From Bullifex porci (GTDB taxonomy: Bacteria; Spirochaetota; Spirochaetia; Sphaerochaetales; Sphaerochaetaceae): DNA of 64,000 bases. The stretch is taken from the NCBI RefSeq assembly GCF_009695635.1, contig NZ_VUNN01000004.1, positions 62,001 to 126,000 on the forward strand, given 5' to 3'. Position numbers and translations under genes: made by a program. Within the stretch, counting starts at the first letter, position 1; every line of letters begins with the position of its first letter. Under the pieces are notes generated by a model. That model searched no databases and had not been told where the DNA came from. It saw nothing but the letters and a program-made list of their open reading frames with translations. Shown here piece after piece: positions 1-64,000 of the stretch.

Positions 1-1259
1 TTATATGGCTTAACAGTATCCTTAAGACCACCTACCTCGTGTACTATTGGAATTGTACCATATCTAAGTGAGATTAACTGTGTTAAGCCACATGGCTCAA
101 ATGCAGATGGAACTAAGAGAGCATCACAGCCTGCATAGATTTTGTGAGCAAGAGCATCTGAGTAGCAAATCTTTGCTCTAACCTTGTTATAGTACTTACC
201 TTCATAATATCTAAACATATCCTCATAGTTTCTAGCACCAGTACCAAGAACAACTATGTTGATATTCATATTACAAAGGCGATCCATAATGTTATCGATT
301 AAATCTAAGCCCTTTTGGTCTGTGAGACGTGAAACAAGACCGATTGTAAATACATTCTCATCTTCCTTAAGGCCGAGCTCTTTCTGAAGTGCTTTCTTAT
401 TAGCAGCTCTACCCTTCTTTAGGGTCTTTGTATTGTAATTAGCTACAAGCTTATCATCCTTTGAAGGATTCCAAATATCATAGTCGATACCATTGATAAT
501 TCCCCAAAGTCTCTCTCTTCTCCAAGCAAGGATATCATCTAAGCCATCACCAAAGGCTGGAGTTTGAATCTCTTGAGCATATGTATTACTTACTGTTGTG
601 ATGTAATCACAATAGGTAAGAGCACCTCTCATCATAGAACAGTTCCAGCTATTTTGTGGAATAGATGTATCTTGGAAAGGACTTACTAAACGACCTGGAA
701 CAAAGCATTCATCTGGAAGCTTTGATACCCACTTAATGTGACCAACATCCCAAGTACCCTGGAATCTTAGGTTGTGGATAGTCATTATTGTTCTAATACC
801 TCTAAAGAATTCATCTCCCTGGAATACTGTATTTAAGTAAACAGGTACTAATGCTGACTGCCAGTCATGACAGTGGATGATATCTGGTCTAAAGCCAATT
901 AATGGGAGTGCTGATAAACAAGCCTTTGAAAAATAAGCAAATCTCTCAAGATCCTGATATAAATCATAGTATGGAACCATACCACCAAAATATTGTTCAT
1001 TATCAATAAAGTAATATGTAATACCATCGAGCTCTAGCTGATGAACACCAACATATACTCTATTATCCATTTGGAAATAGTAGATACACTTTGCATTCTC
1101 TCTATACTTTGGAGCAATAGCTCTATAGTTTGGAAGCATTACACGTACATCATATTCTTTTTTATCGAAACTCTTAGGTAGCGCTCCTACAACATCTGCA
1201 AGTCCACCAGTCTTAACAAATGGTACACATTCGGAGGCAACAAATAATATTTTTTTCAT
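1..1259 (-). CDS. glgA: Glycogen synthase (ADP-glucose type), C-terminus cut by window edge
   Basis: The minus-strand reading frame is open from the ATG at 1259 to the window edge, so about 419 residues are present and the C-terminal end is missing. The protein begins MKKILFVASECVPFVKTGG, with the KTGGLADVVGALP motif that binds ADP-glucose in GT5 starch and glycogen synthases. Further on it has the family stretches HCHDWQSALVP, TIHNLRFQG and NGIDYDIWNP, and near the edge the PSAFEPCGLTQL motif of the GT-B C-terminal domain. The enzyme extends alpha-1,4-glucan from ADP-glucose in the cytoplasm. An AAGGAAGGG ribosome site sits just upstream of the ATG. No other glycogen genes are visible in the window, so its operon context is unknown. 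Confidence 0.95.
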   Translation of the reverse strand, partial: MKKILFVASECVPFVKTGGLADVVGALPKSFDKKEYDVRVMLPNYRAIAPKYRENAKCIYYFQMDNRVYVGVHQLELDGITYYFIDNEQYFGGMVPYYDLYQDLERFAYFSKACLSALPLIGFRPDIIHCHDWQSALVPVYLNTVFQGDEFFRGIRTIMTIHNLRFQGTWDVGHIKWVSKLPDECFVPGRLVSPFQDTSIPQNSWNCSMMRGALTYCDYITTVSNTYAQEIQTPAFGDGLDDILAWRRERLWGIINGIDYDIWNPSKDDKLVANYNTKTLKKGRAANKKALQKELGLKEDENVFTIGLVSRLTDQKGLDLIDNIMDRLCNMNINIVVLGTGARNYEDMFRYYEGKYYNKVRAKICYSDALAHKIYAGCDALLVPSAFEPCGLTQLISLRYGTIPIVHEVGGLKDTVKPY

Positions 1260-1328
1260 ATACCTTTTTCCCTTCCTTTTTACATTTTTATTAAAACATG
1301 TATAGATTTAAAAAAAAAGTAAAAAAAC

Positions 1329-1363
1329 TTGAAAATAACGCATTAAATTCATATTCTCACACC
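1329..1363 (+). promoter_or_regulatory. Leaderless-type promoter of the MFS gene
   Basis: TTGAAA (1329-1334), a 17-base spacer, TATTCT (1352-1357), then six bases to ATG 1364. The transcript would start at the ATG itself. There is no Shine-Dalgarno site for this ATG or for the upstream ATG at 1298, so the promoter decides the start. Confidence 0.6.
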
Positions 1364-2551
1364 ATGCATAAGTTAAAAGATATTTACAAAAATGATTCAT
1401 CATATAAAGCATTTCTGCTTTCTCTTTTATGTGTAGGTGTCTCCTATGGGCTATATAAAGGTATTCTCGACAACTACCTAGCTCAGGTTGTTAAAATGGG
1501 AGAATTTGATAGAGGTGTTACAGAATTCTTTAGAGAGCTTCCAGGATTTTTATTAATATTCATTCTAGCCTTTTTAGTTGAAGTCTCTGTTGAAAACACA
1601 TATAAGCTTGGTGCCTTTATAATGCTTATAGGACTTGCTTTAATCGCTGCGCTTCCACCCTCTAAGGTTTTAGTAATCATTGCAATTTGTGTCTATTCAA
1701 CAGGAGAGCACATACAGCTTGGTATGAAGAACACGCTCTCTATTAACTATGCAAATAAAGGGTGTGGCGGTATTTCTATGGGCATTCAAAATGCTATTTC
1801 AAACTTTGGAAATATCGGTGGATATATTATTGTTGCTATTATCTTTGCTCTTCTTTCAAGTATAACAGCATTTAAAACAATATTTATAACATCATTAATC
1901 ATACTTCTTTTAAGCTGTGTAATTAACCAAGCCCTTAAAAGTGATGGAAAAGCTAGAAAGAACAGTAGTCGATTTTACTTCAGAAAAAAGTTTAATAAAT
2001 ACTACATGCTTGAGATATTTTATGGCGCAAGAAAACAAATATTCTTCACCTTTGGACCATATGTATTAATACTATTTTACAAAGCAGATGCATCAGTAAT
2101 AAGCATGCTATTTGCAATTAGTGCTATATGCTGCTTCTTTCTCTCTCCAATAGTTGGAAAGCTAATCGATAAGATTGGATATAAAATAGTAATGGTATCA
2201 GATACTCTTATCTTAATCGTTGTATGCTTCTTCTATGGCTTTGCACACCACTTCCTTCCGATGAATATTGCATTTATAGTTTGCTGTATTAATTACCTTT
2301 TAGATTCAGTAATCTCACTTGCATCAATGGCTAGTAATGTATATGTACAGGATATTTCAGATAACGAAGAGGAAGTAAGAGCTACTATTACTACAGGAAT
2401 TTCAGTTAACCATCTTATTTCTATCCTAATTGCTCTATTTGGTGGTTGGATTTGGCAAGTAACAGGTATAGAAACTCTATTCTCACTCTCTGCTATCTTA
2501 GGTCTTATTAATAGCATCTATGCAGCTACAATAAAGACCTCTAAAGCATAA
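1364..2551 (+). CDS. MFS transporter
   Basis: This is a polytopic membrane protein of about 395 residues with roughly twelve hydrophobic segments and a charged central loop (around KSDGKARKNSSRFYFRKKF), as in major facilitator superfamily carriers. The substrate cannot be told from sequence. An upstream in-frame ATG at 1298 would add 22 polar residues. I prefer 1364 because a good -35/-10 pair ends six bases before it and neither ATG has a ribosome-binding site. The 3' end overlaps the convergent AEC-type gene by 11 bases, so the two transcripts could interfere. The neighbourhood (glycogen synthase, AEC carrier, methyltransferase) gives no functional hint. Confidence 0.8.
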   Translation: MHKLKDIYKNDSSYKAFLLSLLCVGVSYGLYKGILDNYLAQVVKMGEFDRGVTEFFRELPGFLLIFILAFLVEVSVENTYKLGAFIMLIGLALIAALPPSKVLVIIAICVYSTGEHIQLGMKNTLSINYANKGCGGISMGIQNAISNFGNIGGYIIVAIIFALLSSITAFKTIFITSLIILLLSCVINQALKSDGKARKNSSRFYFRKKFNKYYMLEIFYGARKQIFFTFGPYVLILFYKADASVISMLFAISAICCFFLSPIVGKLIDKIGYKIVMVSDTLILIVVCFFYGFAHHFLPMNIAFIVCCINYLLDSVISLASMASNVYVQDISDNEEEVRATITTGISVNHLISILIALFGGWIWQVTGIETLFSLSAILGLINSIYAATIKTSKA

Positions 2552-3446
2552 TAACAAGTAAAGGAATTAAAATAATACTTACCATTATTGAGATACTATT
2601 TACTGTACTAGCAAGGGAAGTATTTCCATTTAAGTCCAGAGTAAATGAAGGGGATGCAGATGATATTGGAGAGAAAAGAACTATCACTGCAGCCTTTCTT
2701 ATCTCATATGAAAATGGGAATGTATTAAAAATAATTAATCCTAAAATAGCTGCTAAGCCATATCTGATTAAAATTACATTTAATACCTTTTTAGTTACAT
2801 TTTTATCAAAGGTTGGCTCAAGCAATAGCCCTATCATAAACATTGCAATTGGACCATTAGCATTAGCAACTAAGGAAGTAAAAGTAAATATTTCAGATGG
2901 AAGCTTTATTCCAACTAGAGCAATTGGAATAAAAATAATATAGCAAACAAAGGATGGAACTCTTAATAGAGGCTTTAACATCGATAGTACATTTACTCTC
3001 TTATTATCGACCATCGCTTTGGTTATTGCGTAATCAAGGCCTAAGCATTGAAATGAGTTACCTGAATCGACTAGACAAACAGTTAACGCACCCTGAGGAC
3101 CTAACATAGAGGATGCAAAAGGGAATGTAAAGCAGCCTATATTATAAGCTGGAAGACAGAGCGTATAGTAAATCTTATCCTCTCTACTTGCATTTCGAGT
3201 AAATAAAAAGCTTATTAATAAAAGAATAAAGTTAGCTGCTAATCCAACTAAGATAAATATAAGTAGCTTTCCAGAAAAGGTAGTTGTACCAAAACTATTT
3301 ATAATTACACATGGAAGTGTAATATTCATCATTACACGTGAAAGTGCATAACCATCTTCCTTTTTAAGTATACCTAACTTCTTTAATGTAAAAGCTATCG
3401 ATACCATTAATAGAAAGGAAATTGCTCGAATTACTATACTTTGCAT
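2541..3446 (-). CDS. AEC family (auxin efflux carrier-like) permease
   Basis: The protein has 301 residues and about ten membrane segments. It shows the AEC-family pattern of two five-helix halves, an N-terminal stretch LKKLGILKKEDGYALSRVMMNITLPCVI, and a second half beginning near LVANANGPIAMFMIGLLLEP. Bacterial members export or import organic acids such as malate or malonate, but the substrate here is unknown. It is divergently transcribed from the FkbM-like gene at 3529, and the two promoters lie within the 82-base gap. The ATG has no Shine-Dalgarno site. Instead TTGACA and CAATAT boxes place the transcript start at the ATG. The stop overlaps the end of the convergent MFS gene. Confidence 0.85.
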   Translation of the reverse strand: MQSIVIRAISFLLMVSIAFTLKKLGILKKEDGYALSRVMMNITLPCVIINSFGTTTFSGKLLIFILVGLAANFILLLISFLFTRNASREDKIYYTLCLPAYNIGCFTFPFASSMLGPQGALTVCLVDSGNSFQCLGLDYAITKAMVDNKRVNVLSMLKPLLRVPSFVCYIIFIPIALVGIKLPSEIFTFTSLVANANGPIAMFMIGLLLEPTFDKNVTKKVLNVILIRYGLAAILGLIIFNTFPFSYEIRKAAVIVLFSPISSASPSFTLDLNGNTSLASTVNSISIMVSIILIPLLVIML

Positions 3447-3481
3447 GGGAAAATATTGTGTCCTACTATTTATTTTGTCAA
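3447..3481 (-). promoter_or_regulatory. Leaderless-type promoter of the AEC permease gene
   Basis: On the minus strand: TTGACA (3476-3481), a 17-base spacer, CAATAT (3453-3458), then six bases to the ATG at 3446. The -35 is a perfect consensus and the -10 is weak. Confidence 0.5.
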
Positions 3482-3492
3482 TTACTTTAAAA

Positions 3493-3528
3493 TTGAATTT
3501 CTCCTTAGAGTTTTTGTATCATTAGCTT
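3493..3528 (+). promoter_or_regulatory. Leaderless-type promoter of the FkbM-like gene
   Basis: TTGAAT (3493-3498), an 18-base spacer, TATCAT (3517-3522), six bases, then ATG 3529. No ribosome-binding site lies in front of the ATG. Confidence 0.5.
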
Positions 3529-4560
3529 ATGGATATTTGGACACTATTAAGAACAACTAATAGGCCAATCGTTTTCTACGGAACAGGAAATGGTGGAGAT
3601 ATGATGGCAAAAATACTATCTAGCTTTAATAAAAAGGTAGATGGAGTATTTGCGTCTCCTGGATTTGTAAGAAATAGAACCTTTTTAGGTCTCCCTGTCA
3701 CCTCCTTTGAGGAATGCTTAGCACGCTTTGGAAATGATATGATCGTTCTAATGGTATTTGGAACAAAGGATTTAAATGTTATTTCCTATGTAAAAGAGAT
3801 CTCAACAAAATGTGACCTCTACATACCCGATTTAATGACAGATGAGAATGGAGAGCCCTTTACACTCTCCTATTTAGATAAGCATTTAAAAGAAATTGAA
3901 AATATTTATAACAGATTAGAGGATGAGAGAAGTAAGGAAGTCTTTCAAGCTAATATTAAGCATCGTCTATTTGGTAGACTAGAGGATATTGAGACCTCAT
4001 GGTCAAATGATGAAGAAAACTGGAGCCTATTAAAGCTTTCAGATAACGAAATATTCTTCGATGCAGGTGCATATAATGGAGATACAGTAAAACGCTTCTT
4101 ATCACTTTGTAAGAACTATAACCATATATATGCAGTAGAACCAGATCCTAAAACATTTAAAAAGCTTGTTATAGCCTGTGAGAATTTAAAAAATGTAACT
4201 CTAATAAATGCAGCACTTTCAAATTGTGATGGTCTTTCAAGCTTTACCTTTGGAAAGGGAAGAGGTAATTCAAAGGGTGGCTCTGATACAATTTGTCAGC
4301 GCTCAATTGACTCTATACTCTCAGGTCAAAAAGCTTCTTTTATTAAATATGATATCGAAGGTGAGGAGGAAAAGGGATTACTAGGAGCTAGTAATACGAT
4401 TAAGACATTTAAGCCAAAAATATTACTATCTGCATACCATAAAATTGATGATATATTTCATCTTCCTACTGTTTTAGACCGCATCAACTCAAGCTACTCC
4501 TATGCTCTAAGAAAGAGTATATGTATCCCATCTTGGGATTTATATTACCTCTGTAGGTAG
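3529..4560 (+). CDS. FkbM family methyltransferase
   Basis: The protein has 343 residues. The first ~110 (IVFYGTGNGGDMMAKIL onward) resemble a nucleotide-binding fold with a GTGNGG loop, as seen fused ahead of FkbM domains. From about residue 180 the SAM-dependent FkbM domain follows: EIFFDAGAYNGDTV (motif I), HIYAVEPDPKTFKKL (acidic ribose-binding end of strand 2), and FIKYDIEGEEEKGLLGA (the conserved D-x-EG-x-E segment). FkbM-type enzymes O-methylate diverse small molecules and glycans. The acceptor is not predictable here. The MATE exporter follows 39 bases later in the same direction but has its own promoter-like boxes. Confidence 0.85.
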   Translation: MDIWTLLRTTNRPIVFYGTGNGGDMMAKILSSFNKKVDGVFASPGFVRNRTFLGLPVTSFEECLARFGNDMIVLMVFGTKDLNVISYVKEISTKCDLYIPDLMTDENGEPFTLSYLDKHLKEIENIYNRLEDERSKEVFQANIKHRLFGRLEDIETSWSNDEENWSLLKLSDNEIFFDAGAYNGDTVKRFLSLCKNYNHIYAVEPDPKTFKKLVIACENLKNVTLINAALSNCDGLSSFTFGKGRGNSKGGSDTICQRSIDSILSGQKASFIKYDIEGEEEKGLLGASNTIKTFKPKILLSAYHKIDDIFHLPTVLDRINSSYSYALRKSICIPSWDLYYLCR

Positions 4561-4564
4561 ACCC

Positions 4565-4599
4565 TTGTTTAAAGTTTAAATAAAGCTACAATAGCTTTT
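4565..4599 (+). promoter_or_regulatory. Leaderless-type promoter of the MATE gene
   Basis: TTGTTT (4565-4570), a 16-base spacer, TACAAT (4587-4592), seven bases, then ATG 4600. No Shine-Dalgarno site is present. Confidence 0.5.
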
Positions 4600-5955
4600 A
4601 TGGATAGAAATGAAATGATGGCTAAAGCGCCAATAGGACGCTTAATATTAAAGCTTGCGATACCTACTATTACAGCTCAATTAATTAATGCTCTATACAA
4701 CATAGTTGATAGAATATATTTAGGACATATCCCAGGTACTGGTGGACTAGTATTAACAGGAGTTGGTATTACCTTCCCTATTTTAATGCTAATAACAGCT
4801 TTCTCAAATTTAATTGGTGCAGGTGGTGCACCTCTAGCAGCAATTCAGCTAGGAGGAGGCAATAAAGAGAAGGCAGAGGATATATTAAATCAAGGCTTTA
4901 CCTGTTTAATTGTTCTATCGATTTTTTTAACAATATTCTTTTTAACCTTTAAAAAGCCTCTACTTTATATATTTGGGGCATCAGATATAACATACCAGTA
5001 TGCAAATGAATATATTACAACCTATCTAATAGGAACTATCTTTGTGCAGGTATGTCTTGGTATGAATACCTTTATTACTGCTCAAGGATATTCATCCTTT
5101 GCAATGATAACAACCTTGATAGGAGCTGCCTTAAATATTGCTTTAGACCCAATATTTATCTTTGTCTTTAATATGGGTGCTAGAGGAGCTGCATTAGCAA
5201 CTATTATCTCTCAAGGAGTATCAATGGTATGGGTTATCTCATTTTTAAGAGGCAAAAAGACTATACTTCACCTTGATAGAAAGAAGTTTAAGATTACAAA
5301 GGAAATAATTCTTCCTGTATTTGCTTTAGGAGTATCACCATTTATTATGGCAGCAACAGAAGCAGCTATTAACATTGTATTTAACTCAACACTTCAAAGA
5401 ACAGGTGGCGATATAGCAGTTGGAACGATGACTATAATTACCTCCATAATGTCATTCATTTGGATGCCATTACAAGGCTTTGCGATGGGGGCTCAGCCTG
5501 TTATTAGCTTCAATTTTGGAGCAAGAAATAATAAAAGAGTAACCTCTGCTTTTAAGATTATGTTAATTACAGCTATAGCATATGCATGTACCTGCACTGC
5601 TTTAATTGAATTATTTCCTAATGTATTTTTATCAGCATTCACTAGTGACCAAGCATTAAAGGAGTATGCTATTCCATTTACTAGAATCTATTTCTTTGGA
5701 ATTGGAATATTTGGCTCTCAAATGGCATGTCAGCAAACCTTCCTAGGGCTAGGACAAACAAAGCTATCACTATTTTTGGCACTACTGAGAAAGGTAATAT
5801 TGCTTATCCCTCTTGTATTAATCCTATCATCAATTATTGGTGTAAAGGGTGTATTCCTAGCAGAACCAATAAGTGATATAACATCTGCTCTTACAGCAAT
5901 TACTCTTTTAAGTATTAACTTCAAAAAGATACTTAAAAAGGGTCCATCTAAATAA
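4600..5955 (+). CDS. MATE family efflux transporter
   Basis: The protein has 451 residues and twelve predicted membrane helices in two pseudo-repeats. It has the typical N-terminal segment PIGRLILKLAIPTITAQLINALYNIVDRIYLGH and the second-half signature PLQGFAMGAQPVISFNFGARN. MATE proteins export cationic drugs or metabolites with Na+ or H+ coupling; the substrate is not inferable. It is the last plus-strand gene before a strong hairpin terminator at 5959-5994. The gene lies downstream of the FkbM-type methyltransferase, but I see nothing that makes the pair a biosynthetic unit. Confidence 0.92.
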   Translation: MDRNEMMAKAPIGRLILKLAIPTITAQLINALYNIVDRIYLGHIPGTGGLVLTGVGITFPILMLITAFSNLIGAGGAPLAAIQLGGGNKEKAEDILNQGFTCLIVLSIFLTIFFLTFKKPLLYIFGASDITYQYANEYITTYLIGTIFVQVCLGMNTFITAQGYSSFAMITTLIGAALNIALDPIFIFVFNMGARGAALATIISQGVSMVWVISFLRGKKTILHLDRKKFKITKEIILPVFALGVSPFIMAATEAAINIVFNSTLQRTGGDIAVGTMTIITSIMSFIWMPLQGFAMGAQPVISFNFGARNNKRVTSAFKIMLITAIAYACTCTALIELFPNVFLSAFTSDQALKEYAIPFTRIYFFGIGIFGSQMACQQTFLGLGQTKLSLFLALLRKVILLIPLVLILSSIIGVKGVFLAEPISDITSALTAITLLSINFKKILKKGPSK

Positions 5956-5958
5956 ATT

Positions 5959-5994
5959 AAAAGCCTCATTTAAACGTGCTAAATGAGGCTTTTT
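5959..5994. terminator. Bidirectional rho-independent terminator
   Basis: A 13-14 bp stem of AAAGCCTCATTTA and its complement, loop around 5973-5979, with A and T tracts on the two sides. It can end both the MATE transcript (plus) and the dehydrogenase/permease operon (minus). Confidence 0.85.
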
Positions 5995-6014
5995 GCAAGG
6001 AAGATAATTAATTA

Positions 6015-7160
6015 TTAAAGTGCTTCTCTATAGAATTTCTTATATACCTCTTTATCTACAGGAGCAGGATTACATGTGATATGACCACATGTACGGAATA
6101 TTACATCTGCAACATAATCCTCACTAGGAAGCTCTGCAGGAAGATACTTTCTTAGAGAATCTGGAGCACCTACTGCACTTCTAATTCTCTTAACCTCCTT
6201 AATAGCATTCTCAGCATTTTCACGTTGTGTTGCATTTCTATCATATACTCCAAGAGCTCTAGCGATATCAGCATATTTCTTCTCAGCAAAGTCTAAATTG
6301 AACTCCATTGAAGCTGGGAGGAAGATAGCACATGCATCACCATGTGGAACGTGGAATTCACCTCCAATTGGTTGAGCACAGATATGTGCAATACCAATTC
6401 CAGCTGTAATAGCCATACCACCAAAGTAGCTTGCTAATGCCATATTACCACGAGCTTCGATATCTGATGGATCATTGCATGCCTTCTCAAGAGATTGTGA
6501 AATTAATGAAATAGCCTTTAATCCATACATCTCAGTAATTGGAGTTGCATTCTTAGAAACATAAGACTCGATAGCATGAGAAAGAGCATCCATACCTGTT
6601 GCAGCTGTTATTGCCTTTGGAAGTGTTAGTGTCATCTTTGGATCAAGGATAACTACGTCTGCAATCATTGATACATGGTAAAGACTCTTCTTTAAACCAT
6701 TATGAACATTCTTTACTACAGCTGTTTTAGTTCCTTCTGCGCCAGTACCAGAGGTTGTTGGGATAGCTACATAGAAAGGAGATTCCTTAGTTACCTGCTT
6801 TTCACCCATCTGATATTCCTCAACAGAACCACCATTTGTACTTAGCATGTTGATAGATTTTGCTGTATCGATAACGCTACCACCACCAAGAGCAACTGTA
6901 CAGTCACAGCCCTCTTGAAGGAATAAATCTCTACCACCATCAATTACTACAGAATCAGGCTCAGCAACAACCTTATCGTATATTACATAGCTAATACCTG
7001 CGTCCTGTAATAGCTCCTTTATATTGCTAGTAGGAGCTGCTGAAGCACTAAAGGTAACAAAGAAGACTTTCTTTACACCCTGCCATTTTAAAATATCAGG
7101 AAGCTGTTTTACGCTATCCTCACCAAATATTACTCTTCTGTTATTTGTGATTTCCCACAT
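6015..7160 (-). CDS. Iron-containing alcohol dehydrogenase family protein
   Basis: The protein has 381 residues, the usual family length. The NAD(P)-binding motif GGGSVIDTAKSIN is near residue 92. The metal ligands are in MDALSHAIESYVSKNATP (Asp and His) and in HICAQPIGGEFHVPHGDACAIFLP (two His). Members oxidise primary alcohols, 1,2-diols or polyols, or reduce the matching aldehydes. It ends the operon that begins with two sugar ABC permeases (gap 22 bases), so a polyol or sugar-derived alcohol is the likely substrate, but this is inference from position. An AAGGAG ribosome site precedes the ATG. Confidence 0.9.
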   Translation of the reverse strand: MWEITNNRRVIFGEDSVKQLPDILKWQGVKKVFFVTFSASAAPTSNIKELLQDAGISYVIYDKVVAEPDSVVIDGGRDLFLQEGCDCTVALGGGSVIDTAKSINMLSTNGGSVEEYQMGEKQVTKESPFYVAIPTTSGTGAEGTKTAVVKNVHNGLKKSLYHVSMIADVVILDPKMTLTLPKAITAATGMDALSHAIESYVSKNATPITEMYGLKAISLISQSLEKACNDPSDIEARGNMALASYFGGMAITAGIGIAHICAQPIGGEFHVPHGDACAIFLPASMEFNLDFAEKKYADIARALGVYDRNATQRENAENAIKEVKRIRSAVGAPDSLRKYLPAELPSEDYVADVIFRTCGHITCNPAPVDKEVYKKFYREAL

Positions 7161-7182
7161 AATATTTTCTCCTTAATAATAA

Positions 7183-8037
7183 TCAACTCTTAACTGCACC
7201 TGCAGTCATTCCTGCTAGGAAGTACTTTTGACAGCACAAGAAAATAAGTAATACTGGAATAGAGCCCAATACACTCATTGCCATCATCTCATTCCAAACA
7301 TATGCATGCTCACCCATTAGGAGCTGTATACCTACTGGTACAGTTCTCATCTCTGTGCTCTTTGTAAGAGTGAGTGCATATAAGTATTCATTCCAAGTCA
7401 TAATAAAGGTATAAACACCTGTTGCTACGATACCTGGGAGTGAAATAGGAACCAAAAATTGCCAACAAATTCTAAATGGACCACCGCCATCAACCTTAAC
7501 AGCCTCATCAAGAGCCTTTGGTATTGAGTTAAAATATCCAGTCATCATCAAAATACCATAAGGTAAGGTAAATACCATTGAGGTTAAAATTAGAGCCCAC
7601 AAAGTATCATAAATCTTTAATGCAACTATCATTCCAAAGAATGGAATCATAAGTGCGATAGGTGGTACTGCCTGAGTATTAATTACAAACATGTTAACAA
7701 GCTTCTTGCCTGGAAACTCATATCTACTAAAGGCATAGCCAGCTAAGATAGATACTACTAGGGTAGCAATTGTTACAGCGGATGAAACAATAAAGCTATT
7801 TAGGAAGAATCTTAATCTTGTAGATGAGTGAAATACAGTATTATAGGCTTCTGTTGTACCCTGTCGTGGTATAAAGGTCTGAGGTACAGCAAAGATTTCA
7901 CTATTACTCTTTATAGATGTAACGAACATCCATACTATTGGGAACATTACATAAATTAGAGAAATTATTACAAGTATTAATAGAAGGACTCTAAGCATCC
8001 TTTTAGTTTTCTTTATAGAATGAAGTGAGCCTGCCAT
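7183..8037 (-). CDS. Carbohydrate ABC transporter permease (CUT1, MalG-like)
   Basis: The protein has 284 residues and six membrane helices. The cytoplasmic EAA loop LDEAVKVDGGGPFRICWQFLVPIS docks the ATPase subunit. It is the second permease of a CUT1 sugar importer: it starts one base after the stop of the first permease (8039) and precedes the dehydrogenase. No ATPase gene and no binding-protein gene lie in this operon. The nearest candidate binding protein is encoded at 19217-20473 on the same strand, about 10 kb upstream, beside an aldolase and a sugar kinase. The ATPase is probably a shared MsmK/UgpC-type subunit encoded elsewhere. Confidence 0.93.
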   Translation of the reverse strand: MAGSLHSIKKTKRMLRVLLLILVIISLIYVMFPIVWMFVTSIKSNSEIFAVPQTFIPRQGTTEAYNTVFHSSTRLRFFLNSFIVSSAVTIATLVVSILAGYAFSRYEFPGKKLVNMFVINTQAVPPIALMIPFFGMIVALKIYDTLWALILTSMVFTLPYGILMMTGYFNSIPKALDEAVKVDGGGPFRICWQFLVPISLPGIVATGVYTFIMTWNEYLYALTLTKSTEMRTVPVGIQLLMGEHAYVWNEMMAMSVLGSIPVLLIFLCCQKYFLAGMTAGAVKS

Positions 8038-8038
8038 A

Positions 8039-8947
8039 TTAGTCCTCCCTTACCTTCTGTGCTTTAACATAGAAAATTGACAATACTATTGACATCAACA
8101 AAATAATTACTGAAGCTGCGGAAGCTGTTGAGAAGTCTAAAATGTTATATGCCTTTTTATAAATATAGGAGCCTAATACCTCTGTAGCTGTAATTGGACC
8201 ACCTCCAGTAGTTGACCAAACAAGTGCAAATACTCTCATTGTCCAAATTAAGTCGAGCATGATAATACTAAGCATTACAGGCTTTAGCTGAGGTAATGTA
8301 ATATAAATAAACTTTTCAAAGCCATTACACCCATCGATAGTAGCTGCTTCATAGTAATCCTTTGGAATACCCTGTAAGGCAGCGAGTATTGTTACCATAA
8401 AATATGGGTATCCTGACCAAATGTTGATAAAAATAAGTGAAGGCATCGCAGTTTTTACTTCACTTAGCCATGCAATCTTGGTACTCATAAGGCCCATATT
8501 TGATAATATGTAGTTTAATATTCCATCAGGGTTGAGGATTAACCTCCATAAAATAGCTACAATAGTTACAGTTAATACCCATGGCATAATAAAGCATACT
8601 CTTAATAATCCCTTTAAGAAGCTAGGAATTAAATCTGTATTTAGAAGAAGTGCAAAAGCGAGTCCAATAATCATATGGAAGAATACAGAGATTATTGTAT
8701 AAACGAGTGTATTCTTTACAGATATCCAAAATACTGGATCAGCAAGGATTGTTTTGTAATTTTTAAATCCTACAAAATGTGATTCCTTTACTGTTATTAC
8801 CTTATCCATAAATGAGTAGTAAATAACTGTAATAATAGGATAAAGCATTAATACTATTAAAAGAATTACTGCAGGCAGAATGAACCAATATGGTACAAAG
8901 CTTATCTTTTTTCTTTTAATCAGAGATGTATTAACATTTTCTGACAT
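8039..8947 (-). CDS. Carbohydrate ABC transporter permease (CUT1, MalF-like)
   Basis: The protein has 302 residues, six helices after a short cytoplasmic N-terminus, and the EAA motif YYEAATIDGCNGFEKFIYITLPQL. It pairs with the permease just downstream. An AGGAGG ribosome site lies seven bases before the ATG. It is the first gene of its operon and is divergent from the ADP-dependent kinase at 9173. The 225-base gap between them is very AT-rich and should hold both promoters. A partly similar copy of the DeoR-type site (TGGTTAACTT, minus strand, near 9073-9082) is there, but the match is too loose to rely on. Confidence 0.93.
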   Translation of the reverse strand: MSENVNTSLIKRKKISFVPYWFILPAVILLIVLMLYPIITVIYYSFMDKVITVKESHFVGFKNYKTILADPVFWISVKNTLVYTIISVFFHMIIGLAFALLLNTDLIPSFLKGLLRVCFIMPWVLTVTIVAILWRLILNPDGILNYILSNMGLMSTKIAWLSEVKTAMPSLIFINIWSGYPYFMVTILAALQGIPKDYYEAATIDGCNGFEKFIYITLPQLKPVMLSIIMLDLIWTMRVFALVWSTTGGGPITATEVLGSYIYKKAYNILDFSTASAASVIILLMSIVLSIFYVKAQKVRED

Positions 8948-9172
8948 AATACCTCCTAAAAATTGAATTAGATTTTAACCAATATCCTTCTCACATTAAG
9001 ACTAATTGTTCTTAAATATAAAATATGATTATTTATAATATTTTTCTTGCGTTATTATATATATTTGATAATAAGTTAACCATGATATTATCATTTTTCT
9101 TGAATATTACTCAAAAGTTATTTTATAATCTCCATATAAGTACTAAAACATGTTTAAAATTGGAGGTATAAA

Positions 9173-10384
9173 ATGAGTAGTCCATCTATTGCATTAGGCA
9201 TGAATAATGGTATTGATTTTGAAATTGAATGGGACGATAAAGGAGTAAGTACTTTAGTTCAAGAGGTAGGTTTAGCTTTTGAAGAAATAAAAAAAGTAAC
9301 TGTAGTATCTTCATTGAGAGATTTACTAACCTCAATATGCTATCAGGTGATGAAGGGAGAAGGCACCTCAGTCCACGTTACAGACATTAAATACAACCTT
9401 GAGTTCTCATCTCACTTTAAATATAGAACTACAATTGGTGGAGCTGGTAGTAGAGCTGCAATAGTATTGTCTAAGCTAGATATACTCTCTTACCTTCATT
9501 TAGTAAGTATAAATAAGGAAACAAGGGAATTGCTTCCAAAAGGTGTTAAATATTATTGTGGCAACACACAAGATACATTCTACCCTCATTTAATAATCCA
9601 ATTTCCTAAAAATGCTGTAATAACTGGGAATGATTGGCAGATAAAATCTCCTCGTGCAAATAGAGCAATGTACCTACATGATCCAGATTTACAAACAATG
9701 CCTCTCTCATATGATTTCTTTAAGGAGGGTGGCAAAAGTAAGGTTTTATTAATTGGCGGCTTTACTACAATTCCTGATATAGAAAAATCGTTAGTAAAAG
9801 CAGATGAAGTATTTACACTTATCGAAAAGTTCGTCGATAAGGATTGTGAAATCTACTATGAGGACTCATGTCCTCCTCATGGAATAAGACCTGAGCTAAT
9901 AAAGGTTTGGACAAAAATAGCTGCAAAGGTAGATGTTTTTGGAATGAATGAGGATGAGCTTCAGGAGCATATTGGAAGGAAAATAAATCTTCTGGACCCT
10001 AACGAGGTATTATTGGCTATAAAGGAGCTTGCTGAGCTTATCCCAGCTAAACGCTATGTAATTCACTCAAGATATTGGGCTATTTGCTATGCAAAGGATG
10101 CTTCAAATTATCATGATGCTTTATTAGAGGCTACAAAGCTTGCAACTACCAGATTCCGCTTAGGAGATAATATTTCTCCATCTGATTTAGATGAAACTGC
10201 TAAGCTAAAGGATGATCCTGAGGGTGGTCCTTTTGCTTTAGAGTTTAATAAGCTATTTAGTAAAGACGTTGCAATTTGCGTACCTGCATATGAGGTTACT
10301 CAAGATAAGGTAACAACTATAGGACTTGGAGATACCTTTGTTGCAGGCTTCTTAAAGCAACGTGCAGATGATTTAAACAAGTAG
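9173..10384 (+). CDS. ADP-dependent phosphofructokinase/glucokinase family protein
   Basis: The protein has 403 residues and resembles the ADP_PFK_GK family of the ribokinase superfamily, known best from Thermococcales and methanogens and from vertebrate ADPGK. Visible motifs are GGAGSRA (89-95, sugar-binding region), YYEDS (228-232, where archaeal enzymes have HxE), the metal-binding NxxE motif in MNEDE (258-262), and GLGD (384-387) with the catalytic Asp near the C-terminus. It would phosphorylate a hexose or hexose phosphate using ADP as donor. A GGAGG ribosome site precedes the ATG. It is divergent from the sugar permeases, which suggests a catabolic role. The His-to-Tyr change in HxE is worth noting. 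The family call rests on motifs and length only. Confidence 0.8.
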   Translation: MSSPSIALGMNNGIDFEIEWDDKGVSTLVQEVGLAFEEIKKVTVVSSLRDLLTSICYQVMKGEGTSVHVTDIKYNLEFSSHFKYRTTIGGAGSRAAIVLSKLDILSYLHLVSINKETRELLPKGVKYYCGNTQDTFYPHLIIQFPKNAVITGNDWQIKSPRANRAMYLHDPDLQTMPLSYDFFKEGGKSKVLLIGGFTTIPDIEKSLVKADEVFTLIEKFVDKDCEIYYEDSCPPHGIRPELIKVWTKIAAKVDVFGMNEDELQEHIGRKINLLDPNEVLLAIKELAELIPAKRYVIHSRYWAICYAKDASNYHDALLEATKLATTRFRLGDNISPSDLDETAKLKDDPEGGPFALEFNKLFSKDVAICVPAYEVTQDKVTTIGLGDTFVAGFLKQRADDLNK

Positions 10385-10426
10385 TAAGAAAACAAGTTGA
10401 TAAAACACTATACTAAAATATTCTCT

Positions 10427-10458
10427 ATCCTTCTTGGGTTTTCCAGGAAGGATTTTTT
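10427..10458 (+). terminator. Rho-independent terminator of the ADP-dependent kinase gene
   Basis: Stem ATCCTTCTTGG (10427-10437) paired with CCAGGAAGGAT (10443-10453), then a run of T. Confidence 0.8.
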
Positions 10459-10613
10459 GTACCTTCTAAAAATTAATAAAAAATTTTTAATTTGTTTATT
10501 TAAAAGAAATAACATATAAAAGCTTAAATTTCCATGATTTTACCTTATTTTTAAATTATATTAATAGTGAAGAGGCCTTTAAGAACCTTGATTATAAAAC
10601 AGCAAAAACAATA

Positions 10614-10709
10614 TGAAGTGACCTCGGATTTGTAGAATCGTGGATTTAGCATATCCAAGGTATATAATACAAAAGATATGCATTACCTCATACAAAGGAG
10701 ATCACTTCA
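10614..10709 (+). promoter_or_regulatory. Inverted repeat that can hide the transposase ribosome site
   Basis: TGAAGTGACCTC (10614-10625) is complementary, with one mismatch, to GAGATCACTTCA (10698-10709), which directly abuts the transposase ATG at 10710 and includes part of its AAAGGAG ribosome site. Pairing in a read-through transcript would block translation, a known way for insertion elements to avoid activation by outside promoters. It may instead be part of a bridge-RNA fold. Confidence 0.5.
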
Positions 10710-11873
10710 ATGATTAACAACAATCAAATTATAAGAGCAATCGGAATCGACGTCCATAAGGATTCATACTCAATTTCTGCATTTGATCCGCAAACAACTA
10801 ACTTTAGTGCAGAAACTACAGTTGCAGCAGACTCGAAGAGTGTCATTACCTATCTCAAGAGGTTAAAGAAAGAAATAGCAGTGCCTGTAACAATTGAAAT
10901 AGGATATGAGGCTGGTCCAACAGGTTTTGGACTCAAGAGAGATCTTGAAAAAGCAGGATACACATGTCACGTAATGGCGCCAACAAGTATCTATCGCCCT
11001 GCTGCAGGTGTAAAGGTAAAGACTGATGCAAAGGATGCAAGAACTCTTGCGAAGGCTGTCTATTGGGGCTCTTACTCTGAAGTCGTTCCTCTATCTGAAG
11101 AAGATGAATCCTATAGGGATTACATCAGAATGCGTGATGACAGGAAGGAAGCACTTAAGAAAGCAAAGCAGAACCTTTTGTCATTTCTCTTGAGAAAAGG
11201 CAGAAAGTATAGTGGAAATCCTTGGACACAGAAGCATCTCTCTTGGCTCAAGAAGCAAGAATTTGAGAGTCCAATAGATAAGCTTACAATCCAGGAATAC
11301 CTGAATGAGGTCACAAGGCTGAATGATGCCATTGTGCTACTTGATGCCAAGATAGAGGAATTTTCAAGAGAAGACAGATACAAAGATAAGGTTGATAAGC
11401 TTAGATGCTTTGCAGGAATAGATACGCACGTAGCCATGGTCATGATTACAGAGATTGGTGACTATAATAGGTTTACATCGGCAGAAGCTTTTTCTTCTTA
11501 CCTAGGATTATGTCCAGGAGAACATTCAAGTGGTAAAAGCACTCAAAAAGGTGGAATAACAAAAGCAGGCAACAGTCACTGTAGAAAGCTACTATGTGAA
11601 AGTGCAAATTCAATTGCACGTACAAATCCATACAAAAAATCCAAGAGGCTACTTGAAAGGCAAAAAGGAATATCTCCAGATATCATTTCATATGCAGACA
11701 GGGGATCAACAAGGATCAAGAGTAAGTACTTCAACCTTGTAGAGTATGGCAAGAACGCCAATGTTGCAAAGGCAGCATGTGCTCGTGAGCTCGCTTGTTT
11801 CATCTGGGGAATGATGACTGAACATATGGAATCAAGGGGTGAGATAAGGGAAACTGTACAACAGGTTATTTAA
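10710..11873 (+). CDS. IS110 family transposase
   Basis: The protein has 387 residues. The N-terminal DEDD (RuvC-like) domain starts at IRAIGIDVHKDSYS (Asp14) and continues through IEIGYEAGPTGFGL and VKTDAKDARTLAKAV, which supply the acidic residues. The C-terminal Transposase_20 domain holds LGLCPGEHSSGKSTQKGG and ITKAGNSHCRKLL, the region of the catalytic serine. These recombinases work with a non-coding bridge (seeker) RNA encoded in the element. The reading frame is intact with a good AAAGGAG ribosome site, so the protein could be active. It is followed by a structured non-coding stretch rather than by another gene. Confidence 0.92.
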   Translation: MINNNQIIRAIGIDVHKDSYSISAFDPQTTNFSAETTVAADSKSVITYLKRLKKEIAVPVTIEIGYEAGPTGFGLKRDLEKAGYTCHVMAPTSIYRPAAGVKVKTDAKDARTLAKAVYWGSYSEVVPLSEEDESYRDYIRMRDDRKEALKKAKQNLLSFLLRKGRKYSGNPWTQKHLSWLKKQEFESPIDKLTIQEYLNEVTRLNDAIVLLDAKIEEFSREDRYKDKVDKLRCFAGIDTHVAMVMITEIGDYNRFTSAEAFSSYLGLCPGEHSSGKSTQKGGITKAGNSHCRKLLCESANSIARTNPYKKSKRLLERQKGISPDIISYADRGSTRIKSKYFNLVEYGKNANVAKAACARELACFIWGMMTEHMESRGEIRETVQQVI

Positions 11874-12091
11874 TAATGGTATTTAGCTGAGTCCTTCTTG
11901 GTGGGTTAACGACAGTCAAGATCTTGCCATCCTCGAAATAATTATAAGACATGCCACAGACATGACTCTTGGGCAAAAACAGAGCGGGCAGTAAGCGGAC
12001 CATTGGCCTACGGTAACCAATCCATGAATATGAAAGTGGTCAAAAGCTGAAAAACTGGATAGCCTAACAAGATGGACTTAGCTTCTTAGAT
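11874..12091 (+). ncRNA. Candidate bridge/seeker RNA region of the IS110 element
   Basis: No reading frame is visible in this stretch. It contains a nested stem: GACCA (11998-12002) with TGGTC (12037-12041), and inside it TTGG (12003-12006) with CCAA (12017-12020). Base composition is higher in GC than in the flanks. In IS1111-type members of the family the guide RNA is encoded downstream of the transposase, which fits this place. In the IS110 subgroup it lies upstream, so the 10614-10709 leader is the alternative. The call is inferred from family knowledge plus one visible fold. Confidence 0.4.
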
Positions 12092-12402
12092 ATGTGTATT
12101 AATACAAGGGAATATATAAGAGATGAAAATAATTTAAATTACCACTTGATTACGGTCACATCATATGAATTATTAGAAACAATAATGAAGGTAGATATTC
12201 CAAATGATGGAGGTTATAACATGTGTAAGGCAATTGAAGATATAAAAATGATGGAAAGCTTGAGGGGATCCTTGAGGGCGAAGTTAAAATACTATATGAG
12301 TTAACTCGTGATGGAATAATTACAAAAGAAACTGCTGCTAATAAGCTTAATATTACTGTTAAAAAGTTTGAAAAAGATATGGAAGCTTATTTTACTAAAT
12401 AA
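12092..12402 (+). pseudogene. Decayed 3' part of an Rpn/PD-(D/E)XK nuclease-type gene
   Basis: Two frames must be joined to read it. The first gives EYIRDENNLNYHLITVTSYELLETIM and PNDGGYNMCKAIEDIKMMESL. After a one-base slip in the G-run near 12262-12268 the second gives ILEGEVKILYELTRDGIITKE, then the stretch to KFEKDMEAYFTK and stop. The layout (MC-x-AIED-x-(K/R) followed by a glycine/glutamate-rich linker and a short helical tail) is that of the C-terminus of the Rpn-type putative transposase/nuclease proteins common in spirochaetes and Bacteroidota. The N-terminal catalytic part is missing, with the IS110 element in its place. Confidence 0.55.
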
Positions 12403-12410
12403 TAGTTTAT

Positions 12411-12430
12411 AAGGGGCATTTCTGCCCCTT
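12411..12430. terminator. Short GC hairpin between convergent genes
   Basis: AAGGGGCA pairs with TGCCCCTT around a four-base loop. It lies just past the stop of the minus-strand dehydratase gene and past the decayed nuclease on the plus strand. The T-tract is poor on both sides, so it is only a likely terminator. Confidence 0.5.
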
Positions 12431-12436
12431 ATTATC

Positions 12437-14200
12437 TTATAAATCTATATATGCACCCTTCATTGGGCTGGCTGCGAATCGAGAGAAAATACCAAGAGCA
12501 CCTTTATCATATCTAGGCTTTTTAGGAATATACTTTGCCTTTCTTTCTGCAAGAATTTTATCAATTTCCTCAAGAGATTTTCTTTCGCCCTTAATGCCTA
12601 CAATATTTAGCTTTCTTTCATCAACATCAATTTCGATTAAGTCTCCCTCTTCTACTAGAGCTATAGGACCGCCGTCGATAGCTTCAGGACTACAGTGCCC
12701 AATTACAGGACCTGTAGATGCACCAGAAAAGCGACCATCTGTAATAAGAGCAATGCTTCTTCCTAGCTCCTTATCACTACTAATAGCCTCACTAGTATAG
12801 AACATCTCAGGCATTCCACTTCCCTTAGGACCCTCATACCTAATAAATACAGCATCACCCTTTTCTACTCTATGCTCTAATACAGCAGCTAAGCACTCCT
12901 CCTCACTATCAAATGGGCGAGCTCTAAGTACTGCTTTAAACATCTCCTTTGGACATGCAGTATGCTTAATTACAGCACCCTCAGGTGCAAGATTACCTCT
13001 TAATATAGCAATACTACCACCTGTTCCAATTGGCTTATCATATGGTCTAATAATATCCTCTCTCTTAATATTCACACCATATCTTTGATTAAAAGCATGT
13101 AGATGTTCCTCACATTCTTCAAAATAATGTGACTTCTCAAGCTCCTCTAGATTTTCACCAAGAGTCTTTCCAGTTACAGTAAGTACATCAAGATTCAGAT
13201 GACTCTTTATTTCCTCCATGATTCTTGGAACACCACCCGCATAGTAGAAGGTTTCTGCAGGCCATCTTCCCGCTGGTCTAATATCTAATAGATAGCGCGC
13301 ATTACGATGAAGGCGATCGAAATCATCACCAGTTATTGTTATTCCTAGCTCATGAGCTATTGCAGGGATATGAAGTAAACAGTTTGTACTACCAGATATA
13401 GCAGCATGAACTAAAATTGCATTTTCAAAGCTCTTTGCAGTTACTATATCAGAAGGTCTTAAGCCACCCTTTAATGTATTCCTTACAACCTGTCTACCAG
13501 CATTGTAAGCAACCTTCTCAAGGCTACTTGAGATTGATGGCATTAAAGCTGAGCCAGGTAGAGCTAAGCCTAAGGACTCTGCCATTATTTGCATTGTTGA
13601 TGCTGTACCAATAAAGGAACAAGCACCACACGATGGACAAGCATTGTGCTTTGCCCAATCGAGCTTAGAGGAGTCAATTTCACCTCTTGAATACATTGCA
13701 CTATACATACCTAATTGCTCAAGGGTGAGCATATCAGGACCAGCATTCATTGTTCCACCTGGAACTACTATTGAAGGAATATTAACCCTAGCTAATCCCA
13801 TCAAATTACCAGGAAGCCCCTTATCACATGATGAGATAAAAACACCGCCATCAAATGGAGTTGCTTGAGCTTGAATTTCTATCATATTTGCGATCATCTC
13901 TCGGGAAGAGAGTGAATAATTTATTCCATCTGTACCTTGGCTCTCTCCATCGCACATATCTGTACAAAAGTATCTAGCACCAAAGCCACCCTCATCCATT
14001 ATTCCCTTCCTTACCTGCTCAACTAATCTATTTAAATGAGCACTACCAGGATGGCTATCACCATAGGTACTCTCTATGAATATCTGTGGTTTACTTAAGT
14101 CCTCTTTTTTCCACCCAGAGCCAATCCTCAAAGGATCAAGCTCAGGAGAAAGCTTTCTCATTTTCTGACTAATTAATTCCATATGTTTCTCCTTTTTCAT
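12437..14200 (-). CDS. IlvD/Edd family Fe-S dehydratase (sugar-acid or dihydroxy-acid dehydratase)
   Basis: The protein has 587 residues. The cluster-binding cysteines are in YFCTDMCDGESQGTDG, FISSCDKGLPGNL and HNACPSCGACSFIGTA, and the C-terminal RFSGASTGPVIGHCSPEA motif is present. The family dehydrates 2,3-dihydroxy acids (IlvD), 6-phosphogluconate (Edd) or aldonic acids such as xylonate. The early YGDSHPGSAHL stretch resembles the sugar-acid branch more than classical IlvD. It overlaps the isomerase gene upstream by four bases (ATGA), so the two are co-translated. No other isoleucine/valine genes are nearby, and a DeoR regulator sits next door, so I favour sugar-acid catabolism. Which substrate is open. 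Confidence 0.85.
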   Translation of the reverse strand: MKKEKHMELISQKMRKLSPELDPLRIGSGWKKEDLSKPQIFIESTYGDSHPGSAHLNRLVEQVRKGIMDEGGFGARYFCTDMCDGESQGTDGINYSLSSREMIANMIEIQAQATPFDGGVFISSCDKGLPGNLMGLARVNIPSIVVPGGTMNAGPDMLTLEQLGMYSAMYSRGEIDSSKLDWAKHNACPSCGACSFIGTASTMQIMAESLGLALPGSALMPSISSSLEKVAYNAGRQVVRNTLKGGLRPSDIVTAKSFENAILVHAAISGSTNCLLHIPAIAHELGITITGDDFDRLHRNARYLLDIRPAGRWPAETFYYAGGVPRIMEEIKSHLNLDVLTVTGKTLGENLEELEKSHYFEECEEHLHAFNQRYGVNIKREDIIRPYDKPIGTGGSIAILRGNLAPEGAVIKHTACPKEMFKAVLRARPFDSEEECLAAVLEHRVEKGDAVFIRYEGPKGSGMPEMFYTSEAISSDKELGRSIALITDGRFSGASTGPVIGHCSPEAIDGGPIALVEEGDLIEIDVDERKLNIVGIKGERKSLEEIDKILAERKAKYIPKKPRYDKGALGIFSRFAASPMKGAYIDL

Positions 14201-15246
14201 ACCTTAGGTCCGTGAAATATATAAATTAAACTATCTTCCTTAGCACTTATTAGAGCTTCATCATTTGAAGCAGAAATAAATAGTTGCTCTCCACCCTTAT
14301 AGGACTCATCATCAATAAATCCCTTTCCATTCATTATATATAATCCTATAAAGGATTTAGCTGAAGAAAGCTTATATTGATAACCCTTCTTTAGCTTTAA
14401 AGATTCCATTGAAAAGCAATCGGTCATATCATAAGAGATAAGAGATGATAGCTCATATCCAATATTGCTAGATATAATATTTTTCACACAAAGAGCTGTT
14501 TTAAATAGCTCCTCCTCCGATGTACCATTGTAATCAAAGCAATCAAACATCTTATAAAAGCCAAGTCCCTGATGGCAGAGAATATCATCAATTACAAGAC
14601 CACTAGGAGTTGTTCTCTCAACTCTTATTGTGTAATCAGTTGGCTCCTGGATTTCCATTAGGAAGGTATCCTTACCAATAGCATGAGGAACACCTCCTCT
14701 TATTAAAAATGTATCTCCTATCTTTGCCTTTACATGGTGTAAGCAGGAAAGCATTCCTGAAATATCTTGAACATCAAAGTAGTTTTTCCACTCATCTCTA
14801 GTTACCCCTTCCTTAAAACCAATGTAGATATTTGGATCATCTCCACCAAGGATATGCCAGCACTCTGTTTTACCAAATTGTGAATTAAATAGGCTTCTAG
14901 CCTTCTCCTTATTTGGATGAACCTGAACAGATAGTCGCTCAGCTGAATCAATAAGCTTTATTAAAACTCCAGGAGTACTACCATATTTCTTATAATGTGT
15001 ACTTCCTAGCATTCTTCTTGGATCTTCTTCAATAATTGATTTTAAAGTAATACCACTTTCTAAAGCATGAGAAAGACCCTCCTCAGGTCCTAATGAATGA
15101 GAGCCATTATTAGCAGTTACACAAGATATTATCCATTCCTCTGGGAAATGTGATATCTTAGGATTTTCTTTGCCCTCTAGTTCATCAAGTTTCTTTCCAC
15201 CACAATAAGTTCTCCACGCTCTAGGGTTATCTAGCTTAATTATCAT
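14197..15246 (-). CDS. manA: Class I mannose-6-phosphate isomerase
   Basis: The protein has 349 residues of the cupin-type phosphomannose isomerase family. Zinc-site motifs are QVHPNKEKARSLFNSQFGKTECWHIL (His and Glu) and the later GGVPHAIGKDTFLMEIQEPTDYTIRVER (His and substrate-binding residues). It interconverts mannose-6-phosphate and fructose-6-phosphate, feeding mannose to glycolysis. It is the first gene of a two-gene operon with the dehydratase and is divergent from the DeoR regulator at 15397. A GGAG ribosome site precedes the ATG. The promoter region carries the TAAC-N5-GTTA site at 15263-15283, so DeoR control is likely. Related isomerases can act on other sugars, so the substrate is probable rather than certain. 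Confidence 0.85.
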   Translation of the reverse strand: MIIKLDNPRAWRTYCGGKKLDELEGKENPKISHFPEEWIISCVTANNGSHSLGPEEGLSHALESGITLKSIIEEDPRRMLGSTHYKKYGSTPGVLIKLIDSAERLSVQVHPNKEKARSLFNSQFGKTECWHILGGDDPNIYIGFKEGVTRDEWKNYFDVQDISGMLSCLHHVKAKIGDTFLIRGGVPHAIGKDTFLMEIQEPTDYTIRVERTTPSGLVIDDILCHQGLGFYKMFDCFDYNGTSEEELFKTALCVKNIISSNIGYELSSLISYDMTDCFSMESLKLKKGYQYKLSSAKSFIGLYIMNGKGFIDDESYKGGEQLFISASNDEALISAKEDSLIYIFHGPKV

Positions 15247-15262
15247 TTTACGCTCCGTATAT

Positions 15263-15283
15263 TTGGTAACTTTTTGTTATATT
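15263..15283. promoter_or_regulatory. Candidate DeoR-type operator, copy 1
   Basis: TTGGTAACTT, four bases, then TTATATT, with the inverted repeat TAAC-N5-GTTA at its core. It matches 19 of 21 bases of a site on the opposite strand at 20568-20588 upstream of the binding-protein/aldolase/kinase operon. A half-like copy, TTAGTAACTT, lies at 15358-15367 just before the regulator gene. Confidence 0.6.
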
Positions 15284-15396
15284 ATGAGTATATTATAGTA
15301 TATTTAAAAAAAATTGTGTTTTTTAATATCAATAAAATAAAAAAATGTATTATCATATTAGTAACTTTGAATTCAGGTTTTAAGGAGTGTTGAATA

Positions 15397-16164
15397 ATGA
15401 TTAGAAGTGAACGAATTGATAAGATGGAGGAATATATAGTCAAGAATGGATTTGTTTCACTAGATAATCTTTCAAAGGAGTTTGGTATCTCACTAAACAC
15501 TATTAGGAGAGATGTTTCAGAGCTTCTATCAAATGGTAAATTAAAGAAAGTATATGGGGGTGTATCAGCTATTAAGGAGCAATCACCACAAAGCACATTA
15601 ACAACGGTTTCAGAAAGAAGGATGAGAAATTTAGAACAAAAGGAGCGTATTGCTAAATATGCTTCTACCTTTGTAGAGGATAACTCAACTATCTTTGTCG
15701 ACTCTGGTTCTACTACAGCTTTGATGATTCCTTATTTAGCTTTAAAGAAGAATATTACAATAATTACCCATAGCCTCACTATTATGGCAGAAGCAGCGAA
15801 ATATGATAGCTTAAATTTAATTGGAATAGGAGGAATATACCAACAATCTAGTACATCCTTCATCGGAAATACAGTAATAGATGCTATGCAGGATATGTCC
15901 TTTGATATAGTATTTATGGGAACTACTAGTATTATGGAGGAAGGTCTTGCAACTAATATTTATTTAGAGGCAGAGATAAAGAAAAATATTGCTGTACATG
16001 CAAAAAAGGTTTTCCTATTAGCTGACCATAGTAAATGGGAAAAGAGAGCCGCCTTCAGCTTTTGTAGCTATGATTCTATAGACTATCTTATTACAGATGA
16101 AAATTTACCAGAGAATATTAGTAACAAAATGAAGGATAAGAATGTATCGATAATTGTGGTATAG
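15397..16164 (+). CDS. DeoR family transcriptional regulator
   Basis: The protein has 255 residues. The N-terminal winged helix contains GFVSLDNLSKEFGISLNTIRR (about residues 16-36) and runs on through DVSELLSNGKLKKVYGG. The C-terminal DeoR sensor domain follows, with IFVDSGSTTALMIPYL, the sugar-phosphate isomerase-like phosphate-binding segment. Such proteins repress sugar-catabolism operons and are released by a phosphorylated sugar intermediate. The gene is divergent from manA and the dehydratase, and the 150-base gap holds candidate operators. An AAGGAG ribosome site is present. The AraC-type regulator follows after a four-base gap. Confidence 0.9.
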   Translation: MIRSERIDKMEEYIVKNGFVSLDNLSKEFGISLNTIRRDVSELLSNGKLKKVYGGVSAIKEQSPQSTLTTVSERRMRNLEQKERIAKYASTFVEDNSTIFVDSGSTTALMIPYLALKKNITIITHSLTIMAEAAKYDSLNLIGIGGIYQQSSTSFIGNTVIDAMQDMSFDIVFMGTTSIMEEGLATNIYLEAEIKKNIAVHAKKVFLLADHSKWEKRAAFSFCSYDSIDYLITDENLPENISNKMKDKNVSIIVV

Positions 16165-16168
16165 TGCT

Positions 16169-16981
16169 ATGTTTTCAATTGCTCATCTAACCACATCGGA
16201 GCTGATGCCACTACACCTAAAGGGTAAAAGATTTCGTATCCTATTTAATATAGGAGGTGAAGTTAGTGTTATTTTTAATCATAAGGTGGTTCAATTTCCA
16301 AAGTATGCAATACTTTTAATGGATCAAAATGATTCATTACAAATGAAATTTAGTGAAAAATTAGATCGCTTTGAGCTTTCATGTAGTGTAGATAGCATTA
16401 TGATAGCATCGGACGATAACACTAATTTAATGAAGTGCTTCTTAGAGAAGAAATACGCAAATGAAATATTTATTTGTCCAAGTGAGGAGGAGTCATTGCT
16501 CCTTCTCTCCTTGTTTTCAAAGCTAGAAAGCTTAACAGATAGTGATGAATATGGCTCCTCTCTTTATAAAAAGCTTCTATTTACAGAATGCTTACTTCGA
16601 ATAAATATAATATTTAATAAATCCTCTACTATATTATCTAAATCAAATCTAACACTTTCAGAAACTCTTCAAAAAATAATTGATTACATCAGAAGTGACT
16701 ACTGGGATGAAATCACTCTAGATAGTCTTTCAATAAAGTTTAGAATTAGTAAAAATAATTTGTGTAGTCTCTTTGCCGAGAATCTAGGCTGCTCTCCAAT
16801 TCAATTTTTAATTAATTACAGGCTAACTATCGCTCAAGATTTATTAAAAACAAAGATTACTACAGAAGAGGTTTGTGGAGAGGTTGGCTTTAATAACTAC
16901 TCACACTTTTCAAGGACCTTTAAAAAGCACGTTGGCTTAAGCCCAAAACAATATCAAAAGAAATACAATTTAAACAATTAG
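16169..16981 (+). CDS. AraC family transcriptional regulator
   Basis: The protein has about 270 residues. The C-terminal double helix-turn-helix runs from LQKIIDYIRSDYWDEITLDSL to VCGEVGFNNYSHFSRTFKKHVGLSPKQYQ, the AraC signature. The N-terminal ~150 residues are a poorly conserved sensor domain. It is co-transcribed with the DeoR gene. A TTG at 16154 that overlaps the DeoR stop is a possible alternative start; I chose the ATG at 16169, four bases after that stop, though no clear ribosome site is seen for either. Its 3' end overlaps the convergent FGGY kinase by four bases. Its targets are not evident, but the flanking sugar operons are likely. Confidence 0.85.
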   Translation: MFSIAHLTTSELMPLHLKGKRFRILFNIGGEVSVIFNHKVVQFPKYAILLMDQNDSLQMKFSEKLDRFELSCSVDSIMIASDDNTNLMKCFLEKKYANEIFICPSEEESLLLLSLFSKLESLTDSDEYGSSLYKKLLFTECLLRINIIFNKSSTILSKSNLTLSETLQKIIDYIRSDYWDEITLDSLSIKFRISKNNLCSLFAENLGCSPIQFLINYRLTIAQDLLKTKITTEEVCGEVGFNNYSHFSRTFKKHVGLSPKQYQKKYNLNN

Positions 16982-18285
16982 TTGGCTAATAGCTTAGCTA
17001 AGTCATTAAATACACTCTCATTTCCACTTCCATTAATAGCTGCACATAGTGCTCCAAAGGCACTCACCTCTGTAATTTTAAATGGAACTATTTCATGTTT
17101 AAGGTAGTTTGCCTTAAGATTCATCAATATATCATTTTTTATAGCTAGTCCCCCAGCAACATACAAAGGCTTAGCTTGAGCAAAGCCAAGTAGGTTTTTA
17201 TAAACTAGCATACTTTGCTTAGCTAGGTAGTGATAAATACTCATTATTAAATCACATTCGTTAGCCATAATATTTAGGTTTGTTATATTACATAGGCCAA
17301 AGGGAATATTTGCTGATGTGAAATTTCCTCCAACCTCCAAGTCAAATGCAAGATTAAATTCCTTTTTGCTCTTTATTTTACTATTAATTTGGTAGATATC
17401 ATCACAACCAATAGTTTTCATAAAGTAGGTTAATAGTGAGCCATATCTATTTAAACCTCTAAATACAATAAACTCTTCATTTTCAAAGCCATTAACAATA
17501 CCACCCCCTCTGCTATCATATGTGTTGTTCCCCTCTAAAGAGGAATTAAATTTAGTTAAGAGAGATATTGTACTGCTAGTACCCATAGAGTCATATATTA
17601 TTTCGTCATTATTAAATATCTTAGAAACACCATATAGGCCTAAAATATGGTCATGACCACCGACTGCATAGGTTACTTTATTATTATATGAAGAATAGGA
17701 GCCTATAGGCTTTATAGGAGCAAAGGGTTGTATTGATAATTTATCGTATAATTTATCAATCCAGGATTTAGAAAAGACATTATAGGCTCCACTTCTACTT
17801 GCCTGAGAAGGGTCATAAAAGGCAGCTCCTGTCTTTCTAAATACTTGATAGTGACAAATGGGAAGATAGAAGTCTGGCCTCTCTGGTAATTGCCTGTTGT
17901 ACCAGAGAATTTTTTCAATAGCTAGAAGCCCATTAGGGATAATTCCTAAGGAAGAATATGAGGTATTTTCATTAAGTATTGCTCTCTCCTTTAATGTTGC
18001 AGAGGCACCCCTTTGGTCCCAAAATATAGGATTTAAAATAGCTTTCCCATTTTTTATTGGAACTACGCTCTCTCCGACAGAAGAAAATGCAACTGCATTT
18101 GCTTTTGACGAAGTAAGCATCTCATCTATTAAATTATTTAATTTTTCAAGGTCAAAATATAAAAGCCCATCTATTGTGAGCTTTGGAGTTGGACATGATG
18201 ACATCATTACGATGTCACCATGTTCGTTCATTGCTAATATCTTTGTATTTGTTGAACCAATATCAATTCCAGCAAAAGTCATCAC
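16978..18285 (-). CDS. FGGY family carbohydrate kinase
   Basis: The protein has 435 residues with the actin-like ATPase fold: GIDIGSTNTKILAMNEHGD (phosphate 1) near the N-terminus, NPIFWDQRGAS (substrate loop), VGGHDHILGLYG (phosphate 2/sugar site) and YVAGGLAIKNDILM (adenosine motif). It is somewhat short for the family (usually about 490-520). FGGY kinases phosphorylate ketoses, polyols or aldonates such as xylulose, fuculose or gluconate. The gene overlaps the aldolase upstream by four bases (ATGA), so kinase and aldolase are made together. With the binding protein in the same operon this looks like uptake, phosphorylation and cleavage of one sugar. Confidence 0.88.
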   Translation of the reverse strand: MMTFAGIDIGSTNTKILAMNEHGDIVMMSSCPTPKLTIDGLLYFDLEKLNNLIDEMLTSSKANAVAFSSVGESVVPIKNGKAILNPIFWDQRGASATLKERAILNENTSYSSLGIIPNGLLAIEKILWYNRQLPERPDFYLPICHYQVFRKTGAAFYDPSQASRSGAYNVFSKSWIDKLYDKLSIQPFAPIKPIGSYSSYNNKVTYAVGGHDHILGLYGVSKIFNNDEIIYDSMGTSSTISLLTKFNSSLEGNNTYDSRGGGIVNGFENEEFIVFRGLNRYGSLLTYFMKTIGCDDIYQINSKIKSKKEFNLAFDLEVGGNFTSANIPFGLCNITNLNIMANECDLIMSIYHYLAKQSMLVYKNLLGFAQAKPLYVAGGLAIKNDILMNLKANYLKHEIVPFKITEVSAFGALCAAINGSGNESVFNDLAKLLAN

Positions 18286-19145
18286 TGAGCCATTTTTCCA
18301 GCAGAACCAAATACATCAATCTTGTGCTCAACAATTTCTTGTGTCTTGATTCTTACTTGGTGCTGAATCTTTCTTACATCACCATGTGTTGCTTCTGCAA
18401 AGAGTGCCTTCTGAACATCAAAGTTACCTGTGATCTTAAGCTCTGTACCAACATTAATCTTTGTGATACCAAGAGAAATAGCCTTCTTGAAATCCTCATC
18501 AGGTACACCAGAGCCACCATGTAATACTAAGCAGCAATCTGTAATAGCTCTAATTTCAGCAATTCTCTCAAAATCCAATTTAGGCTTTTGCTTATAGAAT
18601 CCATGTGCAGTACCTACTGCAATTGCTAAAGCGTCAATACCTGTTGCTTTAACGAATTCGAGAGCCTGCTTTGGCTGAGTAAATAGAGCCTTTCTCTCAT
18701 CAACAACAATATCCTCTTCAACGCCTCCGATATGACCAAGCTCTGCTTCAACAGATACGCCAAATCTCGATGCATAATCTACAACCTTACATGTTAATTC
18801 AACATTTTGGTCATAAGGTAATGCAGAGCCATCAACCATTACTGAGGTAAAGCCATAATCGATACAACGCTTAATTCTTTCAAAATCACTGCAGTGATCA
18901 AGATGGCAAACAACATCAATCTCAGGATATTCATGAGTTAAGGTTTCGATACATCTAATACACATCTCCTCACCCATTTCATCCATTGTAAATACAGGAG
19001 GGCTAATAATTACAGGACTGTTTTTAGCCGCAGCTCCTTGCATAATACCCTGGATACTTGATAAATCCGGAAAGTTAAAAGCTCCAACAGCATAACCGCC
19101 CTTTTGAGCCTTTTTTAGAACATAATCCATTCTTACTAAAGACAT
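18282..19145 (-). CDS. Class II ketose-bisphosphate aldolase (FbaA/GatY/KbaY type)
   Basis: The protein has 287 residues, a TIM barrel. Active-site segments are VVCHLDHCSDFERIKRC (catalytic Asp, first zinc His), VEAELGHIGGVEED, AVGTAHGFYKQKPKLDF (zinc His) and LVLHGGSGVPDEDF (zinc His and phosphate loop). The enzyme cleaves fructose- or tagatose-1,6-bisphosphate, or a related ketose phosphate, to dihydroxyacetone phosphate and an aldehyde. It lies between the binding-protein gene (71-base gap) and the FGGY kinase. A GGAGG-like ribosome site precedes the ATG. The length and the catabolic context favour the GatY/KbaY-like branch over housekeeping FBP aldolase, but this cannot be settled by eye. 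Confidence 0.9.
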   Translation of the reverse strand: MSLVRMDYVLKKAQKGGYAVGAFNFPDLSSIQGIMQGAAAKNSPVIISPPVFTMDEMGEEMCIRCIETLTHEYPEIDVVCHLDHCSDFERIKRCIDYGFTSVMVDGSALPYDQNVELTCKVVDYASRFGVSVEAELGHIGGVEEDIVVDERKALFTQPKQALEFVKATGIDALAIAVGTAHGFYKQKPKLDFERIAEIRAITDCCLVLHGGSGVPDEDFKKAISLGITKINVGTELKITGNFDVQKALFAEATHGDVRKIQHQVRIKTQEIVEHKIDVFGSAGKMAQ

Positions 19146-19216
19146 AATTCCTCCAAATATCTTTTATTAAAGCTAGGAAGGGGAAAATCCCCTCCCTGAT
19201 TTGTGATTTTTACTAA

Positions 19217-20473
19217 TTACTGCCAAACTTCCATTACGGACTTTTGAGCCTCGGCTGCAGCCTGCTGAGGAGTTAATTCACCTGTGAAAATCTTCTGAAC
19301 CTGAGTAGCAATTCTTTCACCAATGTTATCTGAGTTAGGGATAGCATTAAATTCATTTGTTAAAGCACTTCTCTGGAAGATTTCGAATGCTTCAGCATAT
19401 CTTGGGTTAGAGTTATTTACCCAGTCAGGAGTTGCATTCTTATTACCAGGGAAGCCATTAGCTGTGCTAGAAAGCTTCTGGTTATTTGCCTTTGTTACTA
19501 AGAACTCGATGAGCTTGAATGCTTCTTCAGGGTGCTTTGTATTTGCGCTAATACCGATAGCCCAGTCAGCATTTCTGATACCTCTAGTTCCTTCATACCC
19601 ATCCTCGGCAGGAACATCTGTGATTACATAGTTTAGGTTTGGTGCTCTATTTGTAAGAGTATTGATACATGCTAGAGAGTTGAACATAAATGCTGCTCTA
19701 TTGTTTGCAAATTCTTCAACTTTATCCTGTTCTTTCTTGGATAATGCTCCAGGAGAAATAGCACCTGCATCAAGTAAGTCTTTTTCGAATTCTAGAGTCT
19801 TAATAAAATTAGGATTTGTGAGATTAGGCTGACCATTCTCAATCATCTTGTATCCACTTCCCCAATAAAGTGTCATAGTCTCAATTCTTACACCAGTTGA
19901 ACTCTGAATAGGCATTGGAAGAACCCATCCATACTGGCTCTTTGAAGCATCTGTACAAGCTTTTGCCATTTCTGCAAATTCTGATCTTGTCTTAGGTGGT
20001 TCTGTGTAACCAGCTGCATTTAAGAGATCCATGTTTACAAATAATGGGTAAACAAATGATACTACTGGTACTGATTTAGCATCATTATCTACAGAATAAA
20101 TATTTGTAAGCTCTGATTTTACTGAAGAAGCATCTAGATATTTCTGAATGCTACCAAGAGCGCCCATCTTACTTACATCATAAATCCACTTACCATCAAC
20201 ACCAACAACATCGCTTAATGTACCTGTTGCAGCACCTGATACAATCTGCTCATAATAGCTTGCGCTTGGAACAGAAACGAGCTTAACTTTAATTCCAGGA
20301 TTCTGAGCTTCGAACTCATCAAGTAATGATCTAAGGAAACCTTCTGGAAGTTCAGGATCCCACCACTGAAGGAATTCAATCTCAACATTACCCTTTGTTT
20401 CACTAGCACCTTGTGCAAATACTGAGCCAAGAGCTGTGATAACGATTAATACAGCTACTAAAAATTTCTTCAT
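19217..20473 (-). CDS. Sugar ABC transporter substrate-binding protein
   Basis: The protein has about 418 residues and belongs to the CUT1 binding-protein family (extracellular type 1 domain). It starts MKKFLVAVLIVITALGSVFA, a signal peptide with an AxA-like cleavage site followed by QGASE. The mature part has the typical EIEFLQWWDPELPEGF and RAAFMFNS segments. A TTG 15 bases upstream lies inside the GGAGG ribosome site and is not the start. It heads an operon with the aldolase and FGGY kinase. No permease is in this operon, and the orphan permease pair at 7183-8947 is the obvious partner. The upstream region holds the 20568-20588 operator copy. Confidence 0.93.
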   Translation of the reverse strand: MKKFLVAVLIVITALGSVFAQGASETKGNVEIEFLQWWDPELPEGFLRSLLDEFEAQNPGIKVKLVSVPSASYYEQIVSGAATGTLSDVVGVDGKWIYDVSKMGALGSIQKYLDASSVKSELTNIYSVDNDAKSVPVVSFVYPLFVNMDLLNAAGYTEPPKTRSEFAEMAKACTDASKSQYGWVLPMPIQSSTGVRIETMTLYWGSGYKMIENGQPNLTNPNFIKTLEFEKDLLDAGAISPGALSKKEQDKVEEFANNRAAFMFNSLACINTLTNRAPNLNYVITDVPAEDGYEGTRGIRNADWAIGISANTKHPEEAFKLIEFLVTKANNQKLSSTANGFPGNKNATPDWVNNSNPRYAEAFEIFQRSALTNEFNAIPNSDNIGERIATQVQKIFTGELTPQQAAAEAQKSVMEVWQ

Positions 20474-20567
20474 ATAATCTGCCTCCAAATTTTTGTTTAA
20501 TCATAGCTTATACATACTTCATCCATAAATTTGACTTATTATAACTTTTTTCATGTGATATTATATA

Positions 20568-20588
20568 AATATAACCATAAGTTACCAA
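20568..20588. promoter_or_regulatory. Candidate DeoR-type operator, copy 2
   Basis: Read on the minus strand it is TTGGTAACTT, ATGG, TTATATT, which matches copy 1 (15263-15283) at 19 of 21 bases and keeps the TAAC-N5-GTTA inverted repeat. It lies 95 bases upstream of the binding-protein start, in a 340-base AT-rich gap (20474-20815) where I see no other feature except the hydrolase promoter. Confidence 0.6.
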
Positions 20589-20779
20589 TTAATTATTATT
20601 TATTACCCATTATACCCATAATTACACCAATATATAATGCATAATAATTCAAACTTATTACAAATACATGATAAATAAATAGCCAGTTTTCCTCATTTCT
20701 ATTATAACAATCTTGAAAATCATCAAATTTCAACTTCTATTTTAGAGCTCTAATTTTTCATAATTACCTTTCTTTGAAC

Positions 20780-20815
20780 TTGCATTAATTAAATAAGTAA
20801 ACGTAAAATGACTCT
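20780..20815 (+). promoter_or_regulatory. Leaderless-type promoter of the hydrolase gene
   Basis: TTGCAT (20780-20785), an 18-base spacer, TAAAAT (20804-20809), six bases, then ATG 20816. No ribosome-binding site is present. Confidence 0.55.
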
Positions 20816-21901
20816 ATGGACGAGAAATATCCTCTATCGAAGAAGATGAAGAAGCTCATCGCACTCTCTAATATGTTTACAGAGAGAGATGTAGATAAAC
20901 TCACTCCTGAGGTAATAGAAAACCTAAATAAAAAAACAATTCCAAGCTCTAGGTTTGTTAGAAAGCTATTTAACAAGCCTGCTCCACATATATCTCAAAC
21001 TACATATGTAATACCTGTTACAGAAGGGGCTATTACAGGCCACTTCTTCTCAAGCTCAGATGACTTAGCTCGAACAAGCCTTAAGCCTTTAATAATATAT
21101 ATACATGGAGGTGGCTGGGTCCTTGGTAACATGGATTTATATGGCCTTTACTGTGCTCATATTGCAGCTGTAACTAACTCTAGTGTTCTACTATTAGATT
21201 ATCGTTTAGCACCACAATATAAGTTTCCAACTGCTATTGAAGATTGCTACGATGCATATCTATGGGCTTTACAGGGTATTAAATATTGGAAGGTTGATCC
21301 TGATAGCATCTATTTTATGGGTGATAGCGCAGGTGGTGCTATCGCAGCGGGTCTATCCTTACTTGCAAGAGATAGAAAGATTCAGCTACCAATAGGACAG
21401 ATTTTAATATATCCAGTTACAGATGGAAGATTACGCACAGAGAGCTTTCAAAAATATGGTGATAGCCCTACCTTAACAGATAAAATGATGAAGTTTTATA
21501 TTAGCTGCTACCAAAGAGAGCCAAAGGATATTTTATCACCACTATTTTCACCTCTTTTAGCTCAAGATCTTTCTAGACTTCCAGATACTTTAATAATTGG
21601 TGCCGAATTTGATCCTCTTAAAGATGATGGAAGACTTTTTGCTAATGCATTAAATGTATCGGGCTCAAATGCTAACTACATTGAAATAAAAGGTACAGTA
21701 CATGGCTTTATAAATTATCCAAAGGCAGTAGGCGCAGAGGAAACAGATTGCATGATAAGACAATTTACCTCAGGTCGTCCTATAGACAAGATTCAACCGA
21801 TAACAGAAGCAGAACTGAAACGACAAGGTAGGTTGAAAATGCAGGAAGCCTCACAAAAGTTTAAAGCAAAAGCAAATAAACAAGAAGAGAAGGATGAATA
21901 G
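20816..21901 (+). CDS. Alpha/beta hydrolase (HSL-type esterase/lipase)
   Basis: The protein has 361 residues. The oxyanion-hole motif is IHGGGWVLGNMDLYG (about residues 98-112), the nucleophile elbow is FMGDSAGGAIAAG (Ser), the acid is in GAEFDPLKDDG (Asp), and the catalytic His is in GTVHGFINYPK. This is the hormone-sensitive-lipase branch (Abhydrolase_3), which hydrolyses short-chain esters in the cytoplasm. A charged, Lys/Gln-rich C-terminal tail of about 35 residues (ELKRQGRLKMQEASQKFKAK onward) extends past the domain. The gene stands alone between the binding-protein promoter and the ATPase gene at 21987. The physiological ester is unknown; deacetylation of glycans would suit the neighbourhood but is not shown. 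Confidence 0.9.
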   Translation: MDEKYPLSKKMKKLIALSNMFTERDVDKLTPEVIENLNKKTIPSSRFVRKLFNKPAPHISQTTYVIPVTEGAITGHFFSSSDDLARTSLKPLIIYIHGGGWVLGNMDLYGLYCAHIAAVTNSSVLLLDYRLAPQYKFPTAIEDCYDAYLWALQGIKYWKVDPDSIYFMGDSAGGAIAAGLSLLARDRKIQLPIGQILIYPVTDGRLRTESFQKYGDSPTLTDKMMKFYISCYQREPKDILSPLFSPLLAQDLSRLPDTLIIGAEFDPLKDDGRLFANALNVSGSNANYIEIKGTVHGFINYPKAVGAEETDCMIRQFTSGRPIDKIQPITEAELKRQGRLKMQEASQKFKAKANKQEEKDE

Positions 21902-21986
21902 TATATCTTTTGTTGACTAACAAGATAATTTTACATTATTAACTCCAAAGTTAGTTATTCGAAAGTTACTTACCAAGGAGTTAATA

Positions 21987-23402
21987 GTGCAGAATAATAT
22001 CTTCATAGGTAGAAAAAAAGAGCTCAAGCTACTAGAGGAATTATACAATTCTCAGAAATTTGAAATGCTCATTCTTCGTGGAAGAATAAAAGTAGGTAAA
22101 TCATACCTTCTCAATCATTTTTCAAAAAAGTATCAAAATAATACAGTATTCTTTACTGCTGATAAATCAGCTGAAAAATCAAATGTAAAAAGCTTTTGTG
22201 AAGAACTTAATAATGTATTAAAGTTTGGTACTTTTCTTAATTCATTCGAAACCTGGAAGGATGTTTTTTCCTTTTTTAAGGATATAGAGTTAAAACAAAG
22301 GTTAGTTATAATAATTGATGAATTTACTTATCTTCATAGCTCAAATCCTGCTTTCGATTCCATACTCCAAAATGCAATTGACAGAGTATTGAAGCAAAAA
22401 AATATATTTCTAATACTTTGCGGTTCAGAGGTTTCAACTATTGAAGATATTATTGATGATTCTACAAAACCCTTATATGGTAGAAAAACAGCAGAACTTA
22501 AATTAGAACCTTTTTCATACTTGGAAGCAAAAGAGTTTTTCCCTAAATACTCAAATGAGGAGGCTTTAACAGTATATTCAATTCTCGGAGGAACTCCTTT
22601 ATATCTTTCTCTATTTGATGATGGCTTATCAATAAGAGAAAATATAATTAAGAATTGTCTATCTACCACAGGTTATCTTTTTAACGAAGTAGAAAATTTA
22701 TTACGCATGGAACTAAAAGAGACTTCGTTTTATAAAAATATAATGTTAGCAATTAATTCAGGAGCTTCGAATCTAAATACTATTAGAGATAAAGTTGGAG
22801 AAGATTCTGCTAAAATATCAAAATATATTTCTGTATTAATTAATTTGGGCTATATAAAAAAAGAAATTCCATGTGGAGAAAAAGATAGAATTAGAAATAC
22901 ATTGTATTCAATATCGGATAATTATTTTGCTTTCTATTTTGCATTCATATTTAAGCACCGCAATATTCTAAATGGTTTTATTTCTCCAGAGATATTTTAT
23001 GAAAAAGAAATAACAAATGAGAAATTAAATGCATTCATAGGAAAGCGCTTTGAGGACATTTGTAAAGCGTATCTAAAACAACAATTTTATCTTGGGAAAA
23101 TGCCATTTTATCCACAAGAAATTGGCCGTTGGTGGGGTAACAACCCGATATTAAAGAAACAGGAAGAAATCGATATTCTTGCATTAGACGATGAGAATGC
23201 AATAATTTGTGAATGTAAATACACTAATGAAAAGTTTGATCTTAAGCAGCTTAAAGATTTAGAGCAGTCAGCACTTTGTATAAATAAAGAAAATAAAAGC
23301 TTTATTATTTTTTCTAAGAGTGGTGTCACCACAAAGGTGGAAGAATTAATCATTGATGATTCTAATTATAAAGTGCTTACAATTGAAGATCTTTATCGGT
23401 AG
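21987..23402 (+). CDS. AAA-type ATPase with C-terminal DUF234 nuclease-like domain
   Basis: The protein has 471 residues and starts with GTG after a clear AAGGAG site. N-terminal IFIGRKKELKLLEELY and the Walker A LRGRIKVGKSYLLNHF are followed by Walker B LVIIIDEFTYL and the sensor LILCGSEVSTIED. A winged-helix region follows (SGASNLNTIRDKVGEDSAKI and on). The C-terminus, with EEIDILALDDENAIICECKYT, has the E-x-D...E-x-K pattern of a PD-(D/E)XK fold (DUF234). The family is common in archaea, spirochaetes and gut anaerobes. Its role is not established; a nucleic-acid or defence role is often supposed. It is a single gene followed by an unusual double-hairpin region. Confidence 0.85.
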   Translation: MQNNIFIGRKKELKLLEELYNSQKFEMLILRGRIKVGKSYLLNHFSKKYQNNTVFFTADKSAEKSNVKSFCEELNNVLKFGTFLNSFETWKDVFSFFKDIELKQRLVIIIDEFTYLHSSNPAFDSILQNAIDRVLKQKNIFLILCGSEVSTIEDIIDDSTKPLYGRKTAELKLEPFSYLEAKEFFPKYSNEEALTVYSILGGTPLYLSLFDDGLSIRENIIKNCLSTTGYLFNEVENLLRMELKETSFYKNIMLAINSGASNLNTIRDKVGEDSAKISKYISVLINLGYIKKEIPCGEKDRIRNTLYSISDNYFAFYFAFIFKHRNILNGFISPEIFYEKEITNEKLNAFIGKRFEDICKAYLKQQFYLGKMPFYPQEIGRWWGNNPILKKQEEIDILALDDENAIICECKYTNEKFDLKQLKDLEQSALCINKENKSFIIFSKSGVTTKVEELIIDDSNYKVLTIEDLYR

Positions 23403-23413
23403 GTAATAAAAAA

Positions 23414-23498
23414 CCCCTCTGCGGAGAAAAGGAGGTAAACCGCTCTGAGGGGAACAAAAGGAGGTAAATTTTTTATAAGGGATTTTGTTTTTCCCTTA
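23414..23498 (+). other. Two hairpins with twin free AAAAGGAGGTAAA motifs
   Basis: CCCCTC/GAGGGG (23414-23419 and 23447-23452) with inner GCGG/CCGC forms a stem whose 15-base loop shows AAAAGGAGGTAAA (23427-23439). The same 13-mer recurs unpaired at 23456-23468. A second stem, TAAGGGA/TCCCTTA (23476-23482, 23492-23498), follows. The first hairpin could act as terminator of the ATPase gene, but the repeated perfect ribosome-site sequences have no start codon after them. From 23500 to 23764 the DNA is extremely AT-rich and I see no gene. Confidence 0.5.
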
Positions 23499-23764
23499 TT
23501 GATGGCTTAAAGATATTCCTTTATCTAAAAACAGTCAATATACTTTTTAAAAAAATGTATACAAATTTTTAAAAAAATTTTTAATTTAATTTTTTATTTT
23601 TATAATTTCTTATATTTAAAGCAATTATTATGACAATAAAATTTGTATACAAATTTAAATTTTACATAAATTTCATATTAATCCAAATTTTGTTTACAAA
23701 ACAAGAAAAATTTATAACAATCGTTTAACATATTTAGTAAAATTTGGTTAAAAATCTCGACTAA

Positions 23765-23797
23765 AAAAGGTACCAAAGTTTTGCTTTAGTACCTTTA
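23765..23797. terminator. Terminator of the GH20 gene
   Basis: AAAGGTACCAAAG pairs with CTTTAGTACCTTT around a short loop. The minus strand continues into TTTTT, so it ends the hexosaminidase transcript; it may also stop plus-strand read-through. Confidence 0.8.
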
Positions 23798-23804
23798 AAA
23801 ATTA

Positions 23805-25307
23805 TTAACTCCAGTTTCCACTCCAGAACATAATATCCTGAGAAGCTAACCTCTTTTCTATCGCACCACGTTTAGCCTTAAAGGCCTCCCAATTCTTTTT
23901 TTCTGTCCATAGGCTTTCTGCTAAGGCAACAAGACGAGGAAAGTAAAGAGCTTCTGTATCACGACCAAAATCAACCCGTTCTGTCCAGAGATTACCCTGA
24001 CCACCTAAAACAAGGTGAGCATCATCTCCCATCTCTTTCTTTATTGGTTCAAAATCATAGCTCATCTTTATCGTTGATTCTCCCCAATATTGGCCATGCT
24101 CATCATCATTACTCTTATCATAACGATAGTCATAGTAAACACCCTCAATAGATGGAGACATTATTACCTTGTGGCCTCTTTTTGCAGCCTCAATTCCTCC
24201 CTGGCTTCCTCTCCAGCTCATTACTATAACCTCCTTAGGAAGACCAAGAGTTTGTGTGTTATCTAATACCTCATCCCAACCGACAGGGATCTTACCAAGA
24301 GAGGTTACTATCTTAGCTATTTGAACAGTCATCCAGCTTTGAAGCTCTGCTGCACTTTTAAGATTATTTTCCTCCATTCTCTTTTGGCACTTTGGACATG
24401 TCTCATACCTTTCATGAGGGCACTCATCTCCACCAATATGTATATATTTTCCAGGGAAAATACGAGCAACATCAGCAAAGACCTTTTTAAAGTATTCTAT
24501 TACTTCATCATTTCCAACACAAAGTACATCCTTAAAAATACCTCCTGTGGTTGGAATTTCATATTCTCCTCCAACACATCCAAATTCTGGGTGAGCATGA
24601 AGCAGTGCCATAGCATGTCCCGGAGTTTCTATCTCAGGAATTATCGTAATGTGTAGCTTTGTAGCGTAATTTATAACATCCTTTATTTCTTCTTCTGTAT
24701 ATAGCCCGCCCTCAAAGCGCTCTTCCTGGTAATCAATTGCTTTACGAATTGAAGACTCCTTATTTACCTTTTCATCAAAGGAAAGTGGGAAACGCCAGCC
24801 CTGATCATCTGTTAAATGCCAATGAAAATAATTCAAATGTATTGAGGAAGCAGCCTTAAGTAATCTTTTGATCTCATTTGCTGTTACAAAGTGTCTTGCT
24901 GTATCAAGCATAAAGCCTCTATATTCACACTTAGGCCAATCGGTAATATTACAGCAAGGAATTGTATGACCATAGGTTAATAATAGAGAACGTAGAGTCT
25001 CTAGCGCCATAAATACTAACTCATTATTCTCTGCAGAAATAGTAATTTTATCCTCTAATATTTCTAGATGATACTTTCCCTTAACCTTAGATTTTTTAAT
25101 ATAAAGCTCATTTTCTCCACTTCCCTTTTCTTTATAAGGAAGATCCTCTAAAAGTAAATCTATAAAGGTTTCAGCTTCCTGAGAAAATTGAGGCTCAACA
25201 TATATCATTGTATCTTGTGAAAAGGTAAACTCACCTTTCTTATCTACTATTTTATTAGGCATTGGTGAAAGAACTTTAGATGGTTTATTAGAAATCGTAG
25301 TAAACAT
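23805..25307 (-). CDS. Beta-N-acetylhexosaminidase, GH20
   Basis: The protein has 500 residues counted from the ATG at 25307, which has an AGAGGAGAT ribosome site; an in-frame ATG 30 bases upstream lacks one. An N-terminal GH20b-like domain (to about residue 130) precedes the TIM barrel with YRGFMLDTARHFV, HWHLTDDQGWRFP and the catalytic Asp-Glu pair in YIHIGGDECPHERYE, followed by PVGWDEVLD and VIMSWRGSQGG. It removes terminal GlcNAc or GalNAc from chitin fragments or host glycans. No signal peptide is visible, so it acts inside the cell on imported oligosaccharides. It is a single-gene unit with its own terminator. Confidence 0.93.
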   Translation of the reverse strand: MFTTISNKPSKVLSPMPNKIVDKKGEFTFSQDTMIYVEPQFSQEAETFIDLLLEDLPYKEKGSGENELYIKKSKVKGKYHLEILEDKITISAENNELVFMALETLRSLLLTYGHTIPCCNITDWPKCEYRGFMLDTARHFVTANEIKRLLKAASSIHLNYFHWHLTDDQGWRFPLSFDEKVNKESSIRKAIDYQEERFEGGLYTEEEIKDVINYATKLHITIIPEIETPGHAMALLHAHPEFGCVGGEYEIPTTGGIFKDVLCVGNDEVIEYFKKVFADVARIFPGKYIHIGGDECPHERYETCPKCQKRMEENNLKSAAELQSWMTVQIAKIVTSLGKIPVGWDEVLDNTQTLGLPKEVIVMSWRGSQGGIEAAKRGHKVIMSPSIEGVYYDYRYDKSNDDEHGQYWGESTIKMSYDFEPIKKEMGDDAHLVLGGQGNLWTERVDFGRDTEALYFPRLVALAESLWTEKKNWEAFKAKRGAIEKRLASQDIMFWSGNWS

Positions 25308-25671
25308 AACATCTCCTCTAAATACTAATTCTAACACAGCAAAATGCTATTTCAAGGGCCCTTTATATCTACCTTTTGATATGAGATATAGGAGTATATC
25401 TAGATTCTTTTCAATCTGCTCATAACACTTATTTCTGAGAAAAGCACCACTAAATTTACTTACGATCAAATGACAGGTAGCAAAAGCTCCGTAAGTTCAC
25501 CTTTATCTTATGCATATACAAATTGAAAAAACCTTAATTATAGAAAAAGTCTGCAAATAGAGTACTAAATCGATGATTCTTACCAACACTATGCAAATAT
25601 AGATTAATTAATTTTCTTTATTCTTAGCCATATCGTCTATTTTTTAGCATATTATTTTTTTAACATTACGC

Positions 25672-25694
25672 AACATTACAAAATTTGTAATGTT
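25672..25694. promoter_or_regulatory. Perfect 23-bp palindrome
   Basis: AACATTACAAA (25672-25682), one central A, then its exact complement to 25694. It overlaps the stop codon of the small reading frame at 25693-25845 and is preceded by a half copy (AACATTACG, 25662-25670). It could be an operator, or a hairpin ending the small frame. It stands in a 585-base stretch (25308-25881) that has no confirmed gene. Confidence 0.45.
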
Positions 25695-25845
25695 ATGTTG
25701 TGCTATATAGTAAGAACTTTTTGGGAGAAGCAACAACACAATTCCAATTAGGCTTATGTCTATCATTGACTATATATACTTTACAGGTGTTTTTACTTAA
25801 GGTATTAAAAATTAAATTATCATCTATCATACTTTTTTCCATCAT
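25693..25845 (-). pseudogene. Short 50-residue frame, possible transposase remnant
   Basis: The frame begins MMEKSMIDDNLIFNTLSKNT and later has CKVYIVNDRHKPNWNCVVAS; the stop is at 25693-25695. The IVNDRHKPNW stretch recalls the part of DDE transposases that precedes the final catalytic helix, but the match is short. There is no ribosome site and no flanking continuation, so I treat it as a relic. The rest of the gap, 25338-25692 and 25846-25881, shows nothing I recognise. Confidence 0.25.
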
Positions 25846-25881
25846 TAACTAAGAAATAGTATGAAAGATTTGAATAATCAC

Positions 25882-25920
25882 AAAAAAACCTTCTAACTGA
25901 TTATTTTCAATTAGAAGGCT
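25882..25920 (-). terminator. Terminator of the ligA-pfk operon
   Basis: On the minus strand CCTTCTAA (25918-25911) pairs with TTAGAAGG (25896-25889), followed by seven T. It is correctly placed ten bases past the phosphofructokinase stop. Confidence 0.85.
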
Positions 25921-25929
25921 TTATAGCTA

Positions 25930-27255
25930 TCAGTTTTTCATTGAGAATGGCTGACGTGTATTTTCAAGTACGTCTCTCCAAAGGGTTCCTTCGATATCAA
26001 CATGACTTCTCTTTGAAACAGCCTGTTTAATTGGAAGGTAAACGAATTGGTTGTTTACTCTACTTACTAAGCACTGTGTCTTTCCTGCCATAGCAGCATG
26101 AACTGCGTGAGCACCAAGACGAGCACAATAAATTGAGTCATAGCTATTAGCAGGAGCTGAACGAATAATATATGATGGGTCGATATATTTAATAGAGGTT
26201 GGAATACCCTCATCCTTAAAGTAGGACTTAAGCTTTTCCTTAAGGAAAATACCGATATCATGGTACTTAATGTTACCAGATGCATCTGTTTCACCTGTTG
26301 GTGGAGCAAATTCCTGACCTGCGCCCTCTGCAACTAGGATTACAGCATGTCCTCTCTCAAGGATTCTTCTCTTAACATGCTCAAGTAAGCCATTTGGACC
26401 ATCAAGGTCAAATGGAGATTCAGGAATAAGACAGAAGTTTACATCACTTTGAGCAAGAGATGTATGAGCTGCGATATATCCAGACTCTCTACCCATAACC
26501 TTAACAAGACCAATACCATTGATTGAGTTTTTAGCCTCAACATGTGCACCTCTTACAGATGGTACTGCTGAAGCAACAGCTGTATCGAAGCCAAATGAGG
26601 AGTCGATAAAGCTTAAGTCGTTATCGATAGTCTTAGGAACCCCTACAACTGCAATCTTTAAGCCTCTTCTTTTAATTTCCTCACCAATATCATAAGCACC
26701 ACGAAGAGTTCCATCACCACCAATAGTAATTAAGATGTTGATATTTAATCTTTCGAGAGAATCAACAATTTCCTCTACCTGCTTTCCACCACCTCTTGCA
26801 GAACCAAGGATTGTACCACCCTTTTCCTGGATATCATCAACTACATCTGGATCGAGTGGAATTAGTGGCCATGAAGAGTTTTCAAGTAATCCTAAGTAAC
26901 CATATTGAATACCTGAGATACGTCTTACACCATAGCGGTACCAAAAGCATCTAACAACTGCTCTAATTACGTTATTTAGACCTGGACAAATACCACCACA
27001 GGTACAAATTGCTGCATGAACATGAGATGGGTTAAAGTAAATCTTCTCTCTTGGACCTGCTTCTTCCATAGTATCATCTAATAGAGGCTTTCTTACGCCA
27101 TCTTCCTCATGGGTTTGAACACTATAAAGGATTCTATCCTCATCAGATACGTAATCAGCCATACCATCACCATTATTTCTACTCATTCTAATTGGTGAAC
27201 TGATCTTAGCCTCTCCCAATGTTTCAATATCAAAATCAAACATTTTGTTACTCAT
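25930..27255 (-). CDS. 6-phosphofructokinase, plant/trypanosome-like group
   Basis: The protein has 441 residues. Motifs are CGGICPGLNNVIRAV (86-100), GTILGSARGG (147-156), IGGDGTLRGA (178-187), VPKTIDNDLSFIDSSFGFDTA (206-226) and KVMGRESGYIA. The second glycine of GGDGT is where PPi-dependent enzymes have Asp (GGDD), so ATP is the likely donor, while PKTIDND is the PPi-like form of the next motif. This mixed signature is known from plant and trypanosomatid ATP enzymes. It makes fructose-1,6-bisphosphate in glycolysis. The gene overlaps the upstream HTH gene by eight bases and is the last gene of the ligA operon. Confidence 0.92.
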   Translation of the reverse strand: MSNKMFDFDIETLGEAKISSPIRMSRNNGDGMADYVSDEDRILYSVQTHEEDGVRKPLLDDTMEEAGPREKIYFNPSHVHAAICTCGGICPGLNNVIRAVVRCFWYRYGVRRISGIQYGYLGLLENSSWPLIPLDPDVVDDIQEKGGTILGSARGGGKQVEEIVDSLERLNINILITIGGDGTLRGAYDIGEEIKRRGLKIAVVGVPKTIDNDLSFIDSSFGFDTAVASAVPSVRGAHVEAKNSINGIGLVKVMGRESGYIAAHTSLAQSDVNFCLIPESPFDLDGPNGLLEHVKRRILERGHAVILVAEGAGQEFAPPTGETDASGNIKYHDIGIFLKEKLKSYFKDEGIPTSIKYIDPSYIIRSAPANSYDSIYCARLGAHAVHAAMAGKTQCLVSRVNNQFVYLPIKQAVSKRSHVDIEGTLWRDVLENTRQPFSMKN

Positions 27256-27616
27256 GGTCTTTTTCCTCCATTAGGACACATAGTTTATCTTTAAATTCTT
27301 GATATGGTATTAATGTACTCTCTTTAGCCTTCTTTTGAAACTCATCATAAAGAGTAACAAAGCTCTTACCAAACTCTGTCAGTGTTGCACCCTCTCTTGA
27401 AGCACCACCCTTCTTTCTAGCTAGGACTTCCTTACCAATTGTCTTTTCAAGGTTTTTGACCATGTTAAAGGCCTTGGAATAAGAGATACTTAAATTGCTA
27501 GCCGCTTTATGTAATGACTGAGTCTTTGCAACCTCATTTAATAGCCATAGAACCCCTATGCCCATAAACTTCTCACCTTCATCATCTAGTAAGTAGATCT
27601 TTGTTTTTAGTTCCAT
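27248..27616 (-). CDS. ModE N-terminal-like winged-helix protein
   Basis: The protein has 122 residues, a single LysR/ModE-type winged helix: LLNEVAKTQSLHKAASNLSI and SYSKAFNMVKNLEKTIG, then the wing VLARKKGGASREGATLTEFG. The molybdate-binding Mop domains of full ModE are absent, so it is a one-domain family member often called LysR-like or ModE-like. What it binds is not known. It overlaps the aminotransferase gene by 10 bases and phosphofructokinase by 8, with an AGAGGAGAT ribosome site, so it is tightly co-translated. A molybdenum-hydroxylase-like gene set begins 3.5 kb away (31099), which could be coincidence. Confidence 0.85.
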   Translation of the reverse strand: MELKTKIYLLDDEGEKFMGIGVLWLLNEVAKTQSLHKAASNLSISYSKAFNMVKNLEKTIGKEVLARKKGGASREGATLTEFGKSFVTLYDEFQKKAKESTLIPYQEFKDKLCVLMEEKDHE

Positions 27617-28905
27617 ATCTCCTCTGCTGCCTTATAGACAATAGACACTAGATCTGCAAGCTGTTCCTTTTCAACAGAACAATAAGCAACTCTAAGAGTC
27701 CTGTCCTGAATATTAATTGTTCCAACTTGATATTTATCAAGAAGGTAGACTCTAAGAGCCTCAGCGCTATGTCCAAGAGTATCGAAGGCCATGAAATATC
27801 CTGAGTTAAAAGGATATGGCTTTAATAGGCTTGAGCCTTCATAGTTCTTAAGGACATCTTTAATTACATTATAGCGCTCTTTCATAACAAAGAAGGTTTT
27901 TTCTTTATCTTTTACGTAATTTTCACCTTCCTTAATAGCCTTTAAAAGCATTGACTGTCCAGGCATATCGCAGTTTGAAACAGAGCATCTAATTGCACCA
28001 AGAGTCTTTTTTGTTAAAGCATCTAAGTGTTCAGCCTTTAAGCTCTTACCACCATATGTTATAAAGCCAATCCTAAAGCCCCATACCATCTCTTCCTTAG
28101 TAGCTGCATCACCCTTGATAGCAAAGATGTTATCATCTAAATCAACAAGACGAGAGAATAATGATTCTCTAGCAGTATCAGCTTCAAAGAAAAGTCCAAA
28201 GTATGCATCATCTGAAATTACAAGGATTTTCTTACCTGTAGAAGCAACTTCCTTAAAGGTATTGGCAAGCTTCTCCATCTCACTCTCACTAGGAGTATAA
28301 CCAGTTGGGTTATTTGGGAAGTTTAACAAAACGCGTGCTGTATCACCCTTACTCTCTAAGAGTGCTTTCTTGAGTCCATCAATATTCATTGCACCATCTT
28401 TAAAGAACTTAAACTCTTTAATTTCACAGCCAATAGAATCCTTAAAGATAAGCTCATAGTTATCCCAATATAAATCAGGAAGGATTAGTTCATCTCCCTT
28501 ATCAAAGAACATTGTAGCAACCATACTAATTGTATGTGTTAAGCCCGCTGTTACTAGAGGATCTGAGATAAGCTTTCCTTCAAGAGATGGATTCTTCTTT
28601 ACCATCTCCTTTTTCCAAATAGCTCTTAACTCCTTATTACCGCCACCTGGAGCATAGCTAAAGATATCAGAAGGTTTAAGGGTATTTTCCTTGAATAAAT
28701 TCTGGATATCGCTAAGATGCATTGGCATACCATGACTTTTAGCTAAACCAACAGTTGCATTATACTGCTTTGCTTTTTCGCCAGCCTCCTGAGACTGAGC
28801 AACGATACCCTTTGGAAAGAATAGGTTCTTTCCCTTTTCAGATAAAAATGCTGAAACTACACATGAAGATAATGTGTCATTTAATTGTTTTGCAAGTTCA
28901 TTCAT
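27607..28905 (-). CDS. Aminotransferase class I/II
   Basis: The protein has 432 residues of the fold-type I PLP family. KQYNATVGLAKSHGMPMHLSDI is near the start, YAPGGGNKELRAIWKKEM contacts PLP, LLNFPNNPTGYTPSE has the conserved Asn-Pro-Thr-Gly, VISDDAYFGLF has the Asp and Tyr, and the lysine forming the Schiff base is probably in KGDAATKEEMVWGFRIG. The KGIVAQSQEAGEKAKQYNAT pattern is seen in aspartate/aromatic-type enzymes. The amino donor is not certain. It starts 17 bases after ligA in the same operon and has a GGAGGG-type ribosome site. Confidence 0.88.
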   Translation of the reverse strand: MNELAKQLNDTLSSCVVSAFLSEKGKNLFFPKGIVAQSQEAGEKAKQYNATVGLAKSHGMPMHLSDIQNLFKENTLKPSDIFSYAPGGGNKELRAIWKKEMVKKNPSLEGKLISDPLVTAGLTHTISMVATMFFDKGDELILPDLYWDNYELIFKDSIGCEIKEFKFFKDGAMNIDGLKKALLESKGDTARVLLNFPNNPTGYTPSESEMEKLANTFKEVASTGKKILVISDDAYFGLFFEADTARESLFSRLVDLDDNIFAIKGDAATKEEMVWGFRIGFITYGGKSLKAEHLDALTKKTLGAIRCSVSNCDMPGQSMLLKAIKEGENYVKDKEKTFFVMKERYNVIKDVLKNYEGSSLLKPYPFNSGYFMAFDTLGHSAEALRVYLLDKYQVGTINIQDRTLRVAYCSVEKEQLADLVSIVYKAAEEIWN

Positions 28906-28922
28906 ACAAAACCCTCCGGCAA

Positions 28923-31019
28923 CTAAAAGAGTGAAAGCTGACCATTTTCTGGTTCGCTCTTTGGAATTACCTTCCCTTTGTTAATCATGCTGATAAACTC
29001 TTCTTCAGTAACTATCTTAACCCCTAGGCTTTCAGCATTTGCCCTCTTACTGCCTCCTCCTTTACCAAGAAGCAGGTGAGTAGTCTTGCTTGTTACAGAG
29101 CTAGTAGTTCGACCACCTCTTTTTTCTATCTCAGCAAGAGCTAATCCTCTAGGATTATAGTTTACAAAGGAACCAGTTATGCACCAAACCTGTCCAGAGA
29201 AAATCTGATCAAGAGAGTTCTCTTCATAATTTTCCTCGAATTGTAGCCCAGCTGACTTTAGTTTTTCAATACGCTCAAGTAAAACTTTGTCATTAAATGC
29301 ATTAATGATTGTATTTGCAGTCTGAATTCCAACCTGAGGAATCTTAATAAAAGCATCTACATCATTCTTTTGGCTTGCTTCAATTAGTTTATCTATATTA
29401 TCAAAGCCCCCCTTAATTAGAACCTCTGCACCCTTTTTACCAACCTCCGGTATTCCAAGAGAGGTTAATACAGTTCTAAAAGGTCTCTTTTTACTTTCCT
29501 CTACAGCAGCCTTAAATTGATTTACACTCTTTTCGCCAAGCCCTCTAATATTCTCATCAAGGATCTTATTAAAATCAAAGGTATATAAATCAGGAATATC
29601 CTTAATAAAGTTATGCTTGATTAATATCTCAACTGACTTTGGACCAAGGCTTTCCATATCCATGCAATCACGAGAGGTAAAAAAGGTAATACGACCTAAC
29701 ACCTGGTCAGGGCAATCTGTATTTGGACAAAATAGATGAGCACCCCTTTCTACTAAAGGAGTATTACAGCAAGGACATGTTAATGGAATTTTAAATGTAG
29801 TATTTCCTACATCATTCTTCTCAAGTACCTCTTCTACTGCAGGTATGACATCACCCCTCTTTACAACAGATACTCTATCTCCAATAGCAATCTCTAAGTC
29901 ATTAATATACTCTTGGTTATGTAGAGTTGCCCTTTTTACTGTAGAACCACCGAGGGCTACAGGAGTAAGCTCTGCAACTGGAGTAATTCTACCAGTTCTA
30001 CCAACCTGCATAGTAATTCCCTCAATTACAGTTTCAGCTTGAGGTGATTCAAATTTATATGCAATAGCCCATCTAGGATGGTGCTCTGTATAACCAAGCT
30101 CATCGCGAACATTAAGCTCATTAATCTTTGTGACCATTCCATCTATTTCATACTCTAGAGAAGCTCTTTTTGCAGTCACATCCTTTATATAGCTCTCAAG
30201 ATCATCAAAGGCATAAGCCTTACCCTCCAGCTTAGCACTATCTAGCATATTCTGACTCTTCTGCTTTGAGGATGAGAATAGTGCTATATGAGGATTAATC
30301 CTAAAGCCAAGCTCCTTAAGCTTTGCTAAAATAGAAATATGATCCTTTGGAGCTATAGTTTCATCTGCCCAAAAGCCCTCATATACGAATATCTGCAAAG
30401 GAATAGCTGCTGTTTCACTACTCTTTTGTCTTCTAACACTTCCTGAGGCTAGATTCCTTGGATTTGCAGCACCATCAAGGTCCTTGAACTTTAGAAAGTC
30501 TTCCTTTGCAATATAAACTTCACCTCTAACAACTAAATCTATATTCTCTTTAAGCCTTAATGGAATTTGGCTAATAGTTTTAATGTTTGGAGTTACATCG
30601 TTACCAACTGAGCCATTACCACGAGTAACACCTCTAACAAGTAACCCATCCTCATAATAAAGTACCATTGAAATACCATCTATCTTCTCTTCCTCGACGA
30701 AGGAAAGGTTTTCCTTACCCTTCTCCTCGCACTTAGTCATAAAGGATAGAACCTCTTCAACAGAATATGCTTTATCGAGTGATAATACAGGTATTGTATG
30801 CTTTACCTCTGGAAAGTCTGAGGTTAAATCAGATCCAACTCTCACGGTAGGACTATTTGGTGAGGCATACTCAGGATGCTCCCTTTCAAGTCTTGCTAGC
30901 TCATCAAATAAGCCATCATATTCGCTATCACTAATTAAGCTCTTACCTTGTACATAATAGGCCTCTTGATAGCGAAGTAAATCATTTGTTAGTTCTTCAA
31001 TTCTCTTTTTTATTTCCAT
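28923..31019 (-). CDS. ligA: NAD+-dependent DNA ligase
   Basis: The protein has 698 residues with all expected domains: the NAD-binding Ia region (YYVQGKSLISDSEYDGLFDEL), the adenylation domain with catalytic Lys in VEEEKIDGISM, an OB fold (KRGDVIPAVEEVL), a four-cysteine zinc finger (CPCCNTPL...CPNTDCP), helix-hairpin-helix repeats (GIPEVGKKGAEVLIKGGF) and a C-terminal BRCT domain (GQVWCITGSFVN). It seals nicks in replication and repair. It leads the ligA-aminotransferase-HTH-pfk operon. Its ATG has no ribosome site but sits six bases after a TAAGAT box, so the mRNA is probably leaderless. Confidence 0.97.
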   Translation of the reverse strand: MEIKKRIEELTNDLLRYQEAYYVQGKSLISDSEYDGLFDELARLEREHPEYASPNSPTVRVGSDLTSDFPEVKHTIPVLSLDKAYSVEEVLSFMTKCEEKGKENLSFVEEEKIDGISMVLYYEDGLLVRGVTRGNGSVGNDVTPNIKTISQIPLRLKENIDLVVRGEVYIAKEDFLKFKDLDGAANPRNLASGSVRRQKSSETAAIPLQIFVYEGFWADETIAPKDHISILAKLKELGFRINPHIALFSSSKQKSQNMLDSAKLEGKAYAFDDLESYIKDVTAKRASLEYEIDGMVTKINELNVRDELGYTEHHPRWAIAYKFESPQAETVIEGITMQVGRTGRITPVAELTPVALGGSTVKRATLHNQEYINDLEIAIGDRVSVVKRGDVIPAVEEVLEKNDVGNTTFKIPLTCPCCNTPLVERGAHLFCPNTDCPDQVLGRITFFTSRDCMDMESLGPKSVEILIKHNFIKDIPDLYTFDFNKILDENIRGLGEKSVNQFKAAVEESKKRPFRTVLTSLGIPEVGKKGAEVLIKGGFDNIDKLIEASQKNDVDAFIKIPQVGIQTANTIINAFNDKVLLERIEKLKSAGLQFEENYEENSLDQIFSGQVWCITGSFVNYNPRGLALAEIEKRGGRTTSSVTSKTTHLLLGKGGGSKRANAESLGVKIVTEEEFISMINKGKVIPKSEPENGQLSLF

Positions 31020-31054
31020 ATTTTAATCTTACAAAAAAATAGAGGCCTCAACAA
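31020..31054 (-). promoter_or_regulatory. Leaderless-type promoter of ligA
   Basis: On the minus strand TTGTTG (31054-31049), a 17-base spacer, TAAGAT (31031-31026), six bases, then ATG at 31019. Confidence 0.6.
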
Positions 31055-31064
31055 CAAAGCACGT

Positions 31065-31098
31065 GTGAATTGCTTGTGTTTTGTGATATTCTATTTCT
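31065..31098 (+). promoter_or_regulatory. Leaderless-type promoter of the hydroxylase-like operon
   Basis: GTGAAT (31065-31070), a 16-base spacer, TATTCT (31087-31092), six bases, then ATG 31099. It is back to back with the ligA promoter within 79 bases. Confidence 0.45.
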
Positions 31099-33048
31099 AT
31101 GGCAGAGCGAGTAAAGAACAGACAAAACATCAGTAGTATATTCTTTGGTACTTTAATAACAAGCAATGTTGATAGGGCTAGAATTAGTCGTATCGAATTA
31201 CCTGAATTAGATAATAGATTCACAACTATTAGTGCAGGTGATTTATTTGGAGATAATGTTTTTACACTCTTTTCCGATACAATGCCGATATTAGCTAAGG
31301 GAGAGGTCTTATACAAGGGTCAGCCAATACTCGCTATTTTTGGACCTGATTACGAATCTGTAAACCTAGCTGCAAGAGAAACTGTTATCGAATATGAGGA
31401 GCTTAAAAGTGAATCAACACTATTTGATAACATCAAGGATGAAGAGGAAACACTTCTTTGGGGTGATAAGGAGGAGCTTGATTTAAGCTCCTTAACACAG
31501 GTTGAGTCCACATATCAAAGTAATTATACACTCACTAACAATGATACACTTGTTAAGGTCTCTGCTTGGTTTGAAAATGAAACACTTCATATTAGTGTAC
31601 CTACTCAGTGGACTAAGGTTCTAAAGGATAATGTTATTTCATCAATTTCTAACCAGGCCGATAATGTAATAATACATCCAATTCCATATGCAGCTGATGA
31701 GGATGAATTTTTAATCATCCCTATCTTACTTTCATGTATAGTTGCTAATGCTGCTGTTAAGCTAAAAGCAAATGTAGAGATTAGAGCTAATATATGGGCC
31801 GCAACACCATCTGTAACTATTAAGCATACAACCTTCTTAACAGAGGAAGGGAAGCCTGTTGGAGAGGAGGTATCATATATAGCCGATGAAGGTGCATTCC
31901 TCTTTGAAGCTGGTGAGTTTAAACGTCAAGCACTAACTGGATTAATTCCATCATATCCAGTTGGATATTTTAGAGCTAGTGTAAAGATTGTTCATAGCAA
32001 CAACCCACCTGCCATATTCTTTGGTAATATGGGCTTTTGTGATGCACTCGCCTCTACAGAGCTTCAAATGACAAAAATATGTTCAACAATTGGCATAACA
32101 CCAACAGCCTGGAAGAAGGGATTTGAAGGCTCTAAGAGAAAATTCACAGATTATCTTCCATCTCTCGATTTAACACCGCAAATAAGGCTTGCAGAAAAGA
32201 TAATTAATGATAGTAACTTCTCTAGGAAGTGGTCCTCTTATGAATCTCAAAGAGGTTCAATGTCTCTTATCCCATTTACTAGAGGAATTGGTATTGCTAC
32301 AGGCTTTGGAATTTCTGGATTTTCAACAACCTTTGCAAAGAAGACAGATTACAAGGCACAGCTAGTTTGTAATTTAAATAATAGAGTTGAGCTATATACA
32401 TCACTTCCAATAAAGGGAAATGTAAATGAAATAATTAAGAAGCTAATTAATGACGAACCATATTTCCAGGAAAGCGATGTTAGAATCTTCGACTACTCAA
32501 CCTCTGCAATAGATAGTGGTCCTGATGTATTATCTAGGTCCTTAGGACAGCTTACTAAGCAGCTAATACCTGCATTAAGAAAGCTCTCTATGAAGGCAAA
32601 GAGAGGTCAGTTACCTGTATCTGTTAATGTTGATATCGATGATAAGCTTAACCCTTGTGAGTTTGAAAGCTGTGGAACTGTTGGGGTAATCATTGAGACA
32701 AAGGTTGATAACATCACCTTCTGCCCTATTGTACAAGAGGTGTGGATTAATGCACGCCTTGGAACCATATATGACCCTAAGGAAGTAAAATCGAGGATAG
32801 CTAATTCAGCTATTGAAGCATTAAAATCTTCAGGAGCTGTCTTATCTATTGACCCAGTAAAACCATTTAAATTTAATATTAGTCTTGAAAGCGATAACAC
32901 ATATAATATTGCAAGTATCCCTGCGGCTGTAGCAGGATGTGTTAAAGCCGCTTTTGGTTCTTCAGTCATACAATGTGTTCCAAGACTGAAAAATGTGACC
33001 TTACCTATCTCTGCATCAATGATTCAGAATGCAATAATAAGGAAGTAG
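31099..33048 (+). CDS. Divergent xanthine dehydrogenase-family large (molybdopterin) subunit
   Basis: The protein has 649 residues, shorter than the usual ~750 or more. The N-terminal ~100 residues match the a/b hammerhead domain (SNVDRARISRIELPELDNRF, then VLYKGQPILAIFGPDYESVNLAARETVIEYEEL). In the second half IFDYSTSAIDSGPDVLSRSLGQ corresponds to the conserved TD-x-x-x-DGG-x-x-ASR region. The other hallmarks are changed: the GGGFGGKE loop is replaced by PYAADEDEF, the AFRGFG loop by IFFGNMGFCDA, and the C-terminal GE-P motif with the catalytic Glu by IASIPAAVAG. So the complex may bind no molybdopterin or use other chemistry. It is the first gene of a three-subunit set. Confidence 0.75.
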   Translation: MAERVKNRQNISSIFFGTLITSNVDRARISRIELPELDNRFTTISAGDLFGDNVFTLFSDTMPILAKGEVLYKGQPILAIFGPDYESVNLAARETVIEYEELKSESTLFDNIKDEEETLLWGDKEELDLSSLTQVESTYQSNYTLTNNDTLVKVSAWFENETLHISVPTQWTKVLKDNVISSISNQADNVIIHPIPYAADEDEFLIIPILLSCIVANAAVKLKANVEIRANIWAATPSVTIKHTTFLTEEGKPVGEEVSYIADEGAFLFEAGEFKRQALTGLIPSYPVGYFRASVKIVHSNNPPAIFFGNMGFCDALASTELQMTKICSTIGITPTAWKKGFEGSKRKFTDYLPSLDLTPQIRLAEKIINDSNFSRKWSSYESQRGSMSLIPFTRGIGIATGFGISGFSTTFAKKTDYKAQLVCNLNNRVELYTSLPIKGNVNEIIKKLINDEPYFQESDVRIFDYSTSAIDSGPDVLSRSLGQLTKQLIPALRKLSMKAKRGQLPVSVNVDIDDKLNPCEFESCGTVGVIIETKVDNITFCPIVQEVWINARLGTIYDPKEVKSRIANSAIEALKSSGAVLSIDPVKPFKFNISLESDNTYNIASIPAAVAGCVKAAFGSSVIQCVPRLKNVTLPISASMIQNAIIRK

Positions 33049-33050
33049 AT

Positions 33051-33545
33051 ATGAGAATAGAATGTAATGTTGACGGAAAAGCACTTTCATTAACAGTAGA
33101 CTCAACAAAGCCGCTATCATTAATTCTGATGGAAAGTCTCGATATCGACTCTTTGAAGACACACTGTGGCGGTAACCACTGTGGTAAATGCATGGTGCTA
33201 TTAAATGGAAAGGCTGTTTTATCATGCTTAATTCCAGCATTTTTAATAAAGGATAGTAATATTATTACCTTCGATTCCTTCTCTCGATCTAGAGACTTTA
33301 GAGATATCGAAAGAGCTTATTTAAATACAGGTATTACACCATGTAAAAATTGCTATGCCTCACAAACTCTTTTAATTGAAGATATTCTAAGACGATATGA
33401 GAATAATGAATTCCCAATTAATAATTCTGAAATACTACAGGAAAGTACATTAATTCATTGTCATTGTATTGATCCATCGAGCTTCCTTGAGGTAGTTAAT
33501 GCAGCACTCATCATTAGGAGGAAGAGAAATGTACGCAGAGCTTAG
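33051..33545 (+). CDS. 2Fe-2S small subunit of the hydroxylase-like complex
   Basis: The protein has about 164 residues counted from the ATG at 33051, two bases after the large-subunit stop and preceded by AAGGA; a longer frame from 32973 overlaps that gene and is not needed. The plant-ferredoxin cluster is CGGNHCGKC with a further Cys in AVLSCLIP. The second, helical domain keeps CKNC and HCHC, the CxxC...CxC pattern of the other cluster. All eight cysteines are present, so both 2Fe-2S centres should form, unlike the degraded large subunit. Electrons would pass between the large subunit and the FAD subunit encoded next. Confidence 0.9.
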   Translation: MRIECNVDGKALSLTVDSTKPLSLILMESLDIDSLKTHCGGNHCGKCMVLLNGKAVLSCLIPAFLIKDSNIITFDSFSRSRDFRDIERAYLNTGITPCKNCYASQTLLIEDILRRYENNEFPINNSEILQESTLIHCHCIDPSSFLEVVNAALIIRRKRNVRRA

Positions 33546-34419
33546 AAGTCCAAATGTCCATGAGCCACACAATTTAGCTGAATTTACAAATACTATAATT
33601 AGCTATAAGGATAATGCTACTTCTCTTTGGGCTGGAGGTACCTACATTATGAGTCAGAAGGATTTCTATCCTTCTAAATCAGCTAATGTTGAGATTATCT
33701 CCCTACAAAATATTGAAGAGCTAAAGCACTTTCAGAGAAATGATAGATTTGCTGAATTTGGTAGTATGGTTTCTCTTAGCAAGATTCAATCTGTAGGTGC
33801 ACTCCTCCTTCCAAAGGTACTTATAAAAACTATAGATAAGACTGCAACAACAACTATAAGAAATAGAATTACTATTGGCGGCTGTTTATGTACACCATCC
33901 TTTAGAACTCCATTAGCTTCAACCTTAATGCTATTAGATGCCAACGTTGAAGTAAGATATCTAAAGAAGAGAATGCACTCTAAGTGGCTTGGAATTTCAA
34001 GAATTTACGATAAAAATGGAGGACTAGCACTTCTTCCAAATGCCCTTTTATCTAGAATTAGAATTCCAATTCAGCAATTTGATTACCAATACTTTAATGC
34101 TGCAGGCTCTCCTCTAAGAGAAGCTAACACATCTGTAAGTCTTGCTGCTGTGGCTAAAATGGAACAGAGTAGTATTTCAACAGGAAAGATGATTATTACA
34201 ATCCCAAATAAGGGCTTCTGTCAGAGTCGTGATATCGATAATATCTTCTCATCTCTACAGTTCCCTTGTGATGAAGGTCACCTATCATCCTTCTTTTCCT
34301 ATATAATTACATATATTAGAGAGAACCTAGGAGAAATAGATCAGCTTCAGGAAGTAAGACTAAAGGGTATGCTCTCTGAAATGATAAATGAACTAAACCA
34401 GAAGAGCCTTTCTGTTTAA
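33529..34419 (+). CDS. FAD-binding subunit of the hydroxylase-like complex
   Basis: The protein has about 296 residues, starting at the ATG 33529 which has an AGGAGG ribosome site and overlaps the small-subunit end by 17 bases. It belongs to the FAD_binding_5/CO-dehydrogenase medium-subunit type: SLWAGGTYIMSQKDF near the start corresponds to the AGGT-x-L loop, and TTTIRNRITIGGCLCTPSFRTPL corresponds to the (I/V)RN-x-(A/G)T-x-GGN FAD loop. In the latter, GGCLCT replaces the usual GGNL. The rest is the C-terminal substrate-side domain. This subunit would carry electrons from the iron-sulfur clusters to NAD or another acceptor. Confidence 0.85.
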   Translation: MYAELRSPNVHEPHNLAEFTNTIISYKDNATSLWAGGTYIMSQKDFYPSKSANVEIISLQNIEELKHFQRNDRFAEFGSMVSLSKIQSVGALLLPKVLIKTIDKTATTTIRNRITIGGCLCTPSFRTPLASTLMLLDANVEVRYLKKRMHSKWLGISRIYDKNGGLALLPNALLSRIRIPIQQFDYQYFNAAGSPLREANTSVSLAAVAKMEQSSISTGKMIITIPNKGFCQSRDIDNIFSSLQFPCDEGHLSSFFSYIITYIRENLGEIDQLQEVRLKGMLSEMINELNQKSLSV

Positions 34420-34626
34420 TTAAAAATAGAATAGCTCTTCAAACTTCTTATTTAGCGCAATAGCTAATACTAATGCTAGCTTTGCTGTTGGATTGAATTG
34501 CCCTGTCTCTATCGAGGATATTGTATTTCTAGAAACTCCAACTAATTTAGCAAGCTCTGCTTGAGATAGTCCCTTCTCAGCACGAGCTTCCTTTATTCTA
34601 TTTTTTAATATAAGTTCATCGATCAT
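34420..34626 (-). CDS. Small XRE-family HTH regulator
   Basis: The protein has 68 residues counted from the ATG at 34626, which overlaps the upstream stop as ATGA; a TTG four codons earlier is less likely. The helix-turn-helix is KNRIKEARAEKGLSQAELAK then LVGVSRNTISSIETGQFNPT, the Cro/CI type found in stand-alone short regulators. It is translationally coupled to the small membrane protein, a pairing frequent in bacteria in which the HTH controls its own operon. It may act on the tandem repeats upstream of the pair (35007-35155). Confidence 0.9.
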   Translation of the reverse strand: MIDELILKNRIKEARAEKGLSQAELAKLVGVSRNTISSIETGQFNPTAKLALVLAIALNKKFEELFYF

Positions 34627-34934
34627 AAGGTAATCCAAAGAATGAATAATAGTACTGCTAAAGAGCTATAAATTAATGCAACTATTAATTCATGTATTTT
34701 CTTTAGCATTGAAAATTTTATAAAAAATACAACAGCTAAACCAGTAGAAAGAGCACTTAACATCTCAAAAGGAATTTTTGCTCCACTAAAATAGTCATAC
34801 AAAGATAATAATATTGAAAGGGATATTACTACTATCCAACCAGCCCAAACTCCACGCTTTGAGCTTTCAATATCTGCAATATCTTTCCCCTTATTTTCTC
34901 TTCTACTCATTTCTAATATTTCTTCTTTTGTCAT
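34623..34934 (-). CDS. Small membrane protein paired with HTH regulator (DUF6442-like)
   Basis: The protein has 103 residues counted from the ATG at 34934, which has a GAGG ribosome site; the longer frame to 34997 reads through it. It begins MTKEEILEMSRRENKGKDIA, a charged segment, then three hydrophobic helices (WAGWIVVISLSILLSLYDYF, ALSTGLAVVFFIKF, IVALIYSSLAVLLFILWI). I recognise the pattern of a DUF6442-type protein, commonly coupled to a short XRE regulator, but no function is established. Overlap with the HTH gene is four bases. Confidence 0.75.
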   Translation of the reverse strand: MTKEEILEMSRRENKGKDIADIESSKRGVWAGWIVVISLSILLSLYDYFSGAKIPFEMLSALSTGLAVVFFIKFSMLKKIHELIVALIYSSLAVLLFILWITL

Positions 34935-35006
34935 ATAATCCTCACTTTGCCAAGTAAACTTTGCATTAATAGTATAATTGCCAAGTAAACTTGTCAATAT
35001 TGATTA

Positions 35007-35155
35007 TTTTCCGTGATTATCTCAATTTTTTAACCACATAACAACGTAAAATAATTTATTTTTCGTGATTATCTTACTTTTTAATCCACATAACAACGAT
35101 AAATATTTGATTTTCCGTGATCATCTTACTTTTTACACCATATCATCGATTGAGG
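35007..35155. repeat. Three direct repeats with a 52-bp period
   Basis: Units begin ATTTTCCGTGATTATCT, ATTTTTCGTGATTATCTTAC and ATTTTCCGTGATCATCTTAC; the CGTG cores are exactly 52 bases apart (35012, 35064, 35116). The second half, AACCACATAACAACG, is shared by units 1 and 2 and degraded in unit 3. They lie upstream of the HTH/membrane-protein pair. Downstream, 35155-35250 has further GGTGCT/AGCACC inverted copies able to fold, and nothing coding. Confidence 0.75.
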
Positions 35156-35825
35156 TGCTGAAGCATGAATTGGGTGGTGCTCAAATATTAATTGAGTATA
35201 CTCACACATCAGCACCACTTTTATCAACTTTAGCACCATGATAATGTAAGAATATTCAGTGAATTACACCCTTTTTTGTACCTATAAACCCCAATTTGTA
35301 AAAATTTTAACTTTTTTCTCTATTATTAATAGAAGGTACTTCTAACTTCTAAAGGAGGCCTAATGGCACGAGAAGAAGATAGAATATGTAAAGAGTATTT
35401 TGACCAACCCGATAGATTTAGTGACTTAGTCAACTATACTCTTTACCAAGGTAGAGAGGTAACAAAACCAAGTGACTTCAAAGAGCTTGATCCCGTACGA
35501 TCAGAGGTCTTTGGTCCTGATAACTCCTATGAGGTTTTAATTGATAACCTAAAGGAATTATCATTAAAAGAAGATGATAGGAATATCTATGTAATGATTG
35601 GCTTAGAGTCTCAAGGCTACCATGATGAAACCATGGTAGTTAGAGCAATGAAAGCTAAAGCATTACTTTATACCTATCAATTAAGAGAAAAGGTTAAACC
35701 TCTTAAACCTGTTATTATTATAGTGCTTAACTTAACTGGAGATAAATGGAAAAGTCCAGTAACGTTAAAGTCAATGTTTGAGAAAGAATACTTAGACAAG
35801 TTTGGCTATCTTATTGATGACGTCT

Positions 35826-35905
35826 CATATGTACTATTAGATGTTAAAGAGGATAGTGAAATTCCAAAAGGTTTACTGAAGACTGATTTAGAATTATTAT
35901 TAAAC
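35826..35905 (+). repeat. Target duplication, left copy
   Basis: 80 bases beginning CATATGTACTATTAG and ending TTATTAAAC, identical to 37878-37957. The last C could equally belong to the element, giving 79. Confidence 0.9.
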
Positions 35906-37877
35906 CTGACTTTTAAAGTTTCTAGGAAAATCTAGTGTTAAACACTCTCAAATCCATCAAGTCTTTTATTCAATTTCAGCTTTAAGAAATTAGAAATATT
36001 AGCAGGAGTAATGATGTAATTAGTGATTTCTGGAGATAAATGTTTTTCTAGAAATTCGCCAACTTCATCATTAGAAGTAAGTAGGTTTATATAGTTTTTT
36101 GAGTCCATTCTAACTAATGAAAAATCATGAATAAAATCCATAATTTTTTCAAAACTAAAACTACTACTACCAAGAACATTGAATTCAAGTAAACGTTCTA
36201 AAACAACACCAATATAGCAAATCAAGAAGTGCCCTTTAATTGTATTTAATGATGATACAAAAACAGGTCTTGCATCTAGGTAAGACTTCATCATCTTAAA
36301 GGTTTGTTCAATTCTCCAAAGGTTGTGGTATATATTATAAACAGTTCTATCAGAAAGTTGAGTTTCCGATGTAACAAGCATATTATATCCAGCAAACATT
36401 CTTGCTTCAGCAATAGCCTCTTCATCAATTTCAACTCTTGCTTTCTTACCTGAATCTGTAACGAAATTAACAAATTTAGAAGATTCACCAAATTCATCTT
36501 TCTTAGCTTGGTAAAGACAAAGATTCCTTGCTTTATCAACCATTTTGTTAATCTCAAGAATCTTCTTCATCCTTAACTTAGGATTGTAAGTAATAATTCT
36601 TTTTTCATTAGCTGTAAAGGTAACATTTAAACCTAAATCATTTTTAAAAGAATAATTAAAACCTTTAGTGAATGTGTAATAACGATACTTTTCTATATTC
36701 TTACCATTGCTATCTTTTTCATAAACAATATCCCAATTGCTTATATCTAACCCTTTAAACCATTCTATATCTCTATCAGACATTTTCTTTAAGGACTTAG
36801 AAAAAATATAGCCATCGCCTTTATTTATTGCTTCATAAATATTTCTTGCACAGTTTAAACCTTTATCTGCAACTTGTATGGTTCTGCCTGTAATATTGTT
36901 TTCTTTCTTTAAGCTTGAAATTACTTCTCTTATCTTTGGCTTTTCAGATTCATTGCCAGGATATAGTTTCATACCAATAGGTATTTGATTTTTATCTAAT
37001 AATAAGCCCATTCCAACAATAGGATCATTTCGGTTTTCTTTACTTGGTCCTTTCTTTTTAAATTCATCTTCCTTATCAATTTCAAAATAAAAGTTAGTGC
37101 AGTCAAAATATGTTTCACTACTATTTATTCCATATGTTTTCTTAATAGAGGTAGTAAGGTAGCTAATAAACTTATCGTATTCAGAACCTATATACTCGCA
37201 GCATGATAAAATTTGGCTATATGATGATTCATCTACTTTTTCAAAAAGTAAAGGAATGATATCTTCATGCGTCTTCTTCTTTGAGGCTGGAAATGTTGCC
37301 CTCGCATATACTAATGCCATCATTAGGTTATATACGTCATATTGGAATTGCCTTTCATTACTCAATGCTCTAACAGCTTTTTCAAAAAAGGTTAATGAAT
37401 TAGCTATCCCTTTAAGTACAATGTATCCTGCATATCTTTTAGGTGATTGGTTTCCTATCTTTTTTGCTTTTTCACTACTTTCTTTTTCCTCAAGCTCTTC
37501 ATTCATCTTTTTTACTTGTGCTTGATAATAAGCAACAGGATCTTTTATACCTTTATCTTTAATTTCAGATATATAACCAATGGATTTAAAACATCTATTT
37601 CTTGAGCCAACATCTCTCTTGTATTCACTGATATAAATCTGTAAATACTCTCCTTTTTTGATATTAGTTTTCTTAAGAAAATAACGCATAAAAGCCTCCT
37701 AAATCAATAGCACCTTTAACACTAGAAATAATAACATATTAAAATAATATTGTAAATAAACAAATAAACAAAAATAACCTAATTTATTCCTTAGAACAAA
37801 AGAGGTTATTAAAAATATGTAAATAAATAATTTCTTAGTGGTTTAAATTATTCTAGTGTTAAACTTTGAAATACGGG
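35906..37877 (-). mobile_element. IS1634-family insertion element with 80-bp target duplication
   Basis: About 1.97 kb, carrying one transposase gene. The ends show an imperfect inverted repeat: left (C)CTGACTTTTAAAGTTT and right, read inward, CCCGTATTTCAAAGTTT (13 of 17 match). A TCTAGTGTTAAAC direct repeat lies just inside both ends (35931-35943 and 37851-37863). Identical 80-base copies of the target gene flank it (35826-35905 and 37878-37957). IS1634 and IS1549 are known for unusually long target duplications, so the flanks support the family call. Confidence 0.9.
35938..37689 (-). CDS. IS1634 family (IS4-like DDE) transposase
   Basis: The protein has 583 residues. Probable catalytic triad: Asp196 in TYFDCTNFYFEID, Asp275 in IQVADKGLNC, Glu461 in NLWRIEQTFKMMKSYLDARP, the last in the Y-x2-R-x3-E-x6-K-like context of IS4-type enzymes. 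Other family features are GMGLLLDKNQIPIGMKLYPG and GHFLICYIGVVLERLLEF. The reading frame is intact and the ends are preserved, so the element could still be mobile. It reads opposite to the gene it disrupts. The region from its start to the right end (37690-37877) is non-coding terminal DNA. Confidence 0.93.
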   Translation of the reverse strand: MRYFLKKTNIKKGEYLQIYISEYKRDVGSRNRCFKSIGYISEIKDKGIKDPVAYYQAQVKKMNEELEEKESSEKAKKIGNQSPKRYAGYIVLKGIANSLTFFEKAVRALSNERQFQYDVYNLMMALVYARATFPASKKKTHEDIIPLLFEKVDESSYSQILSCCEYIGSEYDKFISYLTTSIKKTYGINSSETYFDCTNFYFEIDKEDEFKKKGPSKENRNDPIVGMGLLLDKNQIPIGMKLYPGNESEKPKIREVISSLKKENNITGRTIQVADKGLNCARNIYEAINKGDGYIFSKSLKKMSDRDIEWFKGLDISNWDIVYEKDSNGKNIEKYRYYTFTKGFNYSFKNDLGLNVTFTANEKRIITYNPKLRMKKILEINKMVDKARNLCLYQAKKDEFGESSKFVNFVTDSGKKARVEIDEEAIAEARMFAGYNMLVTSETQLSDRTVYNIYHNLWRIEQTFKMMKSYLDARPVFVSSLNTIKGHFLICYIGVVLERLLEFNVLGSSSFSFEKIMDFIHDFSLVRMDSKNYINLLTSNDEVGEFLEKHLSPEITNYIITPANISNFLKLKLNKRLDGFESV

Positions 37878-37957
37878 CATATGTACTATTAGATGTTAAA
37901 GAGGATAGTGAAATTCCAAAAGGTTTACTGAAGACTGATTTAGAATTATTATTAAAC
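37878..37957 (+). repeat. Target duplication, right copy
   Basis: Exact copy of 35826-35905. It continues directly into the 3' half of the nuclease gene (CTAAAGTATTC...), proving which copy is the gene's native junction. Confidence 0.9.
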
Positions 37958-38327
37958 TGTCTAAAGTATTCAAACAATAAGAAAAGGCTTGAAGAGTATA
38001 TGGAACAAGAAGAGATGTTTAACTCACTTGAGGATTTAACCTTCAAGATACTTAATAAAACATCGTCTTTAGATACTAAATTTAAAAGAGAAGGAGGCAA
38101 GATAAAGATGTGGCCAGCTGTAAAACAAATGAAAGAAGAGAGCTTTAATAGTGGATATGATAAAGGAATCAATATAGGTAAGTTAGAACAATCAGAGCAC
38201 CTAGTTAATATCCATTTACTTAGTGTTGAGCAAGCCGCTATGAGTTTAAACCTTACAGTAGATGAGTATCTTGCTGCTGTAAAGAATCTTAAGAAATAAT
38301 ATAAAGTATTTAGAAGTTACCTTCTTT

Positions 38328-38354
38328 AGCCTCACTAATTTGTGGGGCTTATTT
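38328..38354 (+). terminator. Terminator of the split nuclease gene
   Basis: AGCCTCAC pairs with GTGGGGCT (one G-T pair) around a six-base loop, followed by TATTTTAT. Confidence 0.6.
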
Positions 38355-38358
38355 TATA

Positions 38359-38396
38359 TTAAAAAAAAGCTGATACCCAAAATTTAGGTACCAGCC
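38359..38396 (-). terminator. Terminator of the 38416-40929 gene
   Basis: On the minus strand GCTGGTACC (38395-38387) pairs with GGTATCAGC (38377-38369), followed by a run of T. Confidence 0.85.
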
Positions 38397-38415
38397 TTGT
38401 TTTAATCTATATTAA

Positions 38416-40929
38416 TCATTCAGCAATGAATGTGTACTGACCAACAGGGTCAAAGCCCTTATAGACCTCATCAACACCATTAACAGATAATGTATGGCCA
38501 AAGCCTCCAGCAAGTACGCCATATTCAGGATCATTGAATTTCCATTCATCACCATCAATAGCTACTTCAAGCTTACAAATCTTATCTGCAAATGCCTCTA
38601 AAGAGCCTTCCTTATAAAGTGATGAGCATCTCATGAGCCATAGACATGTTCTACCATTACTAATAAGCTCTCTATCACTATTAGGACCTTCAGTTGTTAA
38701 GGTTATACCATTTGATGCATAGATAGCAATTAAACCACCCTTCTTTGACTGAGCAAAGTACCAATTACCCTTAGCTAAAACCTTCTCAAACTCCTTAACT
38801 GGGAAGTAAGCATGAGTGAAGTCTACAGGGTGGTTCTCATCAAGCTTATAGAATGTTGATGCAAAGCCCTTATATTGGTTAACTCTAGGAAGAGTACCAC
38901 TACCAGCCCAGTATGATGGTCTAGCATGGCCAAAGAGCGCAAACTCACCAGGGTGGTTAATAAATACATGCTCATCTGCACTAAATACTGCATGAACAAC
39001 ATCTTCTTGGAAGCCTCTTCTACCAGCTTCGAAATCATTTGCTGCAGAAAGAAGATATGAAGCTGTCTTATATACAGTTATATCTGCATATCCATTGTAG
39101 CCATGAGTACTCTTCCAAGAAAGAGCCTTACCCTCTTCTACCTTATGAAGAGAAAGGTTATCTTCAGCTGGTTCATAATCACTGAACATAAATGGTACAA
39201 CACCCTTACCAGCATGGCTCTGGTTACCAATACCATAACCAATCCAGTTAATGAATGAAGGACAGTTACTGTGGTTACCAAATAGCTCCTTAAGATAGGT
39301 TCTTCCACTAGTTGTGCTAAATACACCATCAAATGAGGTAATAGCTAAAAGCTTAAAGATGTAATCAAGAGCCTTTCTTGCATTTTCCTTCATCTCTGCA
39401 TTTTGTGTTTGAGCGTATAAGGAAGCAAAGCCAAGAGCATCGATAGGAAGATATGGAGGGCTGTTCCACTCTGTGAAGCCGCACTTAAAGAAGGTCTCAA
39501 ACCAAGGCTTTAGCATTCCAAGAGCCTTTTCCTGCATCTGAACACCTGTCATTCCACTATTTGTAAATATCATATCAGGATATAGCTCACCAGCAATTAA
39601 CTGACAAACATGGAACATAAGAGCATGGTTTTCACTGTAGAACCACATTGCATCATCACCTGGTTCATCGTGCCAATAGCGGAAGTTAATGATACATTCC
39701 TTCATCATCTGAAGAACTTCCTCACTGATTAATCCTGAATCAGAGAAGTTTCTAATCATGAATGGGAAATATGAGAGGTAGAAGTCTGAACAGTCACTTC
39801 TCTTATTGATAAAATCAATCTGTCTGCGAAGGATAGTATCAATTTCTTTCTTATCACCTGCTGTAAATAAGAGAGCCATAGCTCTATTAGCATTCTGCTC
39901 ACCATATTTAGCAAGATATTTCCAAGCCTGAGTCTTTCTTTCCTTTACGCTGTTAGCGGCTTTATCACAGAAGGAATATGGGAAGTTTTCAAAGGTTCTA
40001 ATTGTGTGGATAACAAGGTTTTCAACCTCTACTGTTACATTAAATCTTAAGAAACCAACTGGGAATGATTCAACAGGACCAAGAATTGCTTCATTCTTAC
40101 CACCCTCGAAAATAGCATCACACTCATGATAAAGCTGTAGGAAGGTATTTTCCTCTGTTGCGCCCTTAAGGTGTACACTAAATGGCTTATCCTTAAAAGG
40201 ATTAGCACAAACCATCTTTACAACACCCTCAGTAAAGTTATTTCTATCAAAAGCTAAGGTTCTAATAGCTTCCTCAACCTTATCAATTAAAGCTGTATCT
40301 CTATCGCCCATTGGAAGGATTTGAGTTAAGCCCTCTGCACCCTCTACTATTCTTAAAGAAATTGTACACTCAGTATCTCTTTCAGCGAATTCATCGATTA
40401 TTGCATGAAGCTCATTATTACCCTTCTTAAGGTTAAGAGTGAAAATCTTATCAACCTGGTTATTTCTCTCATAAGGACGGAATGAAATCTCCTCTTTTCC
40501 ATCTAAATAAATTGACATACCACCCTTTACAGAGCAAAGAACCTTAATACATCTATCATCTGGTGAAGAAATAATAGTTCCAGCAGCAAGAGAAATCCAA
40601 AGTGGTGTAGAATAGAAAAATGAATTACCAATAACAGGGTCACCGAAAGGTACTCTATATGATAACTTTAAATCTGAACCAAGAAACTTTACGCTTCCAC
40701 CTGGTTGGAAATCCTCAAAAATAGGATCCTCTAAACCATTCTTTTTAATATCATCTAAAAATGCTTTTCTTATAGGATTTACATGGTCAGCGGCGCCAAC
40801 AGAGCCAATCCATACATTCTGTTCCTGATCAATAGTTACAGGAGCTGCATGTACCTCCTGTTTTCTAACCTCAGAAACAAGCCATCTTGTTATATAACCA
40901 TGATCTAGTGCGAATTCCTGATAATTCAT
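38416..40929 (-). CDS. Large unrecognised protein of a glycan-use locus
   Basis: The protein has 837 residues counted from the ATG at 40929 (TTGGAGGTATT site); the longer frame to 41091 would cross the divergent regulator's start. I do not recognise a named family. Residues ~1-230 look like a beta-rich ligand-binding part (FYSTPLWISLAAGTIISS, KGGMSIYLDGKEEISF). About 330-640 is helix-rich with WFYSENHALMFHVCQLIAGE and GFTEWNSPPYLPIDALGFAS, reminiscent of alpha/alpha-toroid glycosidases and polysaccharide lyases. The end is beta-rich again. No signal peptide. It is divergent from the AraC-epimerase fusion and close to GH38 and GH105 genes, so a role in breaking down a uronic-acid-containing glycan is plausible but unproved. 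Confidence 0.7.
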   Translation of the reverse strand: MNYQEFALDHGYITRWLVSEVRKQEVHAAPVTIDQEQNVWIGSVGAADHVNPIRKAFLDDIKKNGLEDPIFEDFQPGGSVKFLGSDLKLSYRVPFGDPVIGNSFFYSTPLWISLAAGTIISSPDDRCIKVLCSVKGGMSIYLDGKEEISFRPYERNNQVDKIFTLNLKKGNNELHAIIDEFAERDTECTISLRIVEGAEGLTQILPMGDRDTALIDKVEEAIRTLAFDRNNFTEGVVKMVCANPFKDKPFSVHLKGATEENTFLQLYHECDAIFEGGKNEAILGPVESFPVGFLRFNVTVEVENLVIHTIRTFENFPYSFCDKAANSVKERKTQAWKYLAKYGEQNANRAMALLFTAGDKKEIDTILRRQIDFINKRSDCSDFYLSYFPFMIRNFSDSGLISEEVLQMMKECIINFRYWHDEPGDDAMWFYSENHALMFHVCQLIAGELYPDMIFTNSGMTGVQMQEKALGMLKPWFETFFKCGFTEWNSPPYLPIDALGFASLYAQTQNAEMKENARKALDYIFKLLAITSFDGVFSTTSGRTYLKELFGNHSNCPSFINWIGYGIGNQSHAGKGVVPFMFSDYEPAEDNLSLHKVEEGKALSWKSTHGYNGYADITVYKTASYLLSAANDFEAGRRGFQEDVVHAVFSADEHVFINHPGEFALFGHARPSYWAGSGTLPRVNQYKGFASTFYKLDENHPVDFTHAYFPVKEFEKVLAKGNWYFAQSKKGGLIAIYASNGITLTTEGPNSDRELISNGRTCLWLMRCSSLYKEGSLEAFADKICKLEVAIDGDEWKFNDPEYGVLAGGFGHTLSVNGVDEVYKGFDPVGQYTFIAE

Positions 40930-41006
40930 AATACCTCCAATCGTCCTCAGTATATAACCGTCAGAAAAAAATTCATCTTTATTCTTGCTAACAATAGCTC
41001 TTTGTA

Positions 41007-41022
41007 TTGCATTTTTTGCGAA
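41007..41022. promoter_or_regulatory. Shared 16-bp site, copy 1 (candidate AraC operator)
   Basis: TTGCATTTTTTGCGAA, identical to 51274-51289 upstream of the binding-protein operon at the other end of the locus. Its TTGCAT is also the -35 box of the regulator's own promoter. Confidence 0.6.
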
Positions 41023-41041
41023 ATACCATATAACTTTAATT
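41007..41041 (+). promoter_or_regulatory. Leaderless-type promoter of the AraC-epimerase gene
   Basis: TTGCAT (41007-41012), a 16-base spacer, TATAAC (41029-41034), seven bases, then ATG 41042. No ribosome-binding site before that ATG. Confidence 0.55.
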
Positions 41042-42850
41042 ATGAACGACTCGAAAAATTCTCTATTTTTTAAACAAGGATTTAAAATCAAATTTAATAG
41101 AGATACAGACCCTCTATTTATTTTATTTGATTACGATATTCGCTCATATCCTGTGAATATGAATATCCAACATTTCCATAATTTTTATGAGATATTTATT
41201 CCCTTAGAGACCTCTACAGGGCACCTAATAGATGGAGAATATAATCAGCTAAATTCTTATGATATGGTACTATTAAAGCCTGGCCTACTCCATAAAAGTG
41301 TATATCCTAAGGTCAATATGCCTCAAAAGCGTATTATAATAAACTTTAATCTTGGAGAGGGTATTCCTGGCTTAGAGTATGAATTAAAAAAGCTACTTGA
41401 TATCTTTTCCTTAGAGTTACCTATCATCAGATTTCCAGCCAATATCATGACTGAAATTGTGCAAAAAATTAATGATATTTTTCAAATTGGAAAGCAAAAG
41501 CATGATAGATGGCAAATTGCATATTATGCAGAGTTTATAGAGCTGCTTTGGCTAATTAACAAAAACATTAATTTAAATTGCTACAACCAAGATAGAGCTA
41601 TCGATTCAAATGCTCAGAAGATTTATTACGTAATGGACTATATCAACCACCACTATAGCGAAAATGTTTCCTTAGAGAATGTTGCAGACCAACACGCAAT
41701 TAGTCCATTTTATCTTTCACACATTTTTAAGGATATAGCAGGCATTAACTTTGTTAGCTATGTACAAACTGTTAGAATTAGAAATGCTCTTCAAATGCTA
41801 GCATACTCAAATAATACAGTTTCTGAAATAATCGAAAAATGTGGCTTTACTAGCACAAGCCAATTTAATAGAGTATTTCATAAATTCTGTGGCATTAGTC
41901 CAAGTGACTATAGAAAGAGTCATACAGTTAAAAAGAATGTATTAATAGGTGTTATGGACCCTGAAAAGGAGGAGGTTGCTCCAGCAGCATTCCCTCCAAG
42001 ATTAAGTATTAAGGGTATCAAAAAGACATATCAAGGAGGAAATATGAAAGTAGGTGTTAGAGCTCATGACTTTGGCTCAACGATCCCAATGAATTTAAAA
42101 GCAAAGCTAAAAGAATATAATGCAGAGACTATTCAGCTAGCATTACATAAGAGCTTTCCATATATGAGATCCTATTTAGAGGTTACATATGAGGATATTG
42201 AGGATATTAAGAATCAAAACTTTGATATCTCTGTTTTAGGATGCTATATCGATATTGCAGCTCAAAATGATAGCAAATGGAATAACCAATTAACTCAATT
42301 CGAGGCAGCCCTAAGAATAGCTAAGGAGCTTGGTGCTAAGTGTGTAGCTACTGAAACTAGTGACTGTACAGATGAAGACAGAGAGGTTCAATTTGAAAGA
42401 GTTGTTGCAGCTCTTGAGCACCTACTACCAATTGCAAAGAAATATGATGTTCCAATCGCGATCGAGCCAGTAATTAGACATACAATTAATACTCCAGATA
42501 TGGTTTCACGCTTACTTGAGAGATTAAATAATGATGAGTATCTAAAGCTTCTCTTTGACCCTGTAAATCTATTAAGAGATGATTTAGCAAATAATACCTT
42601 CAGCTTCTTTGAGGAATATATAAGTAAATATGAAAATAAGTTTGTAGCAATGCATGTAAAGGATATTATAGAAGGCGAAAGAGTTCCTCTTGGAACTGGT
42701 GTAATGGCTAAAATATACCCTCATATTGCAAGAGTATTGACTGTAGACATTCCTTTGATCCGAGAAGAACTCCCTGTTGATTCCCTAAAAGAGGATTTAG
42801 CCTTTATTAGGAAGACTTTTTGCGGCCAACAAGTAGAAGAGACAACATAA
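41042..42850 (+). CDS. AraC regulator fused to a sugar-phosphate isomerase/epimerase domain
   Basis: The protein has 602 residues. Residues ~1-170 form a cupin-type sugar sensor (MNIQHFHNFYEIFIPLE), 190-295 the AraC double HTH (VSLENVADQHAISPFYLSHIF to CGFTSTSQFNRVFHKFCG, then ISPSDYR). A linker follows, and from residue 335 (MKVGVRAHDFGSTIP) a TIM-barrel xylose-isomerase-like/AP-endonuclease-2 domain with PIAIEPVIRHTINTP, LLFDPVNLL and FVAMHVKDI (metal ligands). An AAGGAGG site and ATG at 42044 lie exactly at the join, in frame, so a free epimerase of 268 residues may also be made. It is divergent from the 837-residue protein gene, and its 3' end overlaps the MFS gene by 44 bases. Confidence 0.85.
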   Translation: MNDSKNSLFFKQGFKIKFNRDTDPLFILFDYDIRSYPVNMNIQHFHNFYEIFIPLETSTGHLIDGEYNQLNSYDMVLLKPGLLHKSVYPKVNMPQKRIIINFNLGEGIPGLEYELKKLLDIFSLELPIIRFPANIMTEIVQKINDIFQIGKQKHDRWQIAYYAEFIELLWLINKNINLNCYNQDRAIDSNAQKIYYVMDYINHHYSENVSLENVADQHAISPFYLSHIFKDIAGINFVSYVQTVRIRNALQMLAYSNNTVSEIIEKCGFTSTSQFNRVFHKFCGISPSDYRKSHTVKKNVLIGVMDPEKEEVAPAAFPPRLSIKGIKKTYQGGNMKVGVRAHDFGSTIPMNLKAKLKEYNAETIQLALHKSFPYMRSYLEVTYEDIEDIKNQNFDISVLGCYIDIAAQNDSKWNNQLTQFEAALRIAKELGAKCVATETSDCTDEDREVQFERVVAALEHLLPIAKKYDVPIAIEPVIRHTINTPDMVSRLLERLNNDEYLKLLFDPVNLLRDDLANNTFSFFEEYISKYENKFVAMHVKDIIEGERVPLGTGVMAKIYPHIARVLTVDIPLIREELPVDSLKEDLAFIRKTFCGQQVEETT

Positions 42851-43955
42851 TAATTGTTGATAATAAAAGTGATATTGGGAGTATTGCCATAGACTTTGCA
42901 TATCCAATGCTCTCAATTACCGAGCCAAATACAAAGTTAAAGCCAATATCTAAAATTGATGCAAGAGAGACTACTATTGTGGTTGCTCTTGCACTCATAG
43001 AGCTTGGTACATAGCTCTTTGATAGATCTGTTAAGGTAGGATATACAATTGATACAGCAAAGCCACATAGAAAAAGTAGTGGTAAAGCATTAAATGCAAA
43101 TACTATTGAGTAACAAATTAAAGCACTTAACAGACAGATAAATACCATTTTAGCGCCACCAAGCTTATCACTAACTGTTGCGAGGATTAATCTTCCACTT
43201 AAAATTCCAAATGAGAATAGTGATAGCATTAGTCCAACCTTACCCGCATCCATTCTTAAGAACTCAGTTCCATAAAGTACGATGTAGTTTGTTACTCCAT
43301 GCTCTGCTATCAAATAGAACGCAAGAGAAAGTGCTAAAAGCGCAATAGCACCTTTATTTACCTTAGCTTTAGAGCCCTCATTACTCTTATTTTCCTCCTG
43401 CTTTTCACTTGAAAACTTAGAGGTTAGTAGGATAAAGCCTACAGGAATTAGTAATACAGCAAGGGCTACAATTACACCATTCCAGACAGCTAAGGAGGAT
43501 GAGAATCTAGTTAAAACTAGCTGGCTTAATGAGGTACCAATTCCCTGCAGGAAGAAAAGCACATTTAAGTAGAATAGTGGATTCTTTGCAGAAAACTCTC
43601 TTGAAAGGAAAATCATTGTAGTATTAAGCAGTGTTGAAAGCCCAAGAGAGAAGAAAAAGCCAAGAAGTAAGAATGCATATTTTGCTCCAAGAAGTAGTAA
43701 GAGCTCAGAGCATATTAGTAGGATAATAAATCCTACCATAGCCTTTTTACTACCAACCTTATCTAAGATAACACCACCAAATAAAAGACATACAAGGTTA
43801 CCAAGATAGCTTGCTGAAACTATGATACTAATTTGTGACATTGATAGTCCAAATTCCTTTAAAAATAGAGGTGAGAATATACCTCTAAGTGCATCACTTG
43901 TTCCAAGAAGTATCATTAAGAGTGCACATGTAAAATATAGCTTTTTATTCTTCAT
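42807..43955 (-). CDS. MFS transporter (sugar-type)
   Basis: The protein has 382 residues with twelve membrane segments. The first-loop signature LVCLLFGGVILDKVGSKKAM and its second-half counterpart ILSGRLILATVSDKLGGAKM fit the G-x3-D-x2-G-R-x-x motif of the superfamily. It starts one base after the GH38 gene stop, so the two are one operon and the carrier probably brings in or removes a product of the mannosidase. The stop overlaps the end of the AraC-epimerase gene on the other strand by 44 bases. Confidence 0.9.
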   Translation of the reverse strand: MKNKKLYFTCALLMILLGTSDALRGIFSPLFLKEFGLSMSQISIIVSASYLGNLVCLLFGGVILDKVGSKKAMVGFIILLICSELLLLLGAKYAFLLLGFFFSLGLSTLLNTTMIFLSREFSAKNPLFYLNVLFFLQGIGTSLSQLVLTRFSSSLAVWNGVIVALAVLLIPVGFILLTSKFSSEKQEENKSNEGSKAKVNKGAIALLALSLAFYLIAEHGVTNYIVLYGTEFLRMDAGKVGLMLSLFSFGILSGRLILATVSDKLGGAKMVFICLLSALICYSIVFAFNALPLLFLCGFAVSIVYPTLTDLSKSYVPSSMSARATTIVVSLASILDIGFNFVFGSVIESIGYAKSMAILPISLLLSTIIMLSLLLVGRKKSS

Positions 43956-43956
43956 A

Positions 43957-46900
43957 TTATTTCCCTACACGATATAATCTAATTGTTTTAATCTCGAATG
44001 CTTTAAAGTATAAGTCGTTAAGATCACATCCTCCTTGAGGCTCTTCTAGGAAGTTTACGATCTCGGCTTTTGCATCAAAGCTGGCTTTTAGAGAGCAGTG
44101 ACAGCCAGTTCCTTCACACTCATATAAGCGTATTATTAATCCGTCATCATCCTCTGCAATCTTAAGGCTTTCAATAACAACATGTGATGAGCTTACCTTA
44201 ACAGGTGCTTCAATTAGCTTTCCTCTATAAACTCTTGGCTCTGTGTTGAAGCTATAAGCCTTACTAATTACGCTATCGCTACTAAATGCAGAGTGTAAAA
44301 GTAGTGAATACTTAAAGCTATGTACCCCCTCATCTGCCCTTGGATCTGGGTGGGTTCCACTCTTTTGTAATGTAAGAGTAACTAAATTACCTAAAGCATT
44401 AATTCCATACTTTGAATCATTTAGAATTGCAGCGCCATAGCCAGGCTCACTATAGTCACTCCAACGCTGGTTAGAGACCTCAAATTTAGCCTCCTCAAAG
44501 GAGTTTGTCTTCCATACAGGTCTTACAATAGAGCCAAATTGAATCTCACTTCTTAAGCCTGTTGCATTTATATCTAAATCAAAGCCCGCCTTTAATAGCT
44601 TATGCTTCTCATGCCAATCAATAGAGGTCTCAAAGTCAATTTGCTTCTTACCACTATAGATTCTAGTTAGCTTTGTTAAGGTACTTTTTTCTGAAAGAGT
44701 CATCACTGTTTCGAAGGTCACAGTTGATTTAGTAACCTCCTTGAGAGATATCTTAGCTTCTCCTGCAAATGGTTTTAGGTTCTCGATTAAATCCTTATCA
44801 ACATCCCAGTTGTCCCAAGCTTGTGGAACATCTTCATTTAAAAAGATTCGATCGAGTCCTAAAGACCTTGCAACCTCTCTTTGTTCCTCTTTATCAAATA
44901 AGCTCTCGATATAACCATTAGGTGAGAAGCGGATTATTAAAGTTGGAGTCTCAACCCTTAGTCCATCGACAAGCATCATTTCAGTGTTAACACTTTCAAA
45001 GGCAGAAATAGCCTTTGAAGAGTAAGAATTAATATTCGCATTAGGGATATAGCTCTTCTTACCTTCCAAAGTTGTAATACTCTCAAGGCCCTCTATTTCC
45101 CTATCTAAAATACAATCTGTCATTGTAAAAGGTGATGAATTATAAACACACAGCTCGCCATTACCGTTTAATGCTTTAGCTATCTCTTTTTCAACATCAC
45201 TCTTTAATTCTTTTAAATCTTTAACTGCTTTAAGATTGACATCACTAATACAAGTACCAGGTAAGATATCATGGAATTGATTAATTAACAACCTCTTCCA
45301 AAGAGTCTCCATATCAACCTTATGGCACTTAGAATTTACCATATCTGTTGCAAGAATAGCATCAAGAGTATGTAAAGCCTCCTCAGCCTTACGATTACCC
45401 TTTTTAATCTCACTTTGGCTTGTTAAGGTACCTCTATGAAGCTCAAGATAAATCTCCCCTCTATAGTTAGGAATCTCATAAGCTTCCATTCTAAGCCTAT
45501 CCATATATGAGGAGATGGAAGAGTATTTTACTCTTGGAACTCCCTCTATATCCTCAGTAATTCTACCGAGCTCAATTAAATCATAGCTTGGGCCTGCACC
45601 ACCATCACCATAGCCGTAGGAGTTATATCTTAAATTAGAAATACGAGTACCCCTCTTCTTTTCATATAGTGCTGTATATGCCCACTTTGGAGTTGGACCC
45701 ATTTGAATATCAATTAGGTTTGCTAAAACAGCTGTTCCATCGATACCCTGCCAATTAAAGGTATCCCATGGGAAAACATTAGTATCATTCCAGCTCATCT
45801 TAGTAGTACAGAAATTCTTTACTCCACTATGCTTCATTATCTGAGGAAGAGACTGTGAGTATCCAAAGGTATCAGGAAGCCAGAAGGTATCACTCTTATA
45901 TCCAAATTCCTTCATTGTAAATCTTTGGCCATATAAGAATTGTCTAACCATTGCCTCTGGACCTGTAACATTACAGTCACACTCGATCCAAACACCACCA
46001 TTAGGTTCCCATCTTCCTTCAGCAACCATCCTCTTAATATCCTCAAAGATAGTTGGATAATATTTTTTCATCATATCAGCATGGCATGCAGAGCTCTGGA
46101 GGAAGGTATACTCAGGATACTCCTTCATCATAGTAATAGCATTAGAATAGGTTCTTGCAGCCTTTCTAATAGTCTCTTTTATTGGCCATAGCCATGCTGT
46201 ATCTAAGTGAGAATGTCCTGTGATATACATTGTTGGATAGTTATCACTTAAATTCTTTTTCTTTAGAATTAAATTCATTCTCTCTAAAGCTCTCTTTAGA
46301 GCAGGATAATCTACACCTGACTCCAAAGGAACTTGAGAAACTGTTTTATATATATCATATAAACAGTTTTGGGCTTCTGCTCTTTTATAGTCATCACGAG
46401 TAAATTGTGCTATTTCATTAACCGCTCTTAAGGAAAAAGCAAACTCCTTAATTACTTCATCTCTTAAAGCAATAGTTACACTATTAAAGACAACTGGATG
46501 ATTAGCATTAAATGGGCCATTTGGCTCATCCTTAAATGGCTGTGTTCCAACTTCATTATGCCAGCAATAGGCCTCTAAAGCGAAATCAAAGGTAGTTCCC
46601 TCTTTGACACCATCTGTAATAATTAAAGCATGGTGGTTTCCCCTTGTCCTGATAACAACTTTATTAGCTAATACTCCATGAGGCTTTCCATTTACAAATA
46701 CAAGTGTCTCTAAAGCACCTGTATCTGCACAAAGATATAGCTTTTGACCTTGAGTAGAAGGAGTAACTGTATAGCTACACTTAAACCATCCAGTTACCTT
46801 ATTTCCACCCCAGCTATCACCCTTTTTAATCCTCGTAGAACATTCCGGGATAGCACTATAAAGGTTATCAGTTGTTTCAAATAAAGAACAATCTAAACTC

Positions 46901-46989
46901 TCAACCTCTTTAAAGATTAAATCTGTATATGTTGCTTCCATTTGAAGCATCTTATCTGTTATCTTCTTAAACTCGTGATCGCTAATCAT
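43957..46989 (-). CDS. Alpha-mannosidase, GH38
   Basis: The protein has 1010 residues. The N-terminal catalytic domain has YITGHSHLDTAWLWPIKETI (zinc ligands His and Asp) and SDTFWLPDTFGYSQSLPQIM with the nucleophile Asp. The KFCTTKMSWND-like segment is followed by FPWDTFNWQGIDGTAVLA. The three-helix middle domain (LINQFHDILPGTCISDV, with a zinc His) and the C-terminal beta domains (KAGFDLDINATGLRSEIQFG) are complete. It removes alpha-linked mannose from oligosaccharides. No signal peptide, so it is cytoplasmic. The ribosome site is weak (AGGGCGG). It is transcribed separately from the GH105 operon, which ends in a terminator 15 bases upstream. Confidence 0.95.
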   Translation of the reverse strand: MISDHEFKKITDKMLQMEATYTDLIFKEVESLDCSLFETTDNLYSAIPECSTRIKKGDSWGGNKVTGWFKCSYTVTPSTQGQKLYLCADTGALETLVFVNGKPHGVLANKVVIRTRGNHHALIITDGVKEGTTFDFALEAYCWHNEVGTQPFKDEPNGPFNANHPVVFNSVTIALRDEVIKEFAFSLRAVNEIAQFTRDDYKRAEAQNCLYDIYKTVSQVPLESGVDYPALKRALERMNLILKKKNLSDNYPTMYITGHSHLDTAWLWPIKETIRKAARTYSNAITMMKEYPEYTFLQSSACHADMMKKYYPTIFEDIKRMVAEGRWEPNGGVWIECDCNVTGPEAMVRQFLYGQRFTMKEFGYKSDTFWLPDTFGYSQSLPQIMKHSGVKNFCTTKMSWNDTNVFPWDTFNWQGIDGTAVLANLIDIQMGPTPKWAYTALYEKKRGTRISNLRYNSYGYGDGGAGPSYDLIELGRITEDIEGVPRVKYSSISSYMDRLRMEAYEIPNYRGEIYLELHRGTLTSQSEIKKGNRKAEEALHTLDAILATDMVNSKCHKVDMETLWKRLLINQFHDILPGTCISDVNLKAVKDLKELKSDVEKEIAKALNGNGELCVYNSSPFTMTDCILDREIEGLESITTLEGKKSYIPNANINSYSSKAISAFESVNTEMMLVDGLRVETPTLIIRFSPNGYIESLFDKEEQREVARSLGLDRIFLNEDVPQAWDNWDVDKDLIENLKPFAGEAKISLKEVTKSTVTFETVMTLSEKSTLTKLTRIYSGKKQIDFETSIDWHEKHKLLKAGFDLDINATGLRSEIQFGSIVRPVWKTNSFEEAKFEVSNQRWSDYSEPGYGAAILNDSKYGINALGNLVTLTLQKSGTHPDPRADEGVHSFKYSLLLHSAFSSDSVISKAYSFNTEPRVYRGKLIEAPVKVSSSHVVIESLKIAEDDDGLIIRLYECEGTGCHCSLKASFDAKAEIVNFLEEPQGGCDLNDLYFKAFEIKTIRLYRVGK

Positions 46990-47003
46990 TTTGACCGCCC
47001 TAA

Positions 47004-47027
47004 AAAAGGGAACCTATTTGGTCCCCT
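47004..47027 (-). terminator. Terminator of the binding protein-permease-GH105 operon
   Basis: On the minus strand GGGGACC pairs with GGTTCCC around AAATA, followed by TTTTTT. Confidence 0.85.
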
Positions 47028-47036
47028 TTATAATTA

Positions 47037-48104
47037 TTATTTTTCCTCAATAAGGAAAAGCATTGCCATAGCCTGACCATATGGCATTGGATGAACAGGG
47101 ATGTTTCTGTAGAAATCTTGGCTTTCTCTACCCATTGGGGTACCACCAGAACACATTTGAACAACACCATTCTCATCGATAGCCTTAAGAGCAGCAGGAA
47201 GTGCTTTCTCTGCTACACTTCTATACTTTTCGTCAAGAAGTCCAAGCTTAATTGACTTTAAAATACCATAGCCAAATCCACAGGTACAGCTTGATTCAAG
47301 GTATGAATCCTCTTTATCAAGTAGAGTATGCCAGTAACCACTTGGATCCTGAAGCTTAGCAATTGCTTCAACCTGTCTTGTGATTACAGTTGATACATAT
47401 CTCTTAACAGCATTTGAAAGTGGGATAGTCTCAACAAAGAGAGGAAGAGCAATAGTTGCCCAAGAATTTCCTCTACCCCAGAATGCTGCTGCAAAGTGGT
47501 GGTTACCCTTAAAGGTATATCCATGGTACCAAAGGCCTGTGATAGGATCAGCAAGGTGTTCAATATGTAATAATAGCTGGTACTCAGCCTCATCCATATA
47601 ATCCTTTCTACCTAAGATTCTTCCCATGTTAGCTAATGGAAGTACACTCATCATGAGAGTATCATCCCAAAGCTCCTGGTCGTTAAAATCATCTGTAGTT
47701 CTGTGCTGATATCCACCCTCTTTTGTCTTCTCAAGCCCACCATTGAAGAGCCACTCAGTCCATTCAATACAAACATCCATATAATCTTGGCGATGAAGAT
47801 GCTCTGCGAGGAAGGAGAGTGCTAAGATAGGAGCCATTGTGTTAACGTTCTTTCCTGGAAGGCCCTCTTTAATTCTCTGGTCGTAGTAATTAGTTAAGAT
47901 ATCTAAATACTCCTTATTACCAGTTTTTTCATAGAGCTTCCAAAGACCGAAGAGTCCAACACCCTGTGTCCACTCCCAGTACTTATACCTTTCTCTGTTT
48001 GCTATTCCTGATGCAAGAACTCCATTATCAAAATCTGGGTCACTGCAAAGGACAGGTAAAAAACCTTTAATTAATAAATCTAGCTTTTGATCGATTATAT
48101 CCAT
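47037..48104 (-). CDS. Unsaturated uronyl hydrolase, GH105 (YteR/RhiN-like)
   Basis: The protein has 355 residues, an alpha6/alpha6 barrel. Family stretches are ANRERYKYWEWTQGVGLFGLW, TTDDFNDQELWDDTLMMSVLPLAN (catalytic Asp), and HHFAAAFWGRGNSWATIALP. GH105 enzymes hydrate and split the unsaturated uronic acid left at the non-reducing end by polysaccharide lyases, typically from rhamnogalacturonan I. The gene starts three bases after the second permease, so it processes sugars brought in by that ABC system. No signal peptide. A terminator follows. Confidence 0.92.
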   Translation of the reverse strand: MDIIDQKLDLLIKGFLPVLCSDPDFDNGVLASGIANRERYKYWEWTQGVGLFGLWKLYEKTGNKEYLDILTNYYDQRIKEGLPGKNVNTMAPILALSFLAEHLHRQDYMDVCIEWTEWLFNGGLEKTKEGGYQHRTTDDFNDQELWDDTLMMSVLPLANMGRILGRKDYMDEAEYQLLLHIEHLADPITGLWYHGYTFKGNHHFAAAFWGRGNSWATIALPLFVETIPLSNAVKRYVSTVITRQVEAIAKLQDPSGYWHTLLDKEDSYLESSCTCGFGYGILKSIKLGLLDEKYRSVAEKALPAALKAIDENGVVQMCSGGTPMGRESQDFYRNIPVHPMPYGQAMAMLFLIEEK

Positions 48105-48107
48105 CTA

Positions 48108-48935
48108 TTAACCCTTTACACCACCTGCAGAAACACCACCAATGATGTACTTCTGTAGGATAACGAATACAACAATAACAGGAATTACTGACATTACAGA
48201 AGCAGACAAGATACTTGACCAGTCAACACCTGTGTTACCAATGAAGTTCTTAATAGCGAGCTGAATTGTGAAATTCTTCTGGTTAGAAAGAATAAGCATT
48301 GGAAGGATGTAGTCGTTCCATCTCCACATGAATGAGAAGATAGCAAGAGTTACAAATGATGATGAGCCTAATGGCATCATAACATGTGTAAAGATCTTCC
48401 ATTCTGGACATCCATCGATACGAGCTGCCTCAACGAAGGAAAGTGGAATAGCCATATATGCCTGACGGAACATAAAAATACCTGTAGTTGTTGTTACAAC
48501 AGGAAGGATTACACCCCAAATATTGTTGTAAAGACCGAGTGCACTAATTACCGATACCTGAGGTACAGTAAGTGTTTCACCAGGAATAAGTGTTCCAAGA
48601 AGGAATACTGCGAATACAAGGTTTGTATACTTAATCTCAAAGCGGTAGATAGCTAGTGCATAACCACACATTGCACTGATTGCAAGAGTGATAAGTGTAC
48701 CAACAACTGCTAAGAATAAGCTGTTCTTTACGTAGTTCATAAAACCACCGGAAAGAACACTCTTATAGTATTGGAAGGTTGGATCACTTGAGAATAGCTT
48801 CAAAGGATACTTAAAGAGCTCGTTTGGCTGCTTGAAAGATGAGCAGATTAACCAAAAGATTGGGAAAATCATAGCAATAGCCAATACAATTGAGAGAGCT
48901 GTGAGCAATTTAGATGTTTTCTTTTCGACTTTCAT
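48108..48935 (-). CDS. Carbohydrate ABC transporter permease (CUT1, MalG-like)
   Basis: The protein has 275 residues and six helices, with the EAA loop FVEAARIDGCPEWKIFTHVMMPLG. It ends in KYIIGGVSAGGVKG, the usual C-terminus of this subunit type. It overlaps the first permease by one base and precedes GH105. The operon carries no ATPase gene. The context suggests import of unsaturated uronide oligosaccharides. Confidence 0.94.
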   Translation of the reverse strand: MKVEKKTSKLLTALSIVLAIAMIFPIFWLICSSFKQPNELFKYPLKLFSSDPTFQYYKSVLSGGFMNYVKNSLFLAVVGTLITLAISAMCGYALAIYRFEIKYTNLVFAVFLLGTLIPGETLTVPQVSVISALGLYNNIWGVILPVVTTTTGIFMFRQAYMAIPLSFVEAARIDGCPEWKIFTHVMMPLGSSSFVTLAIFSFMWRWNDYILPMLILSNQKNFTIQLAIKNFIGNTGVDWSSILSASVMSVIPVIVVFVILQKYIIGGVSAGGVKG

Positions 48936-49828
48936 CAGTTTTCTCCTCCTTCATTACTCATCTTGAACTGAACAAATGCAATTAATGCAAAGATGATCAT
49001 TACAATAAATGAGATAGCACTTGCATAACCATATCTCATCTGGTTGAAGCCCTGACCAAAGATGTACTGGATGATAAATGTAGTCTTATCACCAGGACCA
49101 CCCTGTGTAATACCTTGAACGAGTGCATATTCCTTTAAGAGGTTTACTGTACTTAGTAATACTGCTAAGAATGTTGTTGGAGCAAGCATTGGTACAGTTA
49201 TCTTAAAGAAGGTCTGTGTTGTATTACATCCATCGATTGCTGCTGCCTCATAAAGGTCATTACTAATTCCCTTAATACCACCAATAAAGATGATCATATA
49301 GAAACCAGTTGATGCCCAGTTAGAAGCAAAGCTAATTACGAATGTTGCAAGGTACTGGTTAAGAGCCCAATCAAGAGGCTTTCCATTAAAACATGTAATA
49401 ATATAGTTTACTAAACCATATTCAGTACTGAACATCCAGTTGATTGTGATACCTACAACCAATGCAGAAAGGAGTACTGGAATATAGATGAGTGTTCTTG
49501 AGAAGCTCTTGAAGGCTACTCTATCAGAACAAACAAGTGCTGCTATAAGTAGTGGAATAATAACCTTAAATGGTAGCGAGAAGAGTGTATAAACGAAAGT
49601 TCTACCAAGAGAAGAATAGAAACTCTTATCTTGGAAAAGTTCGATGAAGTTCGTTAATCCAACGAAATTCATAGTCTTCCAACCATCATAATCAGTAAAT
49701 GAATATGCAATACTTAATACTAGCGGTATTAAAAAGAATACTGTAAATAGTGCAAGGCTTGGGAGCACGAACATCCAAAAGGCTAATGTATGTTTCATAC
49801 CATTACTCTTGCGTCTAATTGCTGCCAT
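48935..49828 (-). CDS. Carbohydrate ABC transporter permease (CUT1, MalF-like)
   Basis: The protein has 297 residues and six helices, with the EAA loop LYEAAAIDGCNTTQTFFKITVPML. An AAAGGAGG ribosome site precedes the ATG. It is separated from the binding-protein gene by 72 bases that hold a stable hairpin (49848-49873), which is expected to reduce permease synthesis relative to the binding protein. Confidence 0.94.
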   Translation of the reverse strand: MAAIRRKSNGMKHTLAFWMFVLPSLALFTVFFLIPLVLSIAYSFTDYDGWKTMNFVGLTNFIELFQDKSFYSSLGRTFVYTLFSLPFKVIIPLLIAALVCSDRVAFKSFSRTLIYIPVLLSALVVGITINWMFSTEYGLVNYIITCFNGKPLDWALNQYLATFVISFASNWASTGFYMIIFIGGIKGISNDLYEAAAIDGCNTTQTFFKITVPMLAPTTFLAVLLSTVNLLKEYALVQGITQGGPGDKTTFIIQYIFGQGFNQMRYGYASAISFIVMIIFALIAFVQFKMSNEGGEN

Positions 49829-49847
49829 TTATTATCCTCCTTTAAAT

Positions 49848-49873
49848 CAGCCATCCGTTTTTTCGGATGGCTG
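49848..49873 (-). promoter_or_regulatory. Intercistronic stem-loop between binding-protein and permease genes
   Basis: CAGCCATCCG and CGGATGGCTG form a perfect 10-bp stem with a six-base loop. The T-tract after it is poor, so it more likely protects the upstream mRNA end or partly terminates, giving more binding protein than permease. Confidence 0.7.
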
Positions 49874-49900
49874 AGTGTTTTTGAGTTAAGAATTTATCTC

Positions 49901-51175
49901 TTATTTTGCAAGAGGCCAGCCAGACTTCTTAGAAAGCTTATTAGCGAAGTCATCGAGAGAATCCTTAGCGCTTACAGAACCGTAAACTGCCTGTCTAAGA
50001 GCATCTCTATATTCGTTGTCGTAGTAGTTTCTCCAGTTAGACTGTTCATCAACATTGAATGCATCAGAAACCTTAGCAACTTCAGACTGGAGTACCTTAT
50101 AGTCAGCAACTACCTTTGGATCAGCTGGTGAGTATGTTACATCCTTGAGAGATGAAAGACCCTTATCGTTGTTGAGGTATTCCTGGAAGTTAGCAGAATC
50201 TTCATAGAACCACTTGAGGAATTCAATAGCGAGATCCTTACCATCTGCATTAGCTGGTACTGCGAGACCAGAACCACCCATGATTGCACTTGGGCCCTTA
50301 GCTCCTACTGGTGATGGCATAACACCCCAATTGAAAGCCTTGATATCCTGGTAGAAACCATTGTACTGCCATGAACCAGAGAAGTAGATACCTACATCAC
50401 CATTCTTGAAGTAGTCAGCTGGGTTATCGTTTGTACCACCTGCCCAGATTGCCTTTGGCATTACTGTGTTGTTCCATTCAATGAACTTCTCAAGAGCTTC
50501 AACGTTAGCCTTGCTATTTACGTTAACTGCGAAAGAATTACCATTCTTAACTGTGATAGAACCACCGTTCATGTAGATCATGTTATCATAACGAGCACGT
50601 GAAGCATCCATTGCCATACCATACTTAACACCACCCTTCTCCTGGAGAAGCTTTGCGTTAGCATAGAGCTCATCAAGAGTCCATGGATCATCTACTGTAG
50701 GAACTTCAATACCAGCTTTCTTGAAAGCATCAGCATTGTAGTATACGTTTGTGATTGTGAACTGCTGTGGGAGACAGAGGTTCTTGTTAGATGTGTAATC
50801 CTGACCGATGATTGCAACTGCCTGTGGCTCGAAGATTGCCATGTTGATAACAGTTGAGAGATCGAGGAATTCATCTGGATAAAGTCTTGTAAGACGTGTT
50901 GTAGCTACGAGATCAGGAAGGTCCTTGTTCTTAGCCATAAGAGGGAACTTTGTAATCTGATCATCATAAGGAATAACAAGGCGTTCTACTTTATTGCCAG
51001 TCTCTGCTGCCCATTTATCGAGAATGAGAGAAAGAGCATCACCTGAAGATGGCTCTTCAGAAAGCAATACGCTTAAGGTTCTAGGACCTGTAGCTTTCTG
51101 TTCGCTTTGTCCGTTAGCAAATACTGGAAGTGCAATAATTGCTAAAACGATAAGGAATAAACCTAGTTTTTTCAT
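49901..51175 (-). CDS. Sugar ABC transporter substrate-binding protein
   Basis: The protein has 424 residues of the CUT1 binding-protein family. The signal peptide MKKLGLFLIVLAIIALPVFA is followed by NGQSEQKA. Typical segments are KNKDLPDLVATTRLTRLYPDEF, DVGIYFSGSWQYNG and GGSGLAVPANADGKDLAIEFL. GGAGG lies before the ATG. It heads the operon with two permeases and GH105, so its ligand is probably an oligosaccharide ending in an unsaturated uronic acid. The promoter region upstream (51176-51300) contains the second 16-bp site. The composition is less AT-rich than its neighbours, which suits a highly expressed gene. Confidence 0.95.
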   Translation of the reverse strand: MKKLGLFLIVLAIIALPVFANGQSEQKATGPRTLSVLLSEEPSSGDALSLILDKWAAETGNKVERLVIPYDDQITKFPLMAKNKDLPDLVATTRLTRLYPDEFLDLSTVINMAIFEPQAVAIIGQDYTSNKNLCLPQQFTITNVYYNADAFKKAGIEVPTVDDPWTLDELYANAKLLQEKGGVKYGMAMDASRARYDNMIYMNGGSITVKNGNSFAVNVNSKANVEALEKFIEWNNTVMPKAIWAGGTNDNPADYFKNGDVGIYFSGSWQYNGFYQDIKAFNWGVMPSPVGAKGPSAIMGGSGLAVPANADGKDLAIEFLKWFYEDSANFQEYLNNDKGLSSLKDVTYSPADPKVVADYKVLQSEVAKVSDAFNVDEQSNWRNYYDNEYRDALRQAVYGSVSAKDSLDDFANKLSKKSGWPLAK

Positions 51176-51273
51176 AATTTAAAACCTCCAAATCAGTTAA
51201 TGTTTTTATGTTTTCAGTATAATTGTATACAAAATACCCGCTACTCTCATTTTGTGTAAAAAAATTAATTTAT

Positions 51274-51289
51274 TTGCATTTTTTGCGAA
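51274..51289. promoter_or_regulatory. Shared 16-bp site, copy 2 (candidate AraC operator)
   Basis: TTGCATTTTTTGCGAA, identical to 41007-41022. It lies about 100 bases upstream of the binding-protein start in the 51176-51462 gap, in which I see no gene. TATACAATTATACT, with a possible -10, lies between the site and the gene. Confidence 0.6.
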
Positions 51290-51501
51290 TATCTAAGCTT
51301 TAATAACAAAAAAACGTAGGATAAATCCAAAAAACATCCATTATTTGTTAATTTTATCCCTATTTTAAGTGTTTTTTTTAATTCTACTTTTCATTTTTTA
51401 AGTTATTCAAAATGCTTCTTTTTAGGGTATTTTGCATTAAACTCATTTTACTTAAGTGACCTGTGACAAGGGATATTTTAATATGTTATTATCTTTATAA
51501 T

Positions 51502-54500
51502 ATGGAAGAAGCAATAAACAACGTAGAACAGGTTAAGAAATCATCTTTTGTACACCTACATAATCATACAGACTATTCACTATTAGATGGTGCAGCTCCT
51601 ATCGCAAAATATGTCGCTAAGGCCCAAGCAGAGGGTATGGATGCACTTGCAATTACCGATCACGGAAATATGTATGGTGCACTTAGATTTTACAAGGCCT
51701 GTAAGGCTGCAGGAATAAAGCCAATAATTGGCTGCGAATTTTACGTTAATCCAAAGGATAGAAGAGACCAACGTCCAAGTAGCGAGGGTAATAGATATTA
51801 TCACCTAGTTTTACTAGCAATGAATGATAGAGGCTACCACCATTTGATGGAGCTTAATACTATTGCATTCACAGAGGGCTACTACTATAAGCCAAGAATC
51901 GACGATGAGGTACTTAAGAGCCATAGCGAGGATTTAATTTGTCTTTCAGCATGTCTTGCTGGTGAAATTCTACAGCTTCTATTAAAGGACCAATATGATT
52001 TAGCTAAGGAGCGTGCTCTTTGGTTTAAGGATTTATTTGGAGATAGATTTTATCTTGAAATGCAGGACCATGGTCTTCCTGAGCAAAAGAAGACTAACCC
52101 AATGCTCTATAAGCTATCAAAGGAGCTAGATATACCTGTAGTTTGTACTAATGATATTCACTATATAAATAAAAGTGATGCAATCGCACAGGATGTATTA
52201 CTTTGTATTGGTACAGGCTCAAAGGTCCAGGATGAGAAGAGAATGAGGTTCCCTAATGACCAATTCTACTTTAAGAGTGAAGAAGAGATGGCAGAGCTCT
52301 TTAGCTGGTGTCCTGAGGCTCTTGAAAACACACGTAAGCTAGCTGATAGAGTTGATATCAACATTAAATTCCCTGGTCCACTACTCCCTGAGTATGAAAT
52401 TCCAGAGGGCTTTAAGGATACTAAGGAGTATTTAGTATGGTTAAGCTATGATGGATGTAAGAAAAGATATGGTGAAGTTACTCCAGCCTTAAAGGAAAGA
52501 CTCGATTACGAATTAAATATTATTCTTACAATGGACTTCCAGGGATACTTCCTAATTGTTCGCGATTACATCCACTGGGCTAAGATGCATGATATCCCAG
52601 TTGGTCCAGGTCGTGGCTCAGGAGCAGGCTCACTTGTTGCCTACTCTATTACAATTACAGATGTAGACCCTATAAAATATAACCTACTCTTTGAAAGATT
52701 CTTAAACCCAGAAAGAGTATCAATGCCTGACTTTGATATCGACTTCTGCTTCGAAAGAAGAGGTGAAGTAATTCAATATGTAACAGAGCACTATGGTAAG
52801 GATCGTGTAGGCCAAATATGTACATTCGGAACTCTTAAGGCTAAGGCTGTAGTAAAGGACTGTGCTAGAGCTCTAGATATTCCATATGATGAGAGTAACC
52901 AGATTTGTAAGCTCATCCCAGATGAGCCTAAGATGACAATTAAAAAAGCACTCGATGCAGAGCCAAAACTACAAGCGATTAAGGAAAGAGGCGGTGTATA
53001 TGAGGAGCTATTTAACGTTGCTGAGGTATTAGAGGGTGGAAATAGACATACCTCTCTCCATGCTGCAGGTGTAGTTATTGGTAAAACTCCATTAATAGAC
53101 TATGTACCGCTTAGCTATGATCCAAAGTCACACTCAGTAGCAACTCAATATACTATGGACCAAATTGAAGAGTGTGGTCTTGTAAAGATGGACTTCTTAG
53201 GGCTAAAGACTCTTACTTTAATTAAGCATACAGTAGATCTTATTCATAAGAAAAATCCAGATTTCGATATCAATAAAATTGATGAGCTCGATAAAGCCAC
53301 CTTCGATATGCTTAAGAGAGGTGACAGCGCTTGTGTATTCCAGTTTGAATCTGCTGGTATGCAGAAGATTTTAAAGGATGCTCAGCCTAATAATATTGAA
53401 GATTTAGTTGCCTTGAATGCTCTATATCGTCCAGGTCCAATGCAATATATCGATCGTTATGTTGCATGTAAAAATGGAGTTCAGGAAATTGAATATGCAG
53501 ACCCTGAGCTTGAGCCAATTCTAAAGAATACCTATGGAGTTATTGTTTACCAGGAGCAGGTAATGCAGGTTGCCCAAATTATTGCAGGCTACACACTTGG
53601 TCAAGCAGATATCCTTAGACGTATCATGGGTAAGAAGAAGGTTGAAAAGCTTGCAGAGGAAAAGGTCAAATTTGTTGCAGGTGCCCAAAAGCTTGGAAGA
53701 GACCCAAAGCATGCAGAGGATATCTTTGAAATGCTAGAGCCATTTGCTCAATATGGCTTTAACAAGTCACATGCGGTTGCTTACTCAATTGTTGCATACC
53801 AAACAGCCTTCTTAAAGGCTAACTACCCTAGTGAGTTCTTAGCAGCAAACCTTACAAACGAAATGAGTAACCCTGAGAAATTCAAGGAGTACCTTGCACT
53901 CGCTGATACAATGGGAATTAAATTACTACCACCTGATATCAACAACTCAGATAAGCACTTCAATGTTGTTGATAATAATATCGTATATGGACTTTCTGGC
54001 ATTAAGAATGTAGGTGAGGCTTTAACAGGTATTATTGTTGAGGAAAGAGAAAAAAATGGACCATACAAGTCATTTACAGATTTCTTATCAAGACAGCCTG
54101 ATTTAAATTCTAGAGCGATCGAAGCATTAATTAAGGCTGGTACCTTCGATTCTCTAAATATTAATAGAGCTACATTAATTGCTAACCTTGAGGATGCTAT
54201 TGCATATGAAAAATCATCTCGTGAAACTACCGCCTATGGCCAGATTTCACTCTTTGGAGACGATATATCATTAGGTAGCTATGAGATGAAGGTTGTTGAG
54301 GAGTGGCCAAAGAGAGAGATGCTTGAGCTTGAGAAGGAATATCTTGGCTTCTATGTTTCTGGCCATCCTCTTGATAGTTTCAAGGAAGATATTGAGCGCT
54401 GTGTATGGGTCGATATCTCAAAGCCAGAGGAGCTACCAATTAATAGAAATGTCTCTTTAATTTGCCAGGTAATGAACTTTAGGGTTATTAAGACTAAAAC

Positions 54501-54954
54501 TGGTGCAAAGATGGCTACCTATTCACTCGTTAATTACCAAGGAACCTTTGAAGCAGTTGCCTTTCCTAAGGATTATGATAAATTTGAAGATAAGGTAGCT
54601 TTAGATGGTATTTATGGCTTTGTAGGTTATTTTGATAATAAAAAGGATCCTACAAATCCACAATTTATCGTTAAAGAAATATGTGAGCCTTCAGAGCTAA
54701 AGACAGAGGCTATTTCCTCATTAGTTATAGAGCTTAATGAGGAGGAGTCTGCTGGAGAAAACTTTGAGATGCTCGCAAATGATTTAAAGAGCTATTTTGT
54801 TGACCATAGTGGTTCCCTTCCTGTATTTGCATATCTTGGTGAAAATAGAAAGGAAAAGATTAGATTCGGAAGAGAGTATTCTGTTAGCTTCTCTAAGGAG
54901 CTGAAAAAAGAATTAGCGGGATATCCATTGGTCAATTCAGCTTGGTTTGAGTGA
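51502..54954 (+). CDS. dnaE: DNA polymerase III alpha subunit
   Basis: The protein has 1150 residues. The N-terminal PHP domain contains VHLHNHTDYSLLDGA and LAITDHGNMYGALRF. The polymerase core has GPGRGSGAGSLVAYSI and the catalytic aspartates in MPDFDIDFCFERR. HhH and OB-fold regions follow (NVSLICQVMNFRVIKTKTG). This is the replicative polymerase of the DnaE1 type. An alternative GTG at 51463 would add 13 residues, but they do not resemble other DnaE N-termini. The ATG at 51502 has no ribosome site and follows TATTAT (51487-51492), with GTGACA 18 bases before it, so a nearly leaderless mRNA is possible. It leads an operon with yggT, recG, rsmD and a thioesterase. Confidence 0.96.
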   Translation: MEEAINNVEQVKKSSFVHLHNHTDYSLLDGAAPIAKYVAKAQAEGMDALAITDHGNMYGALRFYKACKAAGIKPIIGCEFYVNPKDRRDQRPSSEGNRYYHLVLLAMNDRGYHHLMELNTIAFTEGYYYKPRIDDEVLKSHSEDLICLSACLAGEILQLLLKDQYDLAKERALWFKDLFGDRFYLEMQDHGLPEQKKTNPMLYKLSKELDIPVVCTNDIHYINKSDAIAQDVLLCIGTGSKVQDEKRMRFPNDQFYFKSEEEMAELFSWCPEALENTRKLADRVDINIKFPGPLLPEYEIPEGFKDTKEYLVWLSYDGCKKRYGEVTPALKERLDYELNIILTMDFQGYFLIVRDYIHWAKMHDIPVGPGRGSGAGSLVAYSITITDVDPIKYNLLFERFLNPERVSMPDFDIDFCFERRGEVIQYVTEHYGKDRVGQICTFGTLKAKAVVKDCARALDIPYDESNQICKLIPDEPKMTIKKALDAEPKLQAIKERGGVYEELFNVAEVLEGGNRHTSLHAAGVVIGKTPLIDYVPLSYDPKSHSVATQYTMDQIEECGLVKMDFLGLKTLTLIKHTVDLIHKKNPDFDINKIDELDKATFDMLKRGDSACVFQFESAGMQKILKDAQPNNIEDLVALNALYRPGPMQYIDRYVACKNGVQEIEYADPELEPILKNTYGVIVYQEQVMQVAQIIAGYTLGQADILRRIMGKKKVEKLAEEKVKFVAGAQKLGRDPKHAEDIFEMLEPFAQYGFNKSHAVAYSIVAYQTAFLKANYPSEFLAANLTNEMSNPEKFKEYLALADTMGIKLLPPDINNSDKHFNVVDNNIVYGLSGIKNVGEALTGIIVEEREKNGPYKSFTDFLSRQPDLNSRAIEALIKAGTFDSLNINRATLIANLEDAIAYEKSSRETTAYGQISLFGDDISLGSYEMKVVEEWPKREMLELEKEYLGFYVSGHPLDSFKEDIERCVWVDISKPEELPINRNVSLICQVMNFRVIKTKTGAKMATYSLVNYQGTFEAVAFPKDYDKFEDKVALDGIYGFVGYFDNKKDPTNPQFIVKEICEPSELKTEAISSLVIELNEEESAGENFEMLANDLKSYFVDHSGSLPVFAYLGENRKEKIRFGREYSVSFSKELKKELAGYPLVNSAWFE

Positions 54955-54962
54955 GGTTTGAT

Positions 54963-55553
54963 ATGAATACTTTTTTGCTCGATATGGCAGCCTTTTTTGC
55001 TCGCTTGATATCTCTATATTCCTTTTTTATTTGGATAAGAATATTCCTCTCTTGGGTAAATCCTTATCCTAGAGAAGGCTCTCTAACCTATTACTTTGCT
55101 TTAATAGTAGATCCTTTTTTGAATCTATTTCGCTCAAAGCACTTTAGAGTAGGAATATTAGATATCTCTCCTATATTTGCAATTGCAGTACTTTCCCTAC
55201 TTCAAAGCCTTCTTAAGCTATTTTCTGTATATGGAACTCTAAGATTCGGTTGGATTCTTAGCTTACTTCTGCAATACCTATGGTCATATGGAATTCAAAT
55301 CTTTTTAATGTTTGCAATTATCATCATGATAGTAAGAACTATTGCAACATTTACAGGTTCATTTGCGCTTTCAAGGATTGCAACTCTTGCTGACCCATTA
55401 ATGAAACAGGTTAGAGAAACCTTTTTCTCTAGACGCTTAGTAAAGGATACAACCCTTGCTTTACTAACCTTAGCAATATTAATTGCAATCTATGGAATGC
55501 TTAGCTTCATATTATCATACCTTATTTCTTATGCTATGAGGATTCCATTCTGA
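54963..55553 (+). CDS. YggT family membrane protein
   Basis: The protein has 196 residues, starting at ATG 54963 with a GAGG site; a GTG at 54951 that overlaps the dnaE stop is less likely. It has two related halves, each with a pair of hydrophobic helices. The first carries FFIWIRIFLSWVNPYPREGS and ALIVDPFLNLFRSKHF, and the second RIATLADPLMKQVRETFFSR, matching the YGGT repeat. These proteins are linked to osmotic or envelope functions and chloroplast homologues; the exact role is unclear. The stop and the recG start overlap by one base (TGATG). Confidence 0.85.
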   Translation: MNTFLLDMAAFFARLISLYSFFIWIRIFLSWVNPYPREGSLTYYFALIVDPFLNLFRSKHFRVGILDISPIFAIAVLSLLQSLLKLFSVYGTLRFGWILSLLLQYLWSYGIQIFLMFAIIIMIVRTIATFTGSFALSRIATLADPLMKQVRETFFSRRLVKDTTLALLTLAILIAIYGMLSFILSYLISYAMRIPF

Positions 55554-57589
55554 TGTTTTTATCTGAGCTAACAACTCCTATCGAACGGCTACAGGGTGTT
55601 GGAAAGGTACGTGCTAACGACTATCACACAAAGCTTGGTGTCGATACCTTTAAAGACCTCCTAGCTCTTAGCCCAAGAGCCTATGAGGATAGGACAAAGC
55701 TCACATCAGTTAAAGATTTAAAAGCTGGTGAAAATGTTATTAATACTAAGATAAAGGTTCAATCACACACATATTTTGGTGGCTTTAAGAAGAATGAGAG
55801 AACACTCAAGGTAATAGTTCAAGATTTATCAGGAACTAGGATTTCCCTTCTTTGCTTTGGAAGAAGCTTCTTAGAAAAAACTCTTCAAGCAGGTTCTGTA
55901 TGGTTTATTAATGCAACTGTTAACCAATGGAATGGAGAGTGGCAATCATCTGCCTTTTCTGTGTATAGAACACAAGAGGAAGCGGGTCTTGGAAGAGTAA
56001 TTCCAATATATCCAATGGGTGGCTCATTAACTCAGAAATCAATTAGAAAGGATATTAACACTATACTTTCAAATAAATATTTAACCTTTGATGATGAACT
56101 CCCAGCTAGACTATATGAAAAATATGGATTAATGCACACAGATAGTGCTATTCGTCTTATGCATATGCCAAGGAGTATGGAGGAGGTAAGAGCTAGTAAG
56201 AGGACTCTTGCTCTCACAGAGCTTTTATTAATGGAAATAGCTCTAATGCGCCAAAGTTCTTATGAAAAAAGTAATAAAAAAAGTACAATTAGTGATATTG
56301 AGAAGAAGCTAATATCAACACTTCCATTCTCTTTAACTAAAGACCAGATAAAGAGTCTAAGTGAAATTAGAAACGACCTTGATAATCAAAAATCTATGAA
56401 TAGACTTTTACAGGGTGATGTAGGCTCAGGAAAAACATTAATAGCATGGATTAGTAGTCTTCATGAGATCGCGAAAGGTCATCAGGTAGCCTTTATGGCT
56501 CCTACCGAGCTTCTTGCAAGGCAGCATGCTGAAAAGGCTGCAGAGCTTTTAGAACCACTTGGAGTTAAAATTGCTTTTATTACAGGGGACGTAAAGGGCA
56601 AGGGAAGAAAATATTTATTAGAGGCTCTAAAAAATGGGGAAGTCGATATAGCCATCGGTACTCATGCTCTCTTTTCCAAGGATGTAGTATTTAAGAACCT
56701 AAGATATGTAATAATAGATGAGCAGCATCGCTTTGGTGTTGAGCAAAGACTTGCATTAACCTCCAAGGGTGAGATCCCTCACCTACTTTTAATGACTGCC
56801 ACTCCTATACCAAGAACGTTAGCACTAACAATGTTTTCGGACCTACAGGTATCATCTATACATACAATGCCTCAAGGTAGAAAGCCAATTACGACATATC
56901 TTGTTAAGGAAGAAAACCGAGAGAAGATGTATCAAACTATTGCTGTAGAGTTTAAAAGAGGTCACCAAGCTTACTTTGTATATCCCCGTATTGAGGATGA
57001 GGGTGATAGTGGCCTTAGAGATGTAAAAAATATGTTTACATACCTACAGAAGGAGTACCCAAATATTCCATCTGCCCTCATACACTCAAAGGTTCCTGAG
57101 GATGAGAAGATGCAAATCCTAACAGATTTTAGAGCTAAGAAAATAAGCTATCTTGTTGCGACCTCTGTTATTGAGGTTGGTATTGATATCCCAATGGCTA
57201 CCTGCATGGTTATAGAGCATGCAGAGCGCTTTGGACTTGCAGCTCTTCATCAGCTGAGAGGTCGTGTAGGTAGAAGTGATTTACAAAGCTATTGCTTCTT
57301 AGTATATTCCTCTTCATTAAGTGATGACTCAAAAGCAAGACTAAGGGTAATGAAGGAAAGCACAGATGGCTTCTATATTGCTGAAAAGGATCTCGAGATT
57401 AGAGGTCCTGGTGAAATAGCAGGTGCTAAGCAATCGGGGTTCTTAAAGCTAAGATATGCTTCCCTAGTAAATGATATTGACCTAATAGAGATTGCAAAAA
57501 AGGAAGCACTTGAGATAATAAGAACAGATAAGGGCTTAATCAGCACAGAGAACTATATGCTGAGAATTAATATTGAACAGGAAGGATGA
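55553..57589 (+). CDS. recG: ATP-dependent DNA helicase RecG
   Basis: The protein has 678 residues. The N-terminal wedge OB domain includes PIERLQGVGKVRANDYHTKLG. The helicase motifs are complete: LLQGDVGSGKTLIAW (I), VAFMAPTELLARQHA (Ia), VIIDEQHRFGVEQR (II, DEQH), LMTATPIPRTL (III), VATSVIEVGIDIP (V) and LHQLRGRVGRSDLQSYCFL (VI). It reverses stalled replication forks and processes recombination intermediates. It is translationally coupled to the yggT gene and is followed by rsmD one base after its stop. Confidence 0.97.
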   Translation: MFLSELTTPIERLQGVGKVRANDYHTKLGVDTFKDLLALSPRAYEDRTKLTSVKDLKAGENVINTKIKVQSHTYFGGFKKNERTLKVIVQDLSGTRISLLCFGRSFLEKTLQAGSVWFINATVNQWNGEWQSSAFSVYRTQEEAGLGRVIPIYPMGGSLTQKSIRKDINTILSNKYLTFDDELPARLYEKYGLMHTDSAIRLMHMPRSMEEVRASKRTLALTELLLMEIALMRQSSYEKSNKKSTISDIEKKLISTLPFSLTKDQIKSLSEIRNDLDNQKSMNRLLQGDVGSGKTLIAWISSLHEIAKGHQVAFMAPTELLARQHAEKAAELLEPLGVKIAFITGDVKGKGRKYLLEALKNGEVDIAIGTHALFSKDVVFKNLRYVIIDEQHRFGVEQRLALTSKGEIPHLLLMTATPIPRTLALTMFSDLQVSSIHTMPQGRKPITTYLVKEENREKMYQTIAVEFKRGHQAYFVYPRIEDEGDSGLRDVKNMFTYLQKEYPNIPSALIHSKVPEDEKMQILTDFRAKKISYLVATSVIEVGIDIPMATCMVIEHAERFGLAALHQLRGRVGRSDLQSYCFLVYSSSLSDDSKARLRVMKESTDGFYIAEKDLEIRGPGEIAGAKQSGFLKLRYASLVNDIDLIEIAKKEALEIIRTDKGLISTENYMLRINIEQEG

Positions 57590-57590
57590 G

Positions 57591-58130
57591 ATGAGAATCA
57601 CAGGCGGAAAGTATTGTAGAAGAAATGTTGTATGTCCACCAGGTGTTATTAGACCTGCTATGGATAGAATGAGAGAGTCACTATTCTCAATCTTAGGTGA
57701 TCTCTCAGGTCTCTCTTTTCTAGATCTCTTTTCAGGTAGTGGCTGCGTTGCTATTGAAGCAGCCTCACGTGGTGCAGAACCAATTCATCTCGTTGAGATG
57801 GATAGAGGGAAAAGAGAAACTATTGAGAAAAACTTATCATTTGTTGATGAAGAAAAGCATCTATTTATGATGGATGTAACAAGATATATTCTTACATCTA
57901 GCTATAAATATGACATTATATATGCCGATCCACCTTTTAATATGGAAGGTAAGGTAGAGCTAGCGAAGAAGATTGCTTCAAGAGAGATGTTAAAAGATCA
58001 TGGACTTTTTATCATCCACTATCCTGAGGAGGAAAAGAAGCTTTGGCCTGAGGAGATCGAGGGCTTTAGCTTTAAGGATGAGAGAAAATATGGCCGTTCA
58101 ATGGTACGCTTTTATGAGGTGAGAAGATGA
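57591..58130 (+). CDS. rsmD: 16S rRNA (guanine966-N2)-methyltransferase
   Basis: The protein has 179 residues, the usual length, from the ATG at 57591 with a GGAAGGA site. MRITGGKYCRR and VIRPAMDRMRESLFSIL are family N-terminal features. The SAM site is LSFLDLFSGSGCVAIEAASRGA and the catalytic motif is DIIYADPPF. It methylates G966 of 16S rRNA. It overlaps the next gene by four bases (ATGA). The recG-rsmD neighbourhood is common in bacteria and supports the call. Confidence 0.93.
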   Translation: MRITGGKYCRRNVVCPPGVIRPAMDRMRESLFSILGDLSGLSFLDLFSGSGCVAIEAASRGAEPIHLVEMDRGKRETIEKNLSFVDEEKHLFMMDVTRYILTSSYKYDIIYADPPFNMEGKVELAKKIASREMLKDHGLFIIHYPEEEKKLWPEEIEGFSFKDERKYGRSMVRFYEVRR

Positions 58131-58939
58131 GTTTTTACATCACTGATGATAATATCGGGCATCTAGATCACACTGTTATGACAAGTGAATCTGATTCATA
58201 CAACACTACTAGACTTTCTCTTTACCAAGCTCTTGTACAAGAAATTGCAGGCCTACATGCAGATAAAAGAGGTGTAGGTATTCCAGATTTACAATCTAAT
58301 GGTAAGACTTGGGTTATTGCACGCTCTAGAATGGAAGTGTATTACTATGGCTCCTGGAAGGATGAAATTGAGGTTGAAACCTGGCCACAGGACCCAATTG
58401 GCTTAAACTGCCCTAGAATAGTAAGAGCAAAGGATAAAAATAGTAACAGACCTCTATTTTTTGCAAACACTAAGTGGGCTATCATTGATACTATTAAGGG
58501 TAGACCATTAAGACCCAAGGAAGTAACAGATGCTTTAATGCTACCTCCAAAGGAATTACAAATCGATGCAACTCTTCCAAATAACCTAGAGCTAATAGAG
58601 TCTTCAAATGTATTTATTAAAGAGTATGTACCTACAATTCACTTTCTAGATACAGACTTAAACCATCATGTTAATAATTTATCCTATATAAATTGGATAT
58701 TAGAATCCCTTCCTGAGGAGTTCATGGACCAATTTAAACCATCCTTAATTGATGTTAGGTGGATAAGGCAAACCTTCAGAAAGGATAAGCTAATTGTTAC
58801 AATATTTGCAAAGGATAGTAATGAGCTATCAAAGCAAAAGCCTGAGCTTTATTTTAAAATAGAAAGAATTAAGGAGGATGGCTCAAGAGAGGATGTCTTT
58901 GACGCCATCACAGAGTGGAAAAGTAGAGATTCATTCTAA
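58127..58939 (+). CDS. Acyl-ACP thioesterase (FatA/FatB family)
   Basis: The protein has 270 residues, two hotdog domains. The first has NTTRLSLYQALVQEIAGLHADKRGVGI and WVIARSRMEVYYYGSWKDEI, and the second PTIHFLDTDLNHHVNNLSYINWILESLP, with the Asp/Asn/His active-site residues of plant and bacterial acyl-ACP thioesterases. It releases free fatty acids from acyl carrier protein and so ends chain elongation. ATGA overlap with rsmD makes it the last gene of the dnaE operon. The stop at 58939 overlaps the convergent slyX gene by four bases. Confidence 0.9.
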   Translation: MSFYITDDNIGHLDHTVMTSESDSYNTTRLSLYQALVQEIAGLHADKRGVGIPDLQSNGKTWVIARSRMEVYYYGSWKDEIEVETWPQDPIGLNCPRIVRAKDKNSNRPLFFANTKWAIIDTIKGRPLRPKEVTDALMLPPKELQIDATLPNNLELIESSNVFIKEYVPTIHFLDTDLNHHVNNLSYINWILESLPEEFMDQFKPSLIDVRWIRQTFRKDKLIVTIFAKDSNELSKQKPELYFKIERIKEDGSREDVFDAITEWKSRDSF

Positions 58940-59139
58940 TAATGTGGGGGCTTTCTATTAGGTCTTGATGGAGAGCCCACCTCCTCTATTAGCTCTTCAA
59001 GCTTCTTTGTAACCTGTAAAAGCTTGATATTCATAGCATCTATATTTTTCTGTTGCTCAATTACAACTTCATTTAATTCTGCAACCTGTGCTTCAAGGTA
59101 CGATACCTTTATCTCAACCTGTTCCAATTCTTCGTTCAT
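58936..59139 (-). CDS. slyX: SlyX family protein
   Basis: The protein has 67 residues from the ATG at 59139; an in-frame TTG nine bases earlier is unlikely. It is a heptad-patterned coiled coil (VEIKVSYLEAQVAELNEVVI through LLQVTKKLEELIEEV) ending in RKPPHY, the characteristic SlyX C-terminus. The function is poorly known. The ATG lies eight bases after a TAAAAT -10 box and lacks a ribosome site. It is divergent from the WYL regulator, and the two share a palindrome at 59173-59189. Confidence 0.9.
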   Translation of the reverse strand: MNEELEQVEIKVSYLEAQVAELNEVVIEQQKNIDAMNIKLLQVTKKLEELIEEVGSPSRPNRKPPHY

Positions 59140-59176
59140 ATAAAACAATTTTATTACTACTTCTTTTATTATGCAA
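59140..59176 (-). promoter_or_regulatory. Promoter of slyX
   Basis: On the minus strand TTGCAT (59176-59171), a 17-base spacer, TAAAAT (59153-59148), then eight bases to the ATG. The -35 lies inside the palindrome. Confidence 0.6.
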
Positions 59177-59189
59177 CAAACCTTGTTGC
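59173..59189. promoter_or_regulatory. Palindromic operator between slyX and the WYL regulator
   Basis: GCAACAA-acc-TTGTTGC, a perfect 7+7 inverted repeat. It overlaps the -35 box of slyX and lies just upstream of the -35 (TTGTTG, 59193-59198) of the WYL gene, which itself repeats the half-site. Likely binding site of the WYL protein, controlling both genes. Confidence 0.6.
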
Positions 59190-59192
59190 TTC

Positions 59193-59220
59193 TTGTTGTA
59201 TTAAAAAAATATGATATACT
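59193..59220 (+). promoter_or_regulatory. Promoter of the WYL regulator gene
   Basis: TTGTTG (59193-59198), a 16-base spacer, TATACT (59215-59220). The ATG at 59241 is 20 bases downstream with a CGGAG ribosome site, so this gene, unlike its neighbours, has a normal leader. Confidence 0.65.
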
Positions 59221-59240
59221 AATTTTTATCGGAGTATTTT

Positions 59241-60200
59241 ATGAAAGGTGAAAGAGTTGCACAATTAGAGCTATTACTACGCTCTCACCCAGAGGGTTTA
59301 AGAAGAGCAGAAATAGCAAGAAGACTTGGTGTTCATAGATCAACTATATCACGATATGTTGAGGACCTCTCTGAGCATATCGATGTTTATGAAGAGAATA
59401 ATCTAATTAAAATTAAGCAAAAGGAAGAGGATGAAAATATTGCTCTCTCAATATATGAGTCTCTAGCCTTCAACCTTAGTGCAGAGGTTCTTATAAATAA
59501 TAGTGAGATTCAATCACCACACCTAGCCTCAGGTTTAAGAAAGATAGCAATGAACATGCGCTCCTATGCACCAAAGATTAGTGACAACATGCTAATGGTT
59601 GCAGAAAAGATAGACCAAGAGGTGCAGAAGAATAGAAATAAAAATACTAAATATAACGCTATATTAGAGGTTTTAATCGATGCTTGGGTAACTGGTAGAA
59701 TTGTACGTATAGAGCTATCAGATAACGATGAGATCGAGCTTGCACCATACTTTATTGGCTTTAGAGATGAAAATAAAACTAGACAGCCAATTAGTGTAAC
59801 AGGTCGTCTTAGACATACTAAAGAAATTATTACACTCGATATTACAAAGATAGTAAGTGCTACTCTTCTTGATGAAACCTACACTATCCCTGATAACCTA
59901 AAGCCATTTAAGATGGATAAGGAAAAGGAAGAGTCATACGATGCTATTGATATGGTTCCACTTGTACTTGAGCTTCAAGAGAAATCTGCATTAAATGCCT
60001 TTAGAAATATTATTCATGGTGATATTAATATCGTTAAGGATGAAAACAATAAGATAAAGTGTTCCTTTGAGGTTGAAAACTCAATTGAAGTAATGATGAA
60101 AATTTTCCAATGTGGAAAATCTGTAAGAATTATCTCACCTGACAGCTACAGAGAAAAATATCTAAATTACCTTAAAGAAATTATTTCGATTTATAACTAA
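59241..60200 (+). CDS. WYL-domain transcriptional regulator
   Basis: The protein has 319 residues. The N-terminal HTH_11-type winged helix is EGLRRAEIARRLGVHRSTISRYVEDL (residues ~18-43). The middle to C-terminal part (AWVTGRIVRIELSDNDEIEL then APYFIGFRDENKTRQPISVTG) corresponds to the WYL sensor region, with P-Y in place of the usual W-Y-L context, followed by a WCX-type C-terminal extension (FEVENSIEVMMKIFQCGKSV). WYL regulators respond to nucleic acids or nucleotides and often control DNA-damage or defence genes. It is transcribed alone and divergently from slyX, and ended by a strong terminator. Confidence 0.85.
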   Translation: MKGERVAQLELLLRSHPEGLRRAEIARRLGVHRSTISRYVEDLSEHIDVYEENNLIKIKQKEEDENIALSIYESLAFNLSAEVLINNSEIQSPHLASGLRKIAMNMRSYAPKISDNMLMVAEKIDQEVQKNRNKNTKYNAILEVLIDAWVTGRIVRIELSDNDEIELAPYFIGFRDENKTRQPISVTGRLRHTKEIITLDITKIVSATLLDETYTIPDNLKPFKMDKEKEESYDAIDMVPLVLELQEKSALNAFRNIIHGDINIVKDENNKIKCSFEVENSIEVMMKIFQCGKSVRIISPDSYREKYLNYLKEIISIYN

Positions 60201-60206
60201 TTATCG

Positions 60207-60239
60207 TTGTGGGTATCTTATTTACCCACAATTTTTTTT
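60207..60239 (+). terminator. Terminator of the WYL regulator gene
   Basis: TTGTGGGTA (60207-60215) pairs with TACCCACAA (60223-60231) around a seven-base loop, then eight T. It overlaps the 3' end of the minus-strand acetyltransferase-like gene. Confidence 0.9.
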
Positions 60240-60888
60240 ACTTAGTTCATCCATCTCTATATTCAATGTGTCAATAAAGCATTTTATGTGGTATCCATCT
60301 GTTGTTGCGTGATGACATGTCATAGAAAGAGGCATGATTAACTCTCCATTTCTATTTACTATCTTACCTGCTTCTACAGATGGAAAAATAATACTCTTTA
60401 TTCTCAAATGAATGCATAGCAAAATGATTAAACTCAACCCATGGAATAGTAGAAACGGTATATGCATTTTTAGGAGGAATTCCATTACATAATATTCCAT
60501 GTACATCACCATATTTCTTTTGGTTCGTGATATAGCTTTGATAAAAAGTTAAAAAATCATCTGAATACTCACACCACATAAGAGAAAAGGTTTTATCATC
60601 GTCATGAAAGGTTGCATATAGTGGCGTTAAGGTATCGTAATAACCAAGTACTCCATTCTCCTTTGCAATCTTAAACTCTTTTTGTTTATTTAAGCTCTTT
60701 GTAACTACATACGAATAAGCAAGAAAGAATTTTAACTTTTTATCTTCCATTGCTCTTTTAAGCTTAGTCACATTAATTTTAAAGGTTAACGAGTACCCTG
60801 TTGGTGCAATTGATGAAAAATAATAGAAAATTTCTCTTCCATTCCAATCATTAAAATCGATAGGTGTAAAGTTTATTTTCTCCTTCAC
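60222..60888 (-). pseudogene. Chloramphenicol acetyltransferase-like gene with a frameshift
   Basis: Two frames together give about 222 residues, the normal CAT length. The first (from GTG 60888 to 60364) has FNDWNGREIFYYFSSIAPTG, YSLTFKINVTKLKRAM, FFLAYSYVVTKSLN, TLTPLYATFHDDDKTFSLMW and IPWVEFNHFAMHS. After a one-base slip near 60405-60411 the second frame gives IFPSVEAGKIVNRNGELIMP and the catalytic CHHATTDGYHIKCFID near the end. Without correction the product stops at residue 174 and lacks the catalytic His. CAT-fold proteins acetylate chloramphenicol or other acceptors; resistance cannot be assumed. A sequencing slip is possible. Confidence 0.8.
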
Positions 60889-60922
60889 ACCTATCGTAAT
60901 ACCAAATATTAATAGCTAAGCT

Positions 60923-61960
60923 CTACTCTTGGTAGAATCCCATAAGTAGCTTAATTAGCTCATAATAATCAAAAAGAGAAATAGATGAATTATGAGAATG
61001 AGCATGGCGAGTTGCAACCCCTGTTACTACACACTTTGATCCTCTTCCAGATTGAGACATAGTAACAGCATCTGTTCCACCACCAGTTCTTATTGCCTCT
61101 TGTATAATAATACCATTTGAGGAAGCAACCCTTCTTAAGCTATCAAGTACATCCCTTGAACCAATGTGAGATGGATCAAATATTCTTATGTGAGCACCTT
61201 TTCCTTCTCTTGTTAATGGATGAGCTGGACCTGATGGCATATCATCTGCAGGAGCACCTTCAACAACAATTGTGATATCAGGATGGATATAATTTTTTAA
61301 AACAGCAGAGCCTCTTTCTCCTACCTCCTCTTGAGTTGTGAAAGCAAAAATAACAGTATTATTGCACTCTTTAAAGGTCCTTATTAATTCAACTAAAACA
61401 GCACACCCTATTCTATCATCAAAGGCTTTAGAAAATACTCTATCTGTTTCTTTAATATATTTAAAAGGTGCAACAGGAACTACCAAGTCCCCAATAGCAA
61501 TACCAAAGCTCTCTTTTACATCTTTATCATCATTTGCACCAATATCAACAAATAGCTCTGATAAATCCGGAACATTAACACTTTGGTTCTTCTTAATAAA
61601 ATGAGGAGAGATTTGACCAATAATTCCATAGTGACGCTCACCTTTTTGATTTATTACCTCAACAGGTGATGAAGGAAGTGTTAACGTTGACCAACCTCCA
61701 AGACTAATTAATCTCAAATATCCTGTTTCAAGGATATCTGAGACCATAAAGCCAATTTCATCCATATGAGCACAAAATAAAATAGTTTTACCATCCTCTT
61801 TACCCTTAAAGGTATATACTAAGTTTCCTATATTATCTTGACTATACTCAAAGTCCTTTAATTCTTCTTTTATTATTTTCCTAACATCATCCTCATAGCC
61901 TGGTAAGCCAGTTGCTTGAGAAAGCTTTTCAATTAATCTTAATGAGTATTCTTTATCCAT
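60923..61960 (-). CDS. M42 family metallopeptidase (glutamyl aminopeptidase/endoglucanase M-like)
   Basis: The protein has 345 residues. The dinuclear zinc/cobalt site appears as LFCAHMDEIGFMV (His and Asp), FSKAFDDRIGCAVLVE (Asp), TTQEEVGERGSAVLKN (catalytic Glu and metal Glu), and the last His in RHAHSHNSSISLFDY. These cytoplasmic aminopeptidases form dodecameric shells that trim short peptides. The ATG lacks a ribosome site and sits six bases after a TATACT box with TG extension (61967-61975). It is a single gene. Confidence 0.93.
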   Translation of the reverse strand: MDKEYSLRLIEKLSQATGLPGYEDDVRKIIKEELKDFEYSQDNIGNLVYTFKGKEDGKTILFCAHMDEIGFMVSDILETGYLRLISLGGWSTLTLPSSPVEVINQKGERHYGIIGQISPHFIKKNQSVNVPDLSELFVDIGANDDKDVKESFGIAIGDLVVPVAPFKYIKETDRVFSKAFDDRIGCAVLVELIRTFKECNNTVIFAFTTQEEVGERGSAVLKNYIHPDITIVVEGAPADDMPSGPAHPLTREGKGAHIRIFDPSHIGSRDVLDSLRRVASSNGIIIQEAIRTGGGTDAVTMSQSGRGSKCVVTGVATRHAHSHNSSISLFDYYELIKLLMGFYQE

Positions 61961-61975
61961 AAGAGTAGTATATCA
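61961..61975 (-). promoter_or_regulatory. Extended -10 leaderless-type promoter of the M42 gene
   Basis: On the minus strand TGA-TATACT (61975-61967), then six bases to the ATG at 61960. No convincing -35 is visible, as expected for an extended -10 promoter. Confidence 0.5.
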
Positions 61976-61980
61976 CACAG

Positions 61981-62441
61981 TTATAATAATAGCTCTTCCT
62001 CTGAAAAATTATTCTTTTTTATAAACATTACAAAATAAATTGGAAGATAAATTATTTTATTCTTTTGCTTTATCTCTCGTCCTGAACAAAGAACATATGC
62101 ATATTCGATATTATATTCTTCTTTACTAGTAAAATTACTAAGAGCACTATGAATAGTGTAATTACAACCACGAGAATATGTCAGAAACCCTAAATCCCAC
62201 AAAATTTATGATTGAGCCAAGAAAATTAATGTGTTTTCATATGAATCTAACTTATTTCCAGCTACTAAGCTAAGCTTTAAATATAAGTCATTAATATCAT
62301 TAACAACTGCAAAAAGGCTTTCACCAACCTTTCTTATTATATATGTTTTCCTACCTGTCTACTTCCATCAACTAATATTATTTCTTGTTCTTTATTTACA
62401 AAATGTTGTTCTATTACGTTATATATTTTCCTTGCAAGCAT
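61981..62441 (-). pseudogene. Decayed AAA ATPase (AAA_14/DUF4143-like) gene
   Basis: From ATG 62441 the minus strand reads MLARKIYNVIEQHFVNKEQ, then EIILVDGSRQVGK, a Walker A typical of AAA_14 ATPases. A missing A in the A-run then shifts the frame. Corrected reading continues YIIRKVGESLFAVVNDIN. A large internal part is gone. The gene's end (SNFTSKEEYNIEYAYVLCSG, REIKQKNKIIYLPIYFVMFI, stop at 61981) is the usual C-terminus. Such ATPases are abundant, often decayed accessory genes in spirochaetes and Bacteroidota. Confidence 0.65.
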
Positions 62442-62478
62442 TTATTACTCCATACAAGAAAATATTTTCATAGCTGAA

Positions 62479-62577
62479 ATGACTTTTCCATATATTTTAA
62501 GCTCAAAAATCATGACTTTTCCATATATTTTTAGGGAGGAAAGCATGACTTTTCTATAATTTTAGGAGAAATTCTTG
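62479..62577. repeat. Three direct repeats with a 33-bp period
   Basis: Units start ATGACTTTTCCATATATTTT at 62479 and 62512, and ATGACTTTTCTATAATTTTA at 62545. The third runs into the 3' end of the acetyltransferase gene (stop at 62554). They lie just upstream of the decayed ATPase gene. Confidence 0.75.
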
Positions 62578-62988
62578 CACAGGGTATCCAAATTCTTCAG
62601 TTAGTTTACCTTCCTTAAATCCAATATTCTTATAAAAGGCTCTAGCTGAAAAACCCTTGCTATCACCTTCTCTATAGGTTGTAACAATTACTTCACGATT
62701 TCTATCAAGAAGAGGAAGCATATATTCAATCATTTCTTTTGCAATATGCTTTCTTCTATAAGACGGATCAACTGCTAAAAAGCAAATCATATTTAATTCT
62801 TTAGAAAACAATAGTGTTCCTACTATTTTTTCTTCATCCTTAGCACAGATAGCTTCTTTTCTTTCTATAAATTCAATTACAGTTTTTCTATGCTCATCCA
62901 TCACAAGGCCAGGAAATAAATCCTTTACCTTATCAACAAGAATCATCCAGGAATCAATATCTAAATAAGATGCAAAATCAATTTTCAT
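62554..62988 (-). CDS. GNAT family N-acetyltransferase
   Basis: The protein has 144 residues. The acetyl-CoA loop is in FLAVDPSYRRKHIAKEMIEYMLP (R-x-x-x-x-A variant of Q/R-x-x-G-x-G/A), and ARAFYKNIGFKEGKL is the usual C-terminal motif B end. The acceptor is unknown. Its 3' end overlaps the last unit of the 33-bp repeats, so the repeats may have altered the natural C-terminus. The gene follows the PFOR terminator and should have its own promoter. No Shine-Dalgarno site is seen. Confidence 0.85.
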   Translation of the reverse strand: MKIDFASYLDIDSWMILVDKVKDLFPGLVMDEHRKTVIEFIERKEAICAKDEEKIVGTLLFSKELNMICFLAVDPSYRRKHIAKEMIEYMLPLLDRNREVIVTTYREGDSKGFSARAFYKNIGFKEGKLTEEFGYPVQEFLLKL

Positions 62989-63004
62989 AAAACATATATC
63001 TATA

Positions 63005-63032
63005 AAAAAGGGAGCTCCGAAGAACTCCCTTT
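63005..63032 (-). terminator. Terminator of PFOR with UUCG loop
   Basis: On the minus strand GGGAGTTC-TTCG-GAGCTCCC forms an eight-base-pair stem (one G-T pair) closed by a UUCG tetraloop, with TTTTTT after it. Confidence 0.92.
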
Positions 63033-63053
63033 ATAGCTAGGTAAAAATCTCTA

Positions 63054-64000
63054 TTAGAGAATTTCACCCATAACTGCACCACACTTCTCGTAGAATGCAA
63101 GTCTTTCCTTAGCATCAGCTGCTGCCTTTGAGAAGAGTTCATCAGCTTCGCTTGGGTTAGTCTTGTAGAGTGATGAGTAACGAACTTCGCCCTTAATGAA
63201 GTCAACATAGTCGCTTGTAGCTGGCTTTGTTTCCCATGTGAACTTCTTACCTGCTTCGCCTTTTGGATTGAAGCGGTAGAGTGGCCAGTAACCAGCCTCA
63301 ACAGCCTTCTTAGCCTCAACCTGGCTGAAGCGCATGTTGATACCGTGGTTGATACATGGAGCATAGCAGAATACGATTGAAGGACCATTGTAAGCAACTG
63401 CTTCCTGGAGGCACTTCTGAGCCTGCTGTCTGTTATAACCAAGAGCACAAGATGCAACATATACATAACCATAGCTCATGCACATGAAGCCCATGTTCTT
63501 CTTACCAAGCTTCTTACCAGAGTTAGCGAACTTAGCAACTGCTGAGATAGGAGTTGACTTAGAAGCCTGTCCACCTGTGTTAGAGTAAACTTCTGTATCG
63601 AGTACGAGGATTGTAACGTTCTTACCAGAAGCAACAACATGGTCAACACCACCGTAACCAATATCGTATGCCCAACCATCACCACCGATGATGAGAACGT
63701 TCTTCTCAGCGAAGTAATCCTGGAGCTCTACAATCTTATCGAGGAGAGCCTGTGCTTCTGCATCAGCTGCCTTCTCGTTAGCAAGAACTGCCTGGAGATC
63801 CTTCTGAGCCTGGATAGAAGCTTCAGTCATATCATCCCAAAGACCATAGCACTTCTCGATAGCAGCCTTAAGCTCAGCTGAACAACCCTTAGCAATGTAT
63901 GCATCACACTTGCTTCTTAAGAGGCCTCTGTTAGCATCGATAGCGAGTCTCATACCAAGACCATACTCTGCGTTATCTTCGAAGAGTGAGTTACCCCAAG
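63054..64000 (-). CDS. nifJ: Pyruvate:ferredoxin (flavodoxin) oxidoreductase, N-terminus cut by window edge
   Basis: Only the last ~315 residues are in the window; the frame is open to base 64000. This is the thiamine-diphosphate-binding domain: IGGDGWAYDIGYGGVDHVV (GDG motif with the Mg/TPP ligands), LDTEVYSNTGGQASKSTP, and IVFCYAPCINHGIN with the conserved Cys that binds the proximal Fe-S cluster. C-terminal FTWETKPATSDYVDFIKGEV and an Ala/Lys-rich tail complete the single-chain PFOR. The enzyme turns pyruvate and CoA into acetyl-CoA, CO2 and reduced ferredoxin in anaerobes. The composition is less AT-rich than its neighbours, as expected for an abundant enzyme. Confidence 0.97.
   Translation of the reverse strand, partial: WGNSLFEDNAEYGLGMRLAIDANRGLLRSKCDAYIAKGCSAELKAAIEKCYGLWDDMTEASIQAQKDLQAVLANEKAADAEAQALLDKIVELQDYFAEKNVLIIGGDGWAYDIGYGGVDHVVASGKNVTILVLDTEVYSNTGGQASKSTPISAVAKFANSGKKLGKKNMGFMCMSYGYVYVASCALGYNRQQAQKCLQEAVAYNGPSIVFCYAPCINHGINMRFSQVEAKKAVEAGYWPLYRFNPKGEAGKKFTWETKPATSDYVDFIKGEVRYSSLYKTNPSEADELFSKAAADAKERLAFYEKCGAVMGEIL

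Follow-up and report, generated by a model that had tools for sequence, protein, structure and literature searches.

Positions 9173-10384 of the 64,000-nucleotide stretch of the Bullifex porci genome analysed here (the window) encode a protein that, by profile and by fold, is a member of the ADP-dependent glucokinase/phosphofructokinase family (PF04587). The protein falls in a bacterial branch of this family that has apparently not been described so far. Members of the branch occur in at least five phyla, next to genes for a sugar importer and an aldolase, and this setting points to a pathway of sugar breakdown. We suggest, as a plausible but tentative reading, that the kinase would use ADP to phosphorylate an unphosphorylated ketose, within an isomerase-kinase-aldolase route resembling fucose and rhamnose breakdown. 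The finding is broader than a first-pass annotation of this DNA had held, and the mechanism is probably a different one.

Family and fold of the kinase

The gene, read directly in the sequence, is an open, intact and full-length reading frame with an ATG start (Table 1), and is the sole PF04587 gene in the 2.42 Mb draft genome. The first-pass annotation had assigned its product to the ADP-dependent kinases from short motifs and protein length, and the profile search bore this out: PF04587 scored 80.6 bits against a gathering cut-off of 27, with residues 5-392 aligned to profile positions 2-426 of 430. The same profile matched all 11 members of the bacterial branch that were scanned. Scores for the ADP-glucokinase equivalog NF010642 (54 bits, cut-off 387) and the ADP-phosphofructokinase equivalog TIGR02045 (20 bits, cut-off 408) were far below threshold, so that the kinase lies within the family but corresponds to neither named enzyme.

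An AlphaFold2 model built with 11 relatives (mean pLDDT 91.3) is predicted to have the two-domain fold of ADP-glucokinases and ADP-phosphofructokinases (ADP-PFKs). When the model was compared with solved structures, 17 entries for ADP-dependent kinases ranked first (Z 27.9-38.6), whereas the nearest entry outside the family reached 23.7 and ordinary ribokinases about 24. The best match was the ADP-glucokinase of Pyrococcus furiosus (1ua4, Z 38.6), followed by 5od2 from M. jannaschii (36.9), 4b8s from T. litoralis (36.1), the ancestral ADP-PFK AncMsPFK with F6P (6xio, 34.3), the ADP-PFK of P. horikoshii (1u2x, 31.8) and the mouse enzyme (5ccf, 29.0).

The sugar-uptake locus

The kinase gene is divergent from ABC sugar permeases, as had been noted, and these are two genes of the CUT1 type; the PfkA-type phosphofructokinase recognized earlier in the window is likewise an ordinary member of its family (Table 1). 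An IS110 element sits between the kinase and the remaining half of the locus, and is missing at this place in the related locus L010. The ManA-like isomerase scored 79 bits with TIGR00218, under the cut-off of 116. Its gene overlaps that of the IlvD/EDD-type dehydratase by 4 nt (12437-15246); the dehydratase, through which a sugar-acid branch is possible, also lies between the two halves of the locus and is absent from L010. It is also possible that the iron-type alcohol dehydrogenase, whose gene follows the permeases, reduces the aldehyde product of the aldolase; none was seen in L010. The binding protein was considered as a guide to the substrate. The solved structures nearest to it score 38-78 bits and span very different ligands (sulfoquinovosyl-glycerol, maltose and sorbitol among them), which is not diagnostic.

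Table 1. Features of the kinase locus and the PfkA-type gene elsewhere in the window, with approximate numbers of kinase-bearing stretches (of 91) in which homologues are linked to the kinase
Feature	Coordinates	Strand	Support	Linked homologues
Iron-type alcohol dehydrogenase, nearest lactaldehyde reductase (FucO)	6015-7160	-	TIGR02638 288 bits, under cut-off 523	
CUT1 sugar ABC permease 2	7183-8037	-	PF00528 62.6 bits	63/91
CUT1 sugar ABC permease 1, divergent from kinase	8039-8947	-	PF00528 66.7 bits	80/91
Likely ribosome-binding site GGAGGT	9162-9167	+	5 nt upstream of kinase ATG, read in sequence	
ADP-dependent sugar kinase family protein (PF04587), 403 aa	9173-10384	+	Profile, AlphaFold2 model and fold match	
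Terminator-like hairpin 3' of kinase gene	10427-10453	+	12-pair stem then T run; pattern match only	
IS110-family transposase	10710-11873	+	PF02371 and PF01548	
IlvD/EDD-type dehydratase	12437-14200	-	PF00920 363.7 bits	
ManA-like cupin isomerase	14197-15246	-	PF20511 29.1 bits, cut-off 22	31/91
DeoR-family regulator	15397-16164	+	PF00455 and PF08220	60/91
AraC-family regulator	16154-16981	+	PF12833; AraC-like gene also in L010	
FGGY-family sugar kinase	16978-18285	-	PF00370 45.4 bits, PF02782 31.4 bits; counterpart in L010	
Class II ketose-phosphate aldolase	18282-19145	-	PF01116 321.6 bits; nearest tagatose-bisphosphate aldolase AgaY	77/91
Sugar ABC substrate-binding protein	19217-20488	-	PF01547 118.2 bits	81/91
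PfkA-type phosphofructokinase	25930-27255		NF005301 663 bits, cut-off 400	

Relatives in other bacteria

The view that this family is mainly archaeal and animal needs amending. A single-sequence scan of genome contigs gave no relatives, but an alignment-based scan yielded 305 stretches encoding them, and all 80 of those listed are bacterial. Hosts among the matches listed include Microbacterium, Arthrobacter, Agreia, Cellulomonas, Anaerolineae, Treponema, Ruminiclostridium, Blautia and a Trueperaceae, with Spirochaetaceae, Treponema and Pleomorphochaeta as the spirochaete records. In all, 87 further bacterial homologues were collected from Spirochaetota, Actinomycetota, Chloroflexota, Bacillota and Deinococcota. 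The distribution is patchy: a homologue was found in 8 of 139 genomes of the window's own taxonomic family and in 5 of 393 genomes of a phylum sample (the window's counted), and the PF04587 domain in 10 of 150 genomes from the Microbacterium galbinum family.

A quick tree built from 92 sequences splits the 88 bacterial proteins with full support from four archaeal-type references, the depth of this split being uncertain as the references are few and the branches long. A recent archaeal origin was rejected, since all 88 fall on one side of the long branch. The window protein groups with L010 and L011 of its own family (support 99), and the copies from its own genus (L014, L015) are placed elsewhere. 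The patchy distribution suggests transfer of the kinase gene among bacteria.

A 2025 review gives ribokinase-fold ADP-dependent kinases for archaea only, and its sole bacterial ADP-dependent PFK entry has the unrelated PfkA fold (PMC12965863). One open paper sought PF04587 in CPR bacteria and reported none, and the main text of an omics paper on Clostridium termitidis does not mention an ADP-dependent kinase. No paper on a bacterial operon with a PF04587 kinase was found in a search of open papers.

Active-site residues

The window kinase was compared with the other bacterial homologues (88 in total, including the window protein); residue numbers given for AncMsPFK are those of PMC7948494. Position 66 corresponds to ancMT E72 and AncMs E90, and is also anchored by 5k27 and 5kkg, two solved structures (E72A) that differ at precisely that letter. 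The motifs read earlier are indeed present: GGAGS at 89-93, NEDE (NxxE) at 259-262 and GLGD at 384-387, with YYE instead of HxE at 228-230.

Arg164, Glu230 (HxE), Asn259 and Glu262 (NxxE), His298 and Asp387 (GxGD) are invariant in all 88. The counterpart of Arg164 in AncMs, R206, is essential, and its Ala mutant is essentially dead (PMC7948494). It had been proposed that YYE might alter metal binding. For Mg-ADP, the residues named as essential are the Glu of NxxE and the Glu of HxE, not the His (PMC6028617), and both are retained throughout the branch. The His itself occurs in none of the 88, being replaced by Tyr in 50 (Tyr228 in the window), Phe in 33 and others, with Leu, Ile or Val rare, in 5. 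The missing His thus marks a variant branch, not exclusion from the family, and the proposal is not supported. ADP is the predicted phosphoryl donor.

In ADP-PFK, the 6-phosphate is bound by K179, N181 and R212 (AncMsPFK), and Ala mutants of these residues raise the KM for F6P about 200- to 1000-fold (PMC7948494). Their counterparts in the window kinase are Tyr137, His139 and Asp170, and the ligand set occurs in none of the 88 homologues: the K179 position is mostly Asp or Tyr, that of N181 is His in all 88, and that of R212 is Asp in 78 and Asn in 10. His139 and Asp170 are the glucokinase-type residues at the specificity positions N181 and R212. A second glucokinase residue, Glu66, is kept in 82 of the 88; the six exceptions have Ser (the window and L010) or Gly. 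No PFK, glucokinase or bifunctional enzyme among the references shows the combination Ser66/Tyr137/His139/Asp170, and the earlier suggestion that specificity differs from that of known enzymes is probably right. Counting from the first Gly of the GG motif, Arg94 lies five residues on. It is present in 88 of 88 members of the branch and in none of the four archaeal-type references.

A conserved gene module

Most members of the branch share one kind of module, made up of a CUT1 sugar ABC transporter, a class II ketose-phosphate aldolase and the kinase, to which a cupin-type sugar isomerase and a regulator of the DeoR or RpiR family are often added. Linkage was counted over 91 kinase-bearing stretches, in which four genomes were seen twice, and the numbers in Table 1 are approximate as gene calling was crude in G+C-rich loci; an RpiR regulator is linked in 12 of the 91. 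The order binding protein-permease-permease-aldolase-kinase is common to Chloroflexota, Actinomycetota, Bacillota and Deinococcota. A cupin of the D-lyxose isomerase family adjoins the kinase in four genomes (L012, L013, L051 and L076), and many loci, among them most of those in Chloroflexota, have no isomerase near the kinase. In minimal modules no other sugar kinase is linked. Most module aldolases are named as members of the bisphosphate-aldolase family; the Zn ligands and the catalytic Asp of class II aldolases are conserved in 77-78 of 78, including the window enzyme.

In L012 (761-7055) another ABC system for sugar uptake borders the kinase module, and after it come the genes of two large proteins, both unclustered, of 532 and 573 aa.

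Pairing of kinase and aldolase

L010 (51% identity) has the same gene set as the window: FGGY kinase, aldolase, binding protein, AraC and DeoR regulators, ManA-like protein, and permeases divergent from the kinase. In class II aldolases, the Arg of the DPRK motif would hold the 6-phosphate of the substrate. No confirmation of this role was found in open papers. Among the module aldolases this Arg is retained only in the window and L010, and elsewhere the position is Asn, Ser, Met, Leu, Tyr, Gly or Asp. The window enzyme, in which the motif reads DVRK, matched 1gvf at 230.7 bits.

Kinase residue 66 agrees with the type of aldolase in all 74 pairs: Glu66 occurs with an aldolase lacking the Arg in 69, Gly66 with a GGKIYD type in 3, and Ser66 with the Arg in 2. 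As few independent lineages or events are involved, this apparent co-variation is suggestive only. Overall distances among all module genes correlate at 0.78-0.89, as expected of any co-inherited operon, and the kinase-aldolase correlation is no higher than that with the transporter; the pair is therefore not singled out by this measure. Blautia schinkii DSM 10518 (L092, 6782-12100) carries two kinase-aldolase pairs, one Glu/no-Arg and one Gly/GGKIYD, which offers a natural comparison of specificity.

The window holds a small subtype with a Ser66 kinase, an added FGGY kinase and an aldolase with the bisphosphate-type Arg, in which two phosphorylations are possible. In L010, a PfkB-family kinase (2364-3407) adjoins the FGGY kinase and is a third sugar kinase there.

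Proposed route and alternatives

In the general module, the ABC importer would take up an aldose or a ketose, and the cupin isomerase (ManA-like or D-lyxose-isomerase-like), where present, would yield the ketose. The kinase would then move the beta-phosphate of Mg-ADP onto the free ketose, most likely at O1, leaving AMP, and the class II aldolase would cleave the phosphorylated ketose to dihydroxyacetone phosphate and an aldehyde. The analysis demonstrates family, fold, catalytic residues, the missing 6-phosphate ligands and gene linkage; ADP as donor, O1 as target, the order of steps and the sugar are inferences. Since minimal modules have no second linked kinase, free sugar in and an aldolase-ready 1-phosphate out would be the simplest reading. 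In the window subtype, with its Ser66 kinase, FGGY kinase and bisphosphate-type aldolase, both ends of the sugar may receive a phosphate before the aldolase cuts it. Such a bisphosphate route is possible because of the family names of most module aldolases and the Arg of the window enzyme.

The glucokinase-like pocket also fits an O6 kinase of an aldose. The enzyme could be an ADP-dependent glucokinase or mannokinase that phosphorylates an imported aldose at O6, the ManA-like protein then giving a ketose-6-phosphate for ordinary glycolysis. The nearest fold, the residues at 139 and 170, Glu66 in most of the branch and the ManA-like gene in 31 stretches all agree with this. Glu66 is lost in the window protein, however, the ManA-like proteins are under the curated cut-off for mannose-6-phosphate isomerase, and a dedicated aldolase, linked in 77 of the 91 stretches, would be superfluous for glycolysis; we regard this reading as rather unlikely.

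The first-pass annotation favoured a kinase of a ketose-6-phosphate, whether fructose-6-phosphate or another, and the ketose-1,6-bisphosphate so made would suit the window aldolase, which resembles the tagatose-1,6-bisphosphate aldolase AgaY and keeps the Arg of DVRK. The FGGY kinase and the ManA-like isomerase could provide the ketose-6-phosphate, and Ser66 resembles the Ala of the ADP-PFK 1u2x at the same position. None of the three ADP-PFK 6-phosphate ligands is present, though, which makes such an enzyme improbable and a phosphofructokinase-type substrate unlikely for the window kinase, on the residues compared here; that the branch-specific Arg94 might substitute for these ligands is speculative.

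Little probability attaches, too, to a kept fold that takes its phosphate from ATP, PPi or an NDP other than ADP, or that acts on an unusual acidic or sulfonated sugar bound by Arg94, as the ADP-kinase set (Arg164, NxxE, HxE-Glu, GxGD) is fully intact. In favour of such a reading, sequence does not reveal the donor with certainty, every member of the branch has Arg94 beside the GG motif, and a PPi-using ribokinase-family kinase is known (PMC5931981).

Comparison with known systems

Archaeal ADP-glucokinases (1ua4, 4b8s) share with the window kinase the fold, the catalytic Asp, NxxE, the HxE Glu, the essential Arg and His/Asp at N181/R212. They differ in sequence (17-18% identity), and the window protein has Tyr for the HxE His, Ser66 for Glu, the branch-specific Arg94 and Gln143, and an uptake and aldolase module. 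Archaeal ADP-PFKs (1u2x, 6xio) are alike in family, fold, catalytic residues and, in 1u2x, a small residue at the glucokinase-Glu position, but the window kinase is without Lys179, Asn181 and Arg212. The animal ADP-glucokinase (mouse 5ccf) is of the same family and fold, but has an extra N-terminal helical part (PMC6028617) and no operon.

The L-fucose and L-rhamnose pathways (FucI-FucK-FucA, RhaA-RhaB-RhaD) have the same isomerase-kinase-aldolase logic as the ketose kinase route preferred here, and the window includes a FucO-like reductase. All three core enzymes of those pathways belong to families other than those of the module. Sulfo-EMP2 (SqvD, SqiK, SqiA) also joins an isomerase and a kinase to a class II aldolase (PF01116) whose substrate is a ketose-1-phosphate, but its kinase is PF00365 and its isomerase the FucI-like SqvD (PMC9594981), neither of which is linked here. 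It was considered because of the class II aldolase and rejected, as the linked kinases are PF04587 and FGGY and the linked isomerase is ManA-like.

Implications

It is conceivable, although we hold this less firmly than the ketose kinase reading itself, that several phyla share an undescribed route for the breakdown of one or more sugars, in which an AMP-forming, ADP-dependent PF04587 ketose-1-kinase works with a cupin isomerase and with a class II aldolase that co-varies with it; the window would be a bisphosphate variant of this route. The ADP-dependent kinase family would gain new substrates through a bacterial branch that has its own operon, and the natural variants at Glu66, His139, Asp170 and Arg94 would help to test how specificity evolved. 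The finding would also establish a new route for sugar in bacteria that are common in soils, plants and the gut, and with cultured hosts such as Microbacterium, Arthrobacter, Agreia, Blautia schinkii and Ruminiclostridium this route would be directly testable.
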